Shown here one piece after another: positions 1 through 64,000 of a stretch of DNA of 64,000 nucleotides. Source of the DNA: an uncultured Clostridia bacterium (GTDB taxonomy: Bacteria > Bacillota > Peptococcia > Peptococcales > Peptococcaceae). The translations under genes were made by a program, and so were the position numbers. A model generated the notes under the pieces. The model had not been told where the DNA came from, searched no databases, and saw only the letters and a list, made by a program, of their open reading frames with translations. The stretch is taken from contig CALXSY010000008.1 of assembly GCA_944391285.1 (NCBI GenBank), positions 1-64,000 of the forward strand, given 5' to 3'. Numbering within the stretch: the stretch's first letter is position 1; each line of letters starts with the position of its first letter.

Positions 1-9
1 AGAAAGTGC

Positions 10-786
10 TTAGGGTATAAAACGCCTTATGAAATTTATTTCTCTAAAGTGTTGCATTTGACTTGACAATTCAAGCTTAAAAAAAATTGGCGTATGGGGC
101 ATAAACTTACTTTTCATTTCAAATAAATGCTCAAAAACAATTGTTTTTTCAGCATTGCTGTAATCCTGCAATTGACCGTTTTGCTCAAATAAGTAACCGT
201 AAATATATTTTTTGTTATTCCAGATTACATTCTGGTTGCGGGAAATCTGCTCTTGCCGACTTTTAACCCATTGCTTAATTTTTTCCCACGTTTCGTCGGT
301 TAAAATTTTTCTATTATAAGCTTCCTTGCTCGCTTCAGCATATAAACAGATTTGGTCTTCCTCATAGCATAATTCCAATTCATCCTGCCATTGCTCAAGT
401 AAATCTTTTGCCCCATCTGTAGGCGGAACTGCTCCTAAAGCAGCTAACATTTGAAATAATTCTTTTGGAAACATCTTTTGCAGTTTAATAATAAATGTAT
501 CCCTTACTTCCATTGCTTTTTCCTCTTCTTTGCCGGAAGGGACTTTGAGCAACTGTACATGTCTTTTTACACCGGTTGGATAAATATGCCGCTCCATGCT
601 ATTTGCCCAAAAATCATACATGGCTGACGCACTTCGATTTAAGCGATACTTAATTACATCATTTTCCACATATGCTGTTGCATAATACATAAACTGCTCA
701 TCAAAGTATTTTAATTCCATCATCTGGGCAACCAGTTCAGATACAGTTGTATCTCTGGATTTATATATATCTTTGTTTGTTAACAT
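10..786 (-). CDS. Unknown 258-aa protein, last gene of the PDE/ABC operon
   Basis: I do not recognise this family. The protein is soluble, with no signal peptide or membrane segment, rich in aromatic and charged residues and probably mostly helical. I place the start at 786 because AAAGGAG sits 8 nt upstream of that ATG; the in-frame ATG 24 nt further upstream has no ribosome site. The gene follows the second ABC ATPase by 56 nt, so it is probably the last visible gene of the leftward operon that begins with the MFS transporter near 8958. The stop codon is inside the window, so the gene is complete. Its place beside two phosphodiesterase/ABC/zinc-ribbon modules suggests a linked but unknown role. 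Confidence 0.75.
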   Translation of the reverse strand: MLTNKDIYKSRDTTVSELVAQMMELKYFDEQFMYYATAYVENDVIKYRLNRSASAMYDFWANSMERHIYPTGVKRHVQLLKVPSGKEEEKAMEVRDTFIIKLQKMFPKELFQMLAALGAVPPTDGAKDLLEQWQDELELCYEEDQICLYAEASKEAYNRKILTDETWEKIKQWVKSRQEQISRNQNVIWNNKKYIYGYLFEQNGQLQDYSNAEKTIVFEHLFEMKSKFMPHTPIFFKLELSSQMQHFREINFIRRFIP

Positions 787-842
787 AGATAAACTCCTTT
801 GCAATATCATACTTCACTGCATTTTCAAAAGAATTTGCTTAA

Positions 843-1577
843 TCAGAGTGAAATGCCTAAAAAGCTATTTAAATTTTCTTGTCGAAGTAATTCTTGGGTT
901 GCACCATAGCGATAAATATTTCCCTGCTTTAAAAACAAACATTTATCAAATTCAGTTACGATTTCTTCAAGATAATGAGTGACATAAATCACGGTTACAT
1001 TTTTCAAAGCCAGTTTTTCAACAATATCTAACATTTGCTTGCGTCCCACGACATCTAACCCTGTGCATGGCTCATCCAAAATCAAAAGCTGGGGATCACT
1101 CAATAATGCTCTGGCAATCAACACACGTTGCCTTTCGCCTTTTGAAAGTTCACAAAAAGGCTGCGCCGCTTTGTCTGCTATCTGCAATTCTTTTAATAAA
1201 TATTTCGCTTTTATAACGCTGTAATCAGTAATGCTGTTGTTTATGCCTAACAGACCACAGCTGCCACTTAAAACAATGTTTAATGTATTTTCTTTTCTGT
1301 AATATTTATCAAAAAAACTGCTGCTGATAAAACCAATTTTTTTTCGTAAATTAATAGTGTTTTGACCGTATTCTTCACCAAAAATTTCGACTTTTCCGCT
1401 GCTGTAACCACTAAAACCGGCAATGATGCTCAATAGTGTTGTTTTACCGCTGCCGTTTAGACCAAAAATAACCCAATTCTCTCCCCGCTTTACTTCCCAA
1501 TTTATATCATGAAGTAAATATCTGTTGCCAACTTTAAAGTTTAGATTTTGAATTTTAACAATACTTTCCGTTTGCAT
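843..1577 (-). CDS. ABC ATPase without permease (module 2)
   Basis: This 244-aa stand-alone ABC-type ATP-binding protein has Walker A GLNGSGKTT at residues 39-47, signature LSKGERQRV, Walker B LLILDEPCTGLD and a switch histidine in YVTHYLEE. The RGENWVIFGLNG block resembles the soluble YlmA/ModF-like ATPases, which work without an obvious membrane partner. No permease gene is present in the cluster. It is a clear paralogue of the ATPase at 4570-5382. It starts 10 nt after the zinc-ribbon gene and is surely co-transcribed with it. Its substrate is unknown; transport, stress-related ATPase or macromolecule remodelling are all possible. Confidence 0.85.
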   Translation of the reverse strand: MQTESIVKIQNLNFKVGNRYLLHDINWEVKRGENWVIFGLNGSGKTTLLSIIAGFSGYSSGKVEIFGEEYGQNTINLRKKIGFISSSFFDKYYRKENTLNIVLSGSCGLLGINNSITDYSVIKAKYLLKELQIADKAAQPFCELSKGERQRVLIARALLSDPQLLILDEPCTGLDVVGRKQMLDIVEKLALKNVTVIYVTHYLEEIVTEFDKCLFLKQGNIYRYGATQELLRQENLNSFLGISL

Positions 1578-1587
1578 AAACTCACCA

Positions 1588-2019
1588 TCACTCTTTTGTT
1601 ATTTCTTCGCCTATTACAATTATGCTGCCGTCGGCACAATCCAACAATTCTTTATTATCATGCAGTGGAATATTATATCCGTTTTCATCATGAATACCGA
1701 TTTGCCGTTCATGCCATGAAATAATTTCACACACTTTACCGATATTTAGCCTTCTGGTTGAAGCATTATCCTGACGATCCGGGTAAACATTAAATCCTAA
1801 ATTATCAACAAAATATACCGCATTGCGATATATTTCCGGTTCAACCCCATACTCAATCATATCGCAGTTTTCGCAAAAAATTTCCAAATTAGCGGTTTCA
1901 ATATCCCCAAAGTCTAAAAGACGAACCTTTAATTTGCCACCACAATATTTACATACACATCTTTTACTACGCGATCTTAACTCTTGTACACGTTCTTCGG
2001 AAACATTTTTGGGCAGCAT
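1588..2019 (-). CDS. Small zinc-ribbon protein (module 2)
   Basis: This 143-aa protein has two CxxC knuckles (C23/C26 in CVCKYCGG and C49/C52 in CENC), which is a zinc-ribbon arrangement. It is followed by the motif EPEIYR, shared with its paralogue at 4199-4570. The C-terminal half (a region ending near VCEIISWHERQ) also aligns with the paralogue. An AAGGAG ribosome site lies 9 nt upstream of the ATG. It sits between the second phosphodiesterase and the second ABC ATPase. I recognise no named family; a metal-binding adaptor for the neighbouring ATPase or enzyme is a guess from context only. Confidence 0.75.
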   Translation of the reverse strand: MLPKNVSEERVQELRSRSKRCVCKYCGGKLKVRLLDFGDIETANLEIFCENCDMIEYGVEPEIYRNAVYFVDNLGFNVYPDRQDNASTRRLNIGKVCEIISWHERQIGIHDENGYNIPLHDNKELLDCADGSIIVIGEEITKE

Positions 2020-2061
2020 TACATTCAGCTCCTTATGGAATAAATATATTTAAATATGTAC

Positions 2062-2092
2062 ATCAAAGGTAATAAAATATATTACCTTTGAT
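2062..2092 (-). other. Intercistronic hairpin
   Basis: A perfect 13-bp inverted repeat (arm ATCAAAGGTAATA, 5-nt loop) lies between the second phosphodiesterase and the downstream zinc-ribbon gene. No T-run follows it on the minus strand, so it looks like an mRNA-stabilising or processing stem-loop rather than an intrinsic terminator. Confidence 0.6.
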
Positions 2093-2115
2093 TAATGTTA
2101 CAAACTTAATTTAGT

Positions 2116-4125
2116 TTATTTTAAAATCTGATAAATCGGTGCACCTTCACATTGAGCAGGCATTCTGGTACCCAATAAGGTAGCAATAGTCGGAGTTACA
2201 TCCACATGATGAACTACACGAGGAGTTTTGAAGTTTTCTTTAATGCCAGGACCAGCAGCTGCGAAAATCGACATACAAGAAGTGCCGATTGCACCTTCAA
2301 CTGTAGACAGTGAATCCGCATGATCCATTGTATAGCCTTCGGCAGCCAGATAAACAATGTCACCACAGCTTGGTCCACCCATGCCTAAAAGTACAGCATC
2401 TTTGTTTCTCATTGCTAACTGAGCCATACGCATACCAGTCATTGGAGATTTAGCTGACAAAATCTGCGTCATGATTTCTTCTTCTACTTGCCATTTATCT
2501 GCAGGATCGACAATACCTTCAACACCATCGTGATTGTCGCGACCTTTCAGATTGATCCATACTTCTCCCATGCGCCATATAACGGCTTTGGTCTTGCTCC
2601 AGTCAATATCTACAACGCCATCTTCATTGGTTTTTAATACAGTAAAGCCCCAGTCAACCATTTCTTTAGCGTTGAAGTTGTCATCACCGGTCAACAATGT
2701 TGACATATGGTATTCCGGACAAGTCTGACCATGGTCAGATACGATCATAATCGTCCAGCCATCATCAATCATATCCAGATAATGACCAATGTAACGGTCA
2801 GTTTGTTTGTAAACTTCTCTAAATAGTCCTTGAATAGTTTCAGCAGATAAAGAAGAGTTACCTCTTTTTAAGAATTGAACAATCATATGACCCTGCAAAT
2901 CAACATTGTGGAAATGAGAAAAGACCATTCTAAAGCCATGTTCTTTTATTAAATACTTAATAGAATCTGCTGTCCATTCTCCGGCAACTTCCCAAGTAGC
3001 ACGCATGCATTCAGAAACCAACTGAATATCTTGACCGCCACCTACAGAACAAGGCTGCGGATAGCCAACGTTTTGAACAACTTCTGCCAGCAAAGATTTA
3101 GGATACCATAAAGTATCATTATGGAAATCCATAGCTGCAGAAATCCACATTCTAATATGAGAGCCATCTTCTGCCATCTCTAAAATACGCATATTCCGAT
3201 TAACTTTGATTTTCTCATCAGTTTTTTCAACAATAGCATCATCAATGACATCTTTAACATAAACCCCGCTCTTTAAGGTAGCAATTGGTTCCAATTCTTT
3301 TTTACTTAGGAAGATCTGCAAGGTATCATAAACACCTTGTTCATTTTTCAAAATCAAGCAAGGACGGTTAATTAACCCTTTAGAATGAATTATTGTGCAT
3401 TCTTTAGCATCAGCCGGAGCTTTAGCCCAACCACTTGCTGGTTTAATCGGAGAGTAAATAACATCCATAGGAACTTTACTCAATATCTCAGCATCGCCTA
3501 CGCCCAGCATAGGAGTAGCTTTCCGAGTTTGACCGCCGCAAAGTGTTGCCAAAACATCGTCTAACTCATTTTCCTCAAATTCCATACCGGTGATAAAGCA
3601 TGGAACATTACTGTCAGCAGCAGCTTTCGCTCTGAATTTTACATCAGGAGTTTTTTCATCGGCAATTAAAATTTTCTCGCCTTCTACAACTGCATTACCA
3701 CAGTTAACGCCTTCAGGCTGAGTACCGTCAATAACATAAAGATTTTCGCTGTCAGAGCTTGGCGGCCAAGCAGATCCAGCCCAATGCCAAACCAAAGTTT
3801 TTATGCCAGCTTCAGCGGTTACGTTCCACATTTGCTCTGCTAAGCAATTGCGTGAATCGAAATTGTAGCCTGGCTCACCAATTTCACCGGCTTTGCGGCT
3901 AAAACTGTGTACGCTGTGTACAAATGGGCTGGCACCGGTAGCTAATGTAGTCCACATTGGTGGAGTAACAGTCGGCTGACCGCCTATCATCGCTAAATTT
4001 TCACGGGCTGCACCGCGTCTTAAAAACTCAGCCAAGTTAGGCATGATTCCTTCATCTAAATATTGTTGAGTGATTTTAGGATCCATACTGTCAATACCCA
4101 TTACAAATACTTTTCTGTCATTCAT
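2116..4125 (-). CDS. Alkaline-phosphatase-superfamily phosphodiesterase/pyrophosphatase (module 2)
   Basis: This 669-aa protein belongs to the type I phosphodiesterase/nucleotide pyrophosphatase group of the alkaline phosphatase superfamily. Visible motifs are the first metal aspartate D12 in GIDSMD, the probable nucleophile T54 in PTVTPPMWTTLATG, the metal pair in VSDHGQ, and a late DH pair in GYTMDHADSL. It has no signal peptide, so it acts in the cytoplasm. It is paralogous over its full length to the protein at 5404-7425. An AAAGGAGAAG ribosome site precedes the ATG. Substrates in this superfamily include phosphodiesters, phosphonates and sulfate esters, and sequence alone does not decide among them. 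Confidence 0.85.
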   Translation of the reverse strand: MNDRKVFVMGIDSMDPKITQQYLDEGIMPNLAEFLRRGAARENLAMIGGQPTVTPPMWTTLATGASPFVHSVHSFSRKAGEIGEPGYNFDSRNCLAEQMWNVTAEAGIKTLVWHWAGSAWPPSSDSENLYVIDGTQPEGVNCGNAVVEGEKILIADEKTPDVKFRAKAAADSNVPCFITGMEFEENELDDVLATLCGGQTRKATPMLGVGDAEILSKVPMDVIYSPIKPASGWAKAPADAKECTIIHSKGLINRPCLILKNEQGVYDTLQIFLSKKELEPIATLKSGVYVKDVIDDAIVEKTDEKIKVNRNMRILEMAEDGSHIRMWISAAMDFHNDTLWYPKSLLAEVVQNVGYPQPCSVGGGQDIQLVSECMRATWEVAGEWTADSIKYLIKEHGFRMVFSHFHNVDLQGHMIVQFLKRGNSSLSAETIQGLFREVYKQTDRYIGHYLDMIDDGWTIMIVSDHGQTCPEYHMSTLLTGDDNFNAKEMVDWGFTVLKTNEDGVVDIDWSKTKAVIWRMGEVWINLKGRDNHDGVEGIVDPADKWQVEEEIMTQILSAKSPMTGMRMAQLAMRNKDAVLLGMGGPSCGDIVYLAAEGYTMDHADSLSTVEGAIGTSCMSIFAAAGPGIKENFKTPRVVHHVDVTPTIATLLGTRMPAQCEGAPIYQILK

Positions 4126-4198
4126 AGTTATCTTCTCCTTTTTAAATAAATTTTTGCAAATTTTATAGCACTTTTATAAAATTTAACTTTTATTAATC

Positions 4199-4570
4199 TT
4201 ACTCATTTTCGTCTTGTACATAATCAAAATTGCACAGACGATCTTTTTTTAATCCTGAGGCGTCTAAAATTTCTAATTTGCGGAAATTCCAACTTAAGGT
4301 TTCACAAACTTTAGCAATATTCAACATCAAATTTCTCTCATCTTGCTCCATTTCAACAAAATAATCAAATTCAACCTTGTAAACGAAATCTTTTGCCAAA
4401 CGATAAATTTCCGGCTCAGTTCCAAATTCAATTTTTTGACATCTATTGCAGTAAAGTTCTAAACCGGAACCTCCATATTTGTTGTAAATAATAATTCTTG
4501 GCTCTAATTTACCACCGCAGCTTTTACATACACAACGTTCAGCTCGTTGCAGTATTTTATCCGGGTTCAT
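4199..4570 (-). CDS. Small zinc-ribbon protein (module 1)
   Basis: This 123-aa protein has CxxC pairs at C15/C18 (CVCKSCGG) and C41/C44 (CNRC), followed by the EPEIYR motif seen in the 1588-2019 product. Its ATG overlaps the stop of the upstream ABC ATPase as TAATG, so translation is likely coupled. Gene order in this module is phosphodiesterase, ATPase, zinc-ribbon. In the second module the ATPase and zinc-ribbon genes are swapped. Function is unknown; partnership with the ATPase is inferred from the coupling and from the duplicated association. Confidence 0.75.
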   Translation of the reverse strand: MNPDKILQRAERCVCKSCGGKLEPRIIIYNKYGGSGLELYCNRCQKIEFGTEPEIYRLAKDFVYKVEFDYFVEMEQDERNLMLNIAKVCETLSWNFRKLEILDASGLKKDRLCNFDYVQDENE

Positions 4571-5382
4571 TAATTGCTTACCTGCCTTTCATTGCTATTT
4601 TCCTTATTTAGATCCAATTGAATAAAAAAGCGATCGGCATACCAAATACCATGGACATCATGTTCTAAAAAAGAACTGAGCGTTCTGTCATTAAGTATAT
4701 CCCGCAAATCACCTGCGGTATGGATAGTACCGTTTTTCATAAGCGCAACCTTATTGAAAATAGGCAAGATCTCTTCAGTTTGGTGGGTAACATAGACGAT
4801 GGATTGAACATAATTCTGTGCCAAATCTTTTAATAAATATAAGAATTTTTCACGTGCTACAATATCCAATCCATCACAAGGTTCATCTAAAAGCAAAACT
4901 TCCGGTTCTCCCATCAATGCCCGTGCTATTAACACTAACTGCTGCTGACCTTTGGAAAGCATTTGATATGGATAACGAGCTTTTCTTTCTAAGCCAAATA
5001 AACGAAGTAATTTTTTTGCTTGACGCACTTCAAAATCGCTTACTTCATTATGCAGCCCTAATGCAGCTTGTTTGCCGACCAAAACCATTTTTAAAACGAT
5101 TTCCTGGTGATAATATTGATTAAAAAATGAGGTGCTGACAAAACCAATTTTTTTCATTAATTCCCGGCGATTTTCAACACTTATCTCTTGATTGAATAAT
5201 TTAATATTGCCTTGAGAAGCATTTTTGTATCCCGAAATAATGCTTAATAAAGTAGTTTTGCCGCAGGCATTTAAACCAAATAACACCCAATTTTCTCCTC
5301 TACTGACCGTCCAGTTGAGATCTTTTAAAATGTATTTATTGCCTGCTTTGGCTGCAACATCTTGCAATTCAATTAATTTCAT
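4570..5382 (-). CDS. ABC ATPase without permease (module 1)
   Basis: This 270-aa permease-less ABC ATPase has signature LSKGQQQLV, Walker B VLLLDEPCDGLD and switch histidine YVTHQTEE. Walker A reads GLNACGKTT (residues 36-44), with Ala-Cys where Gly-Ser is usual, and this may alter the nucleotide loop. A roughly 30-residue C-terminal extension is absent from the paralogue at 843-1577. It starts 21 nt after the upstream phosphodiesterase stop and overlaps the following zinc-ribbon gene. As with its paralogue, no membrane partner is encoded nearby and the substrate is not predictable. Confidence 0.85.
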   Translation of the reverse strand: MKLIELQDVAAKAGNKYILKDLNWTVSRGENWVLFGLNACGKTTLLSIISGYKNASQGNIKLFNQEISVENRRELMKKIGFVSTSFFNQYYHQEIVLKMVLVGKQAALGLHNEVSDFEVRQAKKLLRLFGLERKARYPYQMLSKGQQQLVLIARALMGEPEVLLLDEPCDGLDIVAREKFLYLLKDLAQNYVQSIVYVTHQTEEILPIFNKVALMKNGTIHTAGDLRDILNDRTLSSFLEHDVHGIWYADRFFIQLDLNKENSNERQVSN

Positions 5383-5403
5383 TATTTTTACCTTTACTTT
5401 TAC

Positions 5404-7425
5404 TCAGCCAATTATACCGCCTTCAACATCATGAGGCATTCTATTGCCTACCAAATGGCATAAAGTAGGAACAATATCTACATTACGAATCGGACGGTTG
5501 ATAAATTCACCTTTCTTTAAGCCCATGCCTGCCAAAACACACAAGCAATTTAAAGAATAGCCATCATTAGTGACGCATTGTAAACTATTGCCATGATCAA
5601 AACCAAAATCTTTTGTCAACTGGAAGAAGATATCACCACAATGATCTCCACCCATACCGATAGTCTCCATCTCTTCTCTTGTCATACAGAATGCAACCAC
5701 ACGTTTGCCGGTATTGGGATCACGATAAGCGTACAAATCGCTGATAATTTGCTGAACTAATGCATCATAATCTTTAGGATCCACGATTCCTTCCGGATCA
5801 CGCCCTTTTAATTTGATGTACACATGAGATGTTCTGTGCTGAATTGCTCTGGTATGCGCCCAATCTATTTTGTAATAGCCCTCAATACCTGGAACAGCAA
5901 TTAGAGAAGTATAGCCTAACTGCTCAAAAACACCAGCATTAATTCCAGATAATTCACCTATACCTGGATTTTCACAGTCTACGGAACGAGGAATAGCAGC
6001 ATGGTCAGAGCAAACAGCTACACAAGTGTTTTCATCTAAATATTTCAAGACAGTAGCTAAATATTTATCGTTAATCTCGTAGATTTTATCAATAATTTCT
6101 CTGCGGCTTTGCCATTGAGGATGACGCCCTTCGCTTGCTTGCTCAATATAGTGATGATTAATCAAATCAATGCTATGCAAATGAATATAAAATAGCTGCC
6201 AATCAGGATTAGAATCCAGCAAATATTCGGTAGCTCTCATGTGCCAATCGTTTATCATATCAAATGACTCTAATTCCATAGCGTCACCTATAGGAGTTTG
6301 ACGATCGATAGTTGCAAAATAGCACATTGGTCCCACATTATCCATTAATTCCTTAATGACCTCTTTTGGATAACCATAACTGTCATCTTGAGTATTAAGC
6401 ACATGAGAAATATAAAATCTACCATAGCTTCCATCCGGTTTCATTTCCATGTTGCGGATATAGTAAGCAACTTTTACATCCTCATCATCAATTGTAAATT
6501 CATCAAATATTGGTTTGGACCATTCACCCATTTTGGCGCTTCCCAAAGGAGTGGGATTCTTTTTGTTTTTATACAAAGTGACAGTATCATAATTTTCGCC
6601 GGTAAACAAAGCATAACGTCTTTGCAAAGCATTATTCATAGTGATTACTGCCTCTTTAGCATCTTTGGGAATTTCAAATGCCCAGTTTTCTGCATCTTTC
6701 AGGGGAGTATAAAGGGTGTCAGTACTGTCAGAATTAGATGCTTCTTCTGCGCTTAAGCCTTTAATAACAAATGCTTCTGACTCTAACGGCATATTAACTG
6801 TAAAATGGCTGCCTGTCATGGAGGCTATCAAATCTTCCTTGCTCATTGTCATATTGTCTTCGGCTTTACCGAATTTTTCTACTTGATCGTTATAAACTAC
6901 ACAGTCACTGGAGCTTTGGTTGACTTCATGAGGAATATCGCGGATAGTAGGATAATCATCTTTCATAACTACAACTTTTTGAAATTGTACTGATGAGCGT
7001 AAGAACGGAACGACTCCGGTTCCATCAACAAATATGTTTTTAGAGCCATCTATTCTGTTTGGCCAAGCTTCACAGTAATTGAGCATGATGCACTTTTTGC
7101 CTTCATCTTCAAAAGCTTCCCAAATAAGCTCAGATTGAACTCTTCTGGAATCCCAGTTTATTTCGGTAATACCTAAGGATTTTCCTAAGGTATGATTTAA
7201 GAAACAAGTAACACCATGGGTTCTGGGATAATTACCGGTAGCTAATGTTGCCCAGTTAGGTGGTGTAATTGTCGGTAACACACCAAGCATATCCATAGAT
7301 TCACGGGCAACTCCCTGATCTAAGATTTTTTTAAGATTAGGCATTTTGCCTTCAGCAATCAACCTGCGGCACACCAATGGATCTGCTCCATCAAGTCCAA
7401 TCATCATTGCCCTTTTTTTGCTCAT
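5404..7425 (-). CDS. Alkaline-phosphatase-superfamily phosphodiesterase/pyrophosphatase (module 1)
   Basis: This 673-aa cytoplasmic enzyme is of the type I phosphodiesterase/nucleotide pyrophosphatase class. It has D12 in GLDGADP, probable nucleophile T54 in PTITPPNWATLATG, metal ligands in CSDHAA, and conserved late motifs GGDHCGDIFF and FGFDHGNSL. It is paralogous to the 2116-4125 product, which has the same N-terminal motif spacing. GGGAGG precedes the ATG. It lies 129 nt downstream of the MFS transporter gene, so a plausible model is import of a small ester by the transporter followed by hydrolysis. That model is inference from context. Confidence 0.85.
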   Translation of the reverse strand: MSKKRAMMIGLDGADPLVCRRLIAEGKMPNLKKILDQGVARESMDMLGVLPTITPPNWATLATGNYPRTHGVTCFLNHTLGKSLGITEINWDSRRVQSELIWEAFEDEGKKCIMLNYCEAWPNRIDGSKNIFVDGTGVVPFLRSSVQFQKVVVMKDDYPTIRDIPHEVNQSSSDCVVYNDQVEKFGKAEDNMTMSKEDLIASMTGSHFTVNMPLESEAFVIKGLSAEEASNSDSTDTLYTPLKDAENWAFEIPKDAKEAVITMNNALQRRYALFTGENYDTVTLYKNKKNPTPLGSAKMGEWSKPIFDEFTIDDEDVKVAYYIRNMEMKPDGSYGRFYISHVLNTQDDSYGYPKEVIKELMDNVGPMCYFATIDRQTPIGDAMELESFDMINDWHMRATEYLLDSNPDWQLFYIHLHSIDLINHHYIEQASEGRHPQWQSRREIIDKIYEINDKYLATVLKYLDENTCVAVCSDHAAIPRSVDCENPGIGELSGINAGVFEQLGYTSLIAVPGIEGYYKIDWAHTRAIQHRTSHVYIKLKGRDPEGIVDPKDYDALVQQIISDLYAYRDPNTGKRVVAFCMTREEMETIGMGGDHCGDIFFQLTKDFGFDHGNSLQCVTNDGYSLNCLCVLAGMGLKKGEFINRPIRNVDIVPTLCHLVGNRMPHDVEGGIIG

Positions 7426-7554
7426 GATAATAACCTCCCTAAATGTTTATATATATTAATTTTTTCCCAACATTGATTGTTGCACAAATCTGCTTATTGT
7501 TGTTGAGTATAAATGTTTGCTGTCATTTATTTTTTTAAGATTAAAAGTTAATCT

Positions 7555-8958
7555 TTACATAGTTGCTTCGTTGGTTTCCACAACTTCCGGATCACAGGTG
7601 TGGCAATTCATAGCATCAATATTCTGCAAAGCAGTTCTTCTGCCAAAGCAACCAATAACCACAGCTGCTATAACCCAGAACAAGGCATTGATAATATTAA
7701 CACCTAACCAACCAAAAGTGCTGAAGGCGGCAACAGGTATAGCTGCCGCAACAAAGGCTATTAAAAGCTTCTGAGTACCATAAATATATCCTGTCGCAGA
7801 ACCACGAACAGATGTTGGGAAAGATTCGGGGATATAAGTCATTAACAGAGCCATGGCACCTGCAGAAAACAGTGTTTTGATAAATTGCATTGCACAATAT
7901 ACCCACACATTATTTGCTAAACCTATACCAACAAACATAACTGCAGCTCCCATACTATATATGAAAATCGGTATAGTACGCCCACCTTTATCACTGAATA
8001 ATGCCGATATAAGTTCGCCCAGTGGCTGACCAAAAGCTGCCAGAGCTCCAGCTGATAAAACAGTTGCTAAGGGGAATCCGATCTGTACTAAAAACGCATT
8101 ATTATATGCACTCATCATATTATTGCCGCAACCTAAAGCGTAAGCAAAAATGAAACATACAATAGTTTGTTTAGCTTGACGTTTATCAAACATTATTTTC
8201 ATTTGAGAGGAGAAGCTAATTTTTTTGTAAGCAGCAACGCTCATTTGATAGTTTTTATATGCATCAGACATATCACATTCAAATCCGAGACATTTCTCCA
8301 TCACTTTTTCGGCTTCAGCTACGCGACCTTTACTGATGTACCAACGTGGAGATTCAACTAAAAATACAACTGCAAAAGGAACCAAAATTAACATTAAAGC
8401 GCCGATACCTAAAACAATTCTCCAGCTTTCAGCGGTTTCAACAGCTATTGTCGAGGCAAGTATAGCAACAAAAGGTATGCTGAAAGTACCAATACCGAGA
8501 ATCATTGATTGATATTTACCGCGTTTCTCTAAAGGTAACATCTCAGAAATATACGCAATAGCAACAGTACAAGCAGCCATAGTACCAAAACCGGTGCAGA
8601 ATCTGCTTGCTTCCATCAAAAATAAATGGTGTGGTTGCCAGAGAGCATTAGCTAAACTGGCAAGAGAAAAGATAGTTATATTAATAAGTACAGCTTTTTT
8701 TCTTCCCCATTTATCAGCCATTAAACCCCCGGCAATACTGCCTAAAAAAGAGCCAAAGAAAAACAAAAAATTTAACATAGCCAACTTCTCATTTGTTATA
8801 CCATAGTTTTCTTGTAAAATAGGGGTAACAATTTGAAATAAGGACATATCCATCAAATCAAATGCATAAGTTAAAGCAGCAATAACGACAAAAAACTTCT
8901 GTGTTTTCCCCAGCTTATAACCATCAAAGTAAAGCGTCGTTTTAACCTTTTCTGCCAT
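7555..8958 (-). CDS. MFS transporter, first gene of the operon
   Basis: This 467-aa, 12-helix major facilitator carries the loop 2-3 motif GGLMADKWGRKKA and the central VESPRWYISKGR motif of the sugar-porter and aromatic-acid symporter branches. It is therefore probably a proton symporter for a small organic anion or metabolite. I chose the ATG at 8958 because AGGAGG lies 9 nt upstream; the in-frame TTG upstream overlaps that ribosome site. It heads a leftward operon with two phosphodiesterase modules and is divergent from the LysR gene at 9328, the usual arrangement for an inducible uptake/catabolic unit. The substrate is unknown. Confidence 0.85.
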   Translation of the reverse strand: MAEKVKTTLYFDGYKLGKTQKFFVVIAALTYAFDLMDMSLFQIVTPILQENYGITNEKLAMLNFLFFFGSFLGSIAGGLMADKWGRKKAVLINITIFSLASLANALWQPHHLFLMEASRFCTGFGTMAACTVAIAYISEMLPLEKRGKYQSMILGIGTFSIPFVAILASTIAVETAESWRIVLGIGALMLILVPFAVVFLVESPRWYISKGRVAEAEKVMEKCLGFECDMSDAYKNYQMSVAAYKKISFSSQMKIMFDKRQAKQTIVCFIFAYALGCGNNMMSAYNNAFLVQIGFPLATVLSAGALAAFGQPLGELISALFSDKGGRTIPIFIYSMGAAVMFVGIGLANNVWVYCAMQFIKTLFSAGAMALLMTYIPESFPTSVRGSATGYIYGTQKLLIAFVAAAIPVAAFSTFGWLGVNIINALFWVIAAVVIGCFGRRTALQNIDAMNCHTCDPEVVETNEATM

Positions 8959-9300
8959 ATTAACCAACCTCCTAATTTTTTTGAAAATTCTAAATAATTT
9001 ATAAATTATTGCATATTTATACGATTATTCATGCAATATAATTATTTTTGCATTATTTAATATTTTCCTCCTTTCCCTTACTTTGTACTCGTAACTTGTG
9101 CAAAAATAATTTTTAATCTATATTTTATCTAAATTTTTTTTATCCTTATTAATATTATACATAATATAATTTGTATTTTAAATCATACAATTATTGTTTA
9201 AATATTAGTTATACAATTTTTTATTTAATTGTCCTTTGTTTAAGGATTGACAAGAACATTTTTTTTATGTTAGAATTAATTATAAAAAATTTTTTTATTA
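8959..9300. promoter_or_regulatory. Divergent control region between the MFS operon and lysR
   Basis: This 342-bp AT-rich region holds no gene. A likely sigma-A promoter for lysR is TTGACA at 9247-9252 and TAGAAT at 9271-9276 (18-nt spacer). Candidate LysR dyads are ATGCAA-N11-TTGCAT (9031-9053), a related ATTGCAT at 9008, and ACAATT-N8-AATTGT (9213-9232), the last just upstream of the lysR -35. An isolated Shine-Dalgarno-like GGAGG occurs on the minus strand near 9067-9071 with no sizeable frame after it. I could not assign one clear promoter for the MFS operon. Confidence 0.5.
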
Positions 9301-9305
9301 ATGGG

Positions 9306-9333
9306 GGAGTTATATGAATGGAGTTATATGAAT
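9306..9333 (+). repeat. Tandem 14-bp duplication of ribosome site and start codon
   Basis: The sequence ggagttatatgaat occurs twice with no gap (9306-9319, 9320-9333). Each copy contains GGAG and an ATG. The first ATG (9314) opens a 5-codon frame, MNGVI, whose TGA at 9329-9331 overlaps the lysR ATG at 9328 as ATGA. The duplication thus places a coupled mini-cistron in front of lysR. Confidence 0.8.
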
Positions 9334-10221
9334 ATTGAACACTTATACTACCTTCAAAAAGTCTTAGAATATCAATCTTTTTCTTTAGCAGCACAAAATC
9401 TTTTCACTTCCCAACAAAACCTCAGCAATATTGTTGCTCATATCGAAAAAGAGTTTAATTGCGTAATCTTCAAACGCTCTCGCAAAGGCATAAAACTAAC
9501 TGCTGAGGGAAAAATTCTTATGCCTAAAATTAATAATCTGCTTTTTTGCTACGAAGATTGCCTAAATACCTTTAATGATACCAGCTATTCTACAAAATTA
9601 GCGATTAATACTAATATTTCCTCAACAAACCTTTGTTTTTTTATCGAAGATATCTCCCAGTCAAACTTTAATGTTACCATTTATGAAGAGTTTTCCAACA
9701 AAAGAATAATTGACAAAGTGCTGCGTAATGACTGTACCTATGGTTTGCTTTTGCTCTATCACTCACTGGATGCAGCATTATCAAAAAAAATTGATGTACA
9801 TGTTATTGCCGAATTTGACGCATGTTTAATGGTGCCCTATGACGATCCTTTAGCTAATCTGGACGGCATTACTCTGGAACAATGTCTCTCCTATCCCCTA
9901 ATTTTAGACAACGGAAATGTTATTAAAGAAAAGGTAATTGATTATAATATTCACAAGCAAAATATGGCTGTTTCTTTAAACATTTCATCTATTATCAATG
10001 CAAGCAACTTTAATTACATTACTTTGATTCTTAAGCGTCATGGTTATGGAATAGCGGCAAAAAGAACCTCTACACAACAAATTCACCAAATACCTATTAT
10101 TGATATTCCCAAAGCTAATTTAGCTGTTATTTACAACAAAAGCTTTCAACCGCAGAAAAAAGATTTACTTTTGTTTAAATACCTTGAGAAATATTTTAAT
10201 TTTAACAGCAATTTCTTTTGA
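9328..10221 (+). CDS. LysR-family transcriptional regulator
   Basis: This 297-aa regulator begins MNIEHLYYLQKVLEYQSFS, the typical winged helix-turn-helix start of LysR proteins. The helix-turn-helix spans about residues 4-62 (including SLAAQNLFTSQQNLSNIVAHIE), followed by a periplasmic-binding-protein-like effector domain to the C-terminus. An in-frame ATG at 9301 would add nine atypical residues, so I prefer 9328. The gene is divergent from the MFS/phosphodiesterase operon and is its probable regulator. The effector is unknown but is presumably the transported or hydrolysed compound. Transcription ends at the strong hairpin at 10279. Confidence 0.9.
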   Translation: MNIEHLYYLQKVLEYQSFSLAAQNLFTSQQNLSNIVAHIEKEFNCVIFKRSRKGIKLTAEGKILMPKINNLLFCYEDCLNTFNDTSYSTKLAINTNISSTNLCFFIEDISQSNFNVTIYEEFSNKRIIDKVLRNDCTYGLLLLYHSLDAALSKKIDVHVIAEFDACLMVPYDDPLANLDGITLEQCLSYPLILDNGNVIKEKVIDYNIHKQNMAVSLNISSIINASNFNYITLILKRHGYGIAAKRTSTQQIHQIPIIDIPKANLAVIYNKSFQPQKKDLLLFKYLEKYFNFNSNFF

Positions 10222-10278
10222 TTAGCTTTTTAAAATAATTGCTAAAGTGCATAAATAGATAAACTTTTACAAAACAAA

Positions 10279-10318
10279 AAAAGCCTCTGTTTTTGATTAA
10301 TCAAAAACAGAGGCTTTT
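10279..10318. terminator. Bidirectional terminator between lysR and tRNA-Leu
   Basis: An 18-bp perfect stem with TTAA loop is flanked by an A-run on one side and a T-run on the other. It can terminate lysR (plus) and the tRNA-Leu transcript (minus). Confidence 0.9.
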
Positions 10319-10321
10319 TAC

Positions 10322-10405
10322 TGCCGAAGGTGGGACTCGAACCCACACGCTTTTGACGGCGGCGGATTTTGAGTCCGCTGCGTCTGCCAATTCCGCCACT
10401 TCGGC
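10322..10405 (-). tRNA. tRNA-Leu (anticodon CAA)
   Basis: The minus strand folds as a class II tRNA. Acceptor stem GCCGAAG pairs with CTTCGGC. The anticodon stem GCGGA/TCCGC encloses loop CTCAAAA with anticodon CAA (Leu, UUG codons). A long variable arm and the T-loop GTTCGAGTC follow. The 3' CCA is not encoded. A consensus promoter lies just upstream and a strong terminator just downstream. Confidence 0.95.
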
Positions 10406-10431
10406 TTAAGTAACTTATCGTTACTTGTACT

Positions 10432-10460
10432 ATTATACTCACTTCTACCAGGCTTGTCAA
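10432..10460 (-). promoter_or_regulatory. Sigma-A promoter of tRNA-Leu
   Basis: On the minus strand TTGACA (10460-10455) and TATAAT (10437-10432) are 17 nt apart, a perfect consensus about 26 nt before the tRNA 5' end. Confidence 0.9.
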
Positions 10461-10492
10461 CAATTTTTTTTGTTTTTTTTGTAAAAAATACA

Positions 10493-10534
10493 AAGGAATA
10501 CTTTACTTTTATATAAACAAGCAAAGTATTCCTT
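10493..10534 (-). terminator. Terminator of the amidase gene
   Basis: A 12-bp stem (AAGGAATACTTT and its complement) is followed by a T-rich run on the minus strand, about 30 nt past the amidase stop codon. Confidence 0.8.
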
Positions 10535-10561
10535 AAATAATCCTCTTGTATTTATGCTTTA

Positions 10562-12301
10562 TCAATAAGCAGCGAAATACTCTACTATGCCTTGATAAAT
10601 ACCATTTGCCATTATACTCTGATAAGAATCACTGGCTAAAAGAGCTTCGTCTTCAGCATTGGATAAATATCCTGCCTCAACCAAAATACTGGGGCAATCG
10701 GTTTCTCTGATGACCACAAAGTTACTGGTTTTGGTTGTGCTGTCACGTCCGGTAGCTTGTCCCAAAGCATTGCTGACATCTGTGGCAAACTCTTTACGAA
10801 TATAACTTTGCGCAGAAGACGTCAAAGTTCCGCTTTCACAATAATAATAAACTTCAATGCCGTTTTTCTCGTAATTATTATCTAAAGCATTGCCATGAAT
10901 AGATATGAATAAATCAGCATTATTCTCATTAGCCAGATCTGTGCGATCATAAAGAGTCATATCAACTGGATCTTCTTCTCTTGTCATTATTACTGTTGCC
11001 CCTTGAGCCTCCAAAATATCTTTTAATTTTAAACCGATAGTTGTGCCAACTTCCATATCAGTAAAACCTAAAACTCGACCAACAGCTCCCGGGTCTACTA
11101 CACCGTTTTTGTAACTTCCGTGACCAGGGTCAATAACAATCGTTTTGCCTGCCAAACCGCTGTTTTCTAAATCTCTGTGACGAATGCGAAGTGTCAATGT
11201 ATCATCATTTTTGTTAACGGTGCAGTATGCCCCGTCTTTCATTTGCAGTTTAAGGCTGATTTGATTGTTGCTTTGGCTTAATTTAGTGCTTGCCAGCGGA
11301 CCTTGATCTAAGTTTAAATCCAAAGGAGTATCGCATTTAGCGTTAGCCATCGTGATATTAACGGTGCTGGCACTGCTTTGTGAACTGCTGATAGCACTGG
11401 AACCAACATCAAAAATTAAAATAGTTTCGTCATCATTAGTGATCATATTTAAAAGCGAAATTTGACTGATTTCTCCTGTAGGATTGCTGGGTGTCGTTTG
11501 ATTGTTGTTTTGTGAGGAGTGATTGGCATTATAGGTAGCTTCGTCTACTATTAACCAGCTGGCGATATAGCCTTTAGTACCGTTAGACAAGGTTACATTG
11601 TACCACAAATCACCATTTGCTGCTTTCTTTTCTCCCGTTACCGTAACCCGAGTACCGTCTAATACCTGAGTAATAGCTGTACTTTCTGTAGTAGCATCAG
11701 AACGCACATTGACTACGCTGCCATCAACTACACCTACATAGGAATCAAATACCTTAGTCGGTACAGGTGTAATAGTTAAACCGTCGGTTAAATTGAAATT
11801 GTACTGCCAGCCAAAGGTATCGACAGCAAATCTCCATGTTAACGGGAAATAGGTGACATCACGAAAGACCAACAGCGGATATTCTTCCTTGCTGTTGTCA
11901 ATAGTTTCGCCGGAAACATTGATTTTAAACTGAGCAATGGAAGCTGTATAGCTGCCTTGATTGGTGGTGCTTGAAGTGTAAGGCTTATATTGGCTCTGCG
12001 CTGTTTCAGCATCGGGAATAAAGCTTAGCGGTTCAACCTTTAAGCCGTTGGTATTATCCCAAGCTGTCGATAAGCCTAATAATCTGGCATCATAATAGGT
12101 CATCGGCACATAAGTAATATCCTTATAAAGAATGAAGGGATATTGATTAGTGCTTTGCTCAATATTCAGACCGTTTAACGTTACCTTAAAACTTGGCAAT
12201 GTTACTTTAACATCCTGCGCTTGAGCAGCTTGTCCCCAGCCTAAGCATAATGCGCAGCTTAAAATGCCGATACCGGCGATTTTTCGTAATTGTATTTTCA
12301 T
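10562..12301 (-). CDS. N-acetylmuramoyl-L-alanine amidase with stalk, SH3 and AMIN domains
   Basis: This 579-aa secreted cell-wall hydrolase starts with a signal peptide ending AAQA near residue 28. Two copper-amine-oxidase-N (stalk) domains follow (about 30-90 and 110-180), then a bacterial SH3 domain (about 185-255), an AMIN domain (about 275-370) and a C-terminal Amidase_3 zinc domain (about 380-575). The last has IDPGHG, a conserved E in DMEVGTT, SIHGNA and VEAGYLSN. It cleaves the bond between MurNAc and the stem peptide. I use the ATG at 12301; the frame extends 7 codons further to a TTG. It is followed by its own terminator and then the tRNA gene. Confidence 0.93.
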   Translation of the reverse strand: MKIQLRKIAGIGILSCALCLGWGQAAQAQDVKVTLPSFKVTLNGLNIEQSTNQYPFILYKDITYVPMTYYDARLLGLSTAWDNTNGLKVEPLSFIPDAETAQSQYKPYTSSTTNQGSYTASIAQFKINVSGETIDNSKEEYPLLVFRDVTYFPLTWRFAVDTFGWQYNFNLTDGLTITPVPTKVFDSYVGVVDGSVVNVRSDATTESTAITQVLDGTRVTVTGEKKAANGDLWYNVTLSNGTKGYIASWLIVDEATYNANHSSQNNNQTTPSNPTGEISQISLLNMITNDDETILIFDVGSSAISSSQSSASTVNITMANAKCDTPLDLNLDQGPLASTKLSQSNNQISLKLQMKDGAYCTVNKNDDTLTLRIRHRDLENSGLAGKTIVIDPGHGSYKNGVVDPGAVGRVLGFTDMEVGTTIGLKLKDILEAQGATVIMTREEDPVDMTLYDRTDLANENNADLFISIHGNALDNNYEKNGIEVYYYCESGTLTSSAQSYIRKEFATDVSNALGQATGRDSTTKTSNFVVIRETDCPSILVEAGYLSNAEDEALLASDSYQSIMANGIYQGIVEYFAAY

Positions 12302-12421
12302 TAGTCTTCGCTCGCTTTCCAAAGTAGTATTTCATTATTTTAAACTATTTTTTAATTTTGTGCAATATAATCTTAAGATTTGTTAAAAATTACATCTCTA
12401 TATAATTGCGACATCCTGTTT

Positions 12422-12430
12422 ATTATACCA
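12422..12430 (-). promoter_or_regulatory. Probable extended -10 promoter of the amidase gene
   Basis: The minus strand reads TGGTATAAT, an extended -10 element, about 120 nt upstream of the amidase ATG. The -35 region is poor. The 12302-12523 stretch otherwise holds only AT-rich leader sequence. Confidence 0.45.
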
Positions 12431-12523
12431 AACTTCGCATATATTTGCTATACTTCATTTGATTTTTTACAAATACTTAATTTTTTCACCAAAAAATCTT
12501 AATAATATCTTCACAATTTAAAA

Positions 12524-12553
12524 AGCTGCTTAAAGATTGGTCTCTAAACAGCT
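12524..12553 (-). terminator. Terminator after the sigK 3' fragment
   Basis: A 12-bp stem (AGCTGTTTAGAG with CTTTAAGCAGCT) is followed by TTTTT on the minus strand, 7 nt past the stop of the sigK tail. It was presumably the original sigK terminator and now also ends recombinase read-through transcripts. Confidence 0.75.
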
Positions 12554-12559
12554 CTCCTT

Positions 12560-12613
12560 TTATTCATATTGACTGCGCAGCTTTTCGATAGCTTTTTTTT
12601 CAATGCGCGATAC
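12560..12613 (-). CDS. sigK: Detached 3' end of sigK (last 17 codons)
   Basis: On the minus strand this short open stretch encodes VSRIEKKAIEKLRSQYE followed by TAA. It is the C-terminal end of the sigma-K region 4.2 recognition helix and tail, which in family members follows SRSYV (compare the SRIEKRAL of Bacillus sigma-K). The sigK frame at 19335-19967 stops just after SYVSR. The preceding in-frame codon here is TAA, so the piece cannot be expressed alone. Joining codon V206 (19350-19352) to this GTA codon gives a 222-aa sigma-K. It lies 22 nt beyond the recombinase stop codon, with a terminator directly after its own stop. Confidence 0.93.
   Translation of the reverse strand, partial: VSRIEKKAIEKLRSQYE
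12609..12613 (-). other. Element boundary, recombinase-side att core (GTATC)
   Basis: The 5-bp GTATC on the minus strand is identical to the core at 19348-19352 and sits at the same codon of sigK. The arm on the element side contains CTTACA (12635-12630), which mirrors TGTAAG in the other junction. Confidence 0.8.
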
Positions 12614-12635
12614 TTATAAGCAGAAATATTGTAAG

Positions 12636-14204
12636 TTAAACAGGCAGAATTATTTCCGGCTGTTTAAATAGAAATTTAATAATAATATTCTTTTCCTCAG
12701 TCAATTCTATTCGCTCTATCAAACTGACTAAAAACTGTCTTTCGCTAAAAAAATTCTGCCGGAAATCCTCTATTATATCTTTTACATTTATCTCCGGTCT
12801 TGCCGTCTCTCTTTTTTCAAGCGCTGTTAGTCTTTCCTCTGCTCTCTGGCGTTTTTGTTCGATTTTTTGCAATATACGCTTAAAGTCCGCCTCACTTAAA
12901 AAATCATTCAGCTGATCTAAATATATTTTATCCATTTTGTCATTTAAGCTGTCGATCTCCTGCCGCAAAGCCTTAATTTCCGCAGCAGAAGCAGCGTCTT
13001 TTTGCCACTTGTCAATAATTTTCTGCGCCAGAGGTTCTAATTGTTCAAAGGCGAAATATTGCCAGCATATTTCTTGCACTCTCGCTATCACTGCTTCATT
13101 AACGGTCTTTTCTTTAATAAAATGACCGCTGCAAGCCCCGCTTTTGCTGAAACGCTGATAAGTGCGGCAAACAAAATAAAGAATATCTTCGCCTTGGGTA
13201 TTCTTTCTGTTTATCACCGCCAGAGGATAGCCGCATTCATGGCAAAAAATCAAGCCTTTAAGCAAGTATTCATAGGTACGGCTGCGGGTATATTTGCGGC
13301 TGTTTAAAAGAAATTGTATTTTATGAAATGTTTCTTTATCAATTATTGCTTCATGGGTATTTTCAACCACCAGCCAATCTTCTTTGGCTTGACGCAGACA
13401 TTTTTTAGACTTATAGCTGGCTTTCACCGTTCGTCCTTGCACCATGTTGCCGATATAGGTTTCGTTTTGCAGCATAGCAGAAATCCGCTCACTGCTCCAT
13501 AAGCCACTGTAAATGCCTCCTCGGTTCTTTCTGCCGCAATACATTCCGGGAGAAGGAATCTGCTCCTCATTGAGCTGTACGGCAATTTGCCGGCAGGATA
13601 ATCCCTCCGAGGCATAGGCAAAAATGCGTTTAACTATTTCTGCTGCCTCCTTGTCAATGACAATTTTGTTTTTTTCGCTCGGGTGCATTTTATAGCCATA
13701 CACGGGCTTAGCGCCGATAAATAACCCCTTTTTTTGTTTATCGTGCTTAACCGCTTTAATTTTTTTGGAAATATCCTTCGCATACATATCATTCATGATA
13801 GCTTTAAAGGGCGTTATATCATTGACAGTTGAATCAGTTCCGGTGTCAATGCCGTCTAAAAGGGAGATATATCTCACCTCATGCTCCGGAAAATACCGCT
13901 CCAGATAATGCCCCGTTAAAATATAATCTCTGCCTAAACGGCTGAGGTCTTTGGTGATGACCATATTTACCCTTTTTGCCTCAATGTCGCCCAACAGGCG
14001 TTTAAAGCTCGGGCGGTCAAAATTGGTGCCGCTCCAACCGTCGTCTATGTATACTGCGTGAATCTTCAGCCCTTGTTCAGCGGCAAATTCCTTTAGCAAA
14101 GATTGTTGATTAGTAACGCTTTGGGACGGTCCTTCATTTTCATCTTCCTTGGACAAGCGAATATATAGCGCTGCTTGATAATCCTCGGGATTTTCTATTT
14201 TCAA
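12636..14204 (-). CDS. Large serine recombinase (SpoIVCA-type) of the sigK element
   Basis: This 522-aa large serine recombinase has an N-terminal resolvase domain (about 10-155) with catalytic S18 in YIRLSKED and the conserved arginines of DLSRLGRD. A Recombinase domain follows (about 160-270, with GAKPVYGYK), then a zinc beta-ribbon with CHECGYPL and a later CSGHF, and a coiled-coil-rich C-terminus. The start is TTG with GGGAGG 9 nt upstream. The stop codon abuts the att arm. It is in the same orientation as sigK, and its role is very likely site-specific excision of the element to rebuild sigK. B. subtilis SpoIVCA is of similar class and size. Confidence 0.95.
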   Translation of the reverse strand: MKIENPEDYQAALYIRLSKEDENEGPSQSVTNQQSLLKEFAAEQGLKIHAVYIDDGWSGTNFDRPSFKRLLGDIEAKRVNMVITKDLSRLGRDYILTGHYLERYFPEHEVRYISLLDGIDTGTDSTVNDITPFKAIMNDMYAKDISKKIKAVKHDKQKKGLFIGAKPVYGYKMHPSEKNKIVIDKEAAEIVKRIFAYASEGLSCRQIAVQLNEEQIPSPGMYCGRKNRGGIYSGLWSSERISAMLQNETYIGNMVQGRTVKASYKSKKCLRQAKEDWLVVENTHEAIIDKETFHKIQFLLNSRKYTRSRTYEYLLKGLIFCHECGYPLAVINRKNTQGEDILYFVCRTYQRFSKSGACSGHFIKEKTVNEAVIARVQEICWQYFAFEQLEPLAQKIIDKWQKDAASAAEIKALRQEIDSLNDKMDKIYLDQLNDFLSEADFKRILQKIEQKRQRAEERLTALEKRETARPEINVKDIIEDFRQNFFSERQFLVSLIERIELTEEKNIIIKFLFKQPEIILPV

Positions 14205-14238
14205 TAACGCTCACCTCCCTTTTTAATTTTACCCAATT

Positions 14239-14361
14239 TTAAACCAGCTCCTGCAATCTTTGCCGCAAATACCGGCAAAAAGTCTCCTGCAATAATTGCA
14301 CCAGCTCTGTATCACTTTGGCTGTATTGGCAGTATACGACTGGCAAAGGCTTTTTTTTCAT
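14239..14361 (-). CDS. 40-aa protein upstream of the recombinase (candidate directionality factor)
   Basis: A short gene encodes 40 residues starting MKKKPLPVVYCQYSQSDTEL and ending in a basic, amphipathic stretch (RYLRQRLQELV). AGGAGG lies 8 nt before the ATG, an excellent ribosome site. The gene ends 34 nt before the recombinase start, so the two are co-transcribed. I recognise no family. Large serine recombinases need a small partner for excision, and the C. difficile sigK element encodes its own. Position and size make this the best local candidate, but that is inference. Confidence 0.6.
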   Translation of the reverse strand: MKKKPLPVVYCQYSQSDTELVQLLQETFCRYLRQRLQELV

Positions 14362-14430
14362 CCTCTCCACCTCCTCTGCTCCATCGTATGAAGTGAGTAC
14401 TGACATTTTGCCTGTCCGCTGATAAATAAA

Positions 14431-14463
14431 AAAGCTTAAATCTCCTTTGAGATTCAAGCTTTT
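14431..14463 (-). terminator. Terminator overlapping the ygbA stop codon
   Basis: An inverted repeat AAGCTT..ATCTC / GAGAT..AAGCTT is followed by a T-run on the minus strand. It separates ygbA from the downstream 40-aa/recombinase pair, which suggests those have their own promoter. Confidence 0.65.
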
Positions 14464-14800
14464 AATTTTCTTTTTTAGTTAATCTTTGCTCCTTTTTGCT
14501 TTCCAGCAAATGGCGAATCGCCATCAGGGGATGATGATAAATCATTCGAGGACCGGCGTAGCGCATCACCTTTTTAATCTCCTCTCTCATTTGGGGAGAA
14601 TAGCAATGCACTCGACAATTTGAACAAAAAGTTTTGTTTTCCATAAAAGGACAACGGTCACTTCTTGCACAGGCATAATCTTTTAAAGCTTGGCAGTCGG
14701 CACAGATTTCTCCTTTGGTATGGTGATTGCCGTGACAGTATAAATCAATCATTAAACCAACCACAGCCTTCTCCCGCTGTCTTTTTTTTGCTATATCCAT
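14462..14800 (-). CDS. ygbA: YgbA family (nitrous oxide-stimulated promoter) protein
   Basis: This 112-aa protein matches the YgbA/PF11756 pattern. It is Cys-rich (C22, C33, C36, C50, C59, C62, C66), with blocks ICADCQALKDYA, RCPFMENKTFCSNCRVHCY and VMRYAGPRMIYHHPLMAIRHL that I recognise from the family. In enterobacteria ygbA belongs to the NO-responsive NsrR regulon; its biochemical role is not settled to my knowledge. I start at 14800 because AGGAG lies 8 nt upstream; the frame extends 22 codons further without a ribosome site. It is cargo inside the sigK element, with no evident link to recombination. Confidence 0.88.
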   Translation of the reverse strand: MDIAKKRQREKAVVGLMIDLYCHGNHHTKGEICADCQALKDYACARSDRCPFMENKTFCSNCRVHCYSPQMREEIKKVMRYAGPRMIYHHPLMAIRHLLESKKEQRLTKKEN

Positions 14801-14900
14801 CACTATCGCTCCTAAGATAAAATTTCTTTTAAAACAGCAATTTTTTCGGCAAATCTCCAATAACACCTACTTTTATTTTCTGCATTTAGCTTAAAAATCC

Positions 14901-14930
14901 TTGCCAGACTCCTTCATTATGCTTTATAAT
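14901..14930 (+). promoter_or_regulatory. Sigma-A-like promoter of the lipoprotein gene
   Basis: TTGCCA (14901-14906) and TATAAT (14925-14930) are separated by 18 nt, 32 nt upstream of the lipoprotein ATG, which has AAGGAGG in front. Confidence 0.6.
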
Positions 14931-14961
14931 TAATTATAATCATCCCAAGGAGGTTTTTTAG

Positions 14962-15987
14962 ATGCAAAGAAAAGTACTGCCTTTGCTAATATTAATGCTT
15001 TTAATTTTCTGCTCCTGCCAAAATACCCCTGCTGCCACTAAAGAAGCCGATTTATGGCTGGCTCATGCTGAAGACGGCAAGGAGATTGCCCAGTTAGTCC
15101 TGGATGAGCAGACTGCCAAAATCTATTTTTACAGCTATGAATATGATTCCCAATATGAGCAAAATTTGCTGAAGCAGTGTTTCTATATCTTCTATTCGCT
15201 GACTGCCGAGGAGGATGGTTTGCTTAATGGTCAGTTAGCCGCCTCCGATTATTACTATCAAAGCGACTCCGGAGAATATCTGGAGATGACAGACTGCCAA
15301 ATACAAATAACAGAGCAAAGCCTTAGTATAAATTATCTTGACTTGCCCGCTGAAACAGCCTCTTTTCTTCCGCAAACTTTTGAGCCAGTAGCCGAAGCTG
15401 ACAGGGAAAAAGCCGCTTTAAAGCGCCCATTTTACCGAGATGACGTGCAGTTTGACTTTGATACTAAAATATCCGCTGAGCAATTTATCGACGAATACGG
15501 TCAGCCTCTTGAGCAAAATTCAGAGCAGGTTTGGGATGAGGATTATCAGTTGATCAGCCTTTATTATGACTGGGGTTCGGTGCAATTGCTCCATTATTCG
15601 CCGGCAGACTCTTACAGTTTAATTGAGTTTTCCACCACCCAAGAAAAAACGGCTCCTCATATCCGCAATATTGCTTTGGGCATGGATTATAAAGAAGTGC
15701 TCCAAAATTTCCGCCTGGATTATGAGGTGGACAATTACACCCTTACTCCCAATGAGGATATTTCTGCTTCAACGGTTGCCAATATTCCCGGAGCCGGCTT
15801 TTATCATGTGTACGGCGAAGAAGACCAATATTACTGGCGGTTGTACGGCACCTCGCTGCACTGGAATTCTTACGGCTCTATTGAAACCGCTAATGAAATC
15901 AAATACACCAACGGCTTAGATATGCTTTTTTTCGAGTTTGATGATGGCAAATTAAGCAAAATAACCTATCGGCAAGCCTTTGATTAA
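14962..15987 (+). CDS. Putative lipoprotein, unknown function (element cargo)
   Basis: This 341-aa protein has a lipoprotein signal peptide (KVLPLLILMLLIFCSC, lipidated Cys probably C19), so it is expected to be membrane-anchored on the outside. The mature part is acidic, rich in Tyr, Asp and Glu, and predicted beta-rich, with repeated YY/DY pairs. I recognise no domain. AAGGAGG precedes the ATG. It is the only plus-strand gene inside the sigK element and has its own promoter and terminator, so it is probably expressed in vegetative cells. A link to sporulation is not shown. Confidence 0.75.
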   Translation: MQRKVLPLLILMLLIFCSCQNTPAATKEADLWLAHAEDGKEIAQLVLDEQTAKIYFYSYEYDSQYEQNLLKQCFYIFYSLTAEEDGLLNGQLAASDYYYQSDSGEYLEMTDCQIQITEQSLSINYLDLPAETASFLPQTFEPVAEADREKAALKRPFYRDDVQFDFDTKISAEQFIDEYGQPLEQNSEQVWDEDYQLISLYYDWGSVQLLHYSPADSYSLIEFSTTQEKTAPHIRNIALGMDYKEVLQNFRLDYEVDNYTLTPNEDISASTVANIPGAGFYHVYGEEDQYYWRLYGTSLHWNSYGSIETANEIKYTNGLDMLFFEFDDGKLSKITYRQAFD

Positions 15988-15991
15988 TTAA

Positions 15992-16023
15992 AAACCCGAT
16001 GAGAATTAATTCTCACCGGGTTT
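15992..16023. terminator. Convergent terminator between the lipoprotein and surface-protein genes
   Basis: The hairpin AAACCCG.TGAGAA-TTAA-TTCTCA.CGGGTTT lies between two converging genes. Short A and T runs flank it, so it can act in both directions. Confidence 0.8.
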
Positions 16024-16026
16024 ATG

Positions 16027-18936
16027 CTATTGTGCGTATTTTACGATAACTACCGTTTTAGTTATATCATCCCACTGTACATCAGCGCCTAAATTTTCAG
16101 CTACAAAACGAGCCGGAGTGAAAATACGACCGTCAGCGATAAAGGCGGAAGCATCCATTTGCACTTTTTCGCCGTTTACATAAGCGACAGCAGAATCCAC
16201 AGTTAAGACGATGCTAACATCATCTTTCTCGATGGTAACAGTTCTGCTGGCTTCATTCCATTCAACCTCAGCGCCTAAAGCTTCAGCTACAAAACGTACC
16301 GGAGTATAGGTGCGGTTGTTAACAATCAAAGGAGCAACGTCATTGGTCACAGTTTTTCCATCAACTACAGCTGTTTTATTATTGATTACTAAAATGATTT
16401 TAGTTTCAACTTCACCTTCATCTTCGGTAGGCTCACCGTTTAAGGACCATTTAGCATAAACAGTCATATCGTAATCCAAAACAGCATATTCAATTTTTTC
16501 TTTTAAAGCGCTGTCTTTATACCAGCCAACAAAGTTATACCCGGCTTTTTTAGGCACATAATCAGCTAAAACGATAGTTTTGCCGTAGTTAGCGGTTACA
16601 GCATCAATTTTGCTGCCGCCGTTAGTGTCAAAGGTTAAAGTTTTTTGCTGAATAGTTCCGCCACCGGAGGAGGAAGCAAATACCGCAGTCGCAGTTACGG
16701 TTTGTCCGTCAGTGGTGGCAATTTTGTCCCATAATTCCTCAGTCAGGCTGGTGTAAATGCCGCTGACATTGGCAAAGCTCCAACCACGGAATTTTTTGTT
16801 TTCTTCATTAGCAATAGGGAATTGATCGCCTATATTGCTGAGCTCATAAGTTTCATCGCTTGCATAATCACCAAAATCAACGGTTACAGAGCGAGTATCA
16901 CTTAAAACAATAAAATCGGAAAATCCTTTATCGTTGACAAAAGTAAGCTTGCTGTCACTAACATTTGCTTTGTGATATGCTACAAAGCTACCATCTTTCA
17001 AATGTTTCACATAAGCGTTGCCGTTAAACACATCTTCAAAATCGCTGGGAATAGGAAGAACTACTGTCACTTCTTTAGTGATTTCAAGGGGTTTAGTTTC
17101 AAGCGCAACTGCATTGGTACCGATATCGATACCATCTTTATCGGTAGTAGCAATGGTTTGATACATAGGATTAATGCTCACAGTATAGCTTTTAGCAGCA
17201 GAATCGACGGAAGTAATCTCAATTTCCATTGTTGGCTGTACTACGATTTCAACAGTGTCATGCTCGCCAACAGAAATGGAAGCTTCTTCTAAAGCGCTCT
17301 TTCCTTCTTCAGCAGTTACGGTGTTTTTATTAGCTACAGTAGCAGCAGCAGTATTCAAACCCTCACCGGCTACAACATCAGCATTGATTGCTGCGCCAAT
17401 TTCAGCGGCAACTTCTTGATCTTCTGCAGCGATGCTGTCAGACACTTCAGGAGTTGGGATTACAGCATCCACAACTTCAGCGGAATTAACGCCTTTTTCT
17501 TCAACCATATAATCATATTGAGACTTATCGCTGTCTAAAACTACATGATCTTCAGCTACATATTCACTTGGATTAGCAGTAAAATAACCGCCGGTAATAG
17601 AAATGGTATCTTTCTCAGTTTTATTGACAATTTTAATTTCGCCGTTAAACTCACCGCCGGCAATATTAACAGCAGCATTTGCTGCCGCACCTTCTTTGCT
17701 GTAAATTCTTACAGCTCTGCTGTCTGCGGCAATATTGCTCTCAGAGATATCAACAGTTACATCACCTTTGTTGTCATAATAATAATTATCTACGCTTACA
17801 CCAAGTTTTACATTATTGATGGTGCAGCCGTTAACATCTACATCAGCATTACTATATACTTCAATAGCACCGGTATCCCAATCTTCATATTTGGACTCAG
17901 AGTTGGAAATAGCAACATTAGTAATTGTTCCGGTTACTTTTTTATCAGTACCGCCAACTTTGATACCTTTAGTTAAGCGGGTGTTTTCCGTATTGCTGTT
18001 AGCGCAGTCAATCATACCGCCGGTGATTTCAAAACTACCGGCACCAAGATCATAAGCACTTCTGTTAAAATTCGCTAAATTCACATTTTTAGCAATAACT
18101 TTAACGTCGCCGCCGGCAGTTTCCGGCACCTTAATTACACCAAGACCGGACTGAGTTCCGGCTGCACCGCCAAAATTCTTTAAAGTTACATCTTCAATTG
18201 TAAAAGTTCCGCCGGTAACTTCAAAACCATTTTGTGCAGCTTGTTCGTTGCCTTTAATAGTATGATTGCTGCCTTTGATGGTAATATTTTTATCAATTGT
18301 TACAGCAGAATCTAACACTGCATCTTGAGTCAATTCGATAACATCATTGTCACCAGCAGCAGCGATAGCCCCTTGAAGAGTTTCATAGGTTTTACTGCCG
18401 ATTTTAGCAACGATTAAATCTTCGCCGATGTTGCGGGTTACATCAACGTATTCTTTTTTAATGCTTTCTTCTTCAGCGTTGAACCACTCTAAGAGCAGTT
18501 TATATTCTCTGCCGCCGGCAAAAAGAGAATATTCTTCGCCTGCTTTATCAGCAATAGGAAACCAATGTTGGAATTTTCCGTCTTGAATAAATGACGGATC
18601 TACATCTTCCATATTTTCAATTACGCCTTCATCGTCCATCTTAAGAGACACGGCATTTTCCGGCACATCTACATATACACCAACATAAGTGTAAGAATCA
18701 ACACTTCCTACCCCTGAGTTTTGATCCCAGTCGGAAGTATCTGCTTTAGAATTAACAGTGTACACAACACTGCCGTTACTTACTTCATCTTGCACACCTT
18801 TTACCAAAGAGGTTGAGAGGCGGTCTGAAGGAACAGCTTGAAAATCCTCTAAGCCTTCAGCTATAGCCATAGTTGGTAACATAGTAAATACCATTACCAA
18901 AGTTAACAGTAAGGCTATCATTCTTTTGTTGCGCAT
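16027..18936 (-). CDS. Secreted multidomain surface protein with beta-helix, InlB-like and stalk domains
   Basis: This 969-aa secreted protein has a signal peptide ending AIAEG near residue 28, then a region of unknown fold (about 40-170). A right-handed parallel beta-helix-like segment follows (about 180-440; repeated short strands such as TIDKNITIKGSNHTIKG). There is then a beta-rich linker, an InlB/Listeria-Bacteroides-type repeat (about 770-840, FVGWYKDSALKEK) and two C-terminal copper-amine-oxidase-N stalk repeats (RTYTPVRFVAEALGAEVEW and RIFTPARFVAENLGADVQW). The stalk repeats probably hold it at the cell wall, and the beta-helix suggests glycan or host-surface interaction. It is the largest cargo gene of the sigK element. 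Substrate and role are unknown. Confidence 0.85.
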   Translation of the reverse strand: MRNKRMIALLLTLVMVFTMLPTMAIAEGLEDFQAVPSDRLSTSLVKGVQDEVSNGSVVYTVNSKADTSDWDQNSGVGSVDSYTYVGVYVDVPENAVSLKMDDEGVIENMEDVDPSFIQDGKFQHWFPIADKAGEEYSLFAGGREYKLLLEWFNAEEESIKKEYVDVTRNIGEDLIVAKIGSKTYETLQGAIAAAGDNDVIELTQDAVLDSAVTIDKNITIKGSNHTIKGNEQAAQNGFEVTGGTFTIEDVTLKNFGGAAGTQSGLGVIKVPETAGGDVKVIAKNVNLANFNRSAYDLGAGSFEITGGMIDCANSNTENTRLTKGIKVGGTDKKVTGTITNVAISNSESKYEDWDTGAIEVYSNADVDVNGCTINNVKLGVSVDNYYYDNKGDVTVDISESNIAADSRAVRIYSKEGAAANAAVNIAGGEFNGEIKIVNKTEKDTISITGGYFTANPSEYVAEDHVVLDSDKSQYDYMVEEKGVNSAEVVDAVIPTPEVSDSIAAEDQEVAAEIGAAINADVVAGEGLNTAAATVANKNTVTAEEGKSALEEASISVGEHDTVEIVVQPTMEIEITSVDSAAKSYTVSINPMYQTIATTDKDGIDIGTNAVALETKPLEITKEVTVVLPIPSDFEDVFNGNAYVKHLKDGSFVAYHKANVSDSKLTFVNDKGFSDFIVLSDTRSVTVDFGDYASDETYELSNIGDQFPIANEENKKFRGWSFANVSGIYTSLTEELWDKIATTDGQTVTATAVFASSSGGGTIQQKTLTFDTNGGSKIDAVTANYGKTIVLADYVPKKAGYNFVGWYKDSALKEKIEYAVLDYDMTVYAKWSLNGEPTEDEGEVETKIILVINNKTAVVDGKTVTNDVAPLIVNNRTYTPVRFVAEALGAEVEWNEASRTVTIEKDDVSIVLTVDSAVAYVNGEKVQMDASAFIADGRIFTPARFVAENLGADVQWDDITKTVVIVKYAQ

Positions 18937-19334
18937 AAATTATTTCCTCCTTTTTTTGCCTGCATTTATCTTTTCAAAGGAACGATAATGACCTGCATGC
19001 TAACTGCTGAATTAAGCAGCATAGAATAACAAGCAGGTTTTATAAGGCTTTTTTTGCATATTTTCCAGATAATAGCAGGATGTTTTGGGAAAATATCCTA
19101 AATTTACTGTATAATTTTGATAATTCATAATTAACAAATTTTAGCCAGTAAATTAAGCCTTATAATTAAGGCGAAAATGCTTGTTTATAAACAAGCATTT
19201 ACTTATCGTCCTTTTTTCTTCGGTTATGATATCACATAACTTTTGCGGTGTCAATATTATCTTCAATTTTAAAATTTCCAATTTCTTCTCCGTAATTATC
19301 GCTCTTATGTTTAAAAATTATAACTTTGCTTACA
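18937..19334 (-). promoter_or_regulatory. Leader and spacer between the sigK 5' part and the surface-protein gene
   Basis: No gene is visible in these 398 bp, which form the right end of the sigK element. A two-tier hairpin at 18991-19038 (ACCTGC/GCAGGT enclosing TGCTG/CAGCA) lies about 55-100 nt upstream of the surface-protein ATG and may be a leader control element; it matches no riboswitch I know. A weak promoter-like pair TTGTTA/TATACA is read on the minus strand near 19110-19140. AGGAGG precedes the surface-protein ATG. Confidence 0.4.
19175..19200. terminator. Perfect 26-bp palindrome, probable terminator for the truncated sigK
   Basis: The half-site AAATGCTTGTTTA is followed by its exact complement, with TTTT next on the minus strand. 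It lies about 135 nt past the premature sigK stop and could end unexcised sigK transcripts. A smaller dyad GCCTTA/TAAGGC sits beside it. Confidence 0.5.
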
Positions 19335-19967
19335 TTAAGCGTGCCGGGATACATAGGAACGAGAAATACCTATCTTCTTGCCAATCTCCCTTTGCGTCAG
19401 AGGCTTATTGTTGTCCAAGCCAAAGCGCATGATTAAAACTTCCTTTTCCCGTTTATTCAGCACGCTCATCTTTTGAATAATTTGAGCATACTCCAGCGAG
19501 GTTTCAACCTTATCCGCAACTATATCGCTGTCTGTGCCCAAAATATCCTGCAAAGTAATCTCATTGCCCTCTCTGTCCACTCCTACCGGGTCGTTAATAG
19601 ATACCTCACATTTGCGTTTTTTCTGGCTGCGCAAATGCATCAATATTTCATTTTCTGCGCAGCGGGCTACATATGTAGCCAGTTTTGCTCCTTTATCGGG
19701 ATTAAAGGTGTTGATACCCTTAATCAAACCGATAGTTCCGATCGAAATCAAATCATCACAATCACATTGCGGCGAATCAAATTTTTTGGCAATATGTGCT
19801 ACCAGACGCAAATTATGCTTAATCAAAATATCCTTTGCCTCTTTATCGCCGTCTATCATGCGTTTGGTATACATTTCCTCCTCTTCTTCGCTCAAAGGCT
19901 GAGGAAAGGCATTTTGGGACAAATAGCCTACCAAAGATAAAACTTGCTCAAAAAATATATTAAGCAT
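19335..19967 (-). CDS. sigK: RNA polymerase sigma-K, 5' portion (interrupted)
   Basis: This is the sporulation mother-cell sigma factor, shown by NAFPQPLSEEEE, NLRLVAHIAKKF, DDLISIGTIGLIKGI, NEILMHLRSQKK and the region 4.2 motif TQREIGKKIGISRSYVSR. The frame ends RHA-stop at residue 210 instead of continuing RIEKKAIEKL, so the recognition helix is cut and the product should be inactive. The missing 3' end is at 12560-12613. About 13 hydrophobic residues precede GYLSQNAFPQP; B. subtilis pro-sigma-K has about 20 residues, so a short or absent pro-sequence is possible. AAGGAGG lies 8 nt before the ATG. It is divergent from the pdaB-like gene. Confidence 0.95.
   Translation of the reverse strand: MLNIFFEQVLSLVGYLSQNAFPQPLSEEEEEMYTKRMIDGDKEAKDILIKHNLRLVAHIAKKFDSPQCDCDDLISIGTIGLIKGINTFNPDKGAKLATYVARCAENEILMHLRSQKKRKCEVSINDPVGVDREGNEITLQDILGTDSDIVADKVETSLEYAQIIQKMSVLNKREKEVLIMRFGLDNNKPLTQREIGKKIGISRSYVSRHA
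19348..19352 (-). other. Element boundary, sigK 5'-side att core (GTATC)
   Basis: GTATC on the minus strand overlaps codon V206 of sigK. The following element-side arm includes TGTAAG (19334-19329), the inverted partner of CTTACA at the other end. Confidence 0.8.
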
Positions 19968-20140
19968 CGGATAAGCCTCCTTAGTATGTGTTAATTTAAA
20001 ACTATGCCCGATTAATTATCTTTGTGCATGTTCACCTCAATAATCTTAGCATAGCGCAAGTATTTATCTTAAAATTAACCTTTTTCGTCATTAATGTTTC
20101 CTTTGTGCATATTATTTTAGAAGAAACGGAGGGAAGAAAA

Positions 20141-20911
20141 ATGAAACGATTATGGATTATCCCCAAAAAAGCCATCAGAAACAGCTTGTTGTTTTTAGCA
20201 TTTGTCAGCTGCATCTTTCTTTTTTGCAAGCCCAGTGAACTTATTGATACAGTTTCCGCAGCCGTCAAAAAGGAAAACCCCATATACTTTGTCTACACCG
20301 ATGAAAACAAAATAAGCCTAAGCTTTGATGCTGCCTGGGGCTGCGAGCACACCGAGGATATTTTAAACATTTTGAAAGCAAATGAAATTAAAGCCACCTT
20401 CTTTTTAACTAACATCTGGCTGGAGGCTTATCCTGAAATGGCAGAAAAAATTGCCGCTGACGGACATGAGATTGCTATGCACAGCGTCAGTCATCCCCAC
20501 ATGAACTCTTTGAGCAAAGAAGAGATTACCCGGGAAATTGAGGACAATAAAGCATTAATCATCTCCACCACCGGTTATACCCCTGTTTTATTTCGCATGC
20601 CTTTCGGCGAATATAATAATTTAGTCGTCACTACTGTTCAGGAGCTCGGTTATTATCCTATCCAATGGTCCATCGACAGCTTGGACTGGCAGGAAAATGC
20701 CACCGCTTCCTCTATCATTCAAAAGGTCACAGAAAAACTGCACAGCGGAGCGATTATTCTCATGCACAACAACGGCAGCTACACAGCCGATGCTCTGCCG
20801 AATATTATCACCTATGCTAAAGAACACAATTACCAATTTGTACCCATCGGCGATTTAATCTATTCTACCCCCTACAATGTAGACACCCAAGGCGGACAAA
20901 GCCAAGATTAA
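20141..20911 (+). CDS. pdaB: PdaB-like polysaccharide deacetylase (sporulation)
   Basis: This 256-aa NodB-type deacetylase has an N-terminal membrane anchor (MKRLWIIPKKAIRNSLLFLA, similar to the start of PdaB proteins). Motifs are SFDAAWG (motif 1), AMHSVSHPHMNSL (motif 2, metal histidines) and RMPFGEYN (motif 3), with late SLDWQ and LMHNNGS. It acts outside the membrane on peptidoglycan sugars. PdaB proteins are needed for spore stability or late spore formation, which fits its place divergent from sigK. GGAGG precedes the ATG at 20141; an in-frame ATG at 20024 has no ribosome site and would disrupt the anchor. Confidence 0.85.
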   Translation: MKRLWIIPKKAIRNSLLFLAFVSCIFLFCKPSELIDTVSAAVKKENPIYFVYTDENKISLSFDAAWGCEHTEDILNILKANEIKATFFLTNIWLEAYPEMAEKIAADGHEIAMHSVSHPHMNSLSKEEITREIEDNKALIISTTGYTPVLFRMPFGEYNNLVVTTVQELGYYPIQWSIDSLDWQENATASSIIQKVTEKLHSGAIILMHNNGSYTADALPNIITYAKEHNYQFVPIGDLIYSTPYNVDTQGGQSQD

Positions 20912-21017
20912 TATTTTAATCATAATATTGTATAATGGATTTTTCCAGCTTTTCTCTTTAATTTTGCCGGCAATAGTATTATAATAGAAACAATGTTTTG
21001 ATTAAGGAAGGATATAG

Positions 21018-21953
21018 ATGCTTGAGAATTTTATACAGATAGGTTTACAGGTTTTAGTGTTGTTTTTATTGATGGCAGTAGGCTTAATTGCGGCAAAAAT
21101 GGGTTTTTTAACTAAAGAAGTATGCAGTAAAATGACCGATTTTGTGCTTTATTTTGTAGCCCCGGCTTTAATTATCGTTTCATTTCAGCTTGACTTCAAC
21201 CGAGAATTATTAGCCGGCTTAGGCATTACCGCCCTTTTGGCTTTGGTAATTCAAATTTTAAATATTCTTTTAGCCAAGGTTTTGGTGCGGCATCAGGATA
21301 AATCCAAAGAATGTGTCATGCAGTTTGGTGCTATTTTTTCCAACTGCGGCTTTATGGGCTTACCGTTGGATCAAGCCCTTTTCGGCAATGAAGGCGTCTT
21401 TTACGGCGCAGCTTATATTGCCGTCTTTAATGTGCTTTCCTGGAGCTACGGCATTATTTTAATGAATAAAGGACAGAGCAATTATCATTTATCACTGAAA
21501 AAAGTTTTTATCAATCCCGGAACTGTTGGCGTTTTTATAGCCTTAATCTTCTTTCTGGCGTCAATAACCCTGCCTCAGCCCATTTATAAGACCTTAGAAT
21601 ATGTAGGCTCCTTGAATACACCTATGCCCATGTTTATTATCGGTGCCAGCATGCTGGGCATGTCATTAACTCAATTAGTTTGCCAGTGGAAGATTTATCT
21701 GCCGATAATTTTAAGATTGGTCATCATTCCCGTTTTAGCTATCATTATCATGATCATCTTCCATGTCGATCCTTTGATCGCCGGAGTAGTCCTAATTGGT
21801 GCTTCTGCCCCAACAGCAGCGCTTACCAGCATGTTTGCGGTAAAATTCGATAAGGATACGGAAATATCGGTAAATATGGTTGCCCTTTGCACATTGTTTT
21901 CTGTTGTAACCATGCCTTTATTAATCGCCTTTTTACAAACGATACTTGCATAA
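21018..21953 (+). CDS. AEC family transporter (auxin efflux carrier-like permease)
   Basis: This 311-aa integral membrane protein has about ten helices in two halves. The family motifs FSNCGFMGLPL and GASAPTAALTSMFAVKFDKD (helix-breaking proline/glycine regions) mark the AEC/MleP group. Such proteins export or exchange organic acids such as malate; the substrate here is not predictable. AAGGAAGG precedes the ATG. It stands alone between the pdaB-like gene and a strong terminator. Confidence 0.88.
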   Translation: MLENFIQIGLQVLVLFLLMAVGLIAAKMGFLTKEVCSKMTDFVLYFVAPALIIVSFQLDFNRELLAGLGITALLALVIQILNILLAKVLVRHQDKSKECVMQFGAIFSNCGFMGLPLDQALFGNEGVFYGAAYIAVFNVLSWSYGIILMNKGQSNYHLSLKKVFINPGTVGVFIALIFFLASITLPQPIYKTLEYVGSLNTPMPMFIIGASMLGMSLTQLVCQWKIYLPIILRLVIIPVLAIIIMIIFHVDPLIAGVVLIGASAPTAALTSMFAVKFDKDTEISVNMVALCTLFSVVTMPLLIAFLQTILA

Positions 21954-21986
21954 AAAAAACCAGTTCAAATTTGAACTGGTTTTTTT
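21953..21986. terminator. Convergent terminator between AEC and YlbF-like genes
   Basis: The palindrome AACCAGTTCAAATTTGAACTGGTT is flanked by A8 and T7 runs. It works for both the plus-strand permease and the minus-strand tetrapyrrole/miaB/ylbF operon. Confidence 0.9.
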
Positions 21987-21987
21987 C

Positions 21988-22398
21988 TTAGTGGCAGCCT
22001 CCGCCGCTGCAGCTGCAGGAGCCTGTTGCACAGCTGCCGGCAGAAGAGCAGGAACCGCAGGAGGATTCACCCTGACCGTTGATGGCGTTGGACAAAATCA
22101 TGTTTACAGAGCGCAATACTTGCTCAAAAGCTTGGTTAGCACTCAAGAAATTAACGATATTTTCGTTGCTGTTCATGATTCCTTCCAATTCTTCTACTCT
22201 TGCTTTTTGCTCAGCAGGAAGATCTTCAAAATTAATACCGTTTTGCATAGCATTCATTTGAATGGTTTGATATTCTTCTACAACATTTCTGGCTTCGGTA
22301 TCCATCATCATTTTTACTTCTGCTTCTTTAACTGCTGCCAACTCACTGCTGGCGGCTAAAGCTTCGGCTAATTCTTTGGCTTTTGCGTAAATTTCCAC
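21988..22398 (-). CDS. YlbF/YmcA family protein with cysteine-rich tail
   Basis: This 136-aa helical protein is of the Com_YlbF (PF06133) type: a long amphipathic helical core (AKELAEALAASSELAAVKEAE onward) with the EDLPAEQ and ANQAFEQVLRSVNMIL blocks. The C-terminus ends in a Ser/Gly/Cys cluster holding seven cysteines (GSCSSAGSCATGSCSCSGGGC). In B. subtilis YlbF, YmcA and YaaT form a complex carrying Fe-S clusters that acts with RNase Y on mRNA and on development. I chose the GTG start at 22398 because GGAGG lies 8 nt upstream; an ATG five codons earlier overlaps that ribosome site. It follows miaB by 34 nt. Confidence 0.8.
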   Translation of the reverse strand: MEIYAKAKELAEALAASSELAAVKEAEVKMMMDTEARNVVEEYQTIQMNAMQNGINFEDLPAEQKARVEELEGIMNSNENIVNFLSANQAFEQVLRSVNMILSNAINGQGESSCGSCSSAGSCATGSCSCSGGGCH

Positions 22399-22432
22399 AA
22401 TAAGCACCTCCATTTTTTATTTTAACTATATT

Positions 22433-23821
22433 TTAGAGAGCTACTTCGCCCTTTAAAATCCAACTCTGCGCTTCTGTTATCTTCACGGGAATAAATTTGC
22501 CGATTAAAGCTTCATCGCCGGAAAAGATAACGGTTTTATTGCTTTTTGTCCGTCCCATCAGGGTTTCGGCATTATTTTTGCTCAAGCCCTCGACCAAAAC
22601 TTCCTCTGTTTTGCCCAAATAAGCTTGATTTTTCTTATGACTGAACTCAGCCAGCAAAGCATTTAAGCGCGCTAAACGCTCTTTTTTTTCTTCGGCGGAA
22701 ACATTGTCCTCCATAACAGCCGCCGGAGTGCCGGGACGTTTAGAATAAACAAAGCTGAAAGCATTGTCAAACTCTACTTTCCGGACTAAATCCAAAGTTT
22801 CTTGGAAATCCTCCTCTGTTTCCCCGGGAAAACCGACAATAATGTCAGTTGTGATAGCTATATCAGGCAGCGCTTCTTTGATTTTACGGATTAATTCCAA
22901 ATAATCCTCTTTGCTGTAGCCGCGGTTCATGCGTTTTAAAATACGGCTGCTGCCTGACTGCACCGGCAAGTGCAGATAATGGGGAACTTTTTGCGATTTT
23001 TTCAAGACCTCGATTAATTCATCGGAAAAATCCTTGGGATGAGAGGTCATATATCTAACCCGTTTAAGACCACGAACCTTTTCGATTTCTGCTATCAGTT
23101 TAGCAAAATTGGTGCCGTCTTTCAAGTCCTTGCCGTAAGAATTAACATTTTGTCCTAAAAGAGTGATCTCTTTGACCCCGTCGTGAACTAAAGCTTCCAC
23201 TTCACTCACTATATTGGCAATACTTCTGCTGCGTTCTCTGCCTCTGACATAAGGCACGATGCAGTAAGTGCAGAAATTATTGCAGCCGTAGATAATATTC
23301 ACTAACGCCTTAAAGGGATATTCCCGTTTTGCGGGCAAGCCTTCAACTATTTCCTCTTCCTTGGCGAAAATATTGTAGCAGTTGCTGTCATCAGAAAGAA
23401 TCTGCGCCAGATACTCCGGCAAATGATGCATGTTATAGGTGCCGAATATCAGCTGCACATAAGAAGCCGCATGGCGAATAGTTTCCACAATATCCTTTTG
23501 CTGAGTCATACAGCCGCAAACCCCGATAATAAGCCAGGGTTTATCCTTTTTCAGCTTTCTCAGCTCACCCAAATGGCTGAGCACCTTGCTCTCTGCCTTT
23601 TCGCGGATACAGCAGGTGTTTAAGAGTATCAGGTCTGCCTCATTTTCGGCAAGAGCTTTTTCGTAGCCCATCTTTTCCAGCATACCGGCTAAAGTTTCTG
23701 AGTCATGCTCATTCATCTGACAGCCATAGGTCAAGATAATATATTTAGGCGCATAGCCTTTTTCCGCTTGAAAACGCTTATTCATTTCCTCTACTTGCGC
23801 GATATATGGCAATGGCCTCAC
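22433..23821 (-). CDS. miaB: tRNA-2-methylthio-N6-dimethylallyladenosine synthase MiaB
   Basis: This radical-SAM methylthiotransferase is 462 aa long. The N-terminal UPF0004 domain has C34, C70 and C104 for the auxiliary cluster. The radical-SAM cysteines are C180/C184/C187 (CNNFCTYC), and a C-terminal TRAM domain follows (about 395-460). It adds a methylthio group to i6A37 of tRNAs reading UNN codons. The start is uncertain: the frame opens with GTG at 23821, only 3 nt after the hemL stop and with AAGGA too close; an internal ATG 12 codons later is an alternative. Translational coupling to hemL is likely. Confidence 0.95.
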   Translation of the reverse strand: MRPLPYIAQVEEMNKRFQAEKGYAPKYIILTYGCQMNEHDSETLAGMLEKMGYEKALAENEADLILLNTCCIREKAESKVLSHLGELRKLKKDKPWLIIGVCGCMTQQKDIVETIRHAASYVQLIFGTYNMHHLPEYLAQILSDDSNCYNIFAKEEEIVEGLPAKREYPFKALVNIIYGCNNFCTYCIVPYVRGRERSRSIANIVSEVEALVHDGVKEITLLGQNVNSYGKDLKDGTNFAKLIAEIEKVRGLKRVRYMTSHPKDFSDELIEVLKKSQKVPHYLHLPVQSGSSRILKRMNRGYSKEDYLELIRKIKEALPDIAITTDIIVGFPGETEEDFQETLDLVRKVEFDNAFSFVYSKRPGTPAAVMEDNVSAEEKKERLARLNALLAEFSHKKNQAYLGKTEEVLVEGLSKNNAETLMGRTKSNKTVIFSGDEALIGKFIPVKITEAQSWILKGEVAL

Positions 23822-23824
23822 TCC

Positions 23825-25120
23825 TTACATTTCTTTAACTTTTTGAAATGCTCTTTTTGCCGCCTCGACAGCATTATTAATATCCTCTTCAGTATGAGCG
23901 GCAGATACAAACCAGCACTCAAACTGAGACGGCGGCAAATAATAGCCCTGCTCCAGCATGGACTGGAAAAAGACCTTAAATTGAGCAGTATTGCTGCTTT
24001 GCGCCTGCTCATAGCACTCTACCAGGCTTTCGGTGAAAAATACTGTTAATAAGGAGCCGAGATAGTTGATGCTCACCTTAACTCCCGCTTCGTCAGCGGC
24101 TTGCTTTAAGCCCAGTGCCAAAAGGGAAGTTAAACGCTCAAGCTTGGTATAAATTTCTTCGTCCTTCAGTTGGTTTAAAAGAGCCAAACCGGCTGCCATT
24201 GCTAAAGGATTGCCCGATAAAGTACCGGCTTGATACACCGGACCGGCAGGAGCAACCTGGCTCATGATTTCTTTTTTACCGCCGTAAGCTCCGACCGGCA
24301 AACCACCGCCGATGATTTTGCCTAAGCAAGTCAAATCGGGAGTAATGCCGTAAAGCTTTTGCGCGCCGCCGATGGAAGCTCTGAATCCGCTGATAACCTC
24401 ATCAAAAATCAGCAGTGCTCTGTATTTAGTACATAATTCTCTTAATCCGGTTAAAAATCCTGCTTTTGGCGGCACTAAACCCATATTGCCGGCAATCGGC
24501 TCAACAATTACTGCCGCTATTTGCTCAGGGAACTGTTTAAATAAAGCTTCTACACTGATTAAATCATTATAGCGAGCATTTAAAGTGTTATTGGCAATGC
24601 TTTCCGGCACACCGGGAGTGGAAGGCACGCCCAAGGTCAAAGCACCGGAGCCGGCTTTAATCAACAGATGGTCGGCGTGACCATGATAACAGCCTTCAAA
24701 CTTAACAATCTTATCTCTCTTAGTGTAGGCTCTGGCTAAGCGCAAAGCACTCATGGTTGCTTCCGTACCGGAGGAAACCATTCTCACCATTTCGACGGAA
24801 GGCACGTTTTCGCAGATAAACTTTGCCATTTCATTTTCAATCTCGGTAGGAATACCAAAGGTAGTGCCGGTATTAATAGCTTCTTTCAAAGCTTCGGTTA
24901 CTGCCTGCGGCTTGTGTCCCAAGATTAAGGGACCCCAGGAGCAGATGAAATCGACATATTCGTTATTATCCACATCAATAATATGGGAACCGTTGCCCTC
25001 TTTCACAAAGATAGGAAAATCCCCTACCGCTTGGAAGGCTCTGACCGGCGAGTTAACCCCGCCGGGGATTAATTTCACTGCTTCTTGATATAATTTCTTC
25101 GAATTTTCGAATGAACGCAT
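23825..25120 (-). CDS. hemL: Glutamate-1-semialdehyde 2,1-aminomutase HemL
   Basis: This 431-aa PLP enzyme of the C5 tetrapyrrole pathway converts glutamate-1-semialdehyde to 5-aminolevulinate. Class III aminotransferase motifs are [35 protein letters not shown] and the PLP lysine in [17 protein letters not shown]. It sits in a compact operon behind hemB (13 nt gap) and ahead of miaB. Length is normal for the family. Confidence 0.97.
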
Positions 25121-25133
25121 CTTCTATTCTCCT

Positions 25134-26120
25134 TTATCCTTGCTTTTTGAGCCACAAAGCCGCATCAACAGCATGGTAGGTAATAATTAAATCACTGCCG
25201 GCTCTCTTTAAGCCGGTTAACATTTCCAAAACAGTTTTTTCTTCATCAATCCAGCCGTTTAAAGCCGCAGCTTTAATCATGGCATATTCGCCGCTGACAT
25301 TGTAGGAAACGATTGGCTGGGTGAAATTGGCTCTCATCAGGGCAATCAAATCCATGTAAGCCAATGCCGGTTTCACGATGATATAATCACAGCCCTCTTC
25401 GACATCCAAGCGAGCCTCTGCTAAGGCTTGTCTGGCGCCGCTGGCCGGATCCATTTGATAAGTTTTGCGGTCACCGAAGCGCGGAGCCGAATCGCCCGCT
25501 GCTTCTCTAAACGGTCCGTAAAAGGCGGAAGCATATTTAACCGAGTACGCCATGACCGAAACATCAGTAAGACCTTCTTTATCCAAAGCCTGGCGCAATG
25601 CCCCGATACGACCGTCCATCATATCGCTGGGAGCCACCACATCGGCTCCGGCTTTGGCATAGCTGACCGCCGTTTTGGCTAATAATTCCAAAGTAGGATC
25701 ATTTAAAATTGTGCCGTCGTTGCTTACCAAGCCGCAATGACCGTGGCTGGTGTATTCGCACAAGCATACATCCGCCATCAAAACTAAGTCCGGATATTTG
25801 GCTCTGCTTTGGCGCAAAGCTTTTTGGACTATGCCGTCCTCAGCATAAGCACCGCTGCCTACCTCGTCTTTTTCAGCCGGGATACCAAAGAAGATTATAG
25901 CTTTAATGCCGGCATTTACTGCTCTCTCAATCTCCTCATCAACTCGATCCAAGGAGAATTGATAAACTCCGGGCATCGAAGAAACTTCGTTTTTGATATT
26001 TTGTCCTTCGATGACAAAGATAGGATAAATAAAATCGTCAGCTGTTAAGCGAATTTCAGCATTTAACGCTCTGATATTTGCATTTTTTCTCAATCTGCGC
26101 ATTCTGGTCTGCGGAAACAT
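25134..26120 (-). CDS. hemB: Porphobilinogen synthase HemB
   Basis: This 328-aa enzyme condenses two 5-aminolevulinates to porphobilinogen. The zinc-type active-site cysteines are in DVCLCEYTSHGHCG, and the Schiff-base lysines are in SVKYASAFYGPFR and YIIVKPALAYMD. I place the start at 26120 (MFPQTRMRRLR), where AAGGAG lies 8 nt upstream; the frame continues three codons further. It lies 12 nt after cobA-hemD in the operon. Confidence 0.96.
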   Translation of the reverse strand: MFPQTRMRRLRKNANIRALNAEIRLTADDFIYPIFVIEGQNIKNEVSSMPGVYQFSLDRVDEEIERAVNAGIKAIIFFGIPAEKDEVGSGAYAEDGIVQKALRQSRAKYPDLVLMADVCLCEYTSHGHCGLVSNDGTILNDPTLELLAKTAVSYAKAGADVVAPSDMMDGRIGALRQALDKEGLTDVSVMAYSVKYASAFYGPFREAAGDSAPRFGDRKTYQMDPASGARQALAEARLDVEEGCDYIIVKPALAYMDLIALMRANFTQPIVSYNVSGEYAMIKAAALNGWIDEEKTVLEMLTGLKRAGSDLIITYHAVDAALWLKKQG

Positions 26121-26132
26121 CACAACCACTCC

Positions 26133-27647
26133 TTATTTTTGAAAATACTCAACCAATGCCTTTACCAATCCGTCAATAGTATATTCATCTGCCGTGATAT
26201 CAACCTTTAAGCCTAAACTTTCGGCAGTTTTGGTGGTGATAGGTCCAATCGAGGCGATAGTTACACCCTCTAATAATTCCCGGCGCTCACCTATAAGCTC
26301 CATAAAGTTGCGCACGGTGGAAGAGCTGGTAAAGGTAATGACATGAATCCCTTTCTCTTCCATTTTTTCTAACAAAAATTGATTGTCGCTGTCTGCTTTT
26401 ATTGTTTCGTAAGCTACGACTTCGTTTACTTTCAAGCCCATTTCTTTTAAGGTTGTAACCAAAACATCACGGGCGATATCTGCTCTGGGCAATAAGACCT
26501 TTTCCCCTGCCTTGACCAAGGGAGTTAATGTTTCGGCTACGGCTTCTGCCCTAAATACCTCCGGCATAACAGCTACCTGCAAGCCCTTGTCCTCCAAAAC
26601 TTCTTTGGTCTTAGGACCGATAGCGCAAATCTTCGCCTTGCCTAAAAAGCGAATGTCGGCTTTTAACTCCTTCATTTGCTCAAAGAAAAATTTTACGCCG
26701 TTTACGCTGGTAAAGATGAGCCAATCATAGCTACTAGCTTCAGCGATTGCCTTATTTAACGGCTCTATATCAGCGGGTTTTTTAATAGCAATAGTGGGAT
26801 ATTCCCAAGCCTCTGCTCCTAAAAGCTCTAATTTTTCGCTTAAAACACTGGCTTGCTCTCTGGCTCTGGTTACCAAAATGCGTTTGCCGAATAAAGGCTT
26901 CTGCTCAAACCAAGTTAAGGTATCCCGTAAGGTTACTACTTCACCGACAATGATAATAGCCGGCGAAGTCAATTTTGCTTTGGCTACTTCTTCCACAATA
27001 TTTTCCAATCGACCGGTTACCACCTGCTGCTCTGGACGAGTGCCCCAGCGAATAAGAGCAATGGGAGTTTGCGGGGATTTGCCGTTAGTGACAAGCTGAG
27101 AAACGATTTTTGCCAAATTGCCGACACCCATTAAAAAGATTAAAGTGCCGGGATCAGTGGCTAAGCGCGCCCAGTTGATGCTGCTGTCTTCTTTGGTCGG
27201 ATCCTCATGACCGGTGATAACGGTGAAAGTCGAGGTGAAATCTCTGTGTGTTACCGGAATACCGGCATAGTTAGGCACGGAAATAGCGGAAGTAATGCCG
27301 GGCACTACTTCAAATTCGATGCCGTGAGCACGCAAAACTTCTGCCTCTTCACCGCCCCTGCCAAAGACATAAGGATCGCCGCCTTTTAAGCGGACCACAT
27401 ATTTGCCTTTTAAGCCTTCGTCAACCAATACTTGATTGATCTCATCTTGAGTTAAGGTATGGCGGTCGGGCGATTTGCCCACATAAATCAGCTCTGCATC
27501 ATTTCTTTTATAGGAGAGCAAGCGGGGATTTGCCAAACGGTCATACACGATGACATCGGCTTTTTGGATGCATTCCAAACCTTTGACGGTGATTAATTTA
27601 GTATCTCCCGGACCTGCTCCGATTAAATATACTTTACCTTTGCTCAT
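26133..27647 (-). CDS. cobA-hemD: Uroporphyrinogen-III methyltransferase / uroporphyrinogen-III synthase fusion
   Basis: This 504-aa bifunctional protein has an SAM-dependent uroporphyrinogen-III methyltransferase at residues 1-245 (VYLIGAGPGD, VVRLKGGDPYVFGRGGEE, GIPVTHR) and a HemD uroporphyrinogen-III synthase domain at about 250-504 (ILVTRAREQ, FTSVNGVKFF, FTSSSTVRNF). It closes the macrocycle and then makes precorrin-2, committing carbon to siroheme or cobalamin. Such fusions are common in Clostridia and Negativicutes. Its ATG overlaps the hemC stop. Confidence 0.96.
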   Translation of the reverse strand: MSKGKVYLIGAGPGDTKLITVKGLECIQKADVIVYDRLANPRLLSYKRNDAELIYVGKSPDRHTLTQDEINQVLVDEGLKGKYVVRLKGGDPYVFGRGGEEAEVLRAHGIEFEVVPGITSAISVPNYAGIPVTHRDFTSTFTVITGHEDPTKEDSSINWARLATDPGTLIFLMGVGNLAKIVSQLVTNGKSPQTPIALIRWGTRPEQQVVTGRLENIVEEVAKAKLTSPAIIIVGEVVTLRDTLTWFEQKPLFGKRILVTRAREQASVLSEKLELLGAEAWEYPTIAIKKPADIEPLNKAIAEASSYDWLIFTSVNGVKFFFEQMKELKADIRFLGKAKICAIGPKTKEVLEDKGLQVAVMPEVFRAEAVAETLTPLVKAGEKVLLPRADIARDVLVTTLKEMGLKVNEVVAYETIKADSDNQFLLEKMEEKGIHVITFTSSSTVRNFMELIGERRELLEGVTIASIGPITTKTAESLGLKVDITADEYTIDGLVKALVEYFQK

Positions 27648-28582
27648 TGGGTCAACTCCTGTCTGATTTCTGCTAATATTTCATCGGCACCGAGAGCGGT
27701 CAGTTTTTGGGCTAAACTGCGACCGATCTCTTCGCTTTCTGCTTTTTTTCCTGCCAATATTTCCTTGATTAAACGGCTGCCGTCTAAAGAAGCCACCAAG
27801 CCATTTAAAATTAAGCTATCGTTTTCGATAATGCCGTATGCGGCGATAGGAATCTGACAGCCGCCTTCCAGCTCATTTAAAAGAGCCCTTTCGCTTCTAA
27901 CACAAATAGCGGTATCGTCATCGTTAATTAAAGCTAACAATTTTAAAATTTCCGCATCATTACTGCGGCACTCAACACCGATAGCTCCTTGGCTCACTGC
28001 CGGCAAGGAAACCTCCGGCGCCAAATATTCCGTAATTTTTTCGCTCCAGCCCATGCGGATAACTCCTGCGGCGGCTAAAATCAAAGCGTCGAAATTTTCT
28101 TCCTCCATTTTGCGCAAGCGAGTGTTTAGATTGCCGCGGATATCGCAGATTTCTAAATCCGGGCGCAAATGTTTGATTTGCGCTTTGCGGCGCAAGGAAC
28201 TGGTGCCGACCTTTGCTCCTTGAGGCAAGGTACTAAAAGTATAGCCTTGGGGAGAAATAATCACATCCCGGGGGTCTTCTCTTTTTAAAATGGCGCCGAT
28301 AGTTAAGCCTTCAACTAATTGGGTCGGCACATCTTTCATGCTGTGCACTGCCAAATCAGTTTCATTTTCTAACATTGCCACTTCCAATTCCTTGGTAAAT
28401 AAGCCTTTGTCGCCTACCTTTGCCAAGGAAACATCTAATATTTTATCGCCTTTGGTTTTTACGGCAACAGTTTCAAAGGTGTATTCATCACTTATCGCTT
28501 CCAAGCGTTCGATGACATGTTTAGTCTGCCATAATGCCAAAGCGCTGTCTCTGGTGCCGACTTTAATTACTCGTTTGCTCAT
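27644..28582 (-). CDS. hemC: Hydroxymethylbilane synthase HemC
   Basis: This 312-aa enzyme polymerises four porphobilinogens. Motifs are VGTRDSALALWQTKHV at the start, DLAVHSMKDVPT, KVGTSSLRRKAQ, DIRGNLNTRL and the dipyrromethane-cofactor cysteine in LEGGCQIPIAAYG. I use the ATG at 28582 (MSKRVIKVG), preceded by GGAGG at a slightly long 12-nt spacing. The frame runs 25 codons further into hemA but those residues are not family-like. It overlaps the hemA 3' end by 20 nt and the cobA-hemD start by 4 nt. Confidence 0.96.
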   Translation of the reverse strand: MSKRVIKVGTRDSALALWQTKHVIERLEAISDEYTFETVAVKTKGDKILDVSLAKVGDKGLFTKELEVAMLENETDLAVHSMKDVPTQLVEGLTIGAILKREDPRDVIISPQGYTFSTLPQGAKVGTSSLRRKAQIKHLRPDLEICDIRGNLNTRLRKMEEENFDALILAAAGVIRMGWSEKITEYLAPEVSLPAVSQGAIGVECRSNDAEILKLLALINDDDTAICVRSERALLNELEGGCQIPIAAYGIIENDSLILNGLVASLDGSRLIKEILAGKKAESEEIGRSLAQKLTALGADEILAEIRQELTQ

Positions 28583-29864
28583 TTTTCGCTGAATCCTCCT
28601 CTTCCAGCGCCAGCAAATCGTTAAAAGCTCTGATATAGCAATCAAAACGATCTTCATTTTCGCCGGCTAAGGTTTTAAGATTAACGATGGGTTTATGCAT
28701 CAGGCGGCTGACAATACTGTGCGCCAGCTGCTCCACGATGCGTTTTTCCCGCTCGGTCACATTTTCAATACGGTTAAGCGCTCTCTCCACTTCTTCTTTT
28801 TTGATGCGTTCGGCTTGAGAGCGCAGGCGAATAATTGTCGGCACTACTGCCAAGGTATCCAGCCAATAAAAGAAATTGCTGACTTCCTGCTCAATTATTT
28901 TTTGTGCTTTGACCGCTTCGTTTTTGCGGCTTTCCAAGTTTTGCTGTACTTGGTTTTGCAGATCATCTATATCATACAAATGCACATTGTCAAGCTCAGC
29001 TACCGCCGGTTCGATATCTCTGGGCACAGCGATATCAATAAACAGAAGCGGCGATTTCTTTTGAGCTACATAGGGAGCAATTTCTGCTTTCTCGACCACG
29101 TAGCGCGGCGAAGAAGTGCAGCTGATGATGATATCCGCATCTTTAATATAATTGAAAAACTCGCTTAATTTAGCTGCCGAACCGCCGAATTCATTAGCCA
29201 TAATTTTCGCCCGTTCATAGGTACGGTTAGCAACTATGACGCTGGAAATGCCGTTGCTGACCAAATGTCTGGCGGCTAATTCGCTGGTTTCGCCGGCGCC
29301 GAGAATTAAAACTGTTTTGCCTTCCAAGGTCCCCAGCTCGCTTTTCGCCAAATCAACGGCGGCGGAGCTGATGGATACCGGCTGCCGGTCAATATAGGTT
29401 TCCGTGCGCACTCTTTTGCCCACGGACAAAGCATTCATAAACAATGTATTTATTATGCTGTTGGAAAATCCACATTCCAAGGCAAGATTATATGCTTCCT
29501 GCACCTGACCTTGAATCTGGCTTTCGCCTAAAATCATGGAATCAAGCCCGCCCACAACCTCATATAAATGGCGCACTGCTTTGACATCTTCAAAGATATA
29601 TAAATATTGCGCCATTTCATCTACGGCAATTCCGCTGTAATCGCTGATCCAGCTTTCGACCTCATCGATAGCTTTTTTATGCTTGGTTGAGGAAAAATAA
29701 AACTCCGTGCGGTTGCAGGTAGATAAAACTGCCATACCATCAATAGAAGCCATATTTTTAATGATATCCGTATTAGCTTTAATCCGGGGCTTAGACAAGG
29801 AAATCTTTTCCCTTACTTCCACCGGAGCGCTTTTATGATTTAATCCAAGTAAGATGATAGACAT
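28563..29864 (-). CDS. hemA: Glutamyl-tRNA reductase HemA
   Basis: This 433-aa NADPH enzyme reduces glutamyl-tRNA to glutamate-1-semialdehyde, the first step of the C5 pathway. The catalytic cysteine is C50 in VLSTCNRTEFYF. LGESQIQGQVQEAY and the Rossmann glycine motif VLILGAGETSELAA are visible, and a C-terminal dimerisation helix follows. The start overlaps the end of the precorrin-2 dehydrogenase gene by 25 nt, so translation is coupled. Confidence 0.97.
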   Translation of the reverse strand: MSIILLGLNHKSAPVEVREKISLSKPRIKANTDIIKNMASIDGMAVLSTCNRTEFYFSSTKHKKAIDEVESWISDYSGIAVDEMAQYLYIFEDVKAVRHLYEVVGGLDSMILGESQIQGQVQEAYNLALECGFSNSIINTLFMNALSVGKRVRTETYIDRQPVSISSAAVDLAKSELGTLEGKTVLILGAGETSELAARHLVSNGISSVIVANRTYERAKIMANEFGGSAAKLSEFFNYIKDADIIISCTSSPRYVVEKAEIAPYVAQKKSPLLFIDIAVPRDIEPAVAELDNVHLYDIDDLQNQVQQNLESRKNEAVKAQKIIEQEVSNFFYWLDTLAVVPTIIRLRSQAERIKKEEVERALNRIENVTEREKRIVEQLAHSIVSRLMHKPIVNLKTLAGENEDRFDCYIRAFNDLLALEEEDSAKNEQTSN

Positions 29865-30481
29865 TGTTTCACCTGATTTCTAAGGTTATCTGCTGATTGT
29901 TCTTCTAATATTTTTAAATAATCTATTTTAGCTAAGCTTTGTAAAAATTCACGGCGTTTACTGCTGTCAGTTATTTTTATTAATGCTTGTTTTCTTGCCT
30001 CAAACAGGATTTCTAAAACTTCTGCATATTTATCATCAACCATCTGCTGTAAATCCAAGCGCAGCTTGCGGCTTAACGCCGGACTGGCACCGCCGGTAGA
30101 AACAGCTACCAGCAAATCGCCTTTGGTAAAGTAGGAATTAACGATAAAGGAGCTTTCCTCCAAGCTGTCACAGACATTGATTAAAATATTATGCTTTCGG
30201 CAATACTCGGCTGCTTCATGGTTGACCTCACGGTTATCCGTAGCGGCAATAACCAAAAATGCTCCGGCTAAATCTTGAGGCGTAAAATATGTATTCCGCC
30301 AAAGAAGCTCATTCGCAGCCGCTTTCTGCGCTATTTCCTCGCATACTGCGGGCGCAATAACAGTGATGTCTGCCTCTTGCGCCAAAAGCGCCGCCACCTT
30401 TCTTTTAGCCACACTGCCTCCGCCGATGACTACGCATTTTTTTTGTTGTAAATTCAGACATACCGGATAATTAAAGCTCAT
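29840..30481 (-). CDS. sirC: Precorrin-2 dehydrogenase / sirohydrochlorin ferrochelatase-type protein
   Basis: This 213-aa protein resembles the N-terminal half of CysG and yeast Met8. It has a Rossmann NAD site CVVIGGGSVAKRKVAALL, the catalytic aspartate context AATDNREVNHEAAEYC, and the STGGASPALSRKLR motif. It oxidises precorrin-2 to sirohydrochlorin and may also insert iron to give siroheme. It overlaps hemA and starts at the stop of hepT. Together with the CobA domain it points the operon toward siroheme or corrinoid. Confidence 0.93.
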   Translation of the reverse strand: MSFNYPVCLNLQQKKCVVIGGGSVAKRKVAALLAQEADITVIAPAVCEEIAQKAAANELLWRNTYFTPQDLAGAFLVIAATDNREVNHEAAEYCRKHNILINVCDSLEESSFIVNSYFTKGDLLVAVSTGGASPALSRKLRLDLQQMVDDKYAEVLEILFEARKQALIKITDSSKRREFLQSLAKIDYLKILEEQSADNLRNQVKQCLSSYLD

Positions 30482-31464
30482 TAATAACCCCTCGAAATAA
30501 CGTATTCAGCACCAAGCTTAAAGACCAATTTGCCTTTGTTTTCCGGCAGTTCGTCAATTAGCCGCTTGGATTGCTCGATATAACGGCGGCAATATTGGTT
30601 TGCTTCCTTAATGCCGTGGTGTTTTTTAATTAATTCTAATGCTTCTTGCACTTGCTCCTGCCCTTTGGGGAAGCGGGATTTAATCAAATCAAGCAAATGT
30701 TCTTTTTCGGCAAAATCCTTCTGCAAGGTCAAAATAGTCGGCAAAGTCATTATTCCATGGGCTAAATCACTGCCTGCCGGTTTGCCTAAGTCCTTTTCCG
30801 ACATCTCCATATCCAAAATATCGTCCTTAATTTGATATGCCATACCGATATTATACCCAATATCATAAAATTTCTGCACTTCCTGGGGGGAAGCATTGCT
30901 GGCCAAGGCGCCAACCTGACAGCAAACAGCGATCAAAAGCGCTGTTTTGCGGTTGATTCGGTAATAATAATCCTCTATGGTTTGCTTGACATCATACATG
31001 CTGTTGATCTGCTCAACCTCACCATAGCACATTTCCATGGATAAGTTCCCTAATATTTTTACAATCTCCTTGCCACGGGGCAAATTATAAACATCTTCCA
31101 AAGCTTTGGTTAAGACATAATCCCCGGTGTGCAAAGCCTTGGCAGGACCCATAGTTACATTTAAAGTCGGCAGTCCTCTTCTGGTCGGCGAGCGGTCAAT
31201 TATATCATCGTGAATCAGCGATGCCATATGAATTAACTCCATTGCCGCAGCCAAGGGCACAACCTTGTCGGCATTATTATAAAAAGAGGCTGTCATGATA
31301 ACGACGGCAGGACGCAGCCTTTTGCCGCCGGCGTGCAGGGTATGCAAAGCGCCCTCAGCTATTTCCTGATGCTCAAAATGCAGAAACTGATCTAAATAGC
31401 TTTCAACCTTTGCCAGCTCATCGCCCATTATTTTATGCAGTTTTATTACATTAACCACGCTCAT
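30481..31464 (-). CDS. hepT: Polyprenyl diphosphate synthase, HepT type
   Basis: This 327-aa trans-prenyltransferase has both aspartate-rich motifs, DDIID (in SLIHDDIIDRSPTRRG) and DDILD (in YQIKDDILDMEMSEKD), plus GGKRLRP. It builds the C30-C40 side chain of menaquinone or a related lipid. It lies 24 nt downstream of a degenerate prenyltransferase-like gene, the layout of two-subunit heptaprenyl synthases in Bacillus. Chain length cannot be told from motifs alone. Confidence 0.92.
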   Translation of the reverse strand: MSVVNVIKLHKIMGDELAKVESYLDQFLHFEHQEIAEGALHTLHAGGKRLRPAVVIMTASFYNNADKVVPLAAAMELIHMASLIHDDIIDRSPTRRGLPTLNVTMGPAKALHTGDYVLTKALEDVYNLPRGKEIVKILGNLSMEMCYGEVEQINSMYDVKQTIEDYYYRINRKTALLIAVCCQVGALASNASPQEVQKFYDIGYNIGMAYQIKDDILDMEMSEKDLGKPAGSDLAHGIMTLPTILTLQKDFAEKEHLLDLIKSRFPKGQEQVQEALELIKKHHGIKEANQYCRRYIEQSKRLIDELPENKGKLVFKLGAEYVISRGY

Positions 31465-31488
31465 GTCATCGACCTCTGTTGTTCTTAA

Positions 31489-32160
31489 TTATATACTGCG
31501 CTCTAAATCCTCTAAGGAAGTAATTTTTAAATCATTTGCCAGGAAGGCAAAATCACCGTCAGCCTTTAATTGCTCCAAAGCTGAAGAAATATTTTCTTTT
31601 TTCAAGCCGGCGGCAAAAGCCTTTGCCGAATTTTTTACCCACTCCAGCTCCTCTTCATCCTTTACGCCCAACAAATCAGCGCTCAGCAAGGCTAATTTCA
31701 CATATCTCAGCTCAGCCAAAACCTCTTCATTTACTTCTCCGTTTAAATGATCAACTACAGCGGCATTTAACTCCTGCAAATAATGCAGATAATCATTCAG
31801 GCAGTCGCTGTTTTCTCCGGAGAGCAAAACTTCGATGACCTTGCCGTACAATAAATCTCCCAGCAATATCGGAAACTGCATATCAGCGGCAAAGGTCGTC
31901 TTTTTGTTATCTTTAACTGAATAATGTATTTTGGCTGATAAATATACCAACGTAGAAACTATACCCAAGTTTCGGGCTTTACTATCATTTAAATTATTGC
32001 GAGAAGCTAAAAGATTCATTAATCGAGGAAAAAAGAGAAACTCCTTTAAATAAAAATCTATCGCTAATAAACCGAAAAAATCATTGTTTTTCAGCTTGAA
32101 TATTTCCAAGTAATTTTCTTTTAAATAAGCCCTTTGAGCTTGTTCATTATTTGTCATCAT
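31489..32160 (-). CDS. Probable non-catalytic subunit of polyprenyl diphosphate synthase (HepS-like)
   Basis: This 223-aa all-helical protein lacks DDxxD motifs. Stretches such as IVSTLVYLSAKIHYSV and FPILLGDLLYGKVIEVLL line up by pattern with the first catalytic helices of prenyltransferases, where the aspartates would be. Gene order directly before hepT matches the hepS-hepT pairing in Bacillus, where the small subunit HepS sets chain length. The identification is by pattern and context; overall similarity to Bacillus HepS looks weak. Confidence 0.55.
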   Translation of the reverse strand: MMTNNEQAQRAYLKENYLEIFKLKNNDFFGLLAIDFYLKEFLFFPRLMNLLASRNNLNDSKARNLGIVSTLVYLSAKIHYSVKDNKKTTFAADMQFPILLGDLLYGKVIEVLLSGENSDCLNDYLHYLQELNAAVVDHLNGEVNEEVLAELRYVKLALLSADLLGVKDEEELEWVKNSAKAFAAGLKKENISSALEQLKADGDFAFLANDLKITSLEDLERSI

Positions 32161-32272
32161 AAGCCTTTGTCATCTCCCACAATTCTTTATTTTATCATAT
32201 TTCTCGGGAAATTAATAGTACAAAATATTACCCTGATCTATAATATAATGTTATCGAGCCCATACATACAAA

Positions 32273-32300
32273 ATTCTCTTGCTTAAAAAAGCAAGAGAAT
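32273..32300 (-). terminator. Terminator after lysC
   Basis: A 12-bp stem ATTCTCTTGCTT with its complement and an A-rich loop is followed by TTTT on the minus strand, just beyond the lysC stop. Confidence 0.8.
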
Positions 32301-32307
32301 CGATCAT

Positions 32308-33543
32308 TTATTTGCCTATTTTGTCTAAATCAAAGGCGTCATGCAAGCTGCAAACCGCTTTGTTAACATTATCGCCGTAATTTTTGATAACACAGGAAAC
32401 TTTGATTTCCGAGGTGCTGATCATTTCGATATTAATACCTTCGTTGGATAAGGTAGTAAACATTTTTGCCGCAACACCCGGAGAGGAAACCATGCCGGCA
32501 CCGACAATAGAAATTTTAGCTACGTCATCAGCGCAAACAACTTCGCCGAAGCCCATTTCTTCCTGCAAACTGTCAATAACATCAACAGCATGATACAGAT
32601 CGTTTTTCGGAACGGTGAAAGAAATATCGTTAACTTTTTTATTTCTGGTAGCACTTTGGATAATCATATCCACGTTGACATTGGCCTGCCCCAATCTTTC
32701 AAATATTTTAGCGGCAATACCGGGGGTATCCGGTACATCAAATATACCAATCTTTGCAGTATTTTTGTCACTGGCGACACCGGTAACTACTAAATTTTTC
32801 TCCAAACCTTCTTTATTCACGACAAAAGTGCCCTCCTTTTCAGTTTCAAAGCTGGAACGAACGCTTAAAGGAACGTTGTGAATCTTAGCGACCTCTACAG
32901 AACGCGGATGCAAGACTTTTGCTCCCAAGCTGGCTAACTCCAGCATCTCATCATAAGTAATGACGTTTAATTTGCTGGGATTTTTTACGATGCGGGGATC
33001 GGCTGTATAAACTCCGTCCACATCGGTATATATTTCGCATAAATCAGCTTTGATACTGGCAGCAATTGCCACTGCGGTGGTATCGGAGCCGCCTCTGCCC
33101 AACGTAGTAATTTCATTTTCTTCGGAAATTCCTTGGAATCCGGCTACAATGATTACCTTGCCGGCATTTAATTCCTTTTTGATCCGACTGTGGTCGATAC
33201 TTAAAATTCTCGCTTTGGTGTGAGCATTGTCCGTTAAAATACCCATTTGCGGACCGGTCAAGGAAATTGCCGGAACACCTATTTTATCCAGTGCCATTGC
33301 TAACAGCGCAATGGTAATTTGCTCACCGGTACTTAAAAGCATATCCATTTCCCGTCCTGATGGATTGTCATTAACCTCGCCGGCTAATTTAATCAGATTG
33401 TCCGTAGTGCCGGACTGAGCAGATACTGCGACAATCAGCTGATGCCCTTGTTTGGTAAACTTAGCGATATTATCCGCCACTTTACGAATTCTCTCTGTTG
33501 TACCAACAGAAGTACCACCATATTTTTGCACTATCAGTGCCAT
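32308..33543 (-). CDS. lysC: Aspartokinase
   Basis: This 411-aa enzyme phosphorylates aspartate, the first step to lysine, threonine, methionine and diaminopimelate. Motifs are VQKYGGTSVG at the start, ITTLGRGGSDTTAVA, EIYTDVDGVYTADPRIV, and two ACT domains in the last 145 residues (TPGIAAKIFERLGQANVNVDM and SPGVAAKMFTTLSNEGINIEM) that mediate feedback control. The 411-residue length matches the lysine-sensitive LysC class of Bacillota. It is the last gene of the fhs-pheB-hom-lysC series. Confidence 0.96.
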   Translation of the reverse strand: MALIVQKYGGTSVGTTERIRKVADNIAKFTKQGHQLIVAVSAQSGTTDNLIKLAGEVNDNPSGREMDMLLSTGEQITIALLAMALDKIGVPAISLTGPQMGILTDNAHTKARILSIDHSRIKKELNAGKVIIVAGFQGISEENEITTLGRGGSDTTAVAIAASIKADLCEIYTDVDGVYTADPRIVKNPSKLNVITYDEMLELASLGAKVLHPRSVEVAKIHNVPLSVRSSFETEKEGTFVVNKEGLEKNLVVTGVASDKNTAKIGIFDVPDTPGIAAKIFERLGQANVNVDMIIQSATRNKKVNDISFTVPKNDLYHAVDVIDSLQEEMGFGEVVCADDVAKISIVGAGMVSSPGVAAKMFTTLSNEGINIEMISTSEIKVSCVIKNYGDNVNKAVCSLHDAFDLDKIGK

Positions 33544-33569
33544 AAACTTTCACCCTTTCAACCTATTGT

Positions 33570-34868
33570 TTAGCCGTAAACTCTGATGATACTGGAAACC
33601 TTATGCACTACATCGAGTTTATTGAGCGCATCAACAGATTTGCGAATATCACGTTCGAAAACTTTATGAGTTATGATAACCAATTCAGCATTGCCGTCTA
33701 CAATATCCTTTTGGATAAATTGGCTGATGCTTACTTCGTTATCACCGAATACGGTGGCAATTTTACCTAATACGCCGGTTTGGTCCTGACAGCTGACCCG
33801 AATAAAATAACGGCTTTCAATGTCATCAATGGACTTGATCGGTAAATTTTTATAGCAGCTGCAGCTGATACGCCCCAAAGAGCCGTATTGGATATTGCGC
33901 ACAACATCAATAATATCACCCACTACAGCGCTGGCTGTCGGCAGCTCCCCTGCCCCTTTGCCGTAAAACATTACTTCCCCGGCAGCGTCACCATGGACAA
34001 AGATAGCATTAAAGGAATCATTGACCGTTGCCAAAGGATGGCTTAAAGGAATCAGCATCGGATGAACCCGGGCTTCGATGCCGCTGGGGGTATTTTTAGC
34101 TACTCCGATTAATTTCATAGCATATCCTGCCTCATTGGCATAGCGGATATCCTGCGCAGAAATAGCGGTAATACCCTCAACATAAACATCGTCCAGCACA
34201 ACCCGTGAATGAAAGGCTATCGAAGCCAAAATTGCTACTTTGCGTGCTGCATCATAGCCTTCGATATCGCTGGTAGGATCAGCCTCCGCATAGCCTAATT
34301 CGGTTGCTTTGGCTAAGGCTTGCGCAAAATCCATGCCCTCCGCAGTCATTTTGGTTAAGATATAATTGGTCGTGCCGTTGACGATACCCATGATTTCATC
34401 AATATGATTGCCGGCTAAGCATTGCTTTAACGGTCTGATAATAGGAATTGCTCCAGCTACCGATGCTTCAAAAAGCAAATCTCTCTTGTTTTCCTTAGCC
34501 GCATCCAATAATTCTTTGCCGTGCACTGCCAATAAATCTTTATTGGCAGTAACAACATTTTTGCCGGCATTTAATGCCTCTAAAATATAGCTGCGGGCAG
34601 GCTCAATTCCGCCCATTACCTCTACAATGATGTCAATTTCCGGATCATTGATGATATCGGACCATTGATCGGTGATAGTAATCTGCGGTAAAATATTGGC
34701 ACGTTTTTTCTTGGCATCCCGCACCAATATTTTGCTTATCTCCAAACGGGTGCCCGTTTTAAAATAAAATTCATCTTTTTGCCGTTCTTCTACTAATTTA
34801 TACACGCCTGTGCCGACGGTACCTAAGCCGAGAAGAGCTATCTTATGAACTTTAGTATTGTCACTCAT
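33570..34868 (-). CDS. hom: Homoserine dehydrogenase
   Basis: This 432-aa enzyme reduces aspartate semialdehyde to homoserine. It has a Rossmann start (IALLGLGTVGTGVYKL), the catalytic core GIVNGTTNYILTKM and YAEADPTSDIEGYDAARK, and a C-terminal ACT domain (QTGVLGKIATVFGDNEVSISQ) for threonine control. The ribosome site AAAAGGAG lies in the short gap after the pheB remnant. It is co-directional with lysC, from which it is 26 nt away. Confidence 0.96.
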   Translation of the reverse strand: MSDNTKVHKIALLGLGTVGTGVYKLVEERQKDEFYFKTGTRLEISKILVRDAKKKRANILPQITITDQWSDIINDPEIDIIVEVMGGIEPARSYILEALNAGKNVVTANKDLLAVHGKELLDAAKENKRDLLFEASVAGAIPIIRPLKQCLAGNHIDEIMGIVNGTTNYILTKMTAEGMDFAQALAKATELGYAEADPTSDIEGYDAARKVAILASIAFHSRVVLDDVYVEGITAISAQDIRYANEAGYAMKLIGVAKNTPSGIEARVHPMLIPLSHPLATVNDSFNAIFVHGDAAGEVMFYGKGAGELPTASAVVGDIIDVVRNIQYGSLGRISCSCYKNLPIKSIDDIESRYFIRVSCQDQTGVLGKIATVFGDNEVSISQFIQKDIVDGNAELVIITHKVFERDIRKSVDALNKLDVVHKVSSIIRVYG

Positions 34869-34890
34869 TTGCTATTCTCCTTTTTAAAGA

Positions 34891-35336
34891 TTAATCCAAA
34901 ATCTCAATTTCCTGAACTTTTGGTAACTCATAAAGCTTTTCCAATAAGGACTCTGTTTCTTGGCGCATCTCTTTAGTATCAACTACCAACATGATCTTTG
35001 CCTTGTTTTTTCCGGCACTCCTCTGTTAATAGTTAACACCTGACAGTCGGCTTCGGTGAGTATTTGCAAACAATCCGCCAAAACCTGCACATCATTTTCA
35101 CTATCAATAATCAAAGTCAGGATTCGCTCTTTAATCGTTTTTTCGTAAGGAAAAATGCTGTCGCGGTACTTATAAAAAGCACTGCGGCTTAAGCCGATTT
35201 TTTCCACCGCTTCATTGACGGTCAAATGGGTGTCCTGGTTTAATAATACCTTGATTTCAGCGGTTTTTAATATTGCTTCCGGTAAGACATCACTGCAAAC
35301 CAAATAAAAAGTTTTCTTCTCATCATGCATACACAA
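34891..35336 (-). pseudogene. pheB: ACT-domain protein PheB (UPF0735), frameshifted
   Basis: The frame from 35336 encodes a PheB-like start (FYLVCSDVLPEAILKTAEIK, the helix-turn-helix-like IGLSRSAFYKYRDSIFPY) and the first half of an ACT domain up to VLTINRGVPEK. It then runs off into TRQRSCW-stop at 34983. A -1 shift at a run of six A restores the expected ACT half (KIMLVVDTKEM to VQEIEILD, stop 34891-34893), giving about 148 aa, the normal length. One missing A in the genome or the assembly explains this. Its position upstream of hom matches other Bacillota. PheB proteins are presumed amino-acid-sensing regulators. Confidence 0.88.
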
Positions 35337-35355
35337 TCAGTCCTTGGAAAAGACA

Positions 35356-37032
35356 TTAAAACAATCCGGAAATTACGCCGTTAGCATCAACATCAATTTT
35401 TTCTGCTGCCGGTACTTTCGGCAATCCCGGCATGGTCATAATATCGCCGGTTAAAACAACTACAAAGCCTGCGCCGGCAGAAACCTTAACCTTGGCTACT
35501 GTGATATTAAAATTAACGGGAGCGCCCAATTTTTTAGCATCATCGCTGAAAGAATACTGAGTTTTGGCGATGCAAACCGGCAATTTGCCGTAGCCTAATT
35601 CTTCTAACTGAGCAATTTCTTTTAAAGCTTGCGGTGAATAATCAACACCGTCAGCGCGGTAAATCTTCTTCGCTACAGCCGCAATTTTATCTTTAATGCT
35701 CATTTCGGTATTATAAGTGAAGTTTAAGGTCGGATTTTCATTTTCTTCGGCTAAGCGCATAACCTCTTTTGCCAGTTCGATGCCGCCTTCGCCGCCTTTA
35801 GCCCACACTTCAGATAAAGCAACATTAACTCCGAGTTTTTTGCAGCTATTATAAACCATTTCCAGCTCTGCTTCGGTATCGGTGGGGAAGCGATTGATCG
35901 CTACTACTGCCGGCAGTCCGAAGCCTTGGGTAATATTTTCGATATGTCTGAGCAAGTTTGGCAAGCCTTTTTCCAAAGCCTCAAGATTCTCCTGATTCAA
36001 ATCAGCCTTAGCCACACCGCCGTTATATTTTAAAGCTCTGACTGTAGCTACGATAACTACAACCGAAGGTCTTAAGCCGGAAATACGGCATTTGATATCT
36101 AAAAATTTCTCTGCACCCAAATCAGCACCGAAACCGGCTTCCGTTACTACATAATCGCCTAATTTTAATGCGGTGCGGGTAGCCATGATGCTGTTGCAGC
36201 CATGGGCAATATTAGCAAAAGGTCCGCCGTGGATAAAGGCAGGATTGTGAGCCAAGGTTTGTACCAAGTTTGGCTTCAAAGCATCTTTCAGCAATGCTGC
36301 CATCGCCCCTTGAGCTTTCAAATCACCGGCTGTGACCGGTTTGTCCTGATAGGTATAGCCGACAACAATTTTCGCTAATTTTTCTTTTAAATCGGTGATA
36401 TTCTGGCTTAAGCAAAGAATAGCCATGATCTCGCTGGCAACGGTAATATCAAAACCGTCCTCCCGGGGAGTGCCGTTGGCTTTACCGTTTAAGCCGTCAA
36501 CAATAAAACGCAGCTGACGGTCATTCATATCCACGCAGCGTTTCCAGGTGATACGGCGGGGATCGATGCCTAAAGTGTTGCCTTGCTGAATATGATTATC
36601 CAGCATTGCCGCCAATAAGTTATTGGCAGCGCCGATAGCGTGCATATCGCCGGTAAAATGCAAATTGATATCTTCCATCGGTACTACTTGAGCATAACCA
36701 CCGCCGGCAGCACCGCCTTTAACACCAAAAACCGGTCCCAAGGAAGGTTCGCGCAAGGCGATAACGGTCTTTTTGCCGCAGAGATTTAAAGCATCGCCCA
36801 AGCCTACGGTAGTTGTTGTTTTGCCCTCGCCGGCAGGGGTCGGGTTAATAGCCGTAACCAGAATTAATTTGCCGTCTTTTTTCTCAGCATACTCATTGAG
36901 CATATTATAATCAATCTTAGCCTTGTACTTTCCGTAGCACTCCACATAATCATCTCTGATGCCTAATTTTTCGACAATCTTGCCGATAGGCTCCATCGGT
37001 GTTTCCTGGGCAATTTGAATATCGCTTTTCAT
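35356..37032 (-). CDS. fhs: Formate-tetrahydrofolate ligase
   Basis: This 558-aa enzyme makes 10-formyl-tetrahydrofolate from formate with ATP. The P-loop [40 protein letters not shown] and the formate/folate region [13 protein letters not shown] are characteristic. It feeds purine synthesis or the methyl branch of one-carbon metabolism. GGAGGG precedes the ATG. A promoter lies about 60 nt upstream. It is 20 nt from the pheB start, so it probably heads the operon leading to lysC. Confidence 0.97.
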
Positions 37033-37089
37033 AAAAAACCCTCCTTGAAATTGTTGAGATTCTTTGCTTAAAAATTACTGTATTAATTT

Positions 37090-37118
37090 ATTTTAGCATA
37101 TTATAAGGCTCACTGCAA
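37090..37118 (-). promoter_or_regulatory. Probable sigma-A promoter of fhs
   Basis: On the minus strand TTGCAG (37118-37113) and TAAAAT (37095-37090) are 17 nt apart, about 58 nt before the fhs ATG. Confidence 0.55.
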
Positions 37119-37206
37119 AAAAAGAGTGCATTTTTTCAATGATAATTTTCAATAATTTCCACAAAAATTTAATTATTATTCAAATAATCTAATTTAACCC
37201 ATAAGC

Positions 37207-37905
37207 TCAAGCCGGCTGATGCAAAGGCAAGGAAACATAAAAACAACTGCCTTCGCCCTCTTGGCTCTCCGCCCAAATACTGCCTTGATGCATTTCCACC
37301 AAAAGCTTGCAGATCCACAGCCCTAAGCCGCTGCTGACCTCATTGGCAATGCGCTTGGCTCCGTAGGAAAAGGGCTGAAACAAGCGTTTCATTTGGCTCT
37401 CCGGTATCCCGTAGCCGTTATCTTTGACGCTGAGCAGCAGCTTATCGCCTTTAGTTTCTGCGGTCAGCTCTACCCTGCCGCCGGAAGGAGTGTATTTTAA
37501 GCTGTTGTCTACCAAATTGATTATTATTTCACGCACCCTGCCGCTGTCAGCATCGAGAATAATCGTTTCCGGAGCATTTAAGACAAGGGTGATATTCTTT
37601 TGCTCCGCTTTTTGGCTCAAAAGCTCTACTACTTCCCACAAAAGATAATTTAACTGCACTTCTTCGATGCTCAGCTGGCTTTGCTTGCTCTCTAATTTTG
37701 CCCAGTCTAAAACTCTTTCTACTATTTGTGAAAGCTTTTCGGTGCTGTCCAGCATTTTGGTTAAATATTTTTTCTGTACGTCGTTTAGCTGACCGATAGA
37801 CTCATCCAGCAAAAGCTCACCAAAGCCTTTGATACCGTTTAAGGGAGTGCGGATTTCATGGCTTATTTGCGCCATCAGATAAACCATATCCAATTCGTCG
37901 TTCAT
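37207..37905 (-). CDS. Sensor-less histidine kinase coupled to a ferritin-like protein
   Basis: This 232-aa protein consists almost only of a HisKA domain (phosphorylated H16 in QISHEIRTPLNGIKGFGELL) and a HATPase_c domain (N box NLVDNSLKYTPSGG, G1 DNGYGIP, G2 SGLGLWICKLLVE). There is no membrane segment, PAS, GAF or receiver domain, so it is a cytoplasmic kinase whose input must come from a partner. Its ATG overlaps the end of the ferritin-like gene by 4 nt, which makes that protein the best candidate. No response regulator gene is adjacent. Confidence 0.88.
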   Translation of the reverse strand: MNDELDMVYLMAQISHEIRTPLNGIKGFGELLLDESIGQLNDVQKKYLTKMLDSTEKLSQIVERVLDWAKLESKQSQLSIEEVQLNYLLWEVVELLSQKAEQKNITLVLNAPETIILDADSGRVREIIINLVDNSLKYTPSGGRVELTAETKGDKLLLSVKDNGYGIPESQMKRLFQPFSYGAKRIANEVSSGLGLWICKLLVEMHQGSIWAESQEGEGSCFYVSLPLHQPA

Positions 37906-38312
37906 CCTTTTCGCTCCTTTGCCTGCAAAAATATTTGCCTGATATTTCTCAAGTGGCGGTCTTCCTCATTTTTTATTTCCTGGCACAAGGAAGTAACTTC
38001 GCCGTCTTGGTGCAGCTTTTGCAGCACATCATAATAAAAAACAGCAGCTTCTTCATTAGCAATGTATTGAACCAATTCTTCAATCAGCTCACCATCTGTT
38101 GGAGTGATATCGATTTTTTCCGGCTCTACCTTGGCATCGGACATGAGCCGCAGAATTTTTATGGCGTGGTTTAATTCATCGGCGGCGTATTGCAAAAAAC
38201 GCTCCTTTAAAGCCAAATCGCCGAATTTAGCGGCAAAACCGATATATTCGGCAGCAGCGTTTAATTCATCAGCCAGCCCTTGATTTAAAATATCTTTTTT
38301 TGTTTCTTCCAT
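37902..38312 (-). CDS. Ferritin-like/rubrerythrin-type diiron protein
   Basis: This 136-aa four-helix protein has carboxylate/histidine motifs spaced as in ferritin-like folds: DELNAAAEYIGFA in helix 1, AADELNHAIKIL in helix 2, ANEEAAVFYYDVL in helix 3 and NEEDRHLRNI in helix 4. It lacks the C-terminal rubredoxin domain of classical rubrerythrin. It may bind a diiron site that reacts with oxygen or peroxide. The downstream histidine kinase start overlaps it by 4 nt, suggesting either a sensory pair or simple coupling. Confidence 0.8.
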   Translation of the reverse strand: MEETKKDILNQGLADELNAAAEYIGFAAKFGDLALKERFLQYAADELNHAIKILRLMSDAKVEPEKIDITPTDGELIEELVQYIANEEAAVFYYDVLQKLHQDGEVTSLCQEIKNEEDRHLRNIRQIFLQAKERKG

Positions 38313-38324
38313 GCTTACACCCCA

Positions 38325-39005
38325 TTAAAAAATTAATTGCAAATTAAAGTTCAGATAATCGCAGCTCACCGGATACATTTTTATCTTTCCCAGCGATGTG
38401 CGGTAAATGTCAGTTTCTTTATTATGTAGATGTCCGTAAATTACTGCTTTTGGATTGTACTGCATGAGCAGCTCGCTGAAAAGATTGTCTTTGCCGTCAT
38501 AATCATAAGGCGGATAGTGCAAAAGAATTATAATATCTTTCTCCATGGCTTTACCTTGAGCAAGGGAACTTTTTAATCGGGCATATTCCCGCATTTTCAG
38601 CTTTTCGTCAGACCATTGAGGAGTTGCCTGATAGCCTCTGCCGCCGCAAAGGGCAAAGTTTCCTATTGGCAGTGCGTTATTATAAAGGGGAAGCATCGGT
38701 TCTAAAAGTTTTTCCGTCTTGCTGATACCTTGCCACCAAAAATCATGATTGCCTTTGACCAGCACTTTTTGCCCGGGCAAATTTTTGAGCCACAATAAAT
38801 CATAAACTGCCTCCTTTGGCTTCATTGCCCACGAAATATCCCCCGCCAGCAAAACCCAATCCTCTGCCTGCACCTTTTGCTGCCAATTGTCCCATATTTT
38901 TTGCTCATACTCCTGCCAATTCGCCCCGAATTTCTCCATGGGCTTAGTTATCTTTCCCTTTTCATCAAAGGATAAATGCAAATCCCCGATTGCCCATATA
39001 TGCAT
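38325..39005 (-). CDS. Calcineurin-type metallophosphoesterase
   Basis: This 226-aa cytoplasmic protein has the full phosphoesterase motif set: GDLHLSF, LLAGDISWA, VKGNHDFWW, LLHYPPYD and YGHLHNKE, which together bind two metals. Similar stand-alone proteins (YkuE or YpbG-like) are annotated as putative phosphohydrolases with unknown substrates. It lies between the ribonuclease G-type gene and the ferritin-like gene and is co-directional with both. Confidence 0.88.
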   Translation of the reverse strand: MHIWAIGDLHLSFDEKGKITKPMEKFGANWQEYEQKIWDNWQQKVQAEDWVLLAGDISWAMKPKEAVYDLLWLKNLPGQKVLVKGNHDFWWQGISKTEKLLEPMLPLYNNALPIGNFALCGGRGYQATPQWSDEKLKMREYARLKSSLAQGKAMEKDIIILLHYPPYDYDGKDNLFSELLMQYNPKAVIYGHLHNKETDIYRTSLGKIKMYPVSCDYLNFNLQLIF

Positions 39006-39016
39006 CTTTTTCCTCC

Positions 39017-40201
39017 TTAAAAGTCAGCGATCCGCCCCATGCCTTGACAATGAGGGCAAGCATGTCCCAGAGTTTTGCTCAAAGTCTGCCCTTTTTTTTG
39101 GCGGGTGAGTATAAATAAGCCTAAAGGACTCCAGCCCTCCAGCGACACCTTGCGCCGGTCGTTTTCAAAAGCGCAAGCCAAAGCTTCGCTTACTTCTTTG
39201 CGGTTTTCTTCGTTATTCATATCAATGAAGTCGATAATGATTATCCCGGCTAAATTGCGCAAGCGCACTTGCCGAGCAATTTCCTCCGCCGCTTGCAGAT
39301 TGATGCTTAAAAAGGTTTCCTCCACGCCTTCTTTAGCAGTAAAATTGCCGCTGTTAACGTCAATCACCACCATAGCTTCGGTTTCATCAATAACCAAAAA
39401 TCCCCCGTCCGCCAAATCCACCTTTTTAACCCACGCCTTGCGCAGTTGTGAGGACAGCGCAAATTTATTTTTAAGATACTCGCTGTCCTTTAAAAATACC
39501 GGCACTTGATAATTTTGCTGCCAGCTTTCGTAAATGCTCTCATCATCAGTCCAAACTTTTGCCAATTTACCGCTTAAATCCTGGCGCAGGCTTTCTAAGG
39601 CATTGTTTTGCCGGTATAAAATGCGTCCTTTGGTATTGATAATTCTCTGCCATTTTGCCGCAAGCTCATCATACTCCTTTTGCAGAAGAGTATGATCGGC
39701 ATTTTGTCCGTTAGTGCGCACGATTAAACCAATATCGGGCGTCAATTTCAGCTTTTCAAGCTCATTGTGAAGCTTTTTTTGCGTTTCTTCGTCGGTTATC
39801 TTGCGGGAAAGATATTTTTGTGAGCAATTAGGCAAAAGGGCAATATATTCCCCGGCTAAGGAAATCTTGCCGCTCACTGAAGGGCGTTTGTCACCGCTTG
39901 CTTCTTTAACCACCTGCACGACGATATCCTGACCGACTTTTAAAAGATCGTTGATAGCAAAAGCAATATGTGTACTTTTTCTTTCCGCCAAAACATCCTG
40001 GGCATAAATAAAGCCCATTTCCTGCCCCAGATTAATAAAGGCCGCATTTAACCCGGGCAAAATTCTCTCTACTTTGCCCCGGTAAATATCGCCGCTTTGC
40101 ACCTTGGTTTTCTGCGGCGGAAAATATTCCACTAAAAGATTGTCCCTAAAAAGAGCCAGAGCAAGCCCGTCCTTTTCCTTTAAAGCCAAAAGTTCATACA
40201 T
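39017..40201 (-). CDS. rng: Ribonuclease E/G family endoribonuclease
   Basis: This 394-aa protein has an N-terminal S1 domain (GDIYRGKVERILPGLNAAFINLG), the catalytic DNase I-like region with metal-binding aspartates in MVVIDVNSGNF and IIIDFIDM, and a CPHCQGMG zinc-link at the C-terminus. It processes or degrades RNA. At 394 residues it is shorter than E. coli RNase G and lacks the long RNase E tail. It starts 3 nt after the DUF2344 gene, a pairing common in Clostridia. Confidence 0.93.
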   Translation of the reverse strand: MYELLALKEKDGLALALFRDNLLVEYFPPQKTKVQSGDIYRGKVERILPGLNAAFINLGQEMGFIYAQDVLAERKSTHIAFAINDLLKVGQDIVVQVVKEASGDKRPSVSGKISLAGEYIALLPNCSQKYLSRKITDEETQKKLHNELEKLKLTPDIGLIVRTNGQNADHTLLQKEYDELAAKWQRIINTKGRILYRQNNALESLRQDLSGKLAKVWTDDESIYESWQQNYQVPVFLKDSEYLKNKFALSSQLRKAWVKKVDLADGGFLVIDETEAMVVIDVNSGNFTAKEGVEETFLSINLQAAEEIARQVRLRNLAGIIIIDFIDMNNEENRKEVSEALACAFENDRRKVSLEGWSPLGLFILTRQKKGQTLSKTLGHACPHCQGMGRIADF

Positions 40202-40204
40202 CGT

Positions 40205-40894
40205 TTAAACCTCCATAGGCGAAAGCAGCTGTCCGTCTTTAATGGTATACAGCTCTTGGCGGTGAATTTGGCTTATTTCAGCTCCGGGATAATTTTTGAT
40301 GATTAAGCCGACTGTTTCGTCGGGTTTAACATTGCCGTCGCTGTTATTTTGCAAAAACAGCTTGATTATGAGCAGCTCGTCTTGATATTCGGCAGTAATT
40401 TGATAAATGCCGGGACGAATATCCACCAGTTTTTTCTCCCGGGAATTTTTCTTTCGGCGCTCTACCTCTAAGCGGGGAGAAGCTAATAATTCATCGATAG
40501 TTTTTTCAATCTCCGCTAAAGGAACACTTTGCGCAAGCTTAACACTCACCCGATACTCCGCCCTTTGGATAATACTCATCACCGGCGGCGTTTTGTCATC
40601 AACAATTTTTAAAGCGTAAAGTTCCAAAGCCGGCGGCAGATGCTTCTTTAGCCTTTCAGCTATCTCCTGTGCCGGCAGTTCCTCATTCAGCTCAATATCC
40701 ACGTACTCACCGCTGCTGGTCAGCCCTACCGCCAAAGCAGAGCTGAAAGAAAGCTTAGGATGCTTATTAAAGCCTTGGCTGTAAGCCAGATTTAATCCGC
40801 TGCGCACGATGGCTCTCTGCCAGGCACGAAGCATATCCAAATGGGAGAGAAATTTTCCTGCCATGCTTTCGCCGAATTTTACTCTACATATCAC
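40205..40894 (-). CDS. TIGR03936 family radical-SAM-associated protein (DUF2344)
   Basis: This 229-aa protein is recognised by the block FLSHLDMLRAWQRAIVRSGLNLAYSQGFNKHPKLSFSSAL (positions about 16-55) and by its neighbour, a TIGR03960 radical-SAM protein. The start is GTG at 40894 with GGGAGG 8 nt before it, overlapping the upstream gene end. In many bacteria the two genes are adjacent or fused, upstream of rng. Biochemical function is not known to me; a role in RNA or ribosome modification has been guessed. Confidence 0.88.
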   Translation of the reverse strand: MICRVKFGESMAGKFLSHLDMLRAWQRAIVRSGLNLAYSQGFNKHPKLSFSSALAVGLTSSGEYVDIELNEELPAQEIAERLKKHLPPALELYALKIVDDKTPPVMSIIQRAEYRVSVKLAQSVPLAEIEKTIDELLASPRLEVERRKKNSREKKLVDIRPGIYQITAEYQDELLIIKLFLQNNSDGNVKPDETVGLIIKNYPGAEISQIHRQELYTIKDGQLLSPMEV

Positions 40895-42803
40895 CGGGCT
40901 TACCTCCCCTTAAGTCCAATTTTACCTCTCTGTCGGGACAAATCCCGCAGCCGGAACAAACACCAAAGCGGCAATCGGGAGTAACTTTAGCCTCCATCGC
41001 CTTTTTATGCTCCCTGATTAAAAAGCTTTTGCGCACGCCGCAGTCCAAATGATCCCACGGCAGAAGCTCATCATAGTCTATTTTGCGGTAAGCATAAAAT
41101 TCCGGATCGATGCCGCAGTCCTCAAAGGCTTCCATCCAGGCATCAAAATCAAAGAATTCAGACCAGCCGTCCATTTTGCAGCCTAATTCCCATGCCTTAT
41201 ACAACACTTCGCCCAAACGGCGGTCTCCTTTGGCAAAGATGGCTTCTAAATAGCTTACTTCCGGGTCGTGATAATTAAAATCAATGCGCTTATTTTTAAT
41301 CAAGCCCCGCAGATATTTCTGCCGGCGGCGCAGTTCGTCCATGGGCACCTGCGGCTCAAACTGAAAGGCGCTGAATGGTTTAGGCACAAAGCAGGAAACG
41401 CTGATATTGATCTGCGGCGGTTTGAGGAAGTTTTTCTGCGATTCCCGCACCTCATCACCGATGCTTAAAACGGTATAGCCCAGATTAGCAATTCCCGCTA
41501 AATCTTCATCGGTTTCGGTCGGCAGACCCAGCATGAAATAAAGCTTCATCTTGCTCCAGCCGTTTTCAAAGATGCGGTAGCTGACATCGACCAAATTTTT
41601 CTCCGTTACGCCTTTATTGATGACATCACGCAGTCTCTGAGTGCCGGCCTCCGGTGCAAAGGTAATACTGGAGCGCTTTAATTTCTGCACCTGCTGAGCC
41701 AGATTAACAGAGAAGTTGTCCACCCTTAAGGATGGTAAAGACACCGAGACATTGCGTTTTTCCAGTTCTTCTAAAAGCGCCGTTAACAGTTGGTAAGCGC
41801 AAGTATGGTCGCTGGTGCTCAATGAGCTTAAGGATACATCGTCATAGCCGGTATTTTTAATAATTGCCAAAGCTTGCTCTACCAATTCTTGGACGGATTT
41901 TTCCCGTACCGGACGATACAAAACCCCTGCCTGGCAAAAACGACAGCCCCTGGTACAGCCTCGAAGCACCTCTAAAACGGCTCGGTCATGCACTACTTCT
42001 AAATAAGGCACAATAGGCTTGGTGGGGAAAAAAGCGCCCTCCATGCTTTTTAACATCCTTTTTTTAATCACCTTCGGCGCTTTCGGGTGAATTGGTTCAA
42101 AGCTGGCTAAGCGCCCGTCCTCATGATAAGCGGCTTCATAAAACTCCGGTATATATACGCCTTCGATTTCCACTAAGTCCTCTAAAAATTGCTTACGGTT
42201 TAATTTACCGCCGTTTTGTTTTAAATTTTCCAGCCAGAGGGCGTAAATCTCCATATTGACCTCTTCGCCTTCGCCGATGATAAAAAAATCAGCAAAATCA
42301 GCCAAAGGTTCCGGCGTATAAGCGCAGGGACCGCCCATAAATATTAAAGGATCGTCCTCAGTACGGTCTTTTCTTTTAGGGGGAATATGAGCCAAATCAA
42401 GCATGTTGATAATATTAGTATAGCACATCTCGTACTGCAAGGTAATGCCGATACCATGAAAATCCTTTAACGGTCGGTAGGATTCCAAGCTAAAAAGAGG
42501 AATTCCTTCCTCTCTCAATAATTCCTCCATATCGTCCCAAGGCGCAAAAACTCGCTCCATCAAATAATCCGGATGGCTGTTGGCCTGCTGATAAAGGATA
42601 TTTAATCCCAAATGGCTCATGCCTATCTCATAGATATCCGGAAAAGCAAAGGCTAAATGCAAGCCGCTCTTATCCCAGTCTTTATGTATAGCGTTTAACT
42701 CTTCACCTTGATAGCGCAATGGTTTTTCTACTTGCGGCAGAATATTGAGCGCTACATATTCTTTTAAGGCTTCTCCCTTTAAATCCAGCAAAGGTTTTAT
42801 CAT
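40884..42803 (-). CDS. TIGR03960 family radical-SAM protein with B12-binding-like N-terminus
   Basis: This 639-aa protein has an N-terminal cobalamin-binding-like region (FPDIYEIGMSHLGLNILYQ, FMGGPCAYTPEPLADFADFF), the radical-SAM cysteines in RGCTRGCRFCQAG, and a Cys-rich C-terminus (CRFGVCSGCGICPD) likely to hold a second cluster. I start at 42803 because GGGAGG sits 4 nt before that ATG. It is paired with the DUF2344 gene, and the substrate is unknown. It overlaps that gene by 11 nt. Confidence 0.9.
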   Translation of the reverse strand: MIKPLLDLKGEALKEYVALNILPQVEKPLRYQGEELNAIHKDWDKSGLHLAFAFPDIYEIGMSHLGLNILYQQANSHPDYLMERVFAPWDDMEELLREEGIPLFSLESYRPLKDFHGIGITLQYEMCYTNIINMLDLAHIPPKRKDRTEDDPLIFMGGPCAYTPEPLADFADFFIIGEGEEVNMEIYALWLENLKQNGGKLNRKQFLEDLVEIEGVYIPEFYEAAYHEDGRLASFEPIHPKAPKVIKKRMLKSMEGAFFPTKPIVPYLEVVHDRAVLEVLRGCTRGCRFCQAGVLYRPVREKSVQELVEQALAIIKNTGYDDVSLSSLSTSDHTCAYQLLTALLEELEKRNVSVSLPSLRVDNFSVNLAQQVQKLKRSSITFAPEAGTQRLRDVINKGVTEKNLVDVSYRIFENGWSKMKLYFMLGLPTETDEDLAGIANLGYTVLSIGDEVRESQKNFLKPPQINISVSCFVPKPFSAFQFEPQVPMDELRRRQKYLRGLIKNKRIDFNYHDPEVSYLEAIFAKGDRRLGEVLYKAWELGCKMDGWSEFFDFDAWMEAFEDCGIDPEFYAYRKIDYDELLPWDHLDCGVRKSFLIREHKKAMEAKVTPDCRFGVCSGCGICPDREVKLDLRGGKPGDM

Positions 42804-42817
42804 ATTTCCTCCCCAAA

Positions 42818-43360
42818 TCAAATACAAATTAGATCTTTCAAATTTTCATAGGTCTTTTCACCGATACCGTTGACATTCATAATTTCTTCGGTCGAAAGAA
42901 AATTGCCGTATTTATTGCGATAGTCAATAATCGCTTGTGCCTTGACTTCGCCTATGCCTGGCAAGGTATCCAATGCAGCTTTATCGGCAGTATTGATATT
43001 GATTAAACTGCTATTAGCAGACTCTGAAGGCTTGTCTGCTGAATTGCTGTTAAGGGCAGAATCATCATTTTCCGTATTTTCTTCGTTGCTAAAGGCAGTG
43101 ATATCTGTTTCGGCAAACCATTCATTATCCGCTTCATCATCATTTTCATCTTCATCTTTTGCTGCATTGTCAGCAAGTTCATCTTTGGTAATATCTTCCT
43201 CATTGCCGACTGCCGTTACAGCGATGCTCAAAGTTTTCTCATGACTTATCTGCACTCTGTACATCTGATAGTATGCCAACTTATTGCCGAGAAATATGCC
43301 TACAGCGATAGCGATAAGCAAAATGACGGCACTTTTATAATTAATCTTTTTCTTCTTCAT
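42818..43360 (-). CDS. comEA: ComEA-like helix-hairpin-helix DNA-binding protein
   Basis: This 180-aa protein has an N-terminal membrane anchor (SAVILLIAIAVGIFLG), a very acidic Glu/Asp/Asn/Ser linker (about residues 50-115) and a C-terminal pair of helix-hairpin-helix motifs (INTADKAALDTLPGIGEVKA and NVNGIGEKTYENL). This is the layout of ComEA, the surface DNA receptor of transformation. No comEB or comEC follows, so DNA-uptake function is not assured. It lies 15 nt before the radical-SAM gene. Confidence 0.85.
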   Translation of the reverse strand: MKKKKINYKSAVILLIAIAVGIFLGNKLAYYQMYRVQISHEKTLSIAVTAVGNEEDITKDELADNAAKDEDENDDEADNEWFAETDITAFSNEENTENDDSALNSNSADKPSESANSSLININTADKAALDTLPGIGEVKAQAIIDYRNKYGNFLSTEEIMNVNGIGEKTYENLKDLICI

Positions 43361-43402
43361 AACAATATCCCCTAATGCGAAAAATAATGAAATGAATTAG
43401 TA

Positions 43403-44062
43403 TTATTCTTTAAGCTGAGCCAATAATGAGCTGGCACCTAAACGCTCGGCACCGGCAGCAATCAGCGCCTGCGCCTGCTCAACAGTTTTAATACCTCCGG
43501 CCGCTTTAACCTTAACATGCTCTGCCACATGAGCCCGCAAAAGAGCCACATCCTCAAGTGTTGCCCCGCCTCCTGCAAAGCCGGTGCTGGTTTTGATGAA
43601 ATCCGCTCCCGATTCGCTTACTACTTGGCACATTTTAATTTTCTCTGCTTCGCTTAAAGCGCAAGCCTCAATGATAACCTTCAAAATCTTCCCGGGACAA
43701 GCGGCCCTTACCGCTCTGATTTCGTTTAAAACTGCATCATAGCGTCCGTTTTTAACATGAGTGAGATTGATAACCATATCAATCTCATCGGCTCCGTCCT
43801 TGACTGCTTCCAAAGTTTCGTTGAATTTGACACCTTTGGTCATATAGCCGTTGGGAAAACCAATAACCGTGCAAACGGGCAAATCCGACTGCAAATATGA
43901 GCGCAGATAGGCGACAGTTTCTTTGACATAGCAAGGCGGAATACAAACCGATGCCGCCTGCATCTGTACTGCTTCATTGCAAAGATTGCTGATCATCTGC
44001 CAGTCAGCAACTGGGCTTAGTAAAGTATGATCTACCAAATGGGCAATAGCTTTCTTATCCAT
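43403..44062 (-). CDS. deoC: Deoxyribose-phosphate aldolase
   Basis: This 219-aa class I aldolase splits 2-deoxyribose-5-phosphate to acetaldehyde and glyceraldehyde-3-phosphate. Motifs are DHTLLSP at the start, VCTVIGFPNGYM, EIDMVINL, the Schiff-base lysine in FIKTSTGFAGGGAT and VKAAGGIKT. Length is typical. It lies between vanW-like and comEA genes without other nucleoside catabolic genes. Confidence 0.95.
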   Translation of the reverse strand: MDKKAIAHLVDHTLLSPVADWQMISNLCNEAVQMQAASVCIPPCYVKETVAYLRSYLQSDLPVCTVIGFPNGYMTKGVKFNETLEAVKDGADEIDMVINLTHVKNGRYDAVLNEIRAVRAACPGKILKVIIEACALSEAEKIKMCQVVSESGADFIKTSTGFAGGGATLEDVALLRAHVAEHVKVKAAGGIKTVEQAQALIAAGAERLGASSLLAQLKE

Positions 44063-44130
44063 AAAAAAACTCCTTATTTTTCTGTATTTATTGGCTTTAT
44101 TATAGCAGGATAGGGCAAAAATTGCAAGGA

Positions 44131-45078
44131 TTAACCAAAGATTTTAAAGGTTATGCTATCAGCGGCAAAATAGCTCTTAATCAAGACTGCTCCCTCGCGG
44201 TCATTGCGAATCTTGAGATCTTTCTCACCATAGACTACAGCAGCATCCCGCCCTTTTGGCACATAAGTAACCTCGTGGGAATGACTGTGCCTTTCTAAAA
44301 TCGTTAGATTGGCTAAACGGGCGGCATTATAAAGGGTAGAGGAAACTTGGCAGACACCGCCGCCGTAGTCAATGTCGTATTGGGCATTGATTAAAACCCC
44401 TGCCTTTTGATAACCTCTTTCGGCAGTGCGTTCTCCCACAATTTCGTTAAAGGACAATACTTCCCCGGGAGGCAAGATGTACTCCTGAAAATTAGACGAT
44501 GCCAGCCAAATATTGGCTGCTCTCGCTTGGTTTGCCGCGGCAAACTCGGTTTTATACTCCGCTAAAAATTCATCAATCCCCAGTTTTGCCAAATCTTCCT
44601 CTGTTACTGCCGGATCATGCTCCTGATAAGCAATCTGCACAGTTACAGGACCGTGCAGATATAAATTATTTTCTAACTCCCCAAGCATTTTATCCACATT
44701 GAGCGTCAGACCATGCTCCTCCGGCACGATGGATATTTGATTGTCATAGCTTACGGCAAAATAGCTGTTTTTCGCTTCATTGAGAGGCAGAGCAAGCAGC
44801 CGCAGCAAATTATCCGCTACCTTTTCTTTATCATACAAAACTTTTAAATTATTATCATCATCCAACAAAATATCCAAGCCCAGTTCATCATAAGAAACAA
44901 CCGTAATCTCCGCCAAATCCGGGCTTAAAAAAAGCACCTGTTCCTCGCCCCAATCAGCGATATTTTGCCGCAAAATGAGATTTTGCTTTTCAAGCTCTGT
45001 ATTTTCGATAATATTTATCCCTTCATTAACCCCTAAAAACAAGGCGGCTAAGCTTATAATCAGCACAAGTTTTTTCAT
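44131..45078 (-). CDS. VanW family protein
   Basis: This 315-aa protein has an N-terminal hydrophobic export segment (LVLIISLAALFLGVNEG). The C-terminal VanW domain has YILPPGEVLSFNEIVGERT, GVCQVSSTLYNAA and LERHSHSHEVTYVPKGRDAAV. The middle contains a peptidoglycan-binding-4-like region. VanW-domain proteins are common in spore formers and are thought to act at the cell wall; no vancomycin resistance genes are nearby. Confidence 0.88.
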   Translation of the reverse strand: MKKLVLIISLAALFLGVNEGINIIENTELEKQNLILRQNIADWGEEQVLFLSPDLAEITVVSYDELGLDILLDDDNNLKVLYDKEKVADNLLRLLALPLNEAKNSYFAVSYDNQISIVPEEHGLTLNVDKMLGELENNLYLHGPVTVQIAYQEHDPAVTEEDLAKLGIDEFLAEYKTEFAAANQARAANIWLASSNFQEYILPPGEVLSFNEIVGERTAERGYQKAGVLINAQYDIDYGGGVCQVSSTLYNAARLANLTILERHSHSHEVTYVPKGRDAAVVYGEKDLKIRNDREGAVLIKSYFAADSITFKIFG

Positions 45079-45127
45079 AGCGACACATCCCTTTTTTCTT
45101 AAATATATAGATCGCTATGAAAATTTA

Positions 45128-45412
45128 TTACAAATAGGGACGGATAGTTAAGAAGATGATTAAAAAGATTTGCGCAAGAAAGATAGCCGGAATGCCGTAT
45201 TTGAACTTCTTATGCAGCGTCTTATGGTGAAACTGCTGCATTCCCAGCCAGACACCAACACTTCCTCCGATCGCCGCCGCCAAAAAAATGCGGCTTTCCG
45301 GCACCCGCCATTTGCCTTTTTTGGCATTGTGCTTGTCATAGCCCATCAGCAAAAAGGCAGTAACATTGATTAAAATTAAATAAAAAGTTAAAACTTTAAA
45401 AAATACTCCCAT
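45128..45412 (-). CDS. DUF1294 small membrane protein
   Basis: This 94-aa protein has about three membrane segments and the DUF1294 hallmark MGYDKHNAKKGKWRVPE followed by GGSVGVWLGMQQFHHKTLHKK. Function is unknown. It stands between ligA and the vanW-like gene, co-directional with both. Confidence 0.9.
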   Translation of the reverse strand: MGVFFKVLTFYLILINVTAFLLMGYDKHNAKKGKWRVPESRIFLAAAIGGSVGVWLGMQQFHHKTLHKKFKYGIPAIFLAQIFLIIFLTIRPYL

Positions 45413-45450
45413 AATTTATCCTTTCTTAAAAGCTAAAAGGAGTTAACCTT

Positions 45451-47448
<1,998 letters not shown>

Positions 47449-47455
47449 TCACTCC

Positions 47456-49630
47456 TTAGGCTCTTTTAATGGGCGCATATTTGGCGATTAAAGTTTTGAT
47501 TCCCTGCTCGGGGAAAGCTACTTTATATTCCAAATCATCACCGGCGCCTTTAATTCCTACAACTACACCTATACCCCATTTATTATGCGCAACTTTGTCT
47601 CCGATATTAAATTTCTCCGCTTTATCCATGTTTTGCGGCTGAATAGGCTTATGACTCAAGCCGTTAGAGGTGGAAAAGCTGTTTTGTTTTTTACGGTAAG
47701 ACAGATCATTGAGCAGATTAGCGGGAATCTCGCCCAGAAAACGGCTGGGCATATTGCGGTTGGTTCTGCCGTAAAGCATATGGGCTAAGGAACGGCTTAA
47801 AATGACCTTTTCTTTAGCTCTGGTCAAGGCTACATAGCATAAACGCCGTTCCTCTTCCATCTCACTTTCCGCCATGCTGGCAATACTGCGGGCATGGGGG
47901 AAAATATTCTCCTCCATGCCGACGATAAAGACAATGGGAAATTCTAAGCCTTTCGCTCCGTGCATAGTCATGATAGTAACTGTGTTTTCCTTATCGTTCA
48001 AATTATCCAAATCGGTATATAAAGCTACTTCCGCTAAAAAATGGCTTAAATTTTCTGCTGAAGGCTCATGGTCGCGGTCAAAGGCGGTAACAATGGAAAA
48101 AAATTCCTCTAAATTTTCCTTTTTGCTCATGGCTTCCACATCTTTTTCCTCATTGAGCATCTGCATATAGCCGCTTTGCTCTAAAACCGTCTCCAAAAGC
48201 AAATGCAGAGGTATTTCCGCTGACAAAGCTTGAAACTCCACCATTTTTTCAGCAAATTCCACCATGGCTTTACCAGCTTTAGCCCCGACAGAAGCCGCAG
48301 CAGCATCTAAAAGAGCCAAAGTAATGGGAATATTGTTTTCATCGGCATATTGATTAACCTTATTCCAGCTGGCTTCGCCGATTCCCCGTTTGGGCGTGCT
48401 GATGGCTCGGGCTAAAGAAATCCGATCATCGGGATTGGCAATAGCTTTTAAATAAGCCAAGACATCCTTAATTTCTTTGCGGGAATAAAATTTCATGCCG
48501 CCGAAGATTTGATATTTGATGCCGTTTTTGATGAAATTTTCTTCGATAACCCGAAACTGCGCCGTTGTACGGCACAAAACCGCAAAATCAGCAAAAGTAT
48601 TTTCTCCGCTGACCACCCGTTTTTTGATCTCCCGGCTAACGAAAAAGGCTTCTTCTTCCTCATCTAAGGCTGTGAAATAATCAATCAGCTCCCCGCCTTT
48701 TTTGTCGGTCCACAGCCGTTTATCCTTGCGCTCGCTGTTAAATTTTATAACGCTGTAGGCTGCATCCAGAATCGCTTGTGTAGAACGATAGTTTTGCTCC
48801 AATTTGACGATTTTGGCATCGGGATAATCCTTTTCGAAGTTCAAAATATTTTGGATATCGGCACCTCTCCAGCGATAAATGGATTGGTCATCGTCGCCTA
48901 CCACGCAAATATTACGGTGCTTAGCCGCCAAAAGCTTAATTAGGGTGTATTGAGCATGGTTAGTGTCTTGATATTCGTCCACAAAGATATAGCGGAAACG
49001 ATTCTGGTATTTGCTTAAAATCTCGCTGTTAGCTTTAAACAGCTGCACGGTGAGCATGATAATATCATCAAAATCCACGGCATTGTTTTGCTTGAGCTTT
49101 TCCTGATATATTTCGTACAGCTCCACATTTTTCTCCATGATAAAATCGCCGTTAATATATCTTTTAGCCCCTTTGGGATCCAAAAGCTCATTTTTAAAAT
49201 TGGAAATAGTATTGGCAACAAGCCGCGGCGGGAAGCTTTTTTCGTCTAAATTTTGCTCCTTTAAAATTTGCTTTAAAAGGCTTTGCTGGTCAGTTTCATC
49301 ATAAATGACAAAATTGGGCTTATATCCTATTTCCTCTATTTCCATGCGCAAGATACGCAAGCACATAGAGTGGAAAGTTCCCGCCCAGATTTTCTCGCCG
49401 GCAAAGCCTACTAAATCAATGATTCTTTCTTTCATCTCGCCTGCTGCTTTGTTTGTAAAGGTGATTGCTAAGATTTCATAGGGCGAAACCTTCTCCTCCT
49501 CTAACAAATAGGCGATGCGGCTTGTCAAGGTTTTGGTTTTGCCGCTGCCGGCACCGGCTAAAATTAATAACGGTCCTTTAGTGGTTATAACTGCTTCTCT
49601 TTGTTCTTTATTTAAATTGCTTAAATCCAT
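47456..49630 (-). CDS. pcrA: ATP-dependent DNA helicase PcrA
   Basis: This 724-aa UvrD/Rep-family helicase has Walker A AGAGSGKTKTL, VDEYQDTNHAQY, VGDDDQSIYRWRGAD, QNYRSTQAILDAA and MTMHGAKGLEFP. Its Tudor-like C-terminal region reads FNIGDKVAHNKWGIGVVV. It acts in repair and in removing proteins from DNA. A sigma-A-like promoter lies 30-60 nt upstream, so it probably heads the long leftward gene series. Confidence 0.96.
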   Translation of the reverse strand: MDLSNLNKEQREAVITTKGPLLILAGAGSGKTKTLTSRIAYLLEEEKVSPYEILAITFTNKAAGEMKERIIDLVGFAGEKIWAGTFHSMCLRILRMEIEEIGYKPNFVIYDETDQQSLLKQILKEQNLDEKSFPPRLVANTISNFKNELLDPKGAKRYINGDFIMEKNVELYEIYQEKLKQNNAVDFDDIIMLTVQLFKANSEILSKYQNRFRYIFVDEYQDTNHAQYTLIKLLAAKHRNICVVGDDDQSIYRWRGADIQNILNFEKDYPDAKIVKLEQNYRSTQAILDAAYSVIKFNSERKDKRLWTDKKGGELIDYFTALDEEEEAFFVSREIKKRVVSGENTFADFAVLCRTTAQFRVIEENFIKNGIKYQIFGGMKFYSRKEIKDVLAYLKAIANPDDRISLARAISTPKRGIGEASWNKVNQYADENNIPITLALLDAAAASVGAKAGKAMVEFAEKMVEFQALSAEIPLHLLLETVLEQSGYMQMLNEEKDVEAMSKKENLEEFFSIVTAFDRDHEPSAENLSHFLAEVALYTDLDNLNDKENTVTIMTMHGAKGLEFPIVFIVGMEENIFPHARSIASMAESEMEEERRLCYVALTRAKEKVILSRSLAHMLYGRTNRNMPSRFLGEIPANLLNDLSYRKKQNSFSTSNGLSHKPIQPQNMDKAEKFNIGDKVAHNKWGIGVVVGIKGAGDDLEYKVAFPEQGIKTLIAKYAPIKRA

Positions 49631-49661
49631 TCATTTTTCCTCCAATAGTCTTTAATATTTA

Positions 49662-49690
49662 ATTATATCAAAATGCTGGATTTTTTCCAA
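49662..49690 (-). promoter_or_regulatory. Sigma-A promoter of pcrA
   Basis: On the minus strand TTGGAA (49690-49685) and TATAAT (49667-49662) are spaced by 17 nt, about 30 nt before the pcrA ATG with GGAGG. Confidence 0.7.
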
Positions 49691-49716
49691 GAGCTTTCTT
49701 AAAAAAAGCAAAAAAA

Positions 49717-49740
49717 ATAGGGAGCTAAATGCCCCCTATT
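49717..49740 (-). terminator. Terminator after the efflux transporter gene
   Basis: The stem AATAGGG..GC / GC..CCCTATT is followed by a T-run on the minus strand and abuts the transporter stop. Confidence 0.75.
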
Positions 49741-51150
49741 TTATTTTACTTCGTTTTTTGGTTTTTTTACATAAACTATTGTCAAAACTAAGCCGATAAT
49801 TGTTAAAACTGTCGAGCACATATAGGAAGTATTGATACCAAAGGTCATTGCCTCCATTTCTGCCATAGAAGCGGCTTGACAGCTGGTAGCAATAGACATT
49901 ACCGTAACTAAAATAGCCGTACCTAAAGAACCCGCCACTTGACGGAAGGTATTGTTTAAAGCAGTACCATGGGCAATTATGCTGTTGTCCAAAGCGTTTA
50001 AGGACCAAGTATTAAGCGGCATATTAACTAAAGCTATACCTAATGATCTAATAGCAAACATAGAGCAAAGATATGCCAAACTTGTTTGATCATTTAAAAC
50101 TGTAAATCCCGCACTGCCTATTACCAATAAAGCATAACCGCAAATAGCTAAACCTCTCGGACCTCTTTGGTCAAAGATTTTGCCGGCAATAATGCTGAAA
50201 ACGGCGGTAACTAATGCTCCCGGCAAGAGCAGCATGCCGCTGACAGTTGCACTGTAGCCACGGATTGTCTGTACATAAATAGGAGTTATTACAGTACCGA
50301 CCATCAAGGCTGCCTGGACAATCATGGTAATAATTGTGCCCATTAAAAAGGTTTTGTTTTTTAAGATGTCTACTTTTAACATCGGTTGTTCTAATTTTAA
50401 CTGACGGGTAAAGAAGAAGAACAAGCTGATAAAACCCACTGCAATAACTATAAAAGCTACTGCGTTTAACCCGGCGGAACCAATATCACTAAAACCATAA
50501 AGCAAGCCGCCGAAACCTAAAGTAGACAAAACAACGGATAATTTATCCAAAGAGATATCCTTGCGTTCATTAACGTTTTCCAAAGTAAAATAACCGATAA
50601 CACTGCAAATAAGCATTAAAGGCGCAACGATAACAAATAAAGCATGCCAATTAAGCTTATCAACAATTATTCCAGCGGCCGTAGGTCCGATAATCGGTGC
50701 AAAACCGATAATCAAACCAAAAATACCCATGACCATGCCTCTATGCTGGCGGCTGATAGTTGTTAACATAACAACCTGTACCATTGGCATCAATATTCCG
50801 GCGCCTACTGCCTGCAGAATACGACCTGCCAATAAAACTATAAAGCTTTGGGAAATTGCAGCAATAACTGTTCCCGCAAAAAATATTAAAGTAGAAAATT
50901 CAAAAAGACCTTTTGTCGAAAATCGGTCAATTAAAAACGCGGTAATTGGCACCATAATAGCATTAACTAAAGTAAATGCCGTAGTCAGCCACTGCGCGGT
51001 TGAAGCATCAACATTCATATAAATCATTATGCTGGGCAATGCCGGTGACAGCAGTGTTTGATTTAAAATACCAACAAACGCTGCCAATAAAAACACTGCC
51101 AACATAACCAATTGTTTTTTTGTAATTTTTAATTCATCTAATATAGACAT
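49741..51150 (-). CDS. MFS drug efflux transporter (DHA2/EmrB type)
   Basis: This 469-aa protein has about fourteen membrane helices. Features of the DHA2 family are LNQTLLSPALPSIM in helix 1, WLTTAFTLVNAIMVPITAFLID, the motif AGRILQAVGAGILMPM, and a late GTALNNTFRQVAGSLGTAI. It probably exports toxic compounds with proton exchange. The ATG at 51150 is preceded by GAGGG. It starts next to the marR stop and is almost certainly controlled by that regulator. Confidence 0.92.
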   Translation of the reverse strand: MSILDELKITKKQLVMLAVFLLAAFVGILNQTLLSPALPSIMIYMNVDASTAQWLTTAFTLVNAIMVPITAFLIDRFSTKGLFEFSTLIFFAGTVIAAISQSFIVLLAGRILQAVGAGILMPMVQVVMLTTISRQHRGMVMGIFGLIIGFAPIIGPTAAGIIVDKLNWHALFVIVAPLMLICSVIGYFTLENVNERKDISLDKLSVVLSTLGFGGLLYGFSDIGSAGLNAVAFIVIAVGFISLFFFFTRQLKLEQPMLKVDILKNKTFLMGTIITMIVQAALMVGTVITPIYVQTIRGYSATVSGMLLLPGALVTAVFSIIAGKIFDQRGPRGLAICGYALLVIGSAGFTVLNDQTSLAYLCSMFAIRSLGIALVNMPLNTWSLNALDNSIIAHGTALNNTFRQVAGSLGTAILVTVMSIATSCQAASMAEMEAMTFGINTSYMCSTVLTIIGLVLTIVYVKKPKNEVK

Positions 51151-51151
51151 G

Positions 51152-51595
51152 CTATCCCTCTTTCCTTTCACTTGCAATCAATATTTGGTTATAATTCATA
51201 AATTTTTCCAATAGACGAAGGAATTCCGAAGCCTCCTCTTCTCCCATTTTTTCTAACACCCGCTGAATATATTCCATATATTCCCTGCGTCGATTTTCCT
51301 GCAAAAGCTTGCCTTCTTCGGTAATAAAAACCTTTACCTTGCGCCGGTCATCTAAAGCATCTTGACGAAAAATAAGCCCTTTATTCTGTAAAGTATTAAG
51401 GGCATTGGCGATGCGTCCGGAACCGACATTTAAATGTTTTTGCAATTCTGACGGAGTTGCTCCGTTGTGATAGATTAAATAGTAGAGTATGCCGCTTTCA
51501 CCGGCATCAAGATTAATACTTTCTTTGTTTTTCGGCTGCTTCATCAATTTAGAAATAATAGCCAAATATTTTTCACTTAATTCTGCATAAATCAT
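51152..51595 (-). CDS. MarR family transcriptional regulator
   Basis: This 147-aa winged-helix repressor has a DNA-binding region at about 45-105 (ATPSELQKHLNVGSGRIANALNTLQ, the wing DDRRKVKVFITEEG) and a C-terminal dimerisation helix. It is the first gene of a two-gene operon with the efflux pump, the typical layout of drug-sensing MarR repressors. A perfect sigma-A promoter and an inverted repeat downstream of the -10 lie just upstream. Confidence 0.93.
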   Translation of the reverse strand: MIYAELSEKYLAIISKLMKQPKNKESINLDAGESGILYYLIYHNGATPSELQKHLNVGSGRIANALNTLQNKGLIFRQDALDDRRKVKVFITEEGKLLQENRRREYMEYIQRVLEKMGEEEASEFLRLLEKFMNYNQILIASERKEG

Positions 51596-51612
51596 TTTAT
51601 GCCCCCTTAAGT

Positions 51613-51659
51613 TATCTTTTAGTATAAGATATTATAAACCTAACAATTTATTTTGTCAA
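51613..51659 (-). promoter_or_regulatory. Promoter and candidate MarR operator
   Basis: On the minus strand TTGACA (51659-51654), a 17-nt spacer and TATAAT (51636-51631) form a perfect sigma-A promoter. The inverted repeat TATCTT-N7-AAGATA (51613-51631) lies between the -10 and the ribosome site, well placed for autorepression. Confidence 0.75.
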
Positions 51660-51722
51660 CTATTTCGAAACTAAAATAAACTAATCATTTGCTTATATTA
51701 GTATCAATACATAATTGTATAT

Positions 51723-51753
51723 AAAAATCGACCGGCTAATTTCGGTCGATTTT
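51723..51753 (-). terminator. Terminator after ppx/gppA
   Basis: AAAAATCGACCG and its complement CGGTCGATTTTT enclose an 8-nt loop; T-runs on both sides allow termination in either direction. It ends exactly at the ppx/gppA stop. Confidence 0.85.
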
Positions 51754-52605
51754 TTAGCATTCCAGCAAACCATACATTAAATCCCGGTCCTCTGCAAAAA
51801 CCTCTTCTGCTTGTGTAAGCTCTATTACCATACTCAAAATTAAAACGCCATAGTAAATGACATCGGCTCTTTTAGGCGGAATAATTTTTAAAGCTTTAAT
51901 TTCCTCCAAGCTCATCTTGCCTAAGCGGTCAAGCCATTTATTAACGGTCTCTTTTGCCAGCGGATATTGATGCACTAAGTCACTGTTGTAATCCTTCATA
52001 TTTTGCTCTAAAGCAGCCAAGGTAGTTGCTGTACCGCCAACTGCTACCAGTTTGCTGATTTTGCCCTCTTTGGGCAGCAATTTTTTCAGCATCTCTTGCA
52101 AATACGCCTGCATTTCCGGTCTTTCCTTTAAACGCACGGCTCCTGCTGCCACACTGTTTACTACCAATTTGCCGGCACACGGATATGCCAGCTCAGTGCT
52201 GCCGCCTCCGATATCTAAAACCGCCGTTTGCTCAGAAAATTTCCCTACAGCTCCGAGATAGCTCAAATAGGCTTCCCGTTCACCGCTTAAAACCTGCACT
52301 TCCTTATGGCAGCAATTTTTTAAATACTCACAGACTTCCGCTCTGTTGGCTGCATCACGAATAGCACTGGTAGCGGAAATTTCGACCGTTTCACAATTTG
52401 CATTTTCGGCAAGTTCGATGTAATTTTTAATGCATTGGGCTGTGCGCTTTAGCGGCTCCGGCTTGATAAGCTGCTCTGTGCCAATATTTTCACCGATGCG
52501 GGTGAATTCTAAGCGGGAGATTATTTTTTCCCACGAATTATCTTTTTTCTCCGCAATCAAAAGTTTCGTAGAATTGGTTCCGATATCAATTATTGCTTTT
52601 CTCAT
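51754..52605 (-). CDS. Ppx/GppA phosphatase family protein
   Basis: This 283-aa protein of the ASKHA fold has IDIGTNSTKLLI at the start, VEISATSAIRDAANRAE, LDIGGGSTELAYP and VAVGGTATTLAALEQ. It corresponds to the short exopolyphosphatase/guanosine pentaphosphate phosphatase proteins, lacking the C-terminal HD-like domain of E. coli Ppx. It lies downstream of the division/sporulation cluster, after a terminator. Confidence 0.9.
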   Translation of the reverse strand: MRKAIIDIGTNSTKLLIAEKKDNSWEKIISRLEFTRIGENIGTEQLIKPEPLKRTAQCIKNYIELAENANCETVEISATSAIRDAANRAEVCEYLKNCCHKEVQVLSGEREAYLSYLGAVGKFSEQTAVLDIGGGSTELAYPCAGKLVVNSVAAGAVRLKERPEMQAYLQEMLKKLLPKEGKISKLVAVGGTATTLAALEQNMKDYNSDLVHQYPLAKETVNKWLDRLGKMSLEEIKALKIIPPKRADVIYYGVLILSMVIELTQAEEVFAEDRDLMYGLLEC

Positions 52606-52640
52606 TTTTTCCTCCGCAATTAAATGTTTCCGATAAAAAA

Positions 52641-52660
52641 AGCACCATAAACATGGTGCT
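52641..52660 (-). terminator. Terminator after the S1-domain gene
   Basis: The stem AGCACCAT / ATGGTGCT with a 4-nt loop is followed by T7 on the minus strand, 5 nt after the S1 gene stop. Confidence 0.85.
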
Positions 52661-52665
52661 TACTT

Positions 52666-53022
52666 TTAGTATCTGTTGCCGCTGCGACGTTTAGAATTAA
52701 GATTTTTATTTAATGATGCCAATTTTTCATCGCTGTCTTTCATAAAACGGGCAATTTTATCTTCAAAATTAATCGTCGGTTTCGGTTTTTCCTTGGCTTG
52801 ACGGATCGAAAGACCGATTTTGCCGTTATCTTCAATATTGATAACCTTTACTTTAACCTCATCGCCGACTTTTAAAAACTCATTAACATCTTTTACATAA
52901 CTATCTGCTACTTCGGAAATATGAACCAATCCGGTGTCACCGTTTTCCAAGGAGATAAATGCTCCGAATTTGGTAATACCGCTGACACTGCCTGACAAGA
53001 TTTGCCCTTTTTCTGTGGACAT
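52666..53022 (-). CDS. yabR: S1 RNA-binding domain protein (YabR-like)
   Basis: This 118-aa protein has a single N-terminal S1 domain (GQILSGSVSGITKFGAFISLENGDTGLVHISEVA) and a basic C-terminal tail (NLNSKRRSGNRY). It matches the general-stress/YabR group found after divIC in Bacillota. I use the ATG at 53022; AAGGAGG is 12 nt upstream, and an in-frame TTG three codons earlier lies too close to it. Confidence 0.88.
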   Translation of the reverse strand: MSTEKGQILSGSVSGITKFGAFISLENGDTGLVHISEVADSYVKDVNEFLKVGDEVKVKVINIEDNGKIGLSIRQAKEKPKPTINFEDKIARFMKDSDEKLASLNKNLNSKRRSGNRY

Positions 53023-53128
53023 GCGAATCAAAATCCTCCTTAAAATTAGCTAAAAAATTTCTTAACAATTTATTATATACATCTCCGACTGCTGATGTCA
53101 AGAAAATATCTTTATCTTTTTAGAATGA

Positions 53129-53425
53129 TTACTCATTATTACTATTATTATCTTCTATTTTCTCCAATGAAACTTCTCCGGGCAAAACATAGCCAAGCTG
53201 CTCTCGAGCCAATCTTTCCATTTCCTCCGGCGTCGACATTTTTTCCACCTGTGACTCCAAAATTTCCTGCTGATTCAAAGCTTCTTCCATTTTGGCATCC
53301 AGCTGAGCTTTTTGTTCATTCAAGGCTAAAATATCGCTGAACCCACACACCAGACGTACTGCAGCATATGCACAAACTACAACCAAAAAAAGCCGTTTAA
53401 AATTAATTTTTTTCTTTTTTGCCAT
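53129..53425 (-). CDS. divIC: Septum formation initiator DivIC/FtsB family
   Basis: This 98-aa bitopic protein has a basic cytoplasmic start (MAKKKKINFKR), one membrane segment (about 11-28), a coiled coil (about 33-62, NEQKAQLDAKMEEALNQQ) and the family motif ERLAREQLGYVLPGE. It belongs to the divisome subcomplex with FtsL and DivIB. It lies between yabQ and the S1 gene, as in B. subtilis. Confidence 0.92.
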   Translation of the reverse strand: MAKKKKINFKRLFLVVVCAYAAVRLVCGFSDILALNEQKAQLDAKMEEALNQQEILESQVEKMSTPEEMERLAREQLGYVLPGEVSLEKIEDNNSNNE

Positions 53426-53458
53426 ATTTCCACCCCATCGGAAAAATATATATATTTA

Positions 53459-53896
53459 TTATATATCATCCAAGGGCATATTTCCAGTATAATTATCATT
53501 TTTTTCGCAACTTTTTTTGACTTTTTTATAATATTTTTTTATACAGCCCGCTGCTTTTCGTCCGGGAAAGGTCACGATTTTCCACAAGGCGGCTGCTTTT
53601 TGAAACAGCCAAAAATAAAACTTGCGCAATAATTTTTTTATGCTCAGCTGATAGCCTGCCACACCTAAGCAAACCGCCGCCAATAAATACCAGCGCAGTA
53701 TTCCCCCTGCTAAAATAATTAAAATGGTAAATGCTATGCCTAAAATACTGAGCGTTATCACATCAAGCAACATCTGCACGAAACGATGAGCTTTCTTCCA
53801 CAAAAGCCATGTATGCCCGAAATCATAAACCATAGTTGCTAAAAATGCATACCCGATACAAATTACGCACATTTTTAATTCGAAAACATCGGTCAT
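53459..53896 (-). CDS. yabQ: Sporulation protein YabQ
   Basis: This 145-aa membrane protein has about four helices in the first two-thirds and a basic C-terminus (RKAAGCIKKYYKKVKKSCEK). Its order yabP-yabQ-divIC and its 4-nt overlap with yabP support the assignment. YabQ localises to the forespore outer membrane and is needed for cortex formation in B. subtilis. The sequence is divergent, so context carries much of the weight. Confidence 0.85.
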   Translation of the reverse strand: MTDVFELKMCVICIGYAFLATMVYDFGHTWLLWKKAHRFVQMLLDVITLSILGIAFTILIILAGGILRWYLLAAVCLGVAGYQLSIKKLLRKFYFWLFQKAAALWKIVTFPGRKAAGCIKKYYKKVKKSCEKNDNYTGNMPLDDI

Positions 53897-54168
53897 TTCA
53901 CCATTTTAGCAAAGATATTTTTTCCTTTTTTCTTCGCCTTATCCCCTTTGCTGTCTTGGTATTTCAGCATAGTGATCCTGCCTTCAACCTCAACTTTGCT
54001 GTTTTCCAAATCCAGGGCAATTACCGACAAATCACTGCCCGCAATCTCCAAATCTCCCAGATAGGTGCGCAGCAAAATCTTTTTTTCATCAAATTCTTCC
54101 ACACACTCTACTGCCTGCACCATTAAATGCTTGCGATCCGTTAAAACTATTTCTCCCTTTACGTCCAT
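53893..54168 (-). CDS. yabP: Sporulation protein YabP
   Basis: This 91-aa protein of the YabP/YqfC family has a start with EIVLTDRKHLMVQAVECVEEFDEKKI, strands such as LLRTYLGDLEIAGSDLSVIALDLENSKVEVEGRI, and a lysine-rich end. In B. subtilis it is made in the mother cell under sigma-E and assembles around the forespore. The AAAGGAGG ribosome site is buried in a 15-bp hairpin at 54175-54207, suggesting translational control. Confidence 0.9.
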   Translation of the reverse strand: MDVKGEIVLTDRKHLMVQAVECVEEFDEKKILLRTYLGDLEIAGSDLSVIALDLENSKVEVEGRITMLKYQDSKGDKAKKKGKNIFAKMVK

Positions 54169-54174
54169 AATTAT

Positions 54175-54207
54175 ACCTCCTTTGGCATATTATATGCTAA
54201 AGGAGGT
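54175..54207 (-). promoter_or_regulatory. Hairpin sequestering the yabP ribosome site
   Basis: On the minus strand ACCTCCTTTAGCATA pairs with TATGCCAAAGGAGGT (one G-U pair, tiny loop). The 3' arm is the yabP Shine-Dalgarno, ending 6 nt before the ATG. The 5' arm resembles the 16S rRNA anti-Shine-Dalgarno. No T-run follows, so it is not a terminator. Confidence 0.75.
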
Positions 54208-54229
54208 CGGAAAAGAACGCTTTTTAAGG

Positions 54230-55153
54230 TTAGTAAATCTCTTCTATCTGGACATCTTGGAAGAAGTAGCCGATTATTTCCTGAGCACTTTTTCCTTGCT
54301 CAGCCAACGCTCTGGCGCCCCATTGGCTCATACCTACACCGTGACCGTAGCCACGTCCTTTTAAATAAAGTTCACCGCTGCTTGCGCTTATTTCTTCCAG
54401 CAAGGTTGATTTCATTTTTTCGCTGCCCACTGCCAATCTAAAAGCTACCGCTCCCACTTCTTCACCGTTTAAGCTTAAAGTAATTGCTCTGCCGGATTCC
54501 CCCGTCTGAGCAATGCTTGCTTCCGTTAATTCGCTTAAAGGCTCAATTCCTATTTGGGTTAATGCCGCATTAACTTCTTCCAGAGAAAACGTTGCTTCCC
54601 ATTGATTGTTCTCATTGTCTGCCAAATCAGCCCCCGGATCTTCTACGCTGTGAATATAAGGAGTCGGAGTTTTTGTATAGCTTAATCCTTCTTCGGCTGA
54701 AGCAGAGGTCATACCTCCGCCGTCAGCAAAAAACCACGCTTTGATTAATTTGCCGTCATAAGTTACCACTTGCCCTTCCGTTTGCGCAACAGCTTCACGA
54801 ACATTGTCATTTATTTTGCCGGCATCATATGCCTGAAACTCTTCAATATCAGTAGAAGCATCGGTACCGCGAGCTGCTACACCGCCGGCTTCAATTTTTT
54901 CTAAAGTAAAGGTTCGTGCCAAAATTGCTTGGGCAGCCAACGCCTCTTTAGGCCAGTTGACGTCCATTTCTGCTGCTACCACTCCGCATAAATATTCCTC
55001 TAAATCTATCTCTTCAACTTCGCCGGTTTCGTGCATATACAAGCTGATATTGCGATCTTCCATCACCTTTTTCTGCGGTTCGTCATCTTTTTGGCAAGCT
55101 GCACATAAGAGAAGCACGCCCAGACAAATAAGCAATAGGTTAAATTTTTTCAC
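54230..55153 (-). CDS. SpoIID/LytB-domain lipoprotein
   Basis: This 307-aa exported protein has a lipoprotein-like signal (LLICLGVLLLCAAC, Cys20) and a SpoIID domain. The catalytic glutamate is E62 in LCGVVAAEMDVNWPKEALAAQAILARTF, and GRGYGHGVGMSQWGARALAEQG is near the C-terminus. SpoIID is a lytic transglycosylase that thins septal peptidoglycan during engulfment. The start is GTG with AAGGAAG upstream. It is separated from rqcP by a terminator and has a sporulation-type promoter candidate. Whether it is the main SpoIID or a paralogue cannot be told here. Confidence 0.9.
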   Translation of the reverse strand: MKKFNLLLICLGVLLLCAACQKDDEPQKKVMEDRNISLYMHETGEVEEIDLEEYLCGVVAAEMDVNWPKEALAAQAILARTFTLEKIEAGGVAARGTDASTDIEEFQAYDAGKINDNVREAVAQTEGQVVTYDGKLIKAWFFADGGGMTSASAEEGLSYTKTPTPYIHSVEDPGADLADNENNQWEATFSLEEVNAALTQIGIEPLSELTEASIAQTGESGRAITLSLNGEEVGAVAFRLAVGSEKMKSTLLEEISASSGELYLKGRGYGHGVGMSQWGARALAEQGKSAQEIIGYFFQDVQIEEIY

Positions 55154-55185
55154 GCATCCATCTTCCTTTCAGTTTTTGATGGTTT

Positions 55186-55214
55186 TAGTGTATCCGCCCC
55201 CCAAAATTTTATAC
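55186..55214 (-). promoter_or_regulatory. Candidate sporulation sigma promoter for the spoIID-like gene
   Basis: On the minus strand GTATA (55214-55210), 14 nt and GGATACACTA (55195-55186) resemble the sigma-F class; the overlapping ATACACT also resembles the sigma-E -10. It ends 33 nt before the GTG start. No good sigma-A promoter is visible in this gap. Confidence 0.5.
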
Positions 55215-55244
55215 CATATTATTTCAACTGAAAACATCCAAAAA

Positions 55245-55273
55245 AAATGCAGAGGTTCATAGCCTCTGCATTT
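55245..55273 (-). terminator. Terminator after rqcP
   Basis: An 11-bp stem (AAATGCAGAGG and complement) is followed by T-runs on the minus strand, 7 nt past the rqcP stop. Confidence 0.85.
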
Positions 55274-55279
55274 AAAAAA

Positions 55280-55537
55280 TTATTCAATTTCACTGCCGCT
55301 GATAAGCTTGTATAAATTTTTAGCTTCATCAGCTCTTACTGTCTCTTTGATCTCTAAAACTTCGGCACAAAGCTGTTTTTGTCCAAACCCAATTTCCAAG
55401 CGATCGCCTACTTTGACATCACTGGAGGCTTTGGCAACCTTGCCGTTAATTTTAACTTTGCCGCCATCGCAGATTTCTTTGGCGATGGTGCGTCTTTTAA
55501 TCAAGCGCGAGACTTTCAAATACTTGTCCAGTCGCAT
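55280..55537 (-). CDS. rqcP: S4-domain RNA-binding protein RqcP (YabO/Hsp15-like)
   Basis: This 85-aa protein is nearly all S4 domain: MRLDKYLKVSRLIKRRTIAKE, GGKVKINGKVAKASSDVKVGD. RqcP works with RqcH in ribosome quality control, helping add alanine tails to stalled peptides. Its place between hup/mazG and the yabP region is conserved with B. subtilis yabO. It lies 24 nt after hup. Confidence 0.93.
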   Translation of the reverse strand: MRLDKYLKVSRLIKRRTIAKEICDGGKVKINGKVAKASSDVKVGDRLEIGFGQKQLCAEVLEIKETVRADEAKNLYKLISGSEIE

Positions 55538-55561
55538 TTTTAACTCCTTGATTAAGGCAGC

Positions 55562-55840
55562 TTATTTTTTAGCAACTGCCTCTTTAAAGTTTTTGCCTGC
55601 TTTAAATACCGGCAATTGACTTTCTGGGATCATGATATCCTCTTGAGTGTTAGGATTTTTGCCGGCTCTGGCTTTGCGGGTGTGTACTTCAAAAGTACCA
55701 AAGCCAACTAATTGTACTTTTTCGCCGTTTTGTAAAGCTTCTACAACTACTTCCAATAAAGCATTAACGGATTTTTCCGCATCTTTCTTAGAAATACCGG
55801 CTTTTTCTGCTACATTTGAGATGATTTCGCTTTTGTTCAT
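55562..55840 (-). CDS. hup: DNA-binding protein HU
   Basis: This 92-aa histone-like protein begins MNKSEIISNVAEKAGISKKD. The conserved GFGTFEVHTRKARAGKNPNT arm region contacts DNA, and VFKAGKNFKEAV is at the end. It compacts and bends DNA as a homodimer. It is co-directional between mazG and rqcP, with AGGTAGG before the ATG. Confidence 0.96.
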   Translation of the reverse strand: MNKSEIISNVAEKAGISKKDAEKSVNALLEVVVEALQNGEKVQLVGFGTFEVHTRKARAGKNPNTQEDIMIPESQLPVFKAGKNFKEAVAKK

Positions 55841-55870
55841 GTTCCTACCTCCAAAATAATAATAACTTTT

Positions 55871-56662
55871 TTATTGTTTTTCTAAATCTTTAGCCTCATT
55901 CCACCAATTATCTAGCTGGGCTAAAGTATAATCACTAACATTATGCTTTTCTTCTCGAGCCTTAGATTCAATATATTTAAAGCGTCTGACAAACTTGTCA
56001 GTAGAATTTTTCAGTGCTGTTTCGGCATCTACTTGAACCAAGCGTGCAATATTAACCACCGAAAACAACACATCGCCTAATTCTTCGCTTACATTGGTTT
56101 TATTGGCTACAGCATCTTTAAGTTCGTGCAACTCTTCATAAATTTTTTCCCAAGCACCAGTATCATCTTGCCAATCAAAGCCAACTCGTCTGGCTTTTTC
56201 CTGCACTTTTTCCGCCCGCATCAATGCCGGCAGGGAAGGAGGCAATTTACTCATGATGCTCATTTCCGCACCTTCACGCTTTTTTTCTTCAAGCTTGATA
56301 GCTTCCCAGTTTTTTAGCACCTCCTGAGCATCATTTGTCTTTTCACCGCCGAAAACATGGGGATGACGGCGAATTAATTTTTGAGTAATGCCATTTACTA
56401 CATCTTCAAAAGTAAACTCTCCGTTTTTCTCTGCAATCTTGCAATGAAAGAAAACCTGCAGAAGCATATCTCCCAATTCTTCTTTCATATGCACCGGATC
56501 ATTTTGGTCAATAGTTTCCACTACCTCATGGGCTTCTTCCAAAAAGTTATGGCGAATACTCTGATGGGTTTGCTTAATATCCCACGGACAGCCATTTTCC
56601 CCCAGCAATGTCGTCATACAGTCGCTTAAAGGTGTAATGTCATATTTCTTATTCTCGGGCAT
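55871..56662 (-). CDS. mazG: Nucleoside triphosphate pyrophosphohydrolase MazG
   Basis: This 263-aa protein has two MazG domains. The first (about 10-110) has GCPWDIKQTHQSIRHNFLEEAHEVVE and KEELGDMLLQVFFH; the second (about 150-250) has FDWQDDTGAWEKIYEELHELKDA and EELGDVLFSVVNIARL with metal-binding glutamates. It hydrolyses NTPs to NMP and pyrophosphate. In B. subtilis the homologue YabN also carries a methylase domain; this one lacks it. Confidence 0.95.
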   Translation of the reverse strand: MPENKKYDITPLSDCMTTLLGENGCPWDIKQTHQSIRHNFLEEAHEVVETIDQNDPVHMKEELGDMLLQVFFHCKIAEKNGEFTFEDVVNGITQKLIRRHPHVFGGEKTNDAQEVLKNWEAIKLEEKKREGAEMSIMSKLPPSLPALMRAEKVQEKARRVGFDWQDDTGAWEKIYEELHELKDAVANKTNVSEELGDVLFSVVNIARLVQVDAETALKNSTDKFVRRFKYIESKAREEKHNVSDYTLAQLDNWWNEAKDLEKQ

Positions 56663-56720
56663 ATTATCTCACTCCTTTCTTTATTATAGCAGATAATTCT
56701 CATGTTGCAAGTCAATTTAT

Positions 56721-58331
56721 TTATTTTTTCAAGATTTTTGTCACAAATTTTGCTAACGGTTTCCCTATTTTAGGTAAAGTGGAAATTTCATCCGCTTCAA
56801 TTCCGCCGATAGCTATTAAAACAATGAAATAAACACAGCCTCCTGCCATAATAGCCGCCAGAGTTGCCAGTGAATTGCCCAAGCCATCTGTCAAGGCATA
56901 TACCCCCAAAACCACTGCTGCCATTACAATAACACTGACAGCCGGCTTTAAGAAGTGGCGTTTCAAATCAAACCAATCAAAGCCGATAATTTTGCTTAAG
57001 GCAATTATGTTGCACAGCGCCGCTATGCCAAAACCGATTACCGTTCCCAACGCCGCTCCTCTAAGCCCCAAAAAGCTTATCGGTGTCAAAACATAAGTCA
57101 AAATGATTTTCACCAAAGCGCCGATTATTAAGCTTGCCATCGGAATATAAACCTTACCCATTCCTTGCAGGCAGCCTGAGCTGGTTTGATACAAGCCAAC
57201 GGCTATAACCGTAAATGATACCCAAGCCAGCGCTACTCCTGCCGCTGCTTTATTGTACAATAAGATGCAAATCGGCTCTGCCAGCGTACACAATCCCACT
57301 GCCGCCGGAAAAACTATGATTACCGCCAAGAGCATGGCAGTGCGGAAATCCTTTTTAATCTTAGCCAAATCATTGCCGGTTAAGGCTTCCGCTACTGCCG
57401 GCACCAATGAAGCCGAAAGAGCGGTGGTAATAATAAAAGGCAGATTGATAATCGGATTGGCGTAGCTGGAAATGTATCCGGACTGCACTAAAGCTTGCTC
57501 CTGCTCCATGCCCCCTGCCATCAAGCGAGGAATAATCATAAACGAATCAATCAGCTGCATAATCGGCAAAACCAATGCGCCGATGGAAATGGGAATAGCT
57601 AAGGCAACTACTTTTTTCATGATTTGCCCGCTGGACAAATTCAGCTCGCTTTTGCCTTTGCTCCAAGGATGCTTGCGCTGAAACCAAATAAAGATTGCCA
57701 GCAAAACTAAAAACGAAGCGCACCCGCCTACCGCCGCTCCCAAGGAAGCACCGGCAGCGATATAAGTAACGCTGGAATCAATAAATACATAGAGCATGAC
57801 AAAAATTGTCCCTACCCGCACAAATTGCTCCACTACCTGCGATACAGCAGTAGGTATCATTTGCTGTAAGCCTTGAAAATATCCTCTCATGGTGCTCATT
57901 AAGCAAGTAAATAATAACGCCGGAGCGATAGCTTTTAAGCTTAAAGCGGCTCGCGGCTCATGCAGCCAATTAGCAGCAATCCAATCACTGGCAAAATATA
58001 AGCTGAAAGCACAGGCAACACCGATTACTACTAAAACCGTCAGCGTAACGAAAAAAATGCGCCTGCTTGCCGCCGTATCCCCCTTTTTCTCCTGTTCAGC
58101 GATCAGCTTGGAAACTGCCAAAGGAATTCCCGCCGTAGAAAGAGCTAAAAGTATGGAATACACCGGATAAACTAAACCGTATAAGCTCGCCGCTTCCTCG
58201 CCGGCAATACGGTTAAAAGGTATCCTATATAATGCCCCCAGCATTTTGCCCAATACACCGGCTAAGGTTAAAATAGCTGCTCCTTTTACAAAAGATTTGC
58301 CCACGAAAAACACCCTTTCTTTATTATCCAA
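56721..58331 (-). CDS. spoVB: SpoVB/MurJ-like polysaccharide biosynthesis (MOP) transporter
   Basis: This 536-aa integral membrane protein has about fourteen helices of the MVF/MATE-like polysaccharide transporter superfamily (GVLGKMLGALYRIPFNRIAGEEAASLYGLVYP, TAGIPLAVSKLIAEQEKKG, GYFQGLQQMIPTAVSQVVEQFVR). SpoVB flips lipid-linked cortex precursors, while paralogues (YtgP, Amj-type) serve vegetative wall synthesis. Placement directly before mazG matches the yabM/spoVB position. It heads the leftward sporulation/division series. Confidence 0.88.
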   Translation of the reverse strand: MDNKERVFFVGKSFVKGAAILTLAGVLGKMLGALYRIPFNRIAGEEAASLYGLVYPVYSILLALSTAGIPLAVSKLIAEQEKKGDTAASRRIFFVTLTVLVVIGVACAFSLYFASDWIAANWLHEPRAALSLKAIAPALLFTCLMSTMRGYFQGLQQMIPTAVSQVVEQFVRVGTIFVMLYVFIDSSVTYIAAGASLGAAVGGCASFLVLLAIFIWFQRKHPWSKGKSELNLSSGQIMKKVVALAIPISIGALVLPIMQLIDSFMIIPRLMAGGMEQEQALVQSGYISSYANPIINLPFIITTALSASLVPAVAEALTGNDLAKIKKDFRTAMLLAVIIVFPAAVGLCTLAEPICILLYNKAAAGVALAWVSFTVIAVGLYQTSSGCLQGMGKVYIPMASLIIGALVKIILTYVLTPISFLGLRGAALGTVIGFGIAALCNIIALSKIIGFDWFDLKRHFLKPAVSVIVMAAVVLGVYALTDGLGNSLATLAAIMAGGCVYFIVLIAIGGIEADEISTLPKIGKPLAKFVTKILKK

Positions 58332-58701
58332 TGCGTTTTTGTGTTTATATTAGCGGATAATTTTTGGAAAAAACATTTATTTTTCAAGTAGATATTCTAT
58401 CGCATTTGGCAGCATTTTGCAAGTTGTTTAAGCGCAAATATCTATTATAAAAAATGATTGATAAACTTTAGGTAAATTTTGGGCAAAAAAAATTAAAAAA
58501 AGTCAGGAAAAAACCGGCGATGTATACATTTTGCCCTGTATACATCTTGACATGACGGTCTTTTTTTGATATAATGCACTCAATAACTCTAAAGGTTGGG
58601 TAGGTTAGAAAACTTTTTAATTTACTGTTTTCTTTTATAATTATCCAATCTTTTCTGCTTAGAGACTCTTCGGAGAAAAATTTTTAAAGGAGCGATTTTT
58701 T
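58332..58701 (+). promoter_or_regulatory. Intergenic region with TRAP operon promoter and palindromic operator
   Basis: The only clear signals in this 370-bp divergent gap are a perfect sigma-A promoter, TTGACA (58547-58552), 17 nt, TATAAT (58570-58575), and directly upstream an inverted repeat GATGTATACA-N8-TGTATACATC (58519-58528, 58537-58546). The repeat touches the -35 box. A leader of about 120 nt then precedes the TAXI gene, which has AAAGGAG before the ATG. I see no gene in the rest and no clear spoVB promoter. Confidence 0.85.
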
Positions 58702-59685
58702 ATGAAGAAAAAAGCTATTGCCCTCTTGCTGGTCGTGCTCATGATGTCCATGATGCTTACCGCTTGCGGCGGCGACGACAACAACGAGCAAACTGCCGGC
58801 TTGACCGGTGATTACATCTTTGCTTCCGGCGGTACTTCCGGCGCTTATTATCCTTATGCCGGTGCTGTGGCTCAAGCTTGGATGAACGAATTTGAAGGTT
58901 TAAATGTTACCGTGCAGGCTACCGGTGCTTCTGCTGAAAACATTAACTTGATTGCCAAAGATGAAGCTGACATCGCTATCGTACAAAACGATACCATGAC
59001 TTATGCTTACAATGGTACCGAAGGTTTCACCGAAAGCGGCGCTGTTACTGATTTTGCAGTAGTTGGTACTGTTTATTCTGAAGTAGTACAAATTATTGCC
59101 CGTGCTGACAGCGGCATCTCCTCTGTTGCTGATTTAGCCGGCAAAACCGTTTCTGTCGGTGACTTAGGCAGTGGTGTTGAAGCTAACGCTAAACAAATCT
59201 TAGCTGCAAACAACCTAACCTTTGAAGATTTAAAAACACAACATTTAGGATTCAGTGCTTCTACCGAAGCTATGAAAGACGGTCAATGTGATGCTGCTTT
59301 CATTACTGCCGGTATTCCTACCACCGCTGTAATGGAATATGCTAACACCAACGACATGGTTATTGTTCCTATCGATCAGCAAACCATGGATGTATTGTTA
59401 AATGACTATCCTTACTACACCGAATTCGTAATTCCTGCTGATACCTACGGCAACGCTGAAGACATTACCACTGTTGCTGTAAAAGCTACCATTATCGTTA
59501 GAGACGATTTAGATGAGGATACTGTTTATACCTTAACCAAATCCTTATTTGACAACCAAGAAGCAATTGCTAATGCTAACTCCAAAGGCGCTGAATTAGA
59601 TATCAATACAGCTGCTCAAGGCATTCCTACTCCTTTGCATCCCGGTGCTGAGAAATATTATAAAGAAGCCGGCGTTTTAGAATAA
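58702..59685 (+). CDS. TAXI-type TRAP transporter solute-binding lipoprotein
   Basis: This 327-aa extracytoplasmic binding protein has a lipoprotein signal (MLTAC, Cys22) and the TAXI-family pattern: FASGGTSGAYYPYAGAVAQAW, VQATGASAENINLIAKDEADIAIVQND, VSVGDLGSGVEANAKQIL and CDAAFITAGIPTTAVMEY. It captures a substrate, in known cases a dicarboxylate such as glutamate or 2-oxoglutarate, for the fused permease two genes downstream. Strong promoter and ribosome site suggest high expression. It shares its last base with the start of the next gene. Confidence 0.93.
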   Translation: MKKKAIALLLVVLMMSMMLTACGGDDNNEQTAGLTGDYIFASGGTSGAYYPYAGAVAQAWMNEFEGLNVTVQATGASAENINLIAKDEADIAIVQNDTMTYAYNGTEGFTESGAVTDFAVVGTVYSEVVQIIARADSGISSVADLAGKTVSVGDLGSGVEANAKQILAANNLTFEDLKTQHLGFSASTEAMKDGQCDAAFITAGIPTTAVMEYANTNDMVIVPIDQQTMDVLLNDYPYYTEFVIPADTYGNAEDITTVAVKATIIVRDDLDEDTVYTLTKSLFDNQEAIANANSKGAELDINTAAQGIPTPLHPGAEKYYKEAGVLE

Positions 59686-60158
59686 TGCCTAAAAAGTATT
59701 TTTTTGCCGCAGTCGCACTTTTTGTGGCTGCGGTTTCTTTGATAATTTTCTTTGCCGGACAATATAAAAGCAGCGATATTTTGACGATGAAAGATTACCA
59801 AACCGATCAAGTCTACTTAGAAGTGCCTCTTGGTGAAGATCGTATTTTTTCCATATCCTACACCCATTCGGTCAATAAAAGCATGGTCGAGGAATACTAT
59901 TTGCTGGAAAACGGCACTATCACCTTAATAAAATCCCGTTATCATCATTTCGGTGCCGGAGTAGCCACTGAACTCCGTGAAGATGAATATTTAACCTATG
60001 ACGATGAAGGCTTCATGGTTATTAATAATATGAACCTGTCTATTCCTCAGCTGGTATATAAAGTAGGCACTGTCAGTGATCATATCCTACATATAGGAGA
60101 TAAATCTTGGCATTTAAAGGATTTCGCTCCTGAATTAACCAGTGTTATTTTTGAATAA
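59685..60158 (+). CDS. DUF1850 protein of the TAXI-TRAP operon
   Basis: This 157-aa protein has one N-terminal membrane/export helix (FFAAVALFVAAVSLIIFFAG) and a small beta-rich outer domain with the DUF1850 motif SYTHSVNKSMVEEYY. DUF1850 genes habitually sit between the TAXI binding protein and the fused permease, so a transporter accessory role is likely, though the mechanism is unknown. Its ATG overlaps the upstream stop (TAATG). Confidence 0.88.
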   Translation: MPKKYFFAAVALFVAAVSLIIFFAGQYKSSDILTMKDYQTDQVYLEVPLGEDRIFSISYTHSVNKSMVEEYYLLENGTITLIKSRYHHFGAGVATELREDEYLTYDDEGFMVINNMNLSIPQLVYKVGTVSDHILHIGDKSWHLKDFAPELTSVIFE

Positions 60159-60205
60159 ATTGCTAAAATCACCTTAAGATAATATTTAAAGAAAGGAGTT
60201 TTTTT

Positions 60206-62227
60206 ATGAAAGATATACAAGATAAACCGTTGGAAAATCCGGAAGAAATCCGAGCTCTGACGGAAGATGAGATGCAGGAAGTGCTTAATAAGTACGACCG
60301 TGAATCTTCTACCCGTATTTTTGCCGGCAAAAAGCAAGTTATTATGAAATGGCTTTTAATCGCCTTTTCTATTTTTGCTTTAGCCATTAATACTGTTTGG
60401 CGTTTACCGGTGCAGCAGCATCGGGCATTATTTATCGCAGCAGTGCTCTTTTTAGTTTATTTATTGTATCCGGCTGGACAATTTATGGATAAAAAGAACA
60501 ACAAAATCCCCTTTTATGACTATATTTTAGCAGTAGTCAGTGCTTCAAGCTTTATGTATATGTACATAAACTTTCAAGGCATTGTCAGCCGTGTAGGCAA
60601 TTATCAAACTATTGATATTATCATTGCGGCTATAGCAATTTTGTTATTGTTGGAGGCTTGCCGTAGAGTTGTAGGTATTCCGATTTTGGTAGTTGTACTG
60701 ACCTTTATTGCTTATGCTTACTTTGGCAATCATTTGCCGGGAATATTCTCTCATCGCGGTTTTTCCATCGAGAGAATTATCAGCCATTTATATTACACCA
60801 CTGAAGGTGTAATCGGCACACCGTTAGGAGTTTGCTCCACCTTTATTTTTCTCTTTATATTGTTTGGTTCGTTTTTGGAAAAAACCGGTATTGGTCAATT
60901 TTTCATCGATATAGCCAACTCTATTGCCGGACGGGCTACCGGCGGACCGGCTAAGGTTGCCGTTATTGCCAGCGCTTTGGAAGGCACAATTTCCGGAAGT
61001 TCGGTTGCTAATACCGTAAGCTCCGGCAGTTTTACTATTCCGATGATGCGCAAAATGGGTTATCGCCCTGAATTTGCTGCTGCTGTTGAAGCTGCGGCCT
61101 CAACCGGTGGACAGATCATGCCTCCGGTCATGGGTGCAGCGGCCTTTTTGATGGCGGAGATTACCAATATCCCCTATTCTACCATTATTATTGCTGCTAT
61201 AGTACCGGCAGTTTTATATTTCACCGGTATTATGCTGATGGTACATTTTGAAGCTAAAAAGCTGCATTTGCAAGGTATGCCTCCGGAAGAAATTCCTAAG
61301 TTCAGCCATTTAATGCTGACCAAATGGCATTTATTATTACCTTTAATCGTACTGGTATTAATGATGGACAACGGCTATACTGCTACGCGTTCTGCCTTGT
61401 GTGCTATAGTATTAGCCATCATCGTTAGTATGTTCCGGGCTGATACCCGTATGAGCTTTAAGGATATTTTAAGTGCTTTAGAAAACGGTGCCAGAAATAT
61501 TATCAGTGTAGCTGTTGCCTGTAGTGTTGCCGGTATCATTGTTGGTATAGTCACCTTAACCGGCTTAGGTTTAAAGCTTGCTACCGGATTGTTAGCTTTA
61601 GCTAGTGGAAGTGTTCTTTTAGCTTTGTTCTTCACTATGATTGCTTCCATCATCTTGGGTATGGGTGTACCAACTACTGCTAACTATGTAATCATGGCCA
61701 CTATCACTGCTCCTATTGTGGTTGACTTAGGTATTCCCGTTTTACCGGCGCATATGTTTGTTTTTTACTTCGGCATTGTGGCTGATATTACCCCGCCGGT
61801 TGCTTTGGCAGCCTATGCAGGTTCAGCTATTGCCCACAGTAATCCGTTACGCACCGGCATTACTGCTACAAAATTAGCTATTGCTGCCTTTATTATTCCA
61901 TATGTTTTTGCTTTAAACCCCTCCATGCTGATTATTGATACACCGTTTTTCGATGTAGTAACAGTAGTTATCACCTCATTAATCGGTATGTTCGGTATCT
62001 CAATAGGGATGGAAGGATACTGCATCACCCATTTGCCATGGCTGGATCGCATTTTAGCCATTATCGGCGGCTTAACCTTAATCGTTCCCGGTCTTGTGAC
62101 CGATATTATCGGCTTCTGCCTAATTGGTATTGTGCTTGTATTACAATACTTCCACAAAAAACATTACCGCAAAAAAGGGATTCTGCAGAAACGCAAAAAG
62201 CCTGCTTTTAATGAACCTCGTGAATAA
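60206..62227 (+). CDS. TRAP transporter fused permease (4TM/12TM, DctQM)
   Basis: This 673-aa membrane protein combines a DctQ-like small subunit (about 50-200) with the DctM-like large subunit (about 200-640). Hallmarks are ALEGTISGSSVANTVSSGSFTIPMM, EAAASTGGQIMPPVMGAAAFLM, MGVPTTANYVIMATITAPIVV and ADITPPVALAAYAGS. Transport is driven by an ion gradient, and no ATPase is needed. AAAGGAG precedes the ATG and a bidirectional terminator follows. Confidence 0.95.
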   Translation: MKDIQDKPLENPEEIRALTEDEMQEVLNKYDRESSTRIFAGKKQVIMKWLLIAFSIFALAINTVWRLPVQQHRALFIAAVLFLVYLLYPAGQFMDKKNNKIPFYDYILAVVSASSFMYMYINFQGIVSRVGNYQTIDIIIAAIAILLLLEACRRVVGIPILVVVLTFIAYAYFGNHLPGIFSHRGFSIERIISHLYYTTEGVIGTPLGVCSTFIFLFILFGSFLEKTGIGQFFIDIANSIAGRATGGPAKVAVIASALEGTISGSSVANTVSSGSFTIPMMRKMGYRPEFAAAVEAAASTGGQIMPPVMGAAAFLMAEITNIPYSTIIIAAIVPAVLYFTGIMLMVHFEAKKLHLQGMPPEEIPKFSHLMLTKWHLLLPLIVLVLMMDNGYTATRSALCAIVLAIIVSMFRADTRMSFKDILSALENGARNIISVAVACSVAGIIVGIVTLTGLGLKLATGLLALASGSVLLALFFTMIASIILGMGVPTTANYVIMATITAPIVVDLGIPVLPAHMFVFYFGIVADITPPVALAAYAGSAIAHSNPLRTGITATKLAIAAFIIPYVFALNPSMLIIDTPFFDVVTVVITSLIGMFGISIGMEGYCITHLPWLDRILAIIGGLTLIVPGLVTDIIGFCLIGIVLVLQYFHKKHYRKKGILQKRKKPAFNEPRE

Positions 62228-62228
62228 T

Positions 62229-62261
62229 AAAAAAGGTGTAGCTTAAAGCTACACCTTTTTT
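62229..62261. terminator. Convergent terminator between the TRAP operon and the anti-sigma gene
   Basis: AAAAAAGGTGTAGCT with its full complement forms a strong stem flanked by A and T runs. It overlaps the anti-sigma stop codon and serves both directions. Confidence 0.9.
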
Positions 62262-63012
62262 ATTGCGTATATTTTTTTCCTTGACCGGTATGATTGCCAT
62301 GCTGCCCATGACCATTGCCATAGTGCTGCTCAAGGGGAATTTCTGTTGTGTATTGGGTCAATAAATCCCGCAGCTCCCGCATAGTCATCTCTGCCACATC
62401 CTCCGGATTGATATCTAAATACTCACTCAGCTGTAAATAAACATTGTATTTGCCGTAAGATAAGCCATGACTATGGGCTTCTGCTACATCTTCAGCATTA
62501 ACGCCGTAGCAGTGAGCATTGGCATGGTTGGTGGTGCAGCTGGAAACATATTGCAAAATAGCCTCTCCCTGCTCCTCGTCCATTTGGACAACGGCAATGG
62601 AAAGAAACTCGTTATTAGCCAAGCATTCCGCAACCTTTTCGCTTTGTATCACTTCATCGATCGCTTGATCATAATTTAAATACAAAACATCCAATGACTG
62701 CGCTAAATCCACTCCGTCGTCATTATAACCGGTAACGCCTATAACTTTATTAAAGCGATTGACATCCAGCTCGATGGAAGGATTGATATCCATGCTTATA
62801 ATGGCTGTAGGCGTAAAATATAAATGGTGTCCGCCTGCCACAGCCAGCAAAAGTATGAAGGATAACGACAAAGCATAGACTAATTTACGCTGAAAAAATC
62901 GTCGAGGACGGCTTTTTTTTGCCATTTCTTCATACACAAAAGCTTTAGTTTGGGCTTTTAATTCATCTTCGGCTTTTATCCCTTGAAATGCATCTTTTAT
63001 TTTATGCTCCAT
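62260..63012 (-). CDS. RsgI-like anti-sigma factor
   Basis: This 250-aa transmembrane protein has a short cytoplasmic N-terminus, one helix (about 44-61) and an outer domain that opens with SMDINPSIELDVNRFNKVIGV. This is the conserved block of RsgI-type anti-sigma factors, in which the Asn-Pro bond (N77-P78 here) is the reported autocleavage site. The tail is His/Gly-rich (HYGNGHGQHGNHTGQGKK), possibly metal-binding. The ATG at 63012 has GGAGG 8 nt upstream and overlaps the sigma gene by 11 nt, so the pair is translationally coupled. Confidence 0.82.
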   Translation of the reverse strand: MEHKIKDAFQGIKAEDELKAQTKAFVYEEMAKKSRPRRFFQRKLVYALSLSFILLLAVAGGHHLYFTPTAIISMDINPSIELDVNRFNKVIGVTGYNDDGVDLAQSLDVLYLNYDQAIDEVIQSEKVAECLANNEFLSIAVVQMDEEQGEAILQYVSSCTTNHANAHCYGVNAEDVAEAHSHGLSYGKYNVYLQLSEYLDINPEDVAEMTMRELRDLLTQYTTEIPLEQHYGNGHGQHGNHTGQGKKYTQ

Positions 63013-63487
63013 CGCTATCACCTCCCAGCTCTTTTCTAAGCAAATCCCGCGCTCGTGTTAATAACGTATAGACTGTGTTGACGTTTTTGCTTAAAATTTC
63101 GCCAATCTGCGGTGCTGTATAGCCCTCATAGTAATGAAGATAGATGACATTGCGATATTTCGGCGGCAATTTTAATACCGCTTCCATCACTTCCAGATGC
63201 TCATTATTTTCGGTATGCATTTGCTCTTTGACAGCTTCCAAAGGCACGGTTCGCCTCTTAAAAAAGCTTTTCAGCAAATCCTTGCACTCATTGATGCTTA
63301 CCCGAATAAACCATGCTTTTTCATGCTCTGGATTTTCAAATACTGCGGAGCTGAGAGCATATTTCAAAAAAACCTTTTGAAATATATCCTCAGTATCGGT
63401 ATGATTTTTTAAATAAAGGAAGCAGACCCGTTTCACGGTATCTGCATACTCCTCGATGACTCTGTTGACCTCTGCCTCGCTCCGCAT
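63002..63487 (-). CDS. ECF-type RNA polymerase sigma factor
   Basis: This 161-aa sigma factor has only regions 2 (VCFLYLKNHTDTEDIFQKVFLKY, WFIRVSINECKDLLKS) and 4 (LPPKYRNVIYLHYYEGYTAPQIGEILSKNVNTVYTLLTRARDLLR). It is probably held at the membrane by the RsgI-like protein encoded by the overlapping downstream gene. The small repeat protein gene lies 15 nt upstream. The target promoter sequence is not evident; I found no clear ECF motif upstream of the operon. Confidence 0.93.
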   Translation of the reverse strand: MRSEAEVNRVIEEYADTVKRVCFLYLKNHTDTEDIFQKVFLKYALSSAVFENPEHEKAWFIRVSINECKDLLKSFFKRRTVPLEAVKEQMHTENNEHLEVMEAVLKLPPKYRNVIYLHYYEGYTAPQIGEILSKNVNTVYTLLTRARDLLRKELGGDSDGA

Positions 63488-63502
63488 GAAATCCTCCTCA
63501 AA

Positions 63503-63817
63503 TTATCTGTTGTAGCCGCAGTGTCTGCCTCCGCAATTTTTTTGCCCCAACCGGCTGCCGTAATTATCGCAGATGCCGTCATTATTATTGTCGATAAAGT
63601 ATACTCCGTGGCAGCCGGTGCCATAATTATCACAAACACCGTTGCCATCAGCATCAATAAAGCAAACGCCGTTTCCTCTGCTGCCATAATTATCGCAGAT
63701 ACCGTCGCCGTTAGCGTCAATAAATCCTGCACCGTTTCCTCGGGCAGCAAATGCTCCCACTGTGCCGATACAAAGCAACAACACTAACGCTACTACAATC
63801 ACTCCAACCTTTTTCAT
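63503..63817 (-). CDS. Secreted Asp/Asn-rich repeat protein, calcium-binding-like
   Basis: This 104-aa protein has a signal peptide (VGVIVVALVLLLCIGTVGAFA) and three tandem repeats of about 21 residues, each built on FIDANGDGICDNYG with variations at the glycines and cysteines. DxNxDGxxD spacing is that of EF-hand or dockerin/thrombospondin-3 calcium loops. A short Cys/His tail (CGGRHCGYNR) ends the protein. AGGAGG precedes the ATG. It is the first gene of an apparent operon with the ECF sigma and anti-sigma genes, so it may be a sensed or regulated envelope component. Confidence 0.75.
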   Translation of the reverse strand: MKKVGVIVVALVLLLCIGTVGAFAARGNGAGFIDANGDGICDNYGSRGNGVCFIDADGNGVCDNYGTGCHGVYFIDNNNDGICDNYGSRLGQKNCGGRHCGYNR

Positions 63818-63914
63818 AAAGATTACCTCCTAAATTGTTTTTAAGCTTCTTTCACTTATAATACGACCCAAGAGGACAAATCCATTCATTTATTTTAAAA
63901 ATTTTTTCAAAAAA

Positions 63915-63950
63915 ATGCCGACCCACTTTATTCAAAAAGTGAACCGGCAT
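63915..63950 (-). terminator. Terminator of the gene entering from the right edge
   Basis: The stem ATGCCG...ACTTT / AAAGT...CGGCAT has a T-run after it on the minus strand and lies 15 nt beyond the stop codon of the partial gene. The 63818-63914 stretch otherwise shows no feature. Confidence 0.75.
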
Positions 63951-63964
63951 TCACAAATCAAAAA

Positions 63965-64000
63965 TTACATTTGTGCAGCTAAATCAGCATTTAAGTCTAA
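63965..64000 (-). CDS. 3' end of an unidentified gene cut by the window edge
   Basis: On the minus strand the last twelve codons read LDLNADLAAQM then TAA, followed by a good terminator. This supports a real gene running in from beyond position 64000. Eleven residues are too few to identify the product. Confidence 0.5.
   Translation of the reverse strand, partial: LDLNADLAAQM

Follow-up and report, generated by a model that had tools for sequence, protein, structure and literature searches.

Known sulfite reducers that do not activate sulfate obtain their sulfite from organosulfonates (PMC10591310, PMC6453916), and organosulfonate respiration runs through isethionate sulfite-lyase, a glycyl radical enzyme (PMC6453916, PMC6386719). 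Here we describe an operon of an uncultured Clostridia bacterium (Peptococcaceae) that probably represents two of many import-and-cleave modules of a sulfite-reducing anaerobe. The route that we propose would resemble the isethionate sulfite-lyase route in that sulfite would be released in the cytoplasm from an imported organosulfur compound and would feed DsrAB, sulfate activation being unneeded. On the other hand, it would rely on an unrelated two-metal hydrolase fold instead of a glycyl radical enzyme, and its modules come with tens of paralogues, a thioredoxin pair and an ATPase/zinc-ribbon set.

With respect to the enzymes, phosphonoacetate hydrolase (PhnA; PDB 3szy, TIGR02335), PafA and NPP share the fold, the two-metal ligands and the threonine nucleophile. 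The enzymes described here differ from them in their length (about 670 aa), which includes a large insert spanning roughly 130-380, in an asparagine at Thr+3 that is mostly replaced, in an invariant tryptophan at Thr+4 and in a cysteine (Cys175) found in 92/98 aligned sequences. Choline sulfatase and the other formylglycine sulfatases (PF00884) belong to the same alkaline phosphatase superfamily, but our enzymes are of the PF01663 type and have Thr as nucleophile; choline-O-sulfate is a candidate substrate for the choline-linked ones. As for the ATPases, their best NCBIfam model is ModF, and proteins of the ModF/YlmA type are likewise ATPase domains without a permease. SufC and PhnK/PhnL are soluble ABC ATPases that serve enzyme or cofactor complexes. 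None of these is known to be accompanied by a zinc ribbon or the protein that we call X258, which are the fixed partners of the ATPases described here.

The window, i.e., the whole stretch of 64,000 nucleotides analysed, lies on a single contig of a genome of 1.70 Mb. All the genes named in the first-pass annotation of this DNA were found on the minus strand (Table 1), transcribed in the order MFS carrier, PDE-B, ATPase-B, zinc-ribbon-B, PDE-A, zinc-ribbon-A, ATPase-A and X258. The latter had been given as a 258-aa protein encoded within 843-8958; it is present, but it is 266 aa long and its gene (810-10) lies just outside that interval. Since its relatives measure about 312-372 aa and the contig ends at base 1, X258 looks C-terminally truncated. 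The ATPases had been described as permease-less, and the operon indeed encodes no permease. The carrier, which matches MFS_1/Sugar_tr in Pfam, is aromatic-acid/H+ symporter-like (top NCBIfam model TIGR00895, 119.1 bits, under the cut-off of 418.55), and its relatives adjoin the enzyme in loci L072, L087, L112, L151, L152, L160, L162 and L164.

Table 1. Features of the operon, its surroundings and the dsr cluster of the same genome
Feature	Coordinates	Strand	Remarks
LysR-family regulator	9301..10221	+	divergent from operon; PF00126 3.2e-14, PF03466 below cut-off
MFS carrier	7555..8958 (or 8967)	-	ATG at 8958; PF07690 1.3e-33
PDE-B enzyme (P0002), Asn at Thr+3	5404..7425	-	PF01663 9.4e-25; metal ligands and Thr54 kept
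Soluble ABC ATPase B (P0006), without permease partner	4570..5382	-	PF00005 4.4e-28
Zinc-ribbon protein B (P0005)	4199..4570	-	CxCxxC...CxxC invariant among 50 relatives
PDE-A enzyme (P0001), Met at Thr+3	2116..4125	-	PF01663 1.5e-21; metal ligands kept
Zinc-ribbon protein A (P0004)	1588..2019	-	no family match; AlphaFold pLDDT 88.9
Soluble ABC ATPase A (P0003)	843..1577	-	PF00005 3.8e-29; alignment
X258 protein (P0008)	10..810	-	no family match; probably truncated at contig end
dsr cluster of window genome	G000:C2:96332-101292 (L187)		CobB/DsrN-like, DsrA, DsrB, 72-aa DsrD-sized protein, DsrC

Both enzymes pass PF01663 (77.8 and 88.4 bits against a curated cut-off of 23), and their sole other Pfam match, PF01676, is sub-threshold. 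In an alignment of 98 sequences, the two-metal ligands and the Thr nucleophile of the superfamily (D12, T54, D420, H424, D474, H475 and H611) are kept in 96-98, with W58, the Trp at Thr+4, invariant. The Asn at Thr+3 is known from NPPs and, as an alignment with it shows, is also carried by phosphonoacetate hydrolase. It is present in 14 of the 98 sequences, including P0002 but not P0001, and replaced in 84/98. The AlphaFold model of PDE-B (pLDDT 82.8) has the alkaline phosphatase fold, with residues 168-233, Cys175 among them, not reliably modelled; its nearest Foldseek matches were PafA, PhnA, SPAP and NPP (E 6e-12 to 1e-7). Membership in two described families was rejected: the PhnA equivalog gave 22.5 and 27.3 bits against a cut-off of 407.55, and the enzymes have no PF00884 match and a Thr where formylglycine sulfatases have Cys/Ser. 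As noted before us, signal peptides are lacking, and the fold's first strand stands at the very start of the sequence. A predicted cytoplasmic location of the enzymes is supported, as is their pairing with importers. A plasmid search with the enzyme gave no match.

PF01663 relatives act on phosphorus compounds, and we know of no activity for any enzyme of this family; both points count against organosulfur substrates. The family assignment and the nearest solved relatives (phosphonoacetate hydrolase, PafA and NPP) call for weighing whether these proteins scavenge organophosphorus compounds after import, e.g., glycerophosphocholine, as phosphodiesterases, phosphatases or phosphonate hydrolases of the cytoplasm, their link to sulfite reducers (see below) being incidental. 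Choline-kinase-like and choline TMA-lyase neighbours at some loci would suit such a role. However, we regard it as unlikely, considering the loss of the Thr+3 Asn in most of the family, carriers of the DASS/CitT class, a dedicated thioredoxin system and the presence of DsrA in every sampled genome with the enzyme; furthermore, tens of private phosphate-scavenging systems would be odd in a genome of 1.7-3 Mb.

Both ATPases match PF00005, and P0006 keeps the Walker A, signature, Walker B and H-loop residues in the alignment. Their identification as molybdate ModF was rejected (147.1 and 170.3 bits against an equivalog cut-off of 459), as was that of an ABC transporter minus its permease, since no permease recurs at the loci. 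The zinc-ribbon and X258 proteins match no Pfam or NCBIfam family above cut-off, and no membrane-spanning stretch was found in either. The zinc ribbon is predicted to bind zinc, C21, C23xxC26 and C49xxC52 being invariant in 50 relatives; comparison with the PDB, by sequence and by fold (AlphaFold model), returned nothing significant.

A PF01663 search of the window genome recovered one broken copy of the enzyme and 21 copies of nearly full length (about 670 aa). Among the latter, C3:66964-68955 lacks the first of the metal ligands and its start may be broken. One copy, at C4:26065-27162, is fragmented; the family therefore shows gain as well as loss. The close ATPase family counts seven copies, including the two in the window, at 41-56% identity to P0003, the next best match in the genome being only 33% identical. 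The zinc ribbon likewise has seven copies, each adjacent to an ATPase (7/7), and for all but one of these pairs (the exception is C16:13454-14662) an enzyme gene lies no more than a few kb away. The four copies of X258 all adjoin ATPase/ribbon pairs. Since the seven pairs are all adjacent here and the arrangement repeats in other genomes, the co-clustering is not due to chance.

Most enzyme genes of the window genome are accompanied by a LysR gene and a carrier of the DASS/CitT type (PF03600/PF00939), one carrier matching the Na:sulfate symporter family PF00939, and do not have the accessory set; LysR genes adjoin most enzyme copies in the relatives as well. This indicates that the basic module consists of regulator, carrier and enzyme, while the ATPase set is an optional extra. 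The three-gene unit proposed in the first-pass annotation was a correct observation but an understated one, and its description needs widening, as the pair is optional (7 pairs per 21 enzymes in this genome). Likewise, an MFS carrier is present here as described, whereas the usual carrier of the modules is of the DASS/CitT type. In one locus (L025:3412-8868), a single enzyme gene is followed by three DASS-type carriers and then by an arylsulfotransferase-like gene (PF05935, 8916-10358). In another (L026:9843-12178), a GcvT-like protein and a 431-aa protein without Pfam match are encoded beside X258, between two ATPase/ribbon pairs.

The operon had also been read as a duplication of the whole set with its last two genes swapped in one copy. 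Our data do not support this, and two old module types stand side by side instead. A recent local duplication is rejected, as P0001 and P0002 share only 29% identity and both have closer relatives at other loci of the genome (C16:37160 for P0001, 51% identity; C4:11935 for P0002, 49%). In the ATPase tree, gene order divides the modules in two types with a single change, on a weakly supported branch. The ATPase-then-ribbon type comprises 8 modules, none with X258 and mostly with T-P-P-N-W enzymes, and the ribbon-then-ATPase type 45 modules, 37 of them with X258. Since the window holds one module of each type, the apparent swap is old.

We then considered the home family, represented by 13 genomes of six genera. 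Matches to the ATPase profile were found in 13/13, with 1-13 copies each, and the enzyme copies per genome range from 2 to tens; for one genome (G003) only the best 19 of 92 first-look candidates were scored. In stretches around the matches, in the window genome and others, we counted 61 ATPases of the module type, genes being called as simple longest ORFs. A zinc ribbon lies within 1.5 kb of 52/61 and an enzyme within 3.5 kb of 50/61; X258 is near 40/61, which makes it the third accessory of the set, a carrier near 44/61 and a LysR gene near 39/61. Several of the misses fall at the ends of contigs or are probably due to collisions in gene calling, and two misses are orphan ATPases (G014 and G020). 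About 34 relatives of X258 stand next to ATPase/ribbon pairs in other genomes. Moreover, the distances among the ATPases correlate with those among the zinc ribbons (r=0.65), the neighbouring enzymes (r=0.45) and X258 (r=0.73), and in each case 0/2000 permutations reached as high a value. A genome-neighbourhood search, which the first-pass annotation had suggested, thus finds the three families together in other genomes, and their frequent proximity and correlated divergence identify them as a conserved unit. Outside the home family, the whole set is found together in G380 (L151), with two enzymes, zinc ribbon, ATPase, X258, thioredoxin, MFS carrier and LysR regulator. Altogether, ATPase, zinc ribbon and X258 make up a protein system that recurs in about 50 loci and of which two proteins match no known family.

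When a collection of genome contigs was scanned with one ATPase, all that it yielded were distant ATPases (23-31% identity). In der-plsY-gpsA-DUF1232 clusters (genes named from their sequences) of several relatives (L100-L106), a related orphan ATPase occurs without a zinc ribbon, and this distant ATPase may be the parent of the set. Such an ATPase outside the modules, and the many enzymes that occur without the set, would also fit a separate system that travels with these loci and is unrelated to the enzyme chemistry, e.g., for regulation or translation, in which the orphan ATPase may have its role too. We find this doubtful, given the adjacency to an enzyme in 50 of the 61 cases, the correlated divergence of ATPases with both enzymes and zinc ribbons, and the restriction of the zinc ribbon to 5/399 genomes of a phylum-wide sample, all of them enzyme-bearing.

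This sample of 399 genomes was an even draw from the one phylum surveyed, in which the modules were found only in bacteria equipped for breathing sulfite. The enzyme (E<=1e-120) is present in 16/399 and DsrA in 54/399, and 16/16 enzyme genomes have DsrA, the test having left out G020, which carries an enzyme copy. The hypergeometric probability of this overlap is 1.5e-15, a genome-level value inflated by kinship among the sampled genomes; by family, DsrA occurs in 6/6 families with the enzyme versus 21 of at least 139 overall (about 6e-6). That 38/54 DsrA genomes do not have the enzyme counts against organosulfur substrates. In most home-family genomes tested, a PF01077 search found a DsrA/DsrB-like pair, and the DsrA, DsrB and DsrC of the window genome score 534.5, 465.4 and 125.5 bits, all above the curated cut-offs. 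Upstream in their cluster stands a gene resembling CobB/DsrN, and DsrB and DsrC are separated by one of DsrD size. ATP sulfurylase (Sat) and APS reductase (AprA) are absent from 13/13 home-family genomes, and from several other enzyme carriers.

On the other hand, six enzyme-bearing genomes possess Sat and AprA, and simple hydrolysis to sulfate would suit them, which speaks against sulfite as the product. The enzymes might accordingly be ordinary hydrolytic sulfatases of a new type, for which the organic part is the nutrient and sulfate is waste, or is reduced only where Sat and AprA are at hand; three loci with an arylsulfotransferase-like gene in the vicinity of the enzyme (contig C10 of the window genome, L117 and L166) and a choline TMA-lyase adjoining the enzyme, which would make choline the nutrient, are in line with this. 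We hold such sulfatases to be improbable, since downstream catabolic enzymes do not recur in the home-family loci, and the strict link to Dsr in genomes unable to activate sulfate, as well as the thioredoxin pair, would be left unexplained.

Outside the home family, a thioredoxin-like protein with a CHVC-type motif and/or a thioredoxin reductase of about 404 aa is encoded within 2.5 kb of the enzyme in 13/15 loci. Within the home family, few loci have a dedicated thioredoxin pair next to the enzyme, which argues against thioredoxin coupling. Several outside-family loci additionally encode choline TMA-lyase with its activase and an acetaldehyde dehydrogenase (each above cut-off), shell proteins of microcompartments, BCCT carriers or proteins like trimethylamine methyltransferase. 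The TMA-lyase, BCCT and methyltransferase neighbours fit, and suggest, choline-O-sulfate or sulfobetaine as the substrate in those genomes.

Taking these observations together, we favour the reading that the modules free sulfite from imported organosulfur compounds and feed it to DsrAB, to which we assign a probability of about 0.5. From the gene context we infer both the organosulfur nature of the substrates and the direction to sulfite. The LysR protein would turn on the carrier gene, and the carrier (MFS here, DASS/CitT elsewhere) would bring an organic anion or zwitterion into the cytoplasm, where the enzyme, with its two metals and threonine nucleophile, would strip off the sulfur group, which would reach DsrAB/DsrC as sulfite. 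As no further catabolic enzymes recur at the home-family loci, the cell probably exports the carbon skeleton or puts it to use elsewhere. The arylsulfotransferase-like genes mentioned above also speak for organosulfur substrates. Sulfate esters, which were among the substrate classes first proposed, fit this reading, whereas the context favours organosulfur compounds and sulfite reduction over the phosphodiesters proposed with them.

Reductive chemistry appears likeliest, because the home family is without Sat/AprA and the enzyme usually has its own thioredoxin/thioredoxin reductase outside it; thioredoxin-coupled cleavage would explain both the redox partners and the missing sulfate activation. 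As in PAPS reduction, a thioredoxin-type thiol may receive the sulfuryl group of the substrate by way of Thr54, with release of the group as sulfite. The ATPase, zinc ribbon and X258 might act as a soluble ATP-driven helper of a subset of the enzymes, in maturation, metal loading or product release, although their task is a guess. A more specific proposal, in which two-metal enzymes of the alkaline phosphatase fold are a new class of respiratory entry enzyme and hand the sulfuryl group of imported sulfate esters to such a thiol, giving sulfite without ATP-costly activation through tens of substrate-specific paralogues and a soluble ABC-ATPase/zinc-ribbon/X258 machine, is speculative and rather unlikely to hold in full.

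The first-pass annotation knew of no described pathway of this composition, and neither did we find one: among the titles and abstracts listed on enzyme expansion, DsrAB sulfate-ester respiration, choline-O-sulfate in these bacteria and a steroid-desulfating gut organism, none describes the system. Neither outcome that the annotation had named as refuting it was obtained. If our reading is correct, anaerobic habitats would have a large unrecognised enzyme family as a further source of sulfite and thereby of sulfide, and this would explain what sulfite reducers without sulfate activation can live on. The reading predicts that culturable apparent relatives of Desulfitobacterium/Desulfosporosinus draw both their electron acceptor and their choline from choline-O-sulfate or a similar compound.

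Elsewhere in the window, a tetrapyrrole run read from the sequences as hemA-hemC-cobA/hemD-hemB-hemL (23825-29864, minus strand) fits a sulfite-reducing organism, as DsrAB requires siroheme. The gene of a TAXI-type binding protein and, after it, that of a fused TRAP permease, also named by reading the sequences (58702-62227, plus strand), likely encode another organic-anion importer. Finally, a large serine-recombinase-like gene (12636-14204, minus strand) near a tRNA-Leu (10322-10405) may be the trace of a mobile element.
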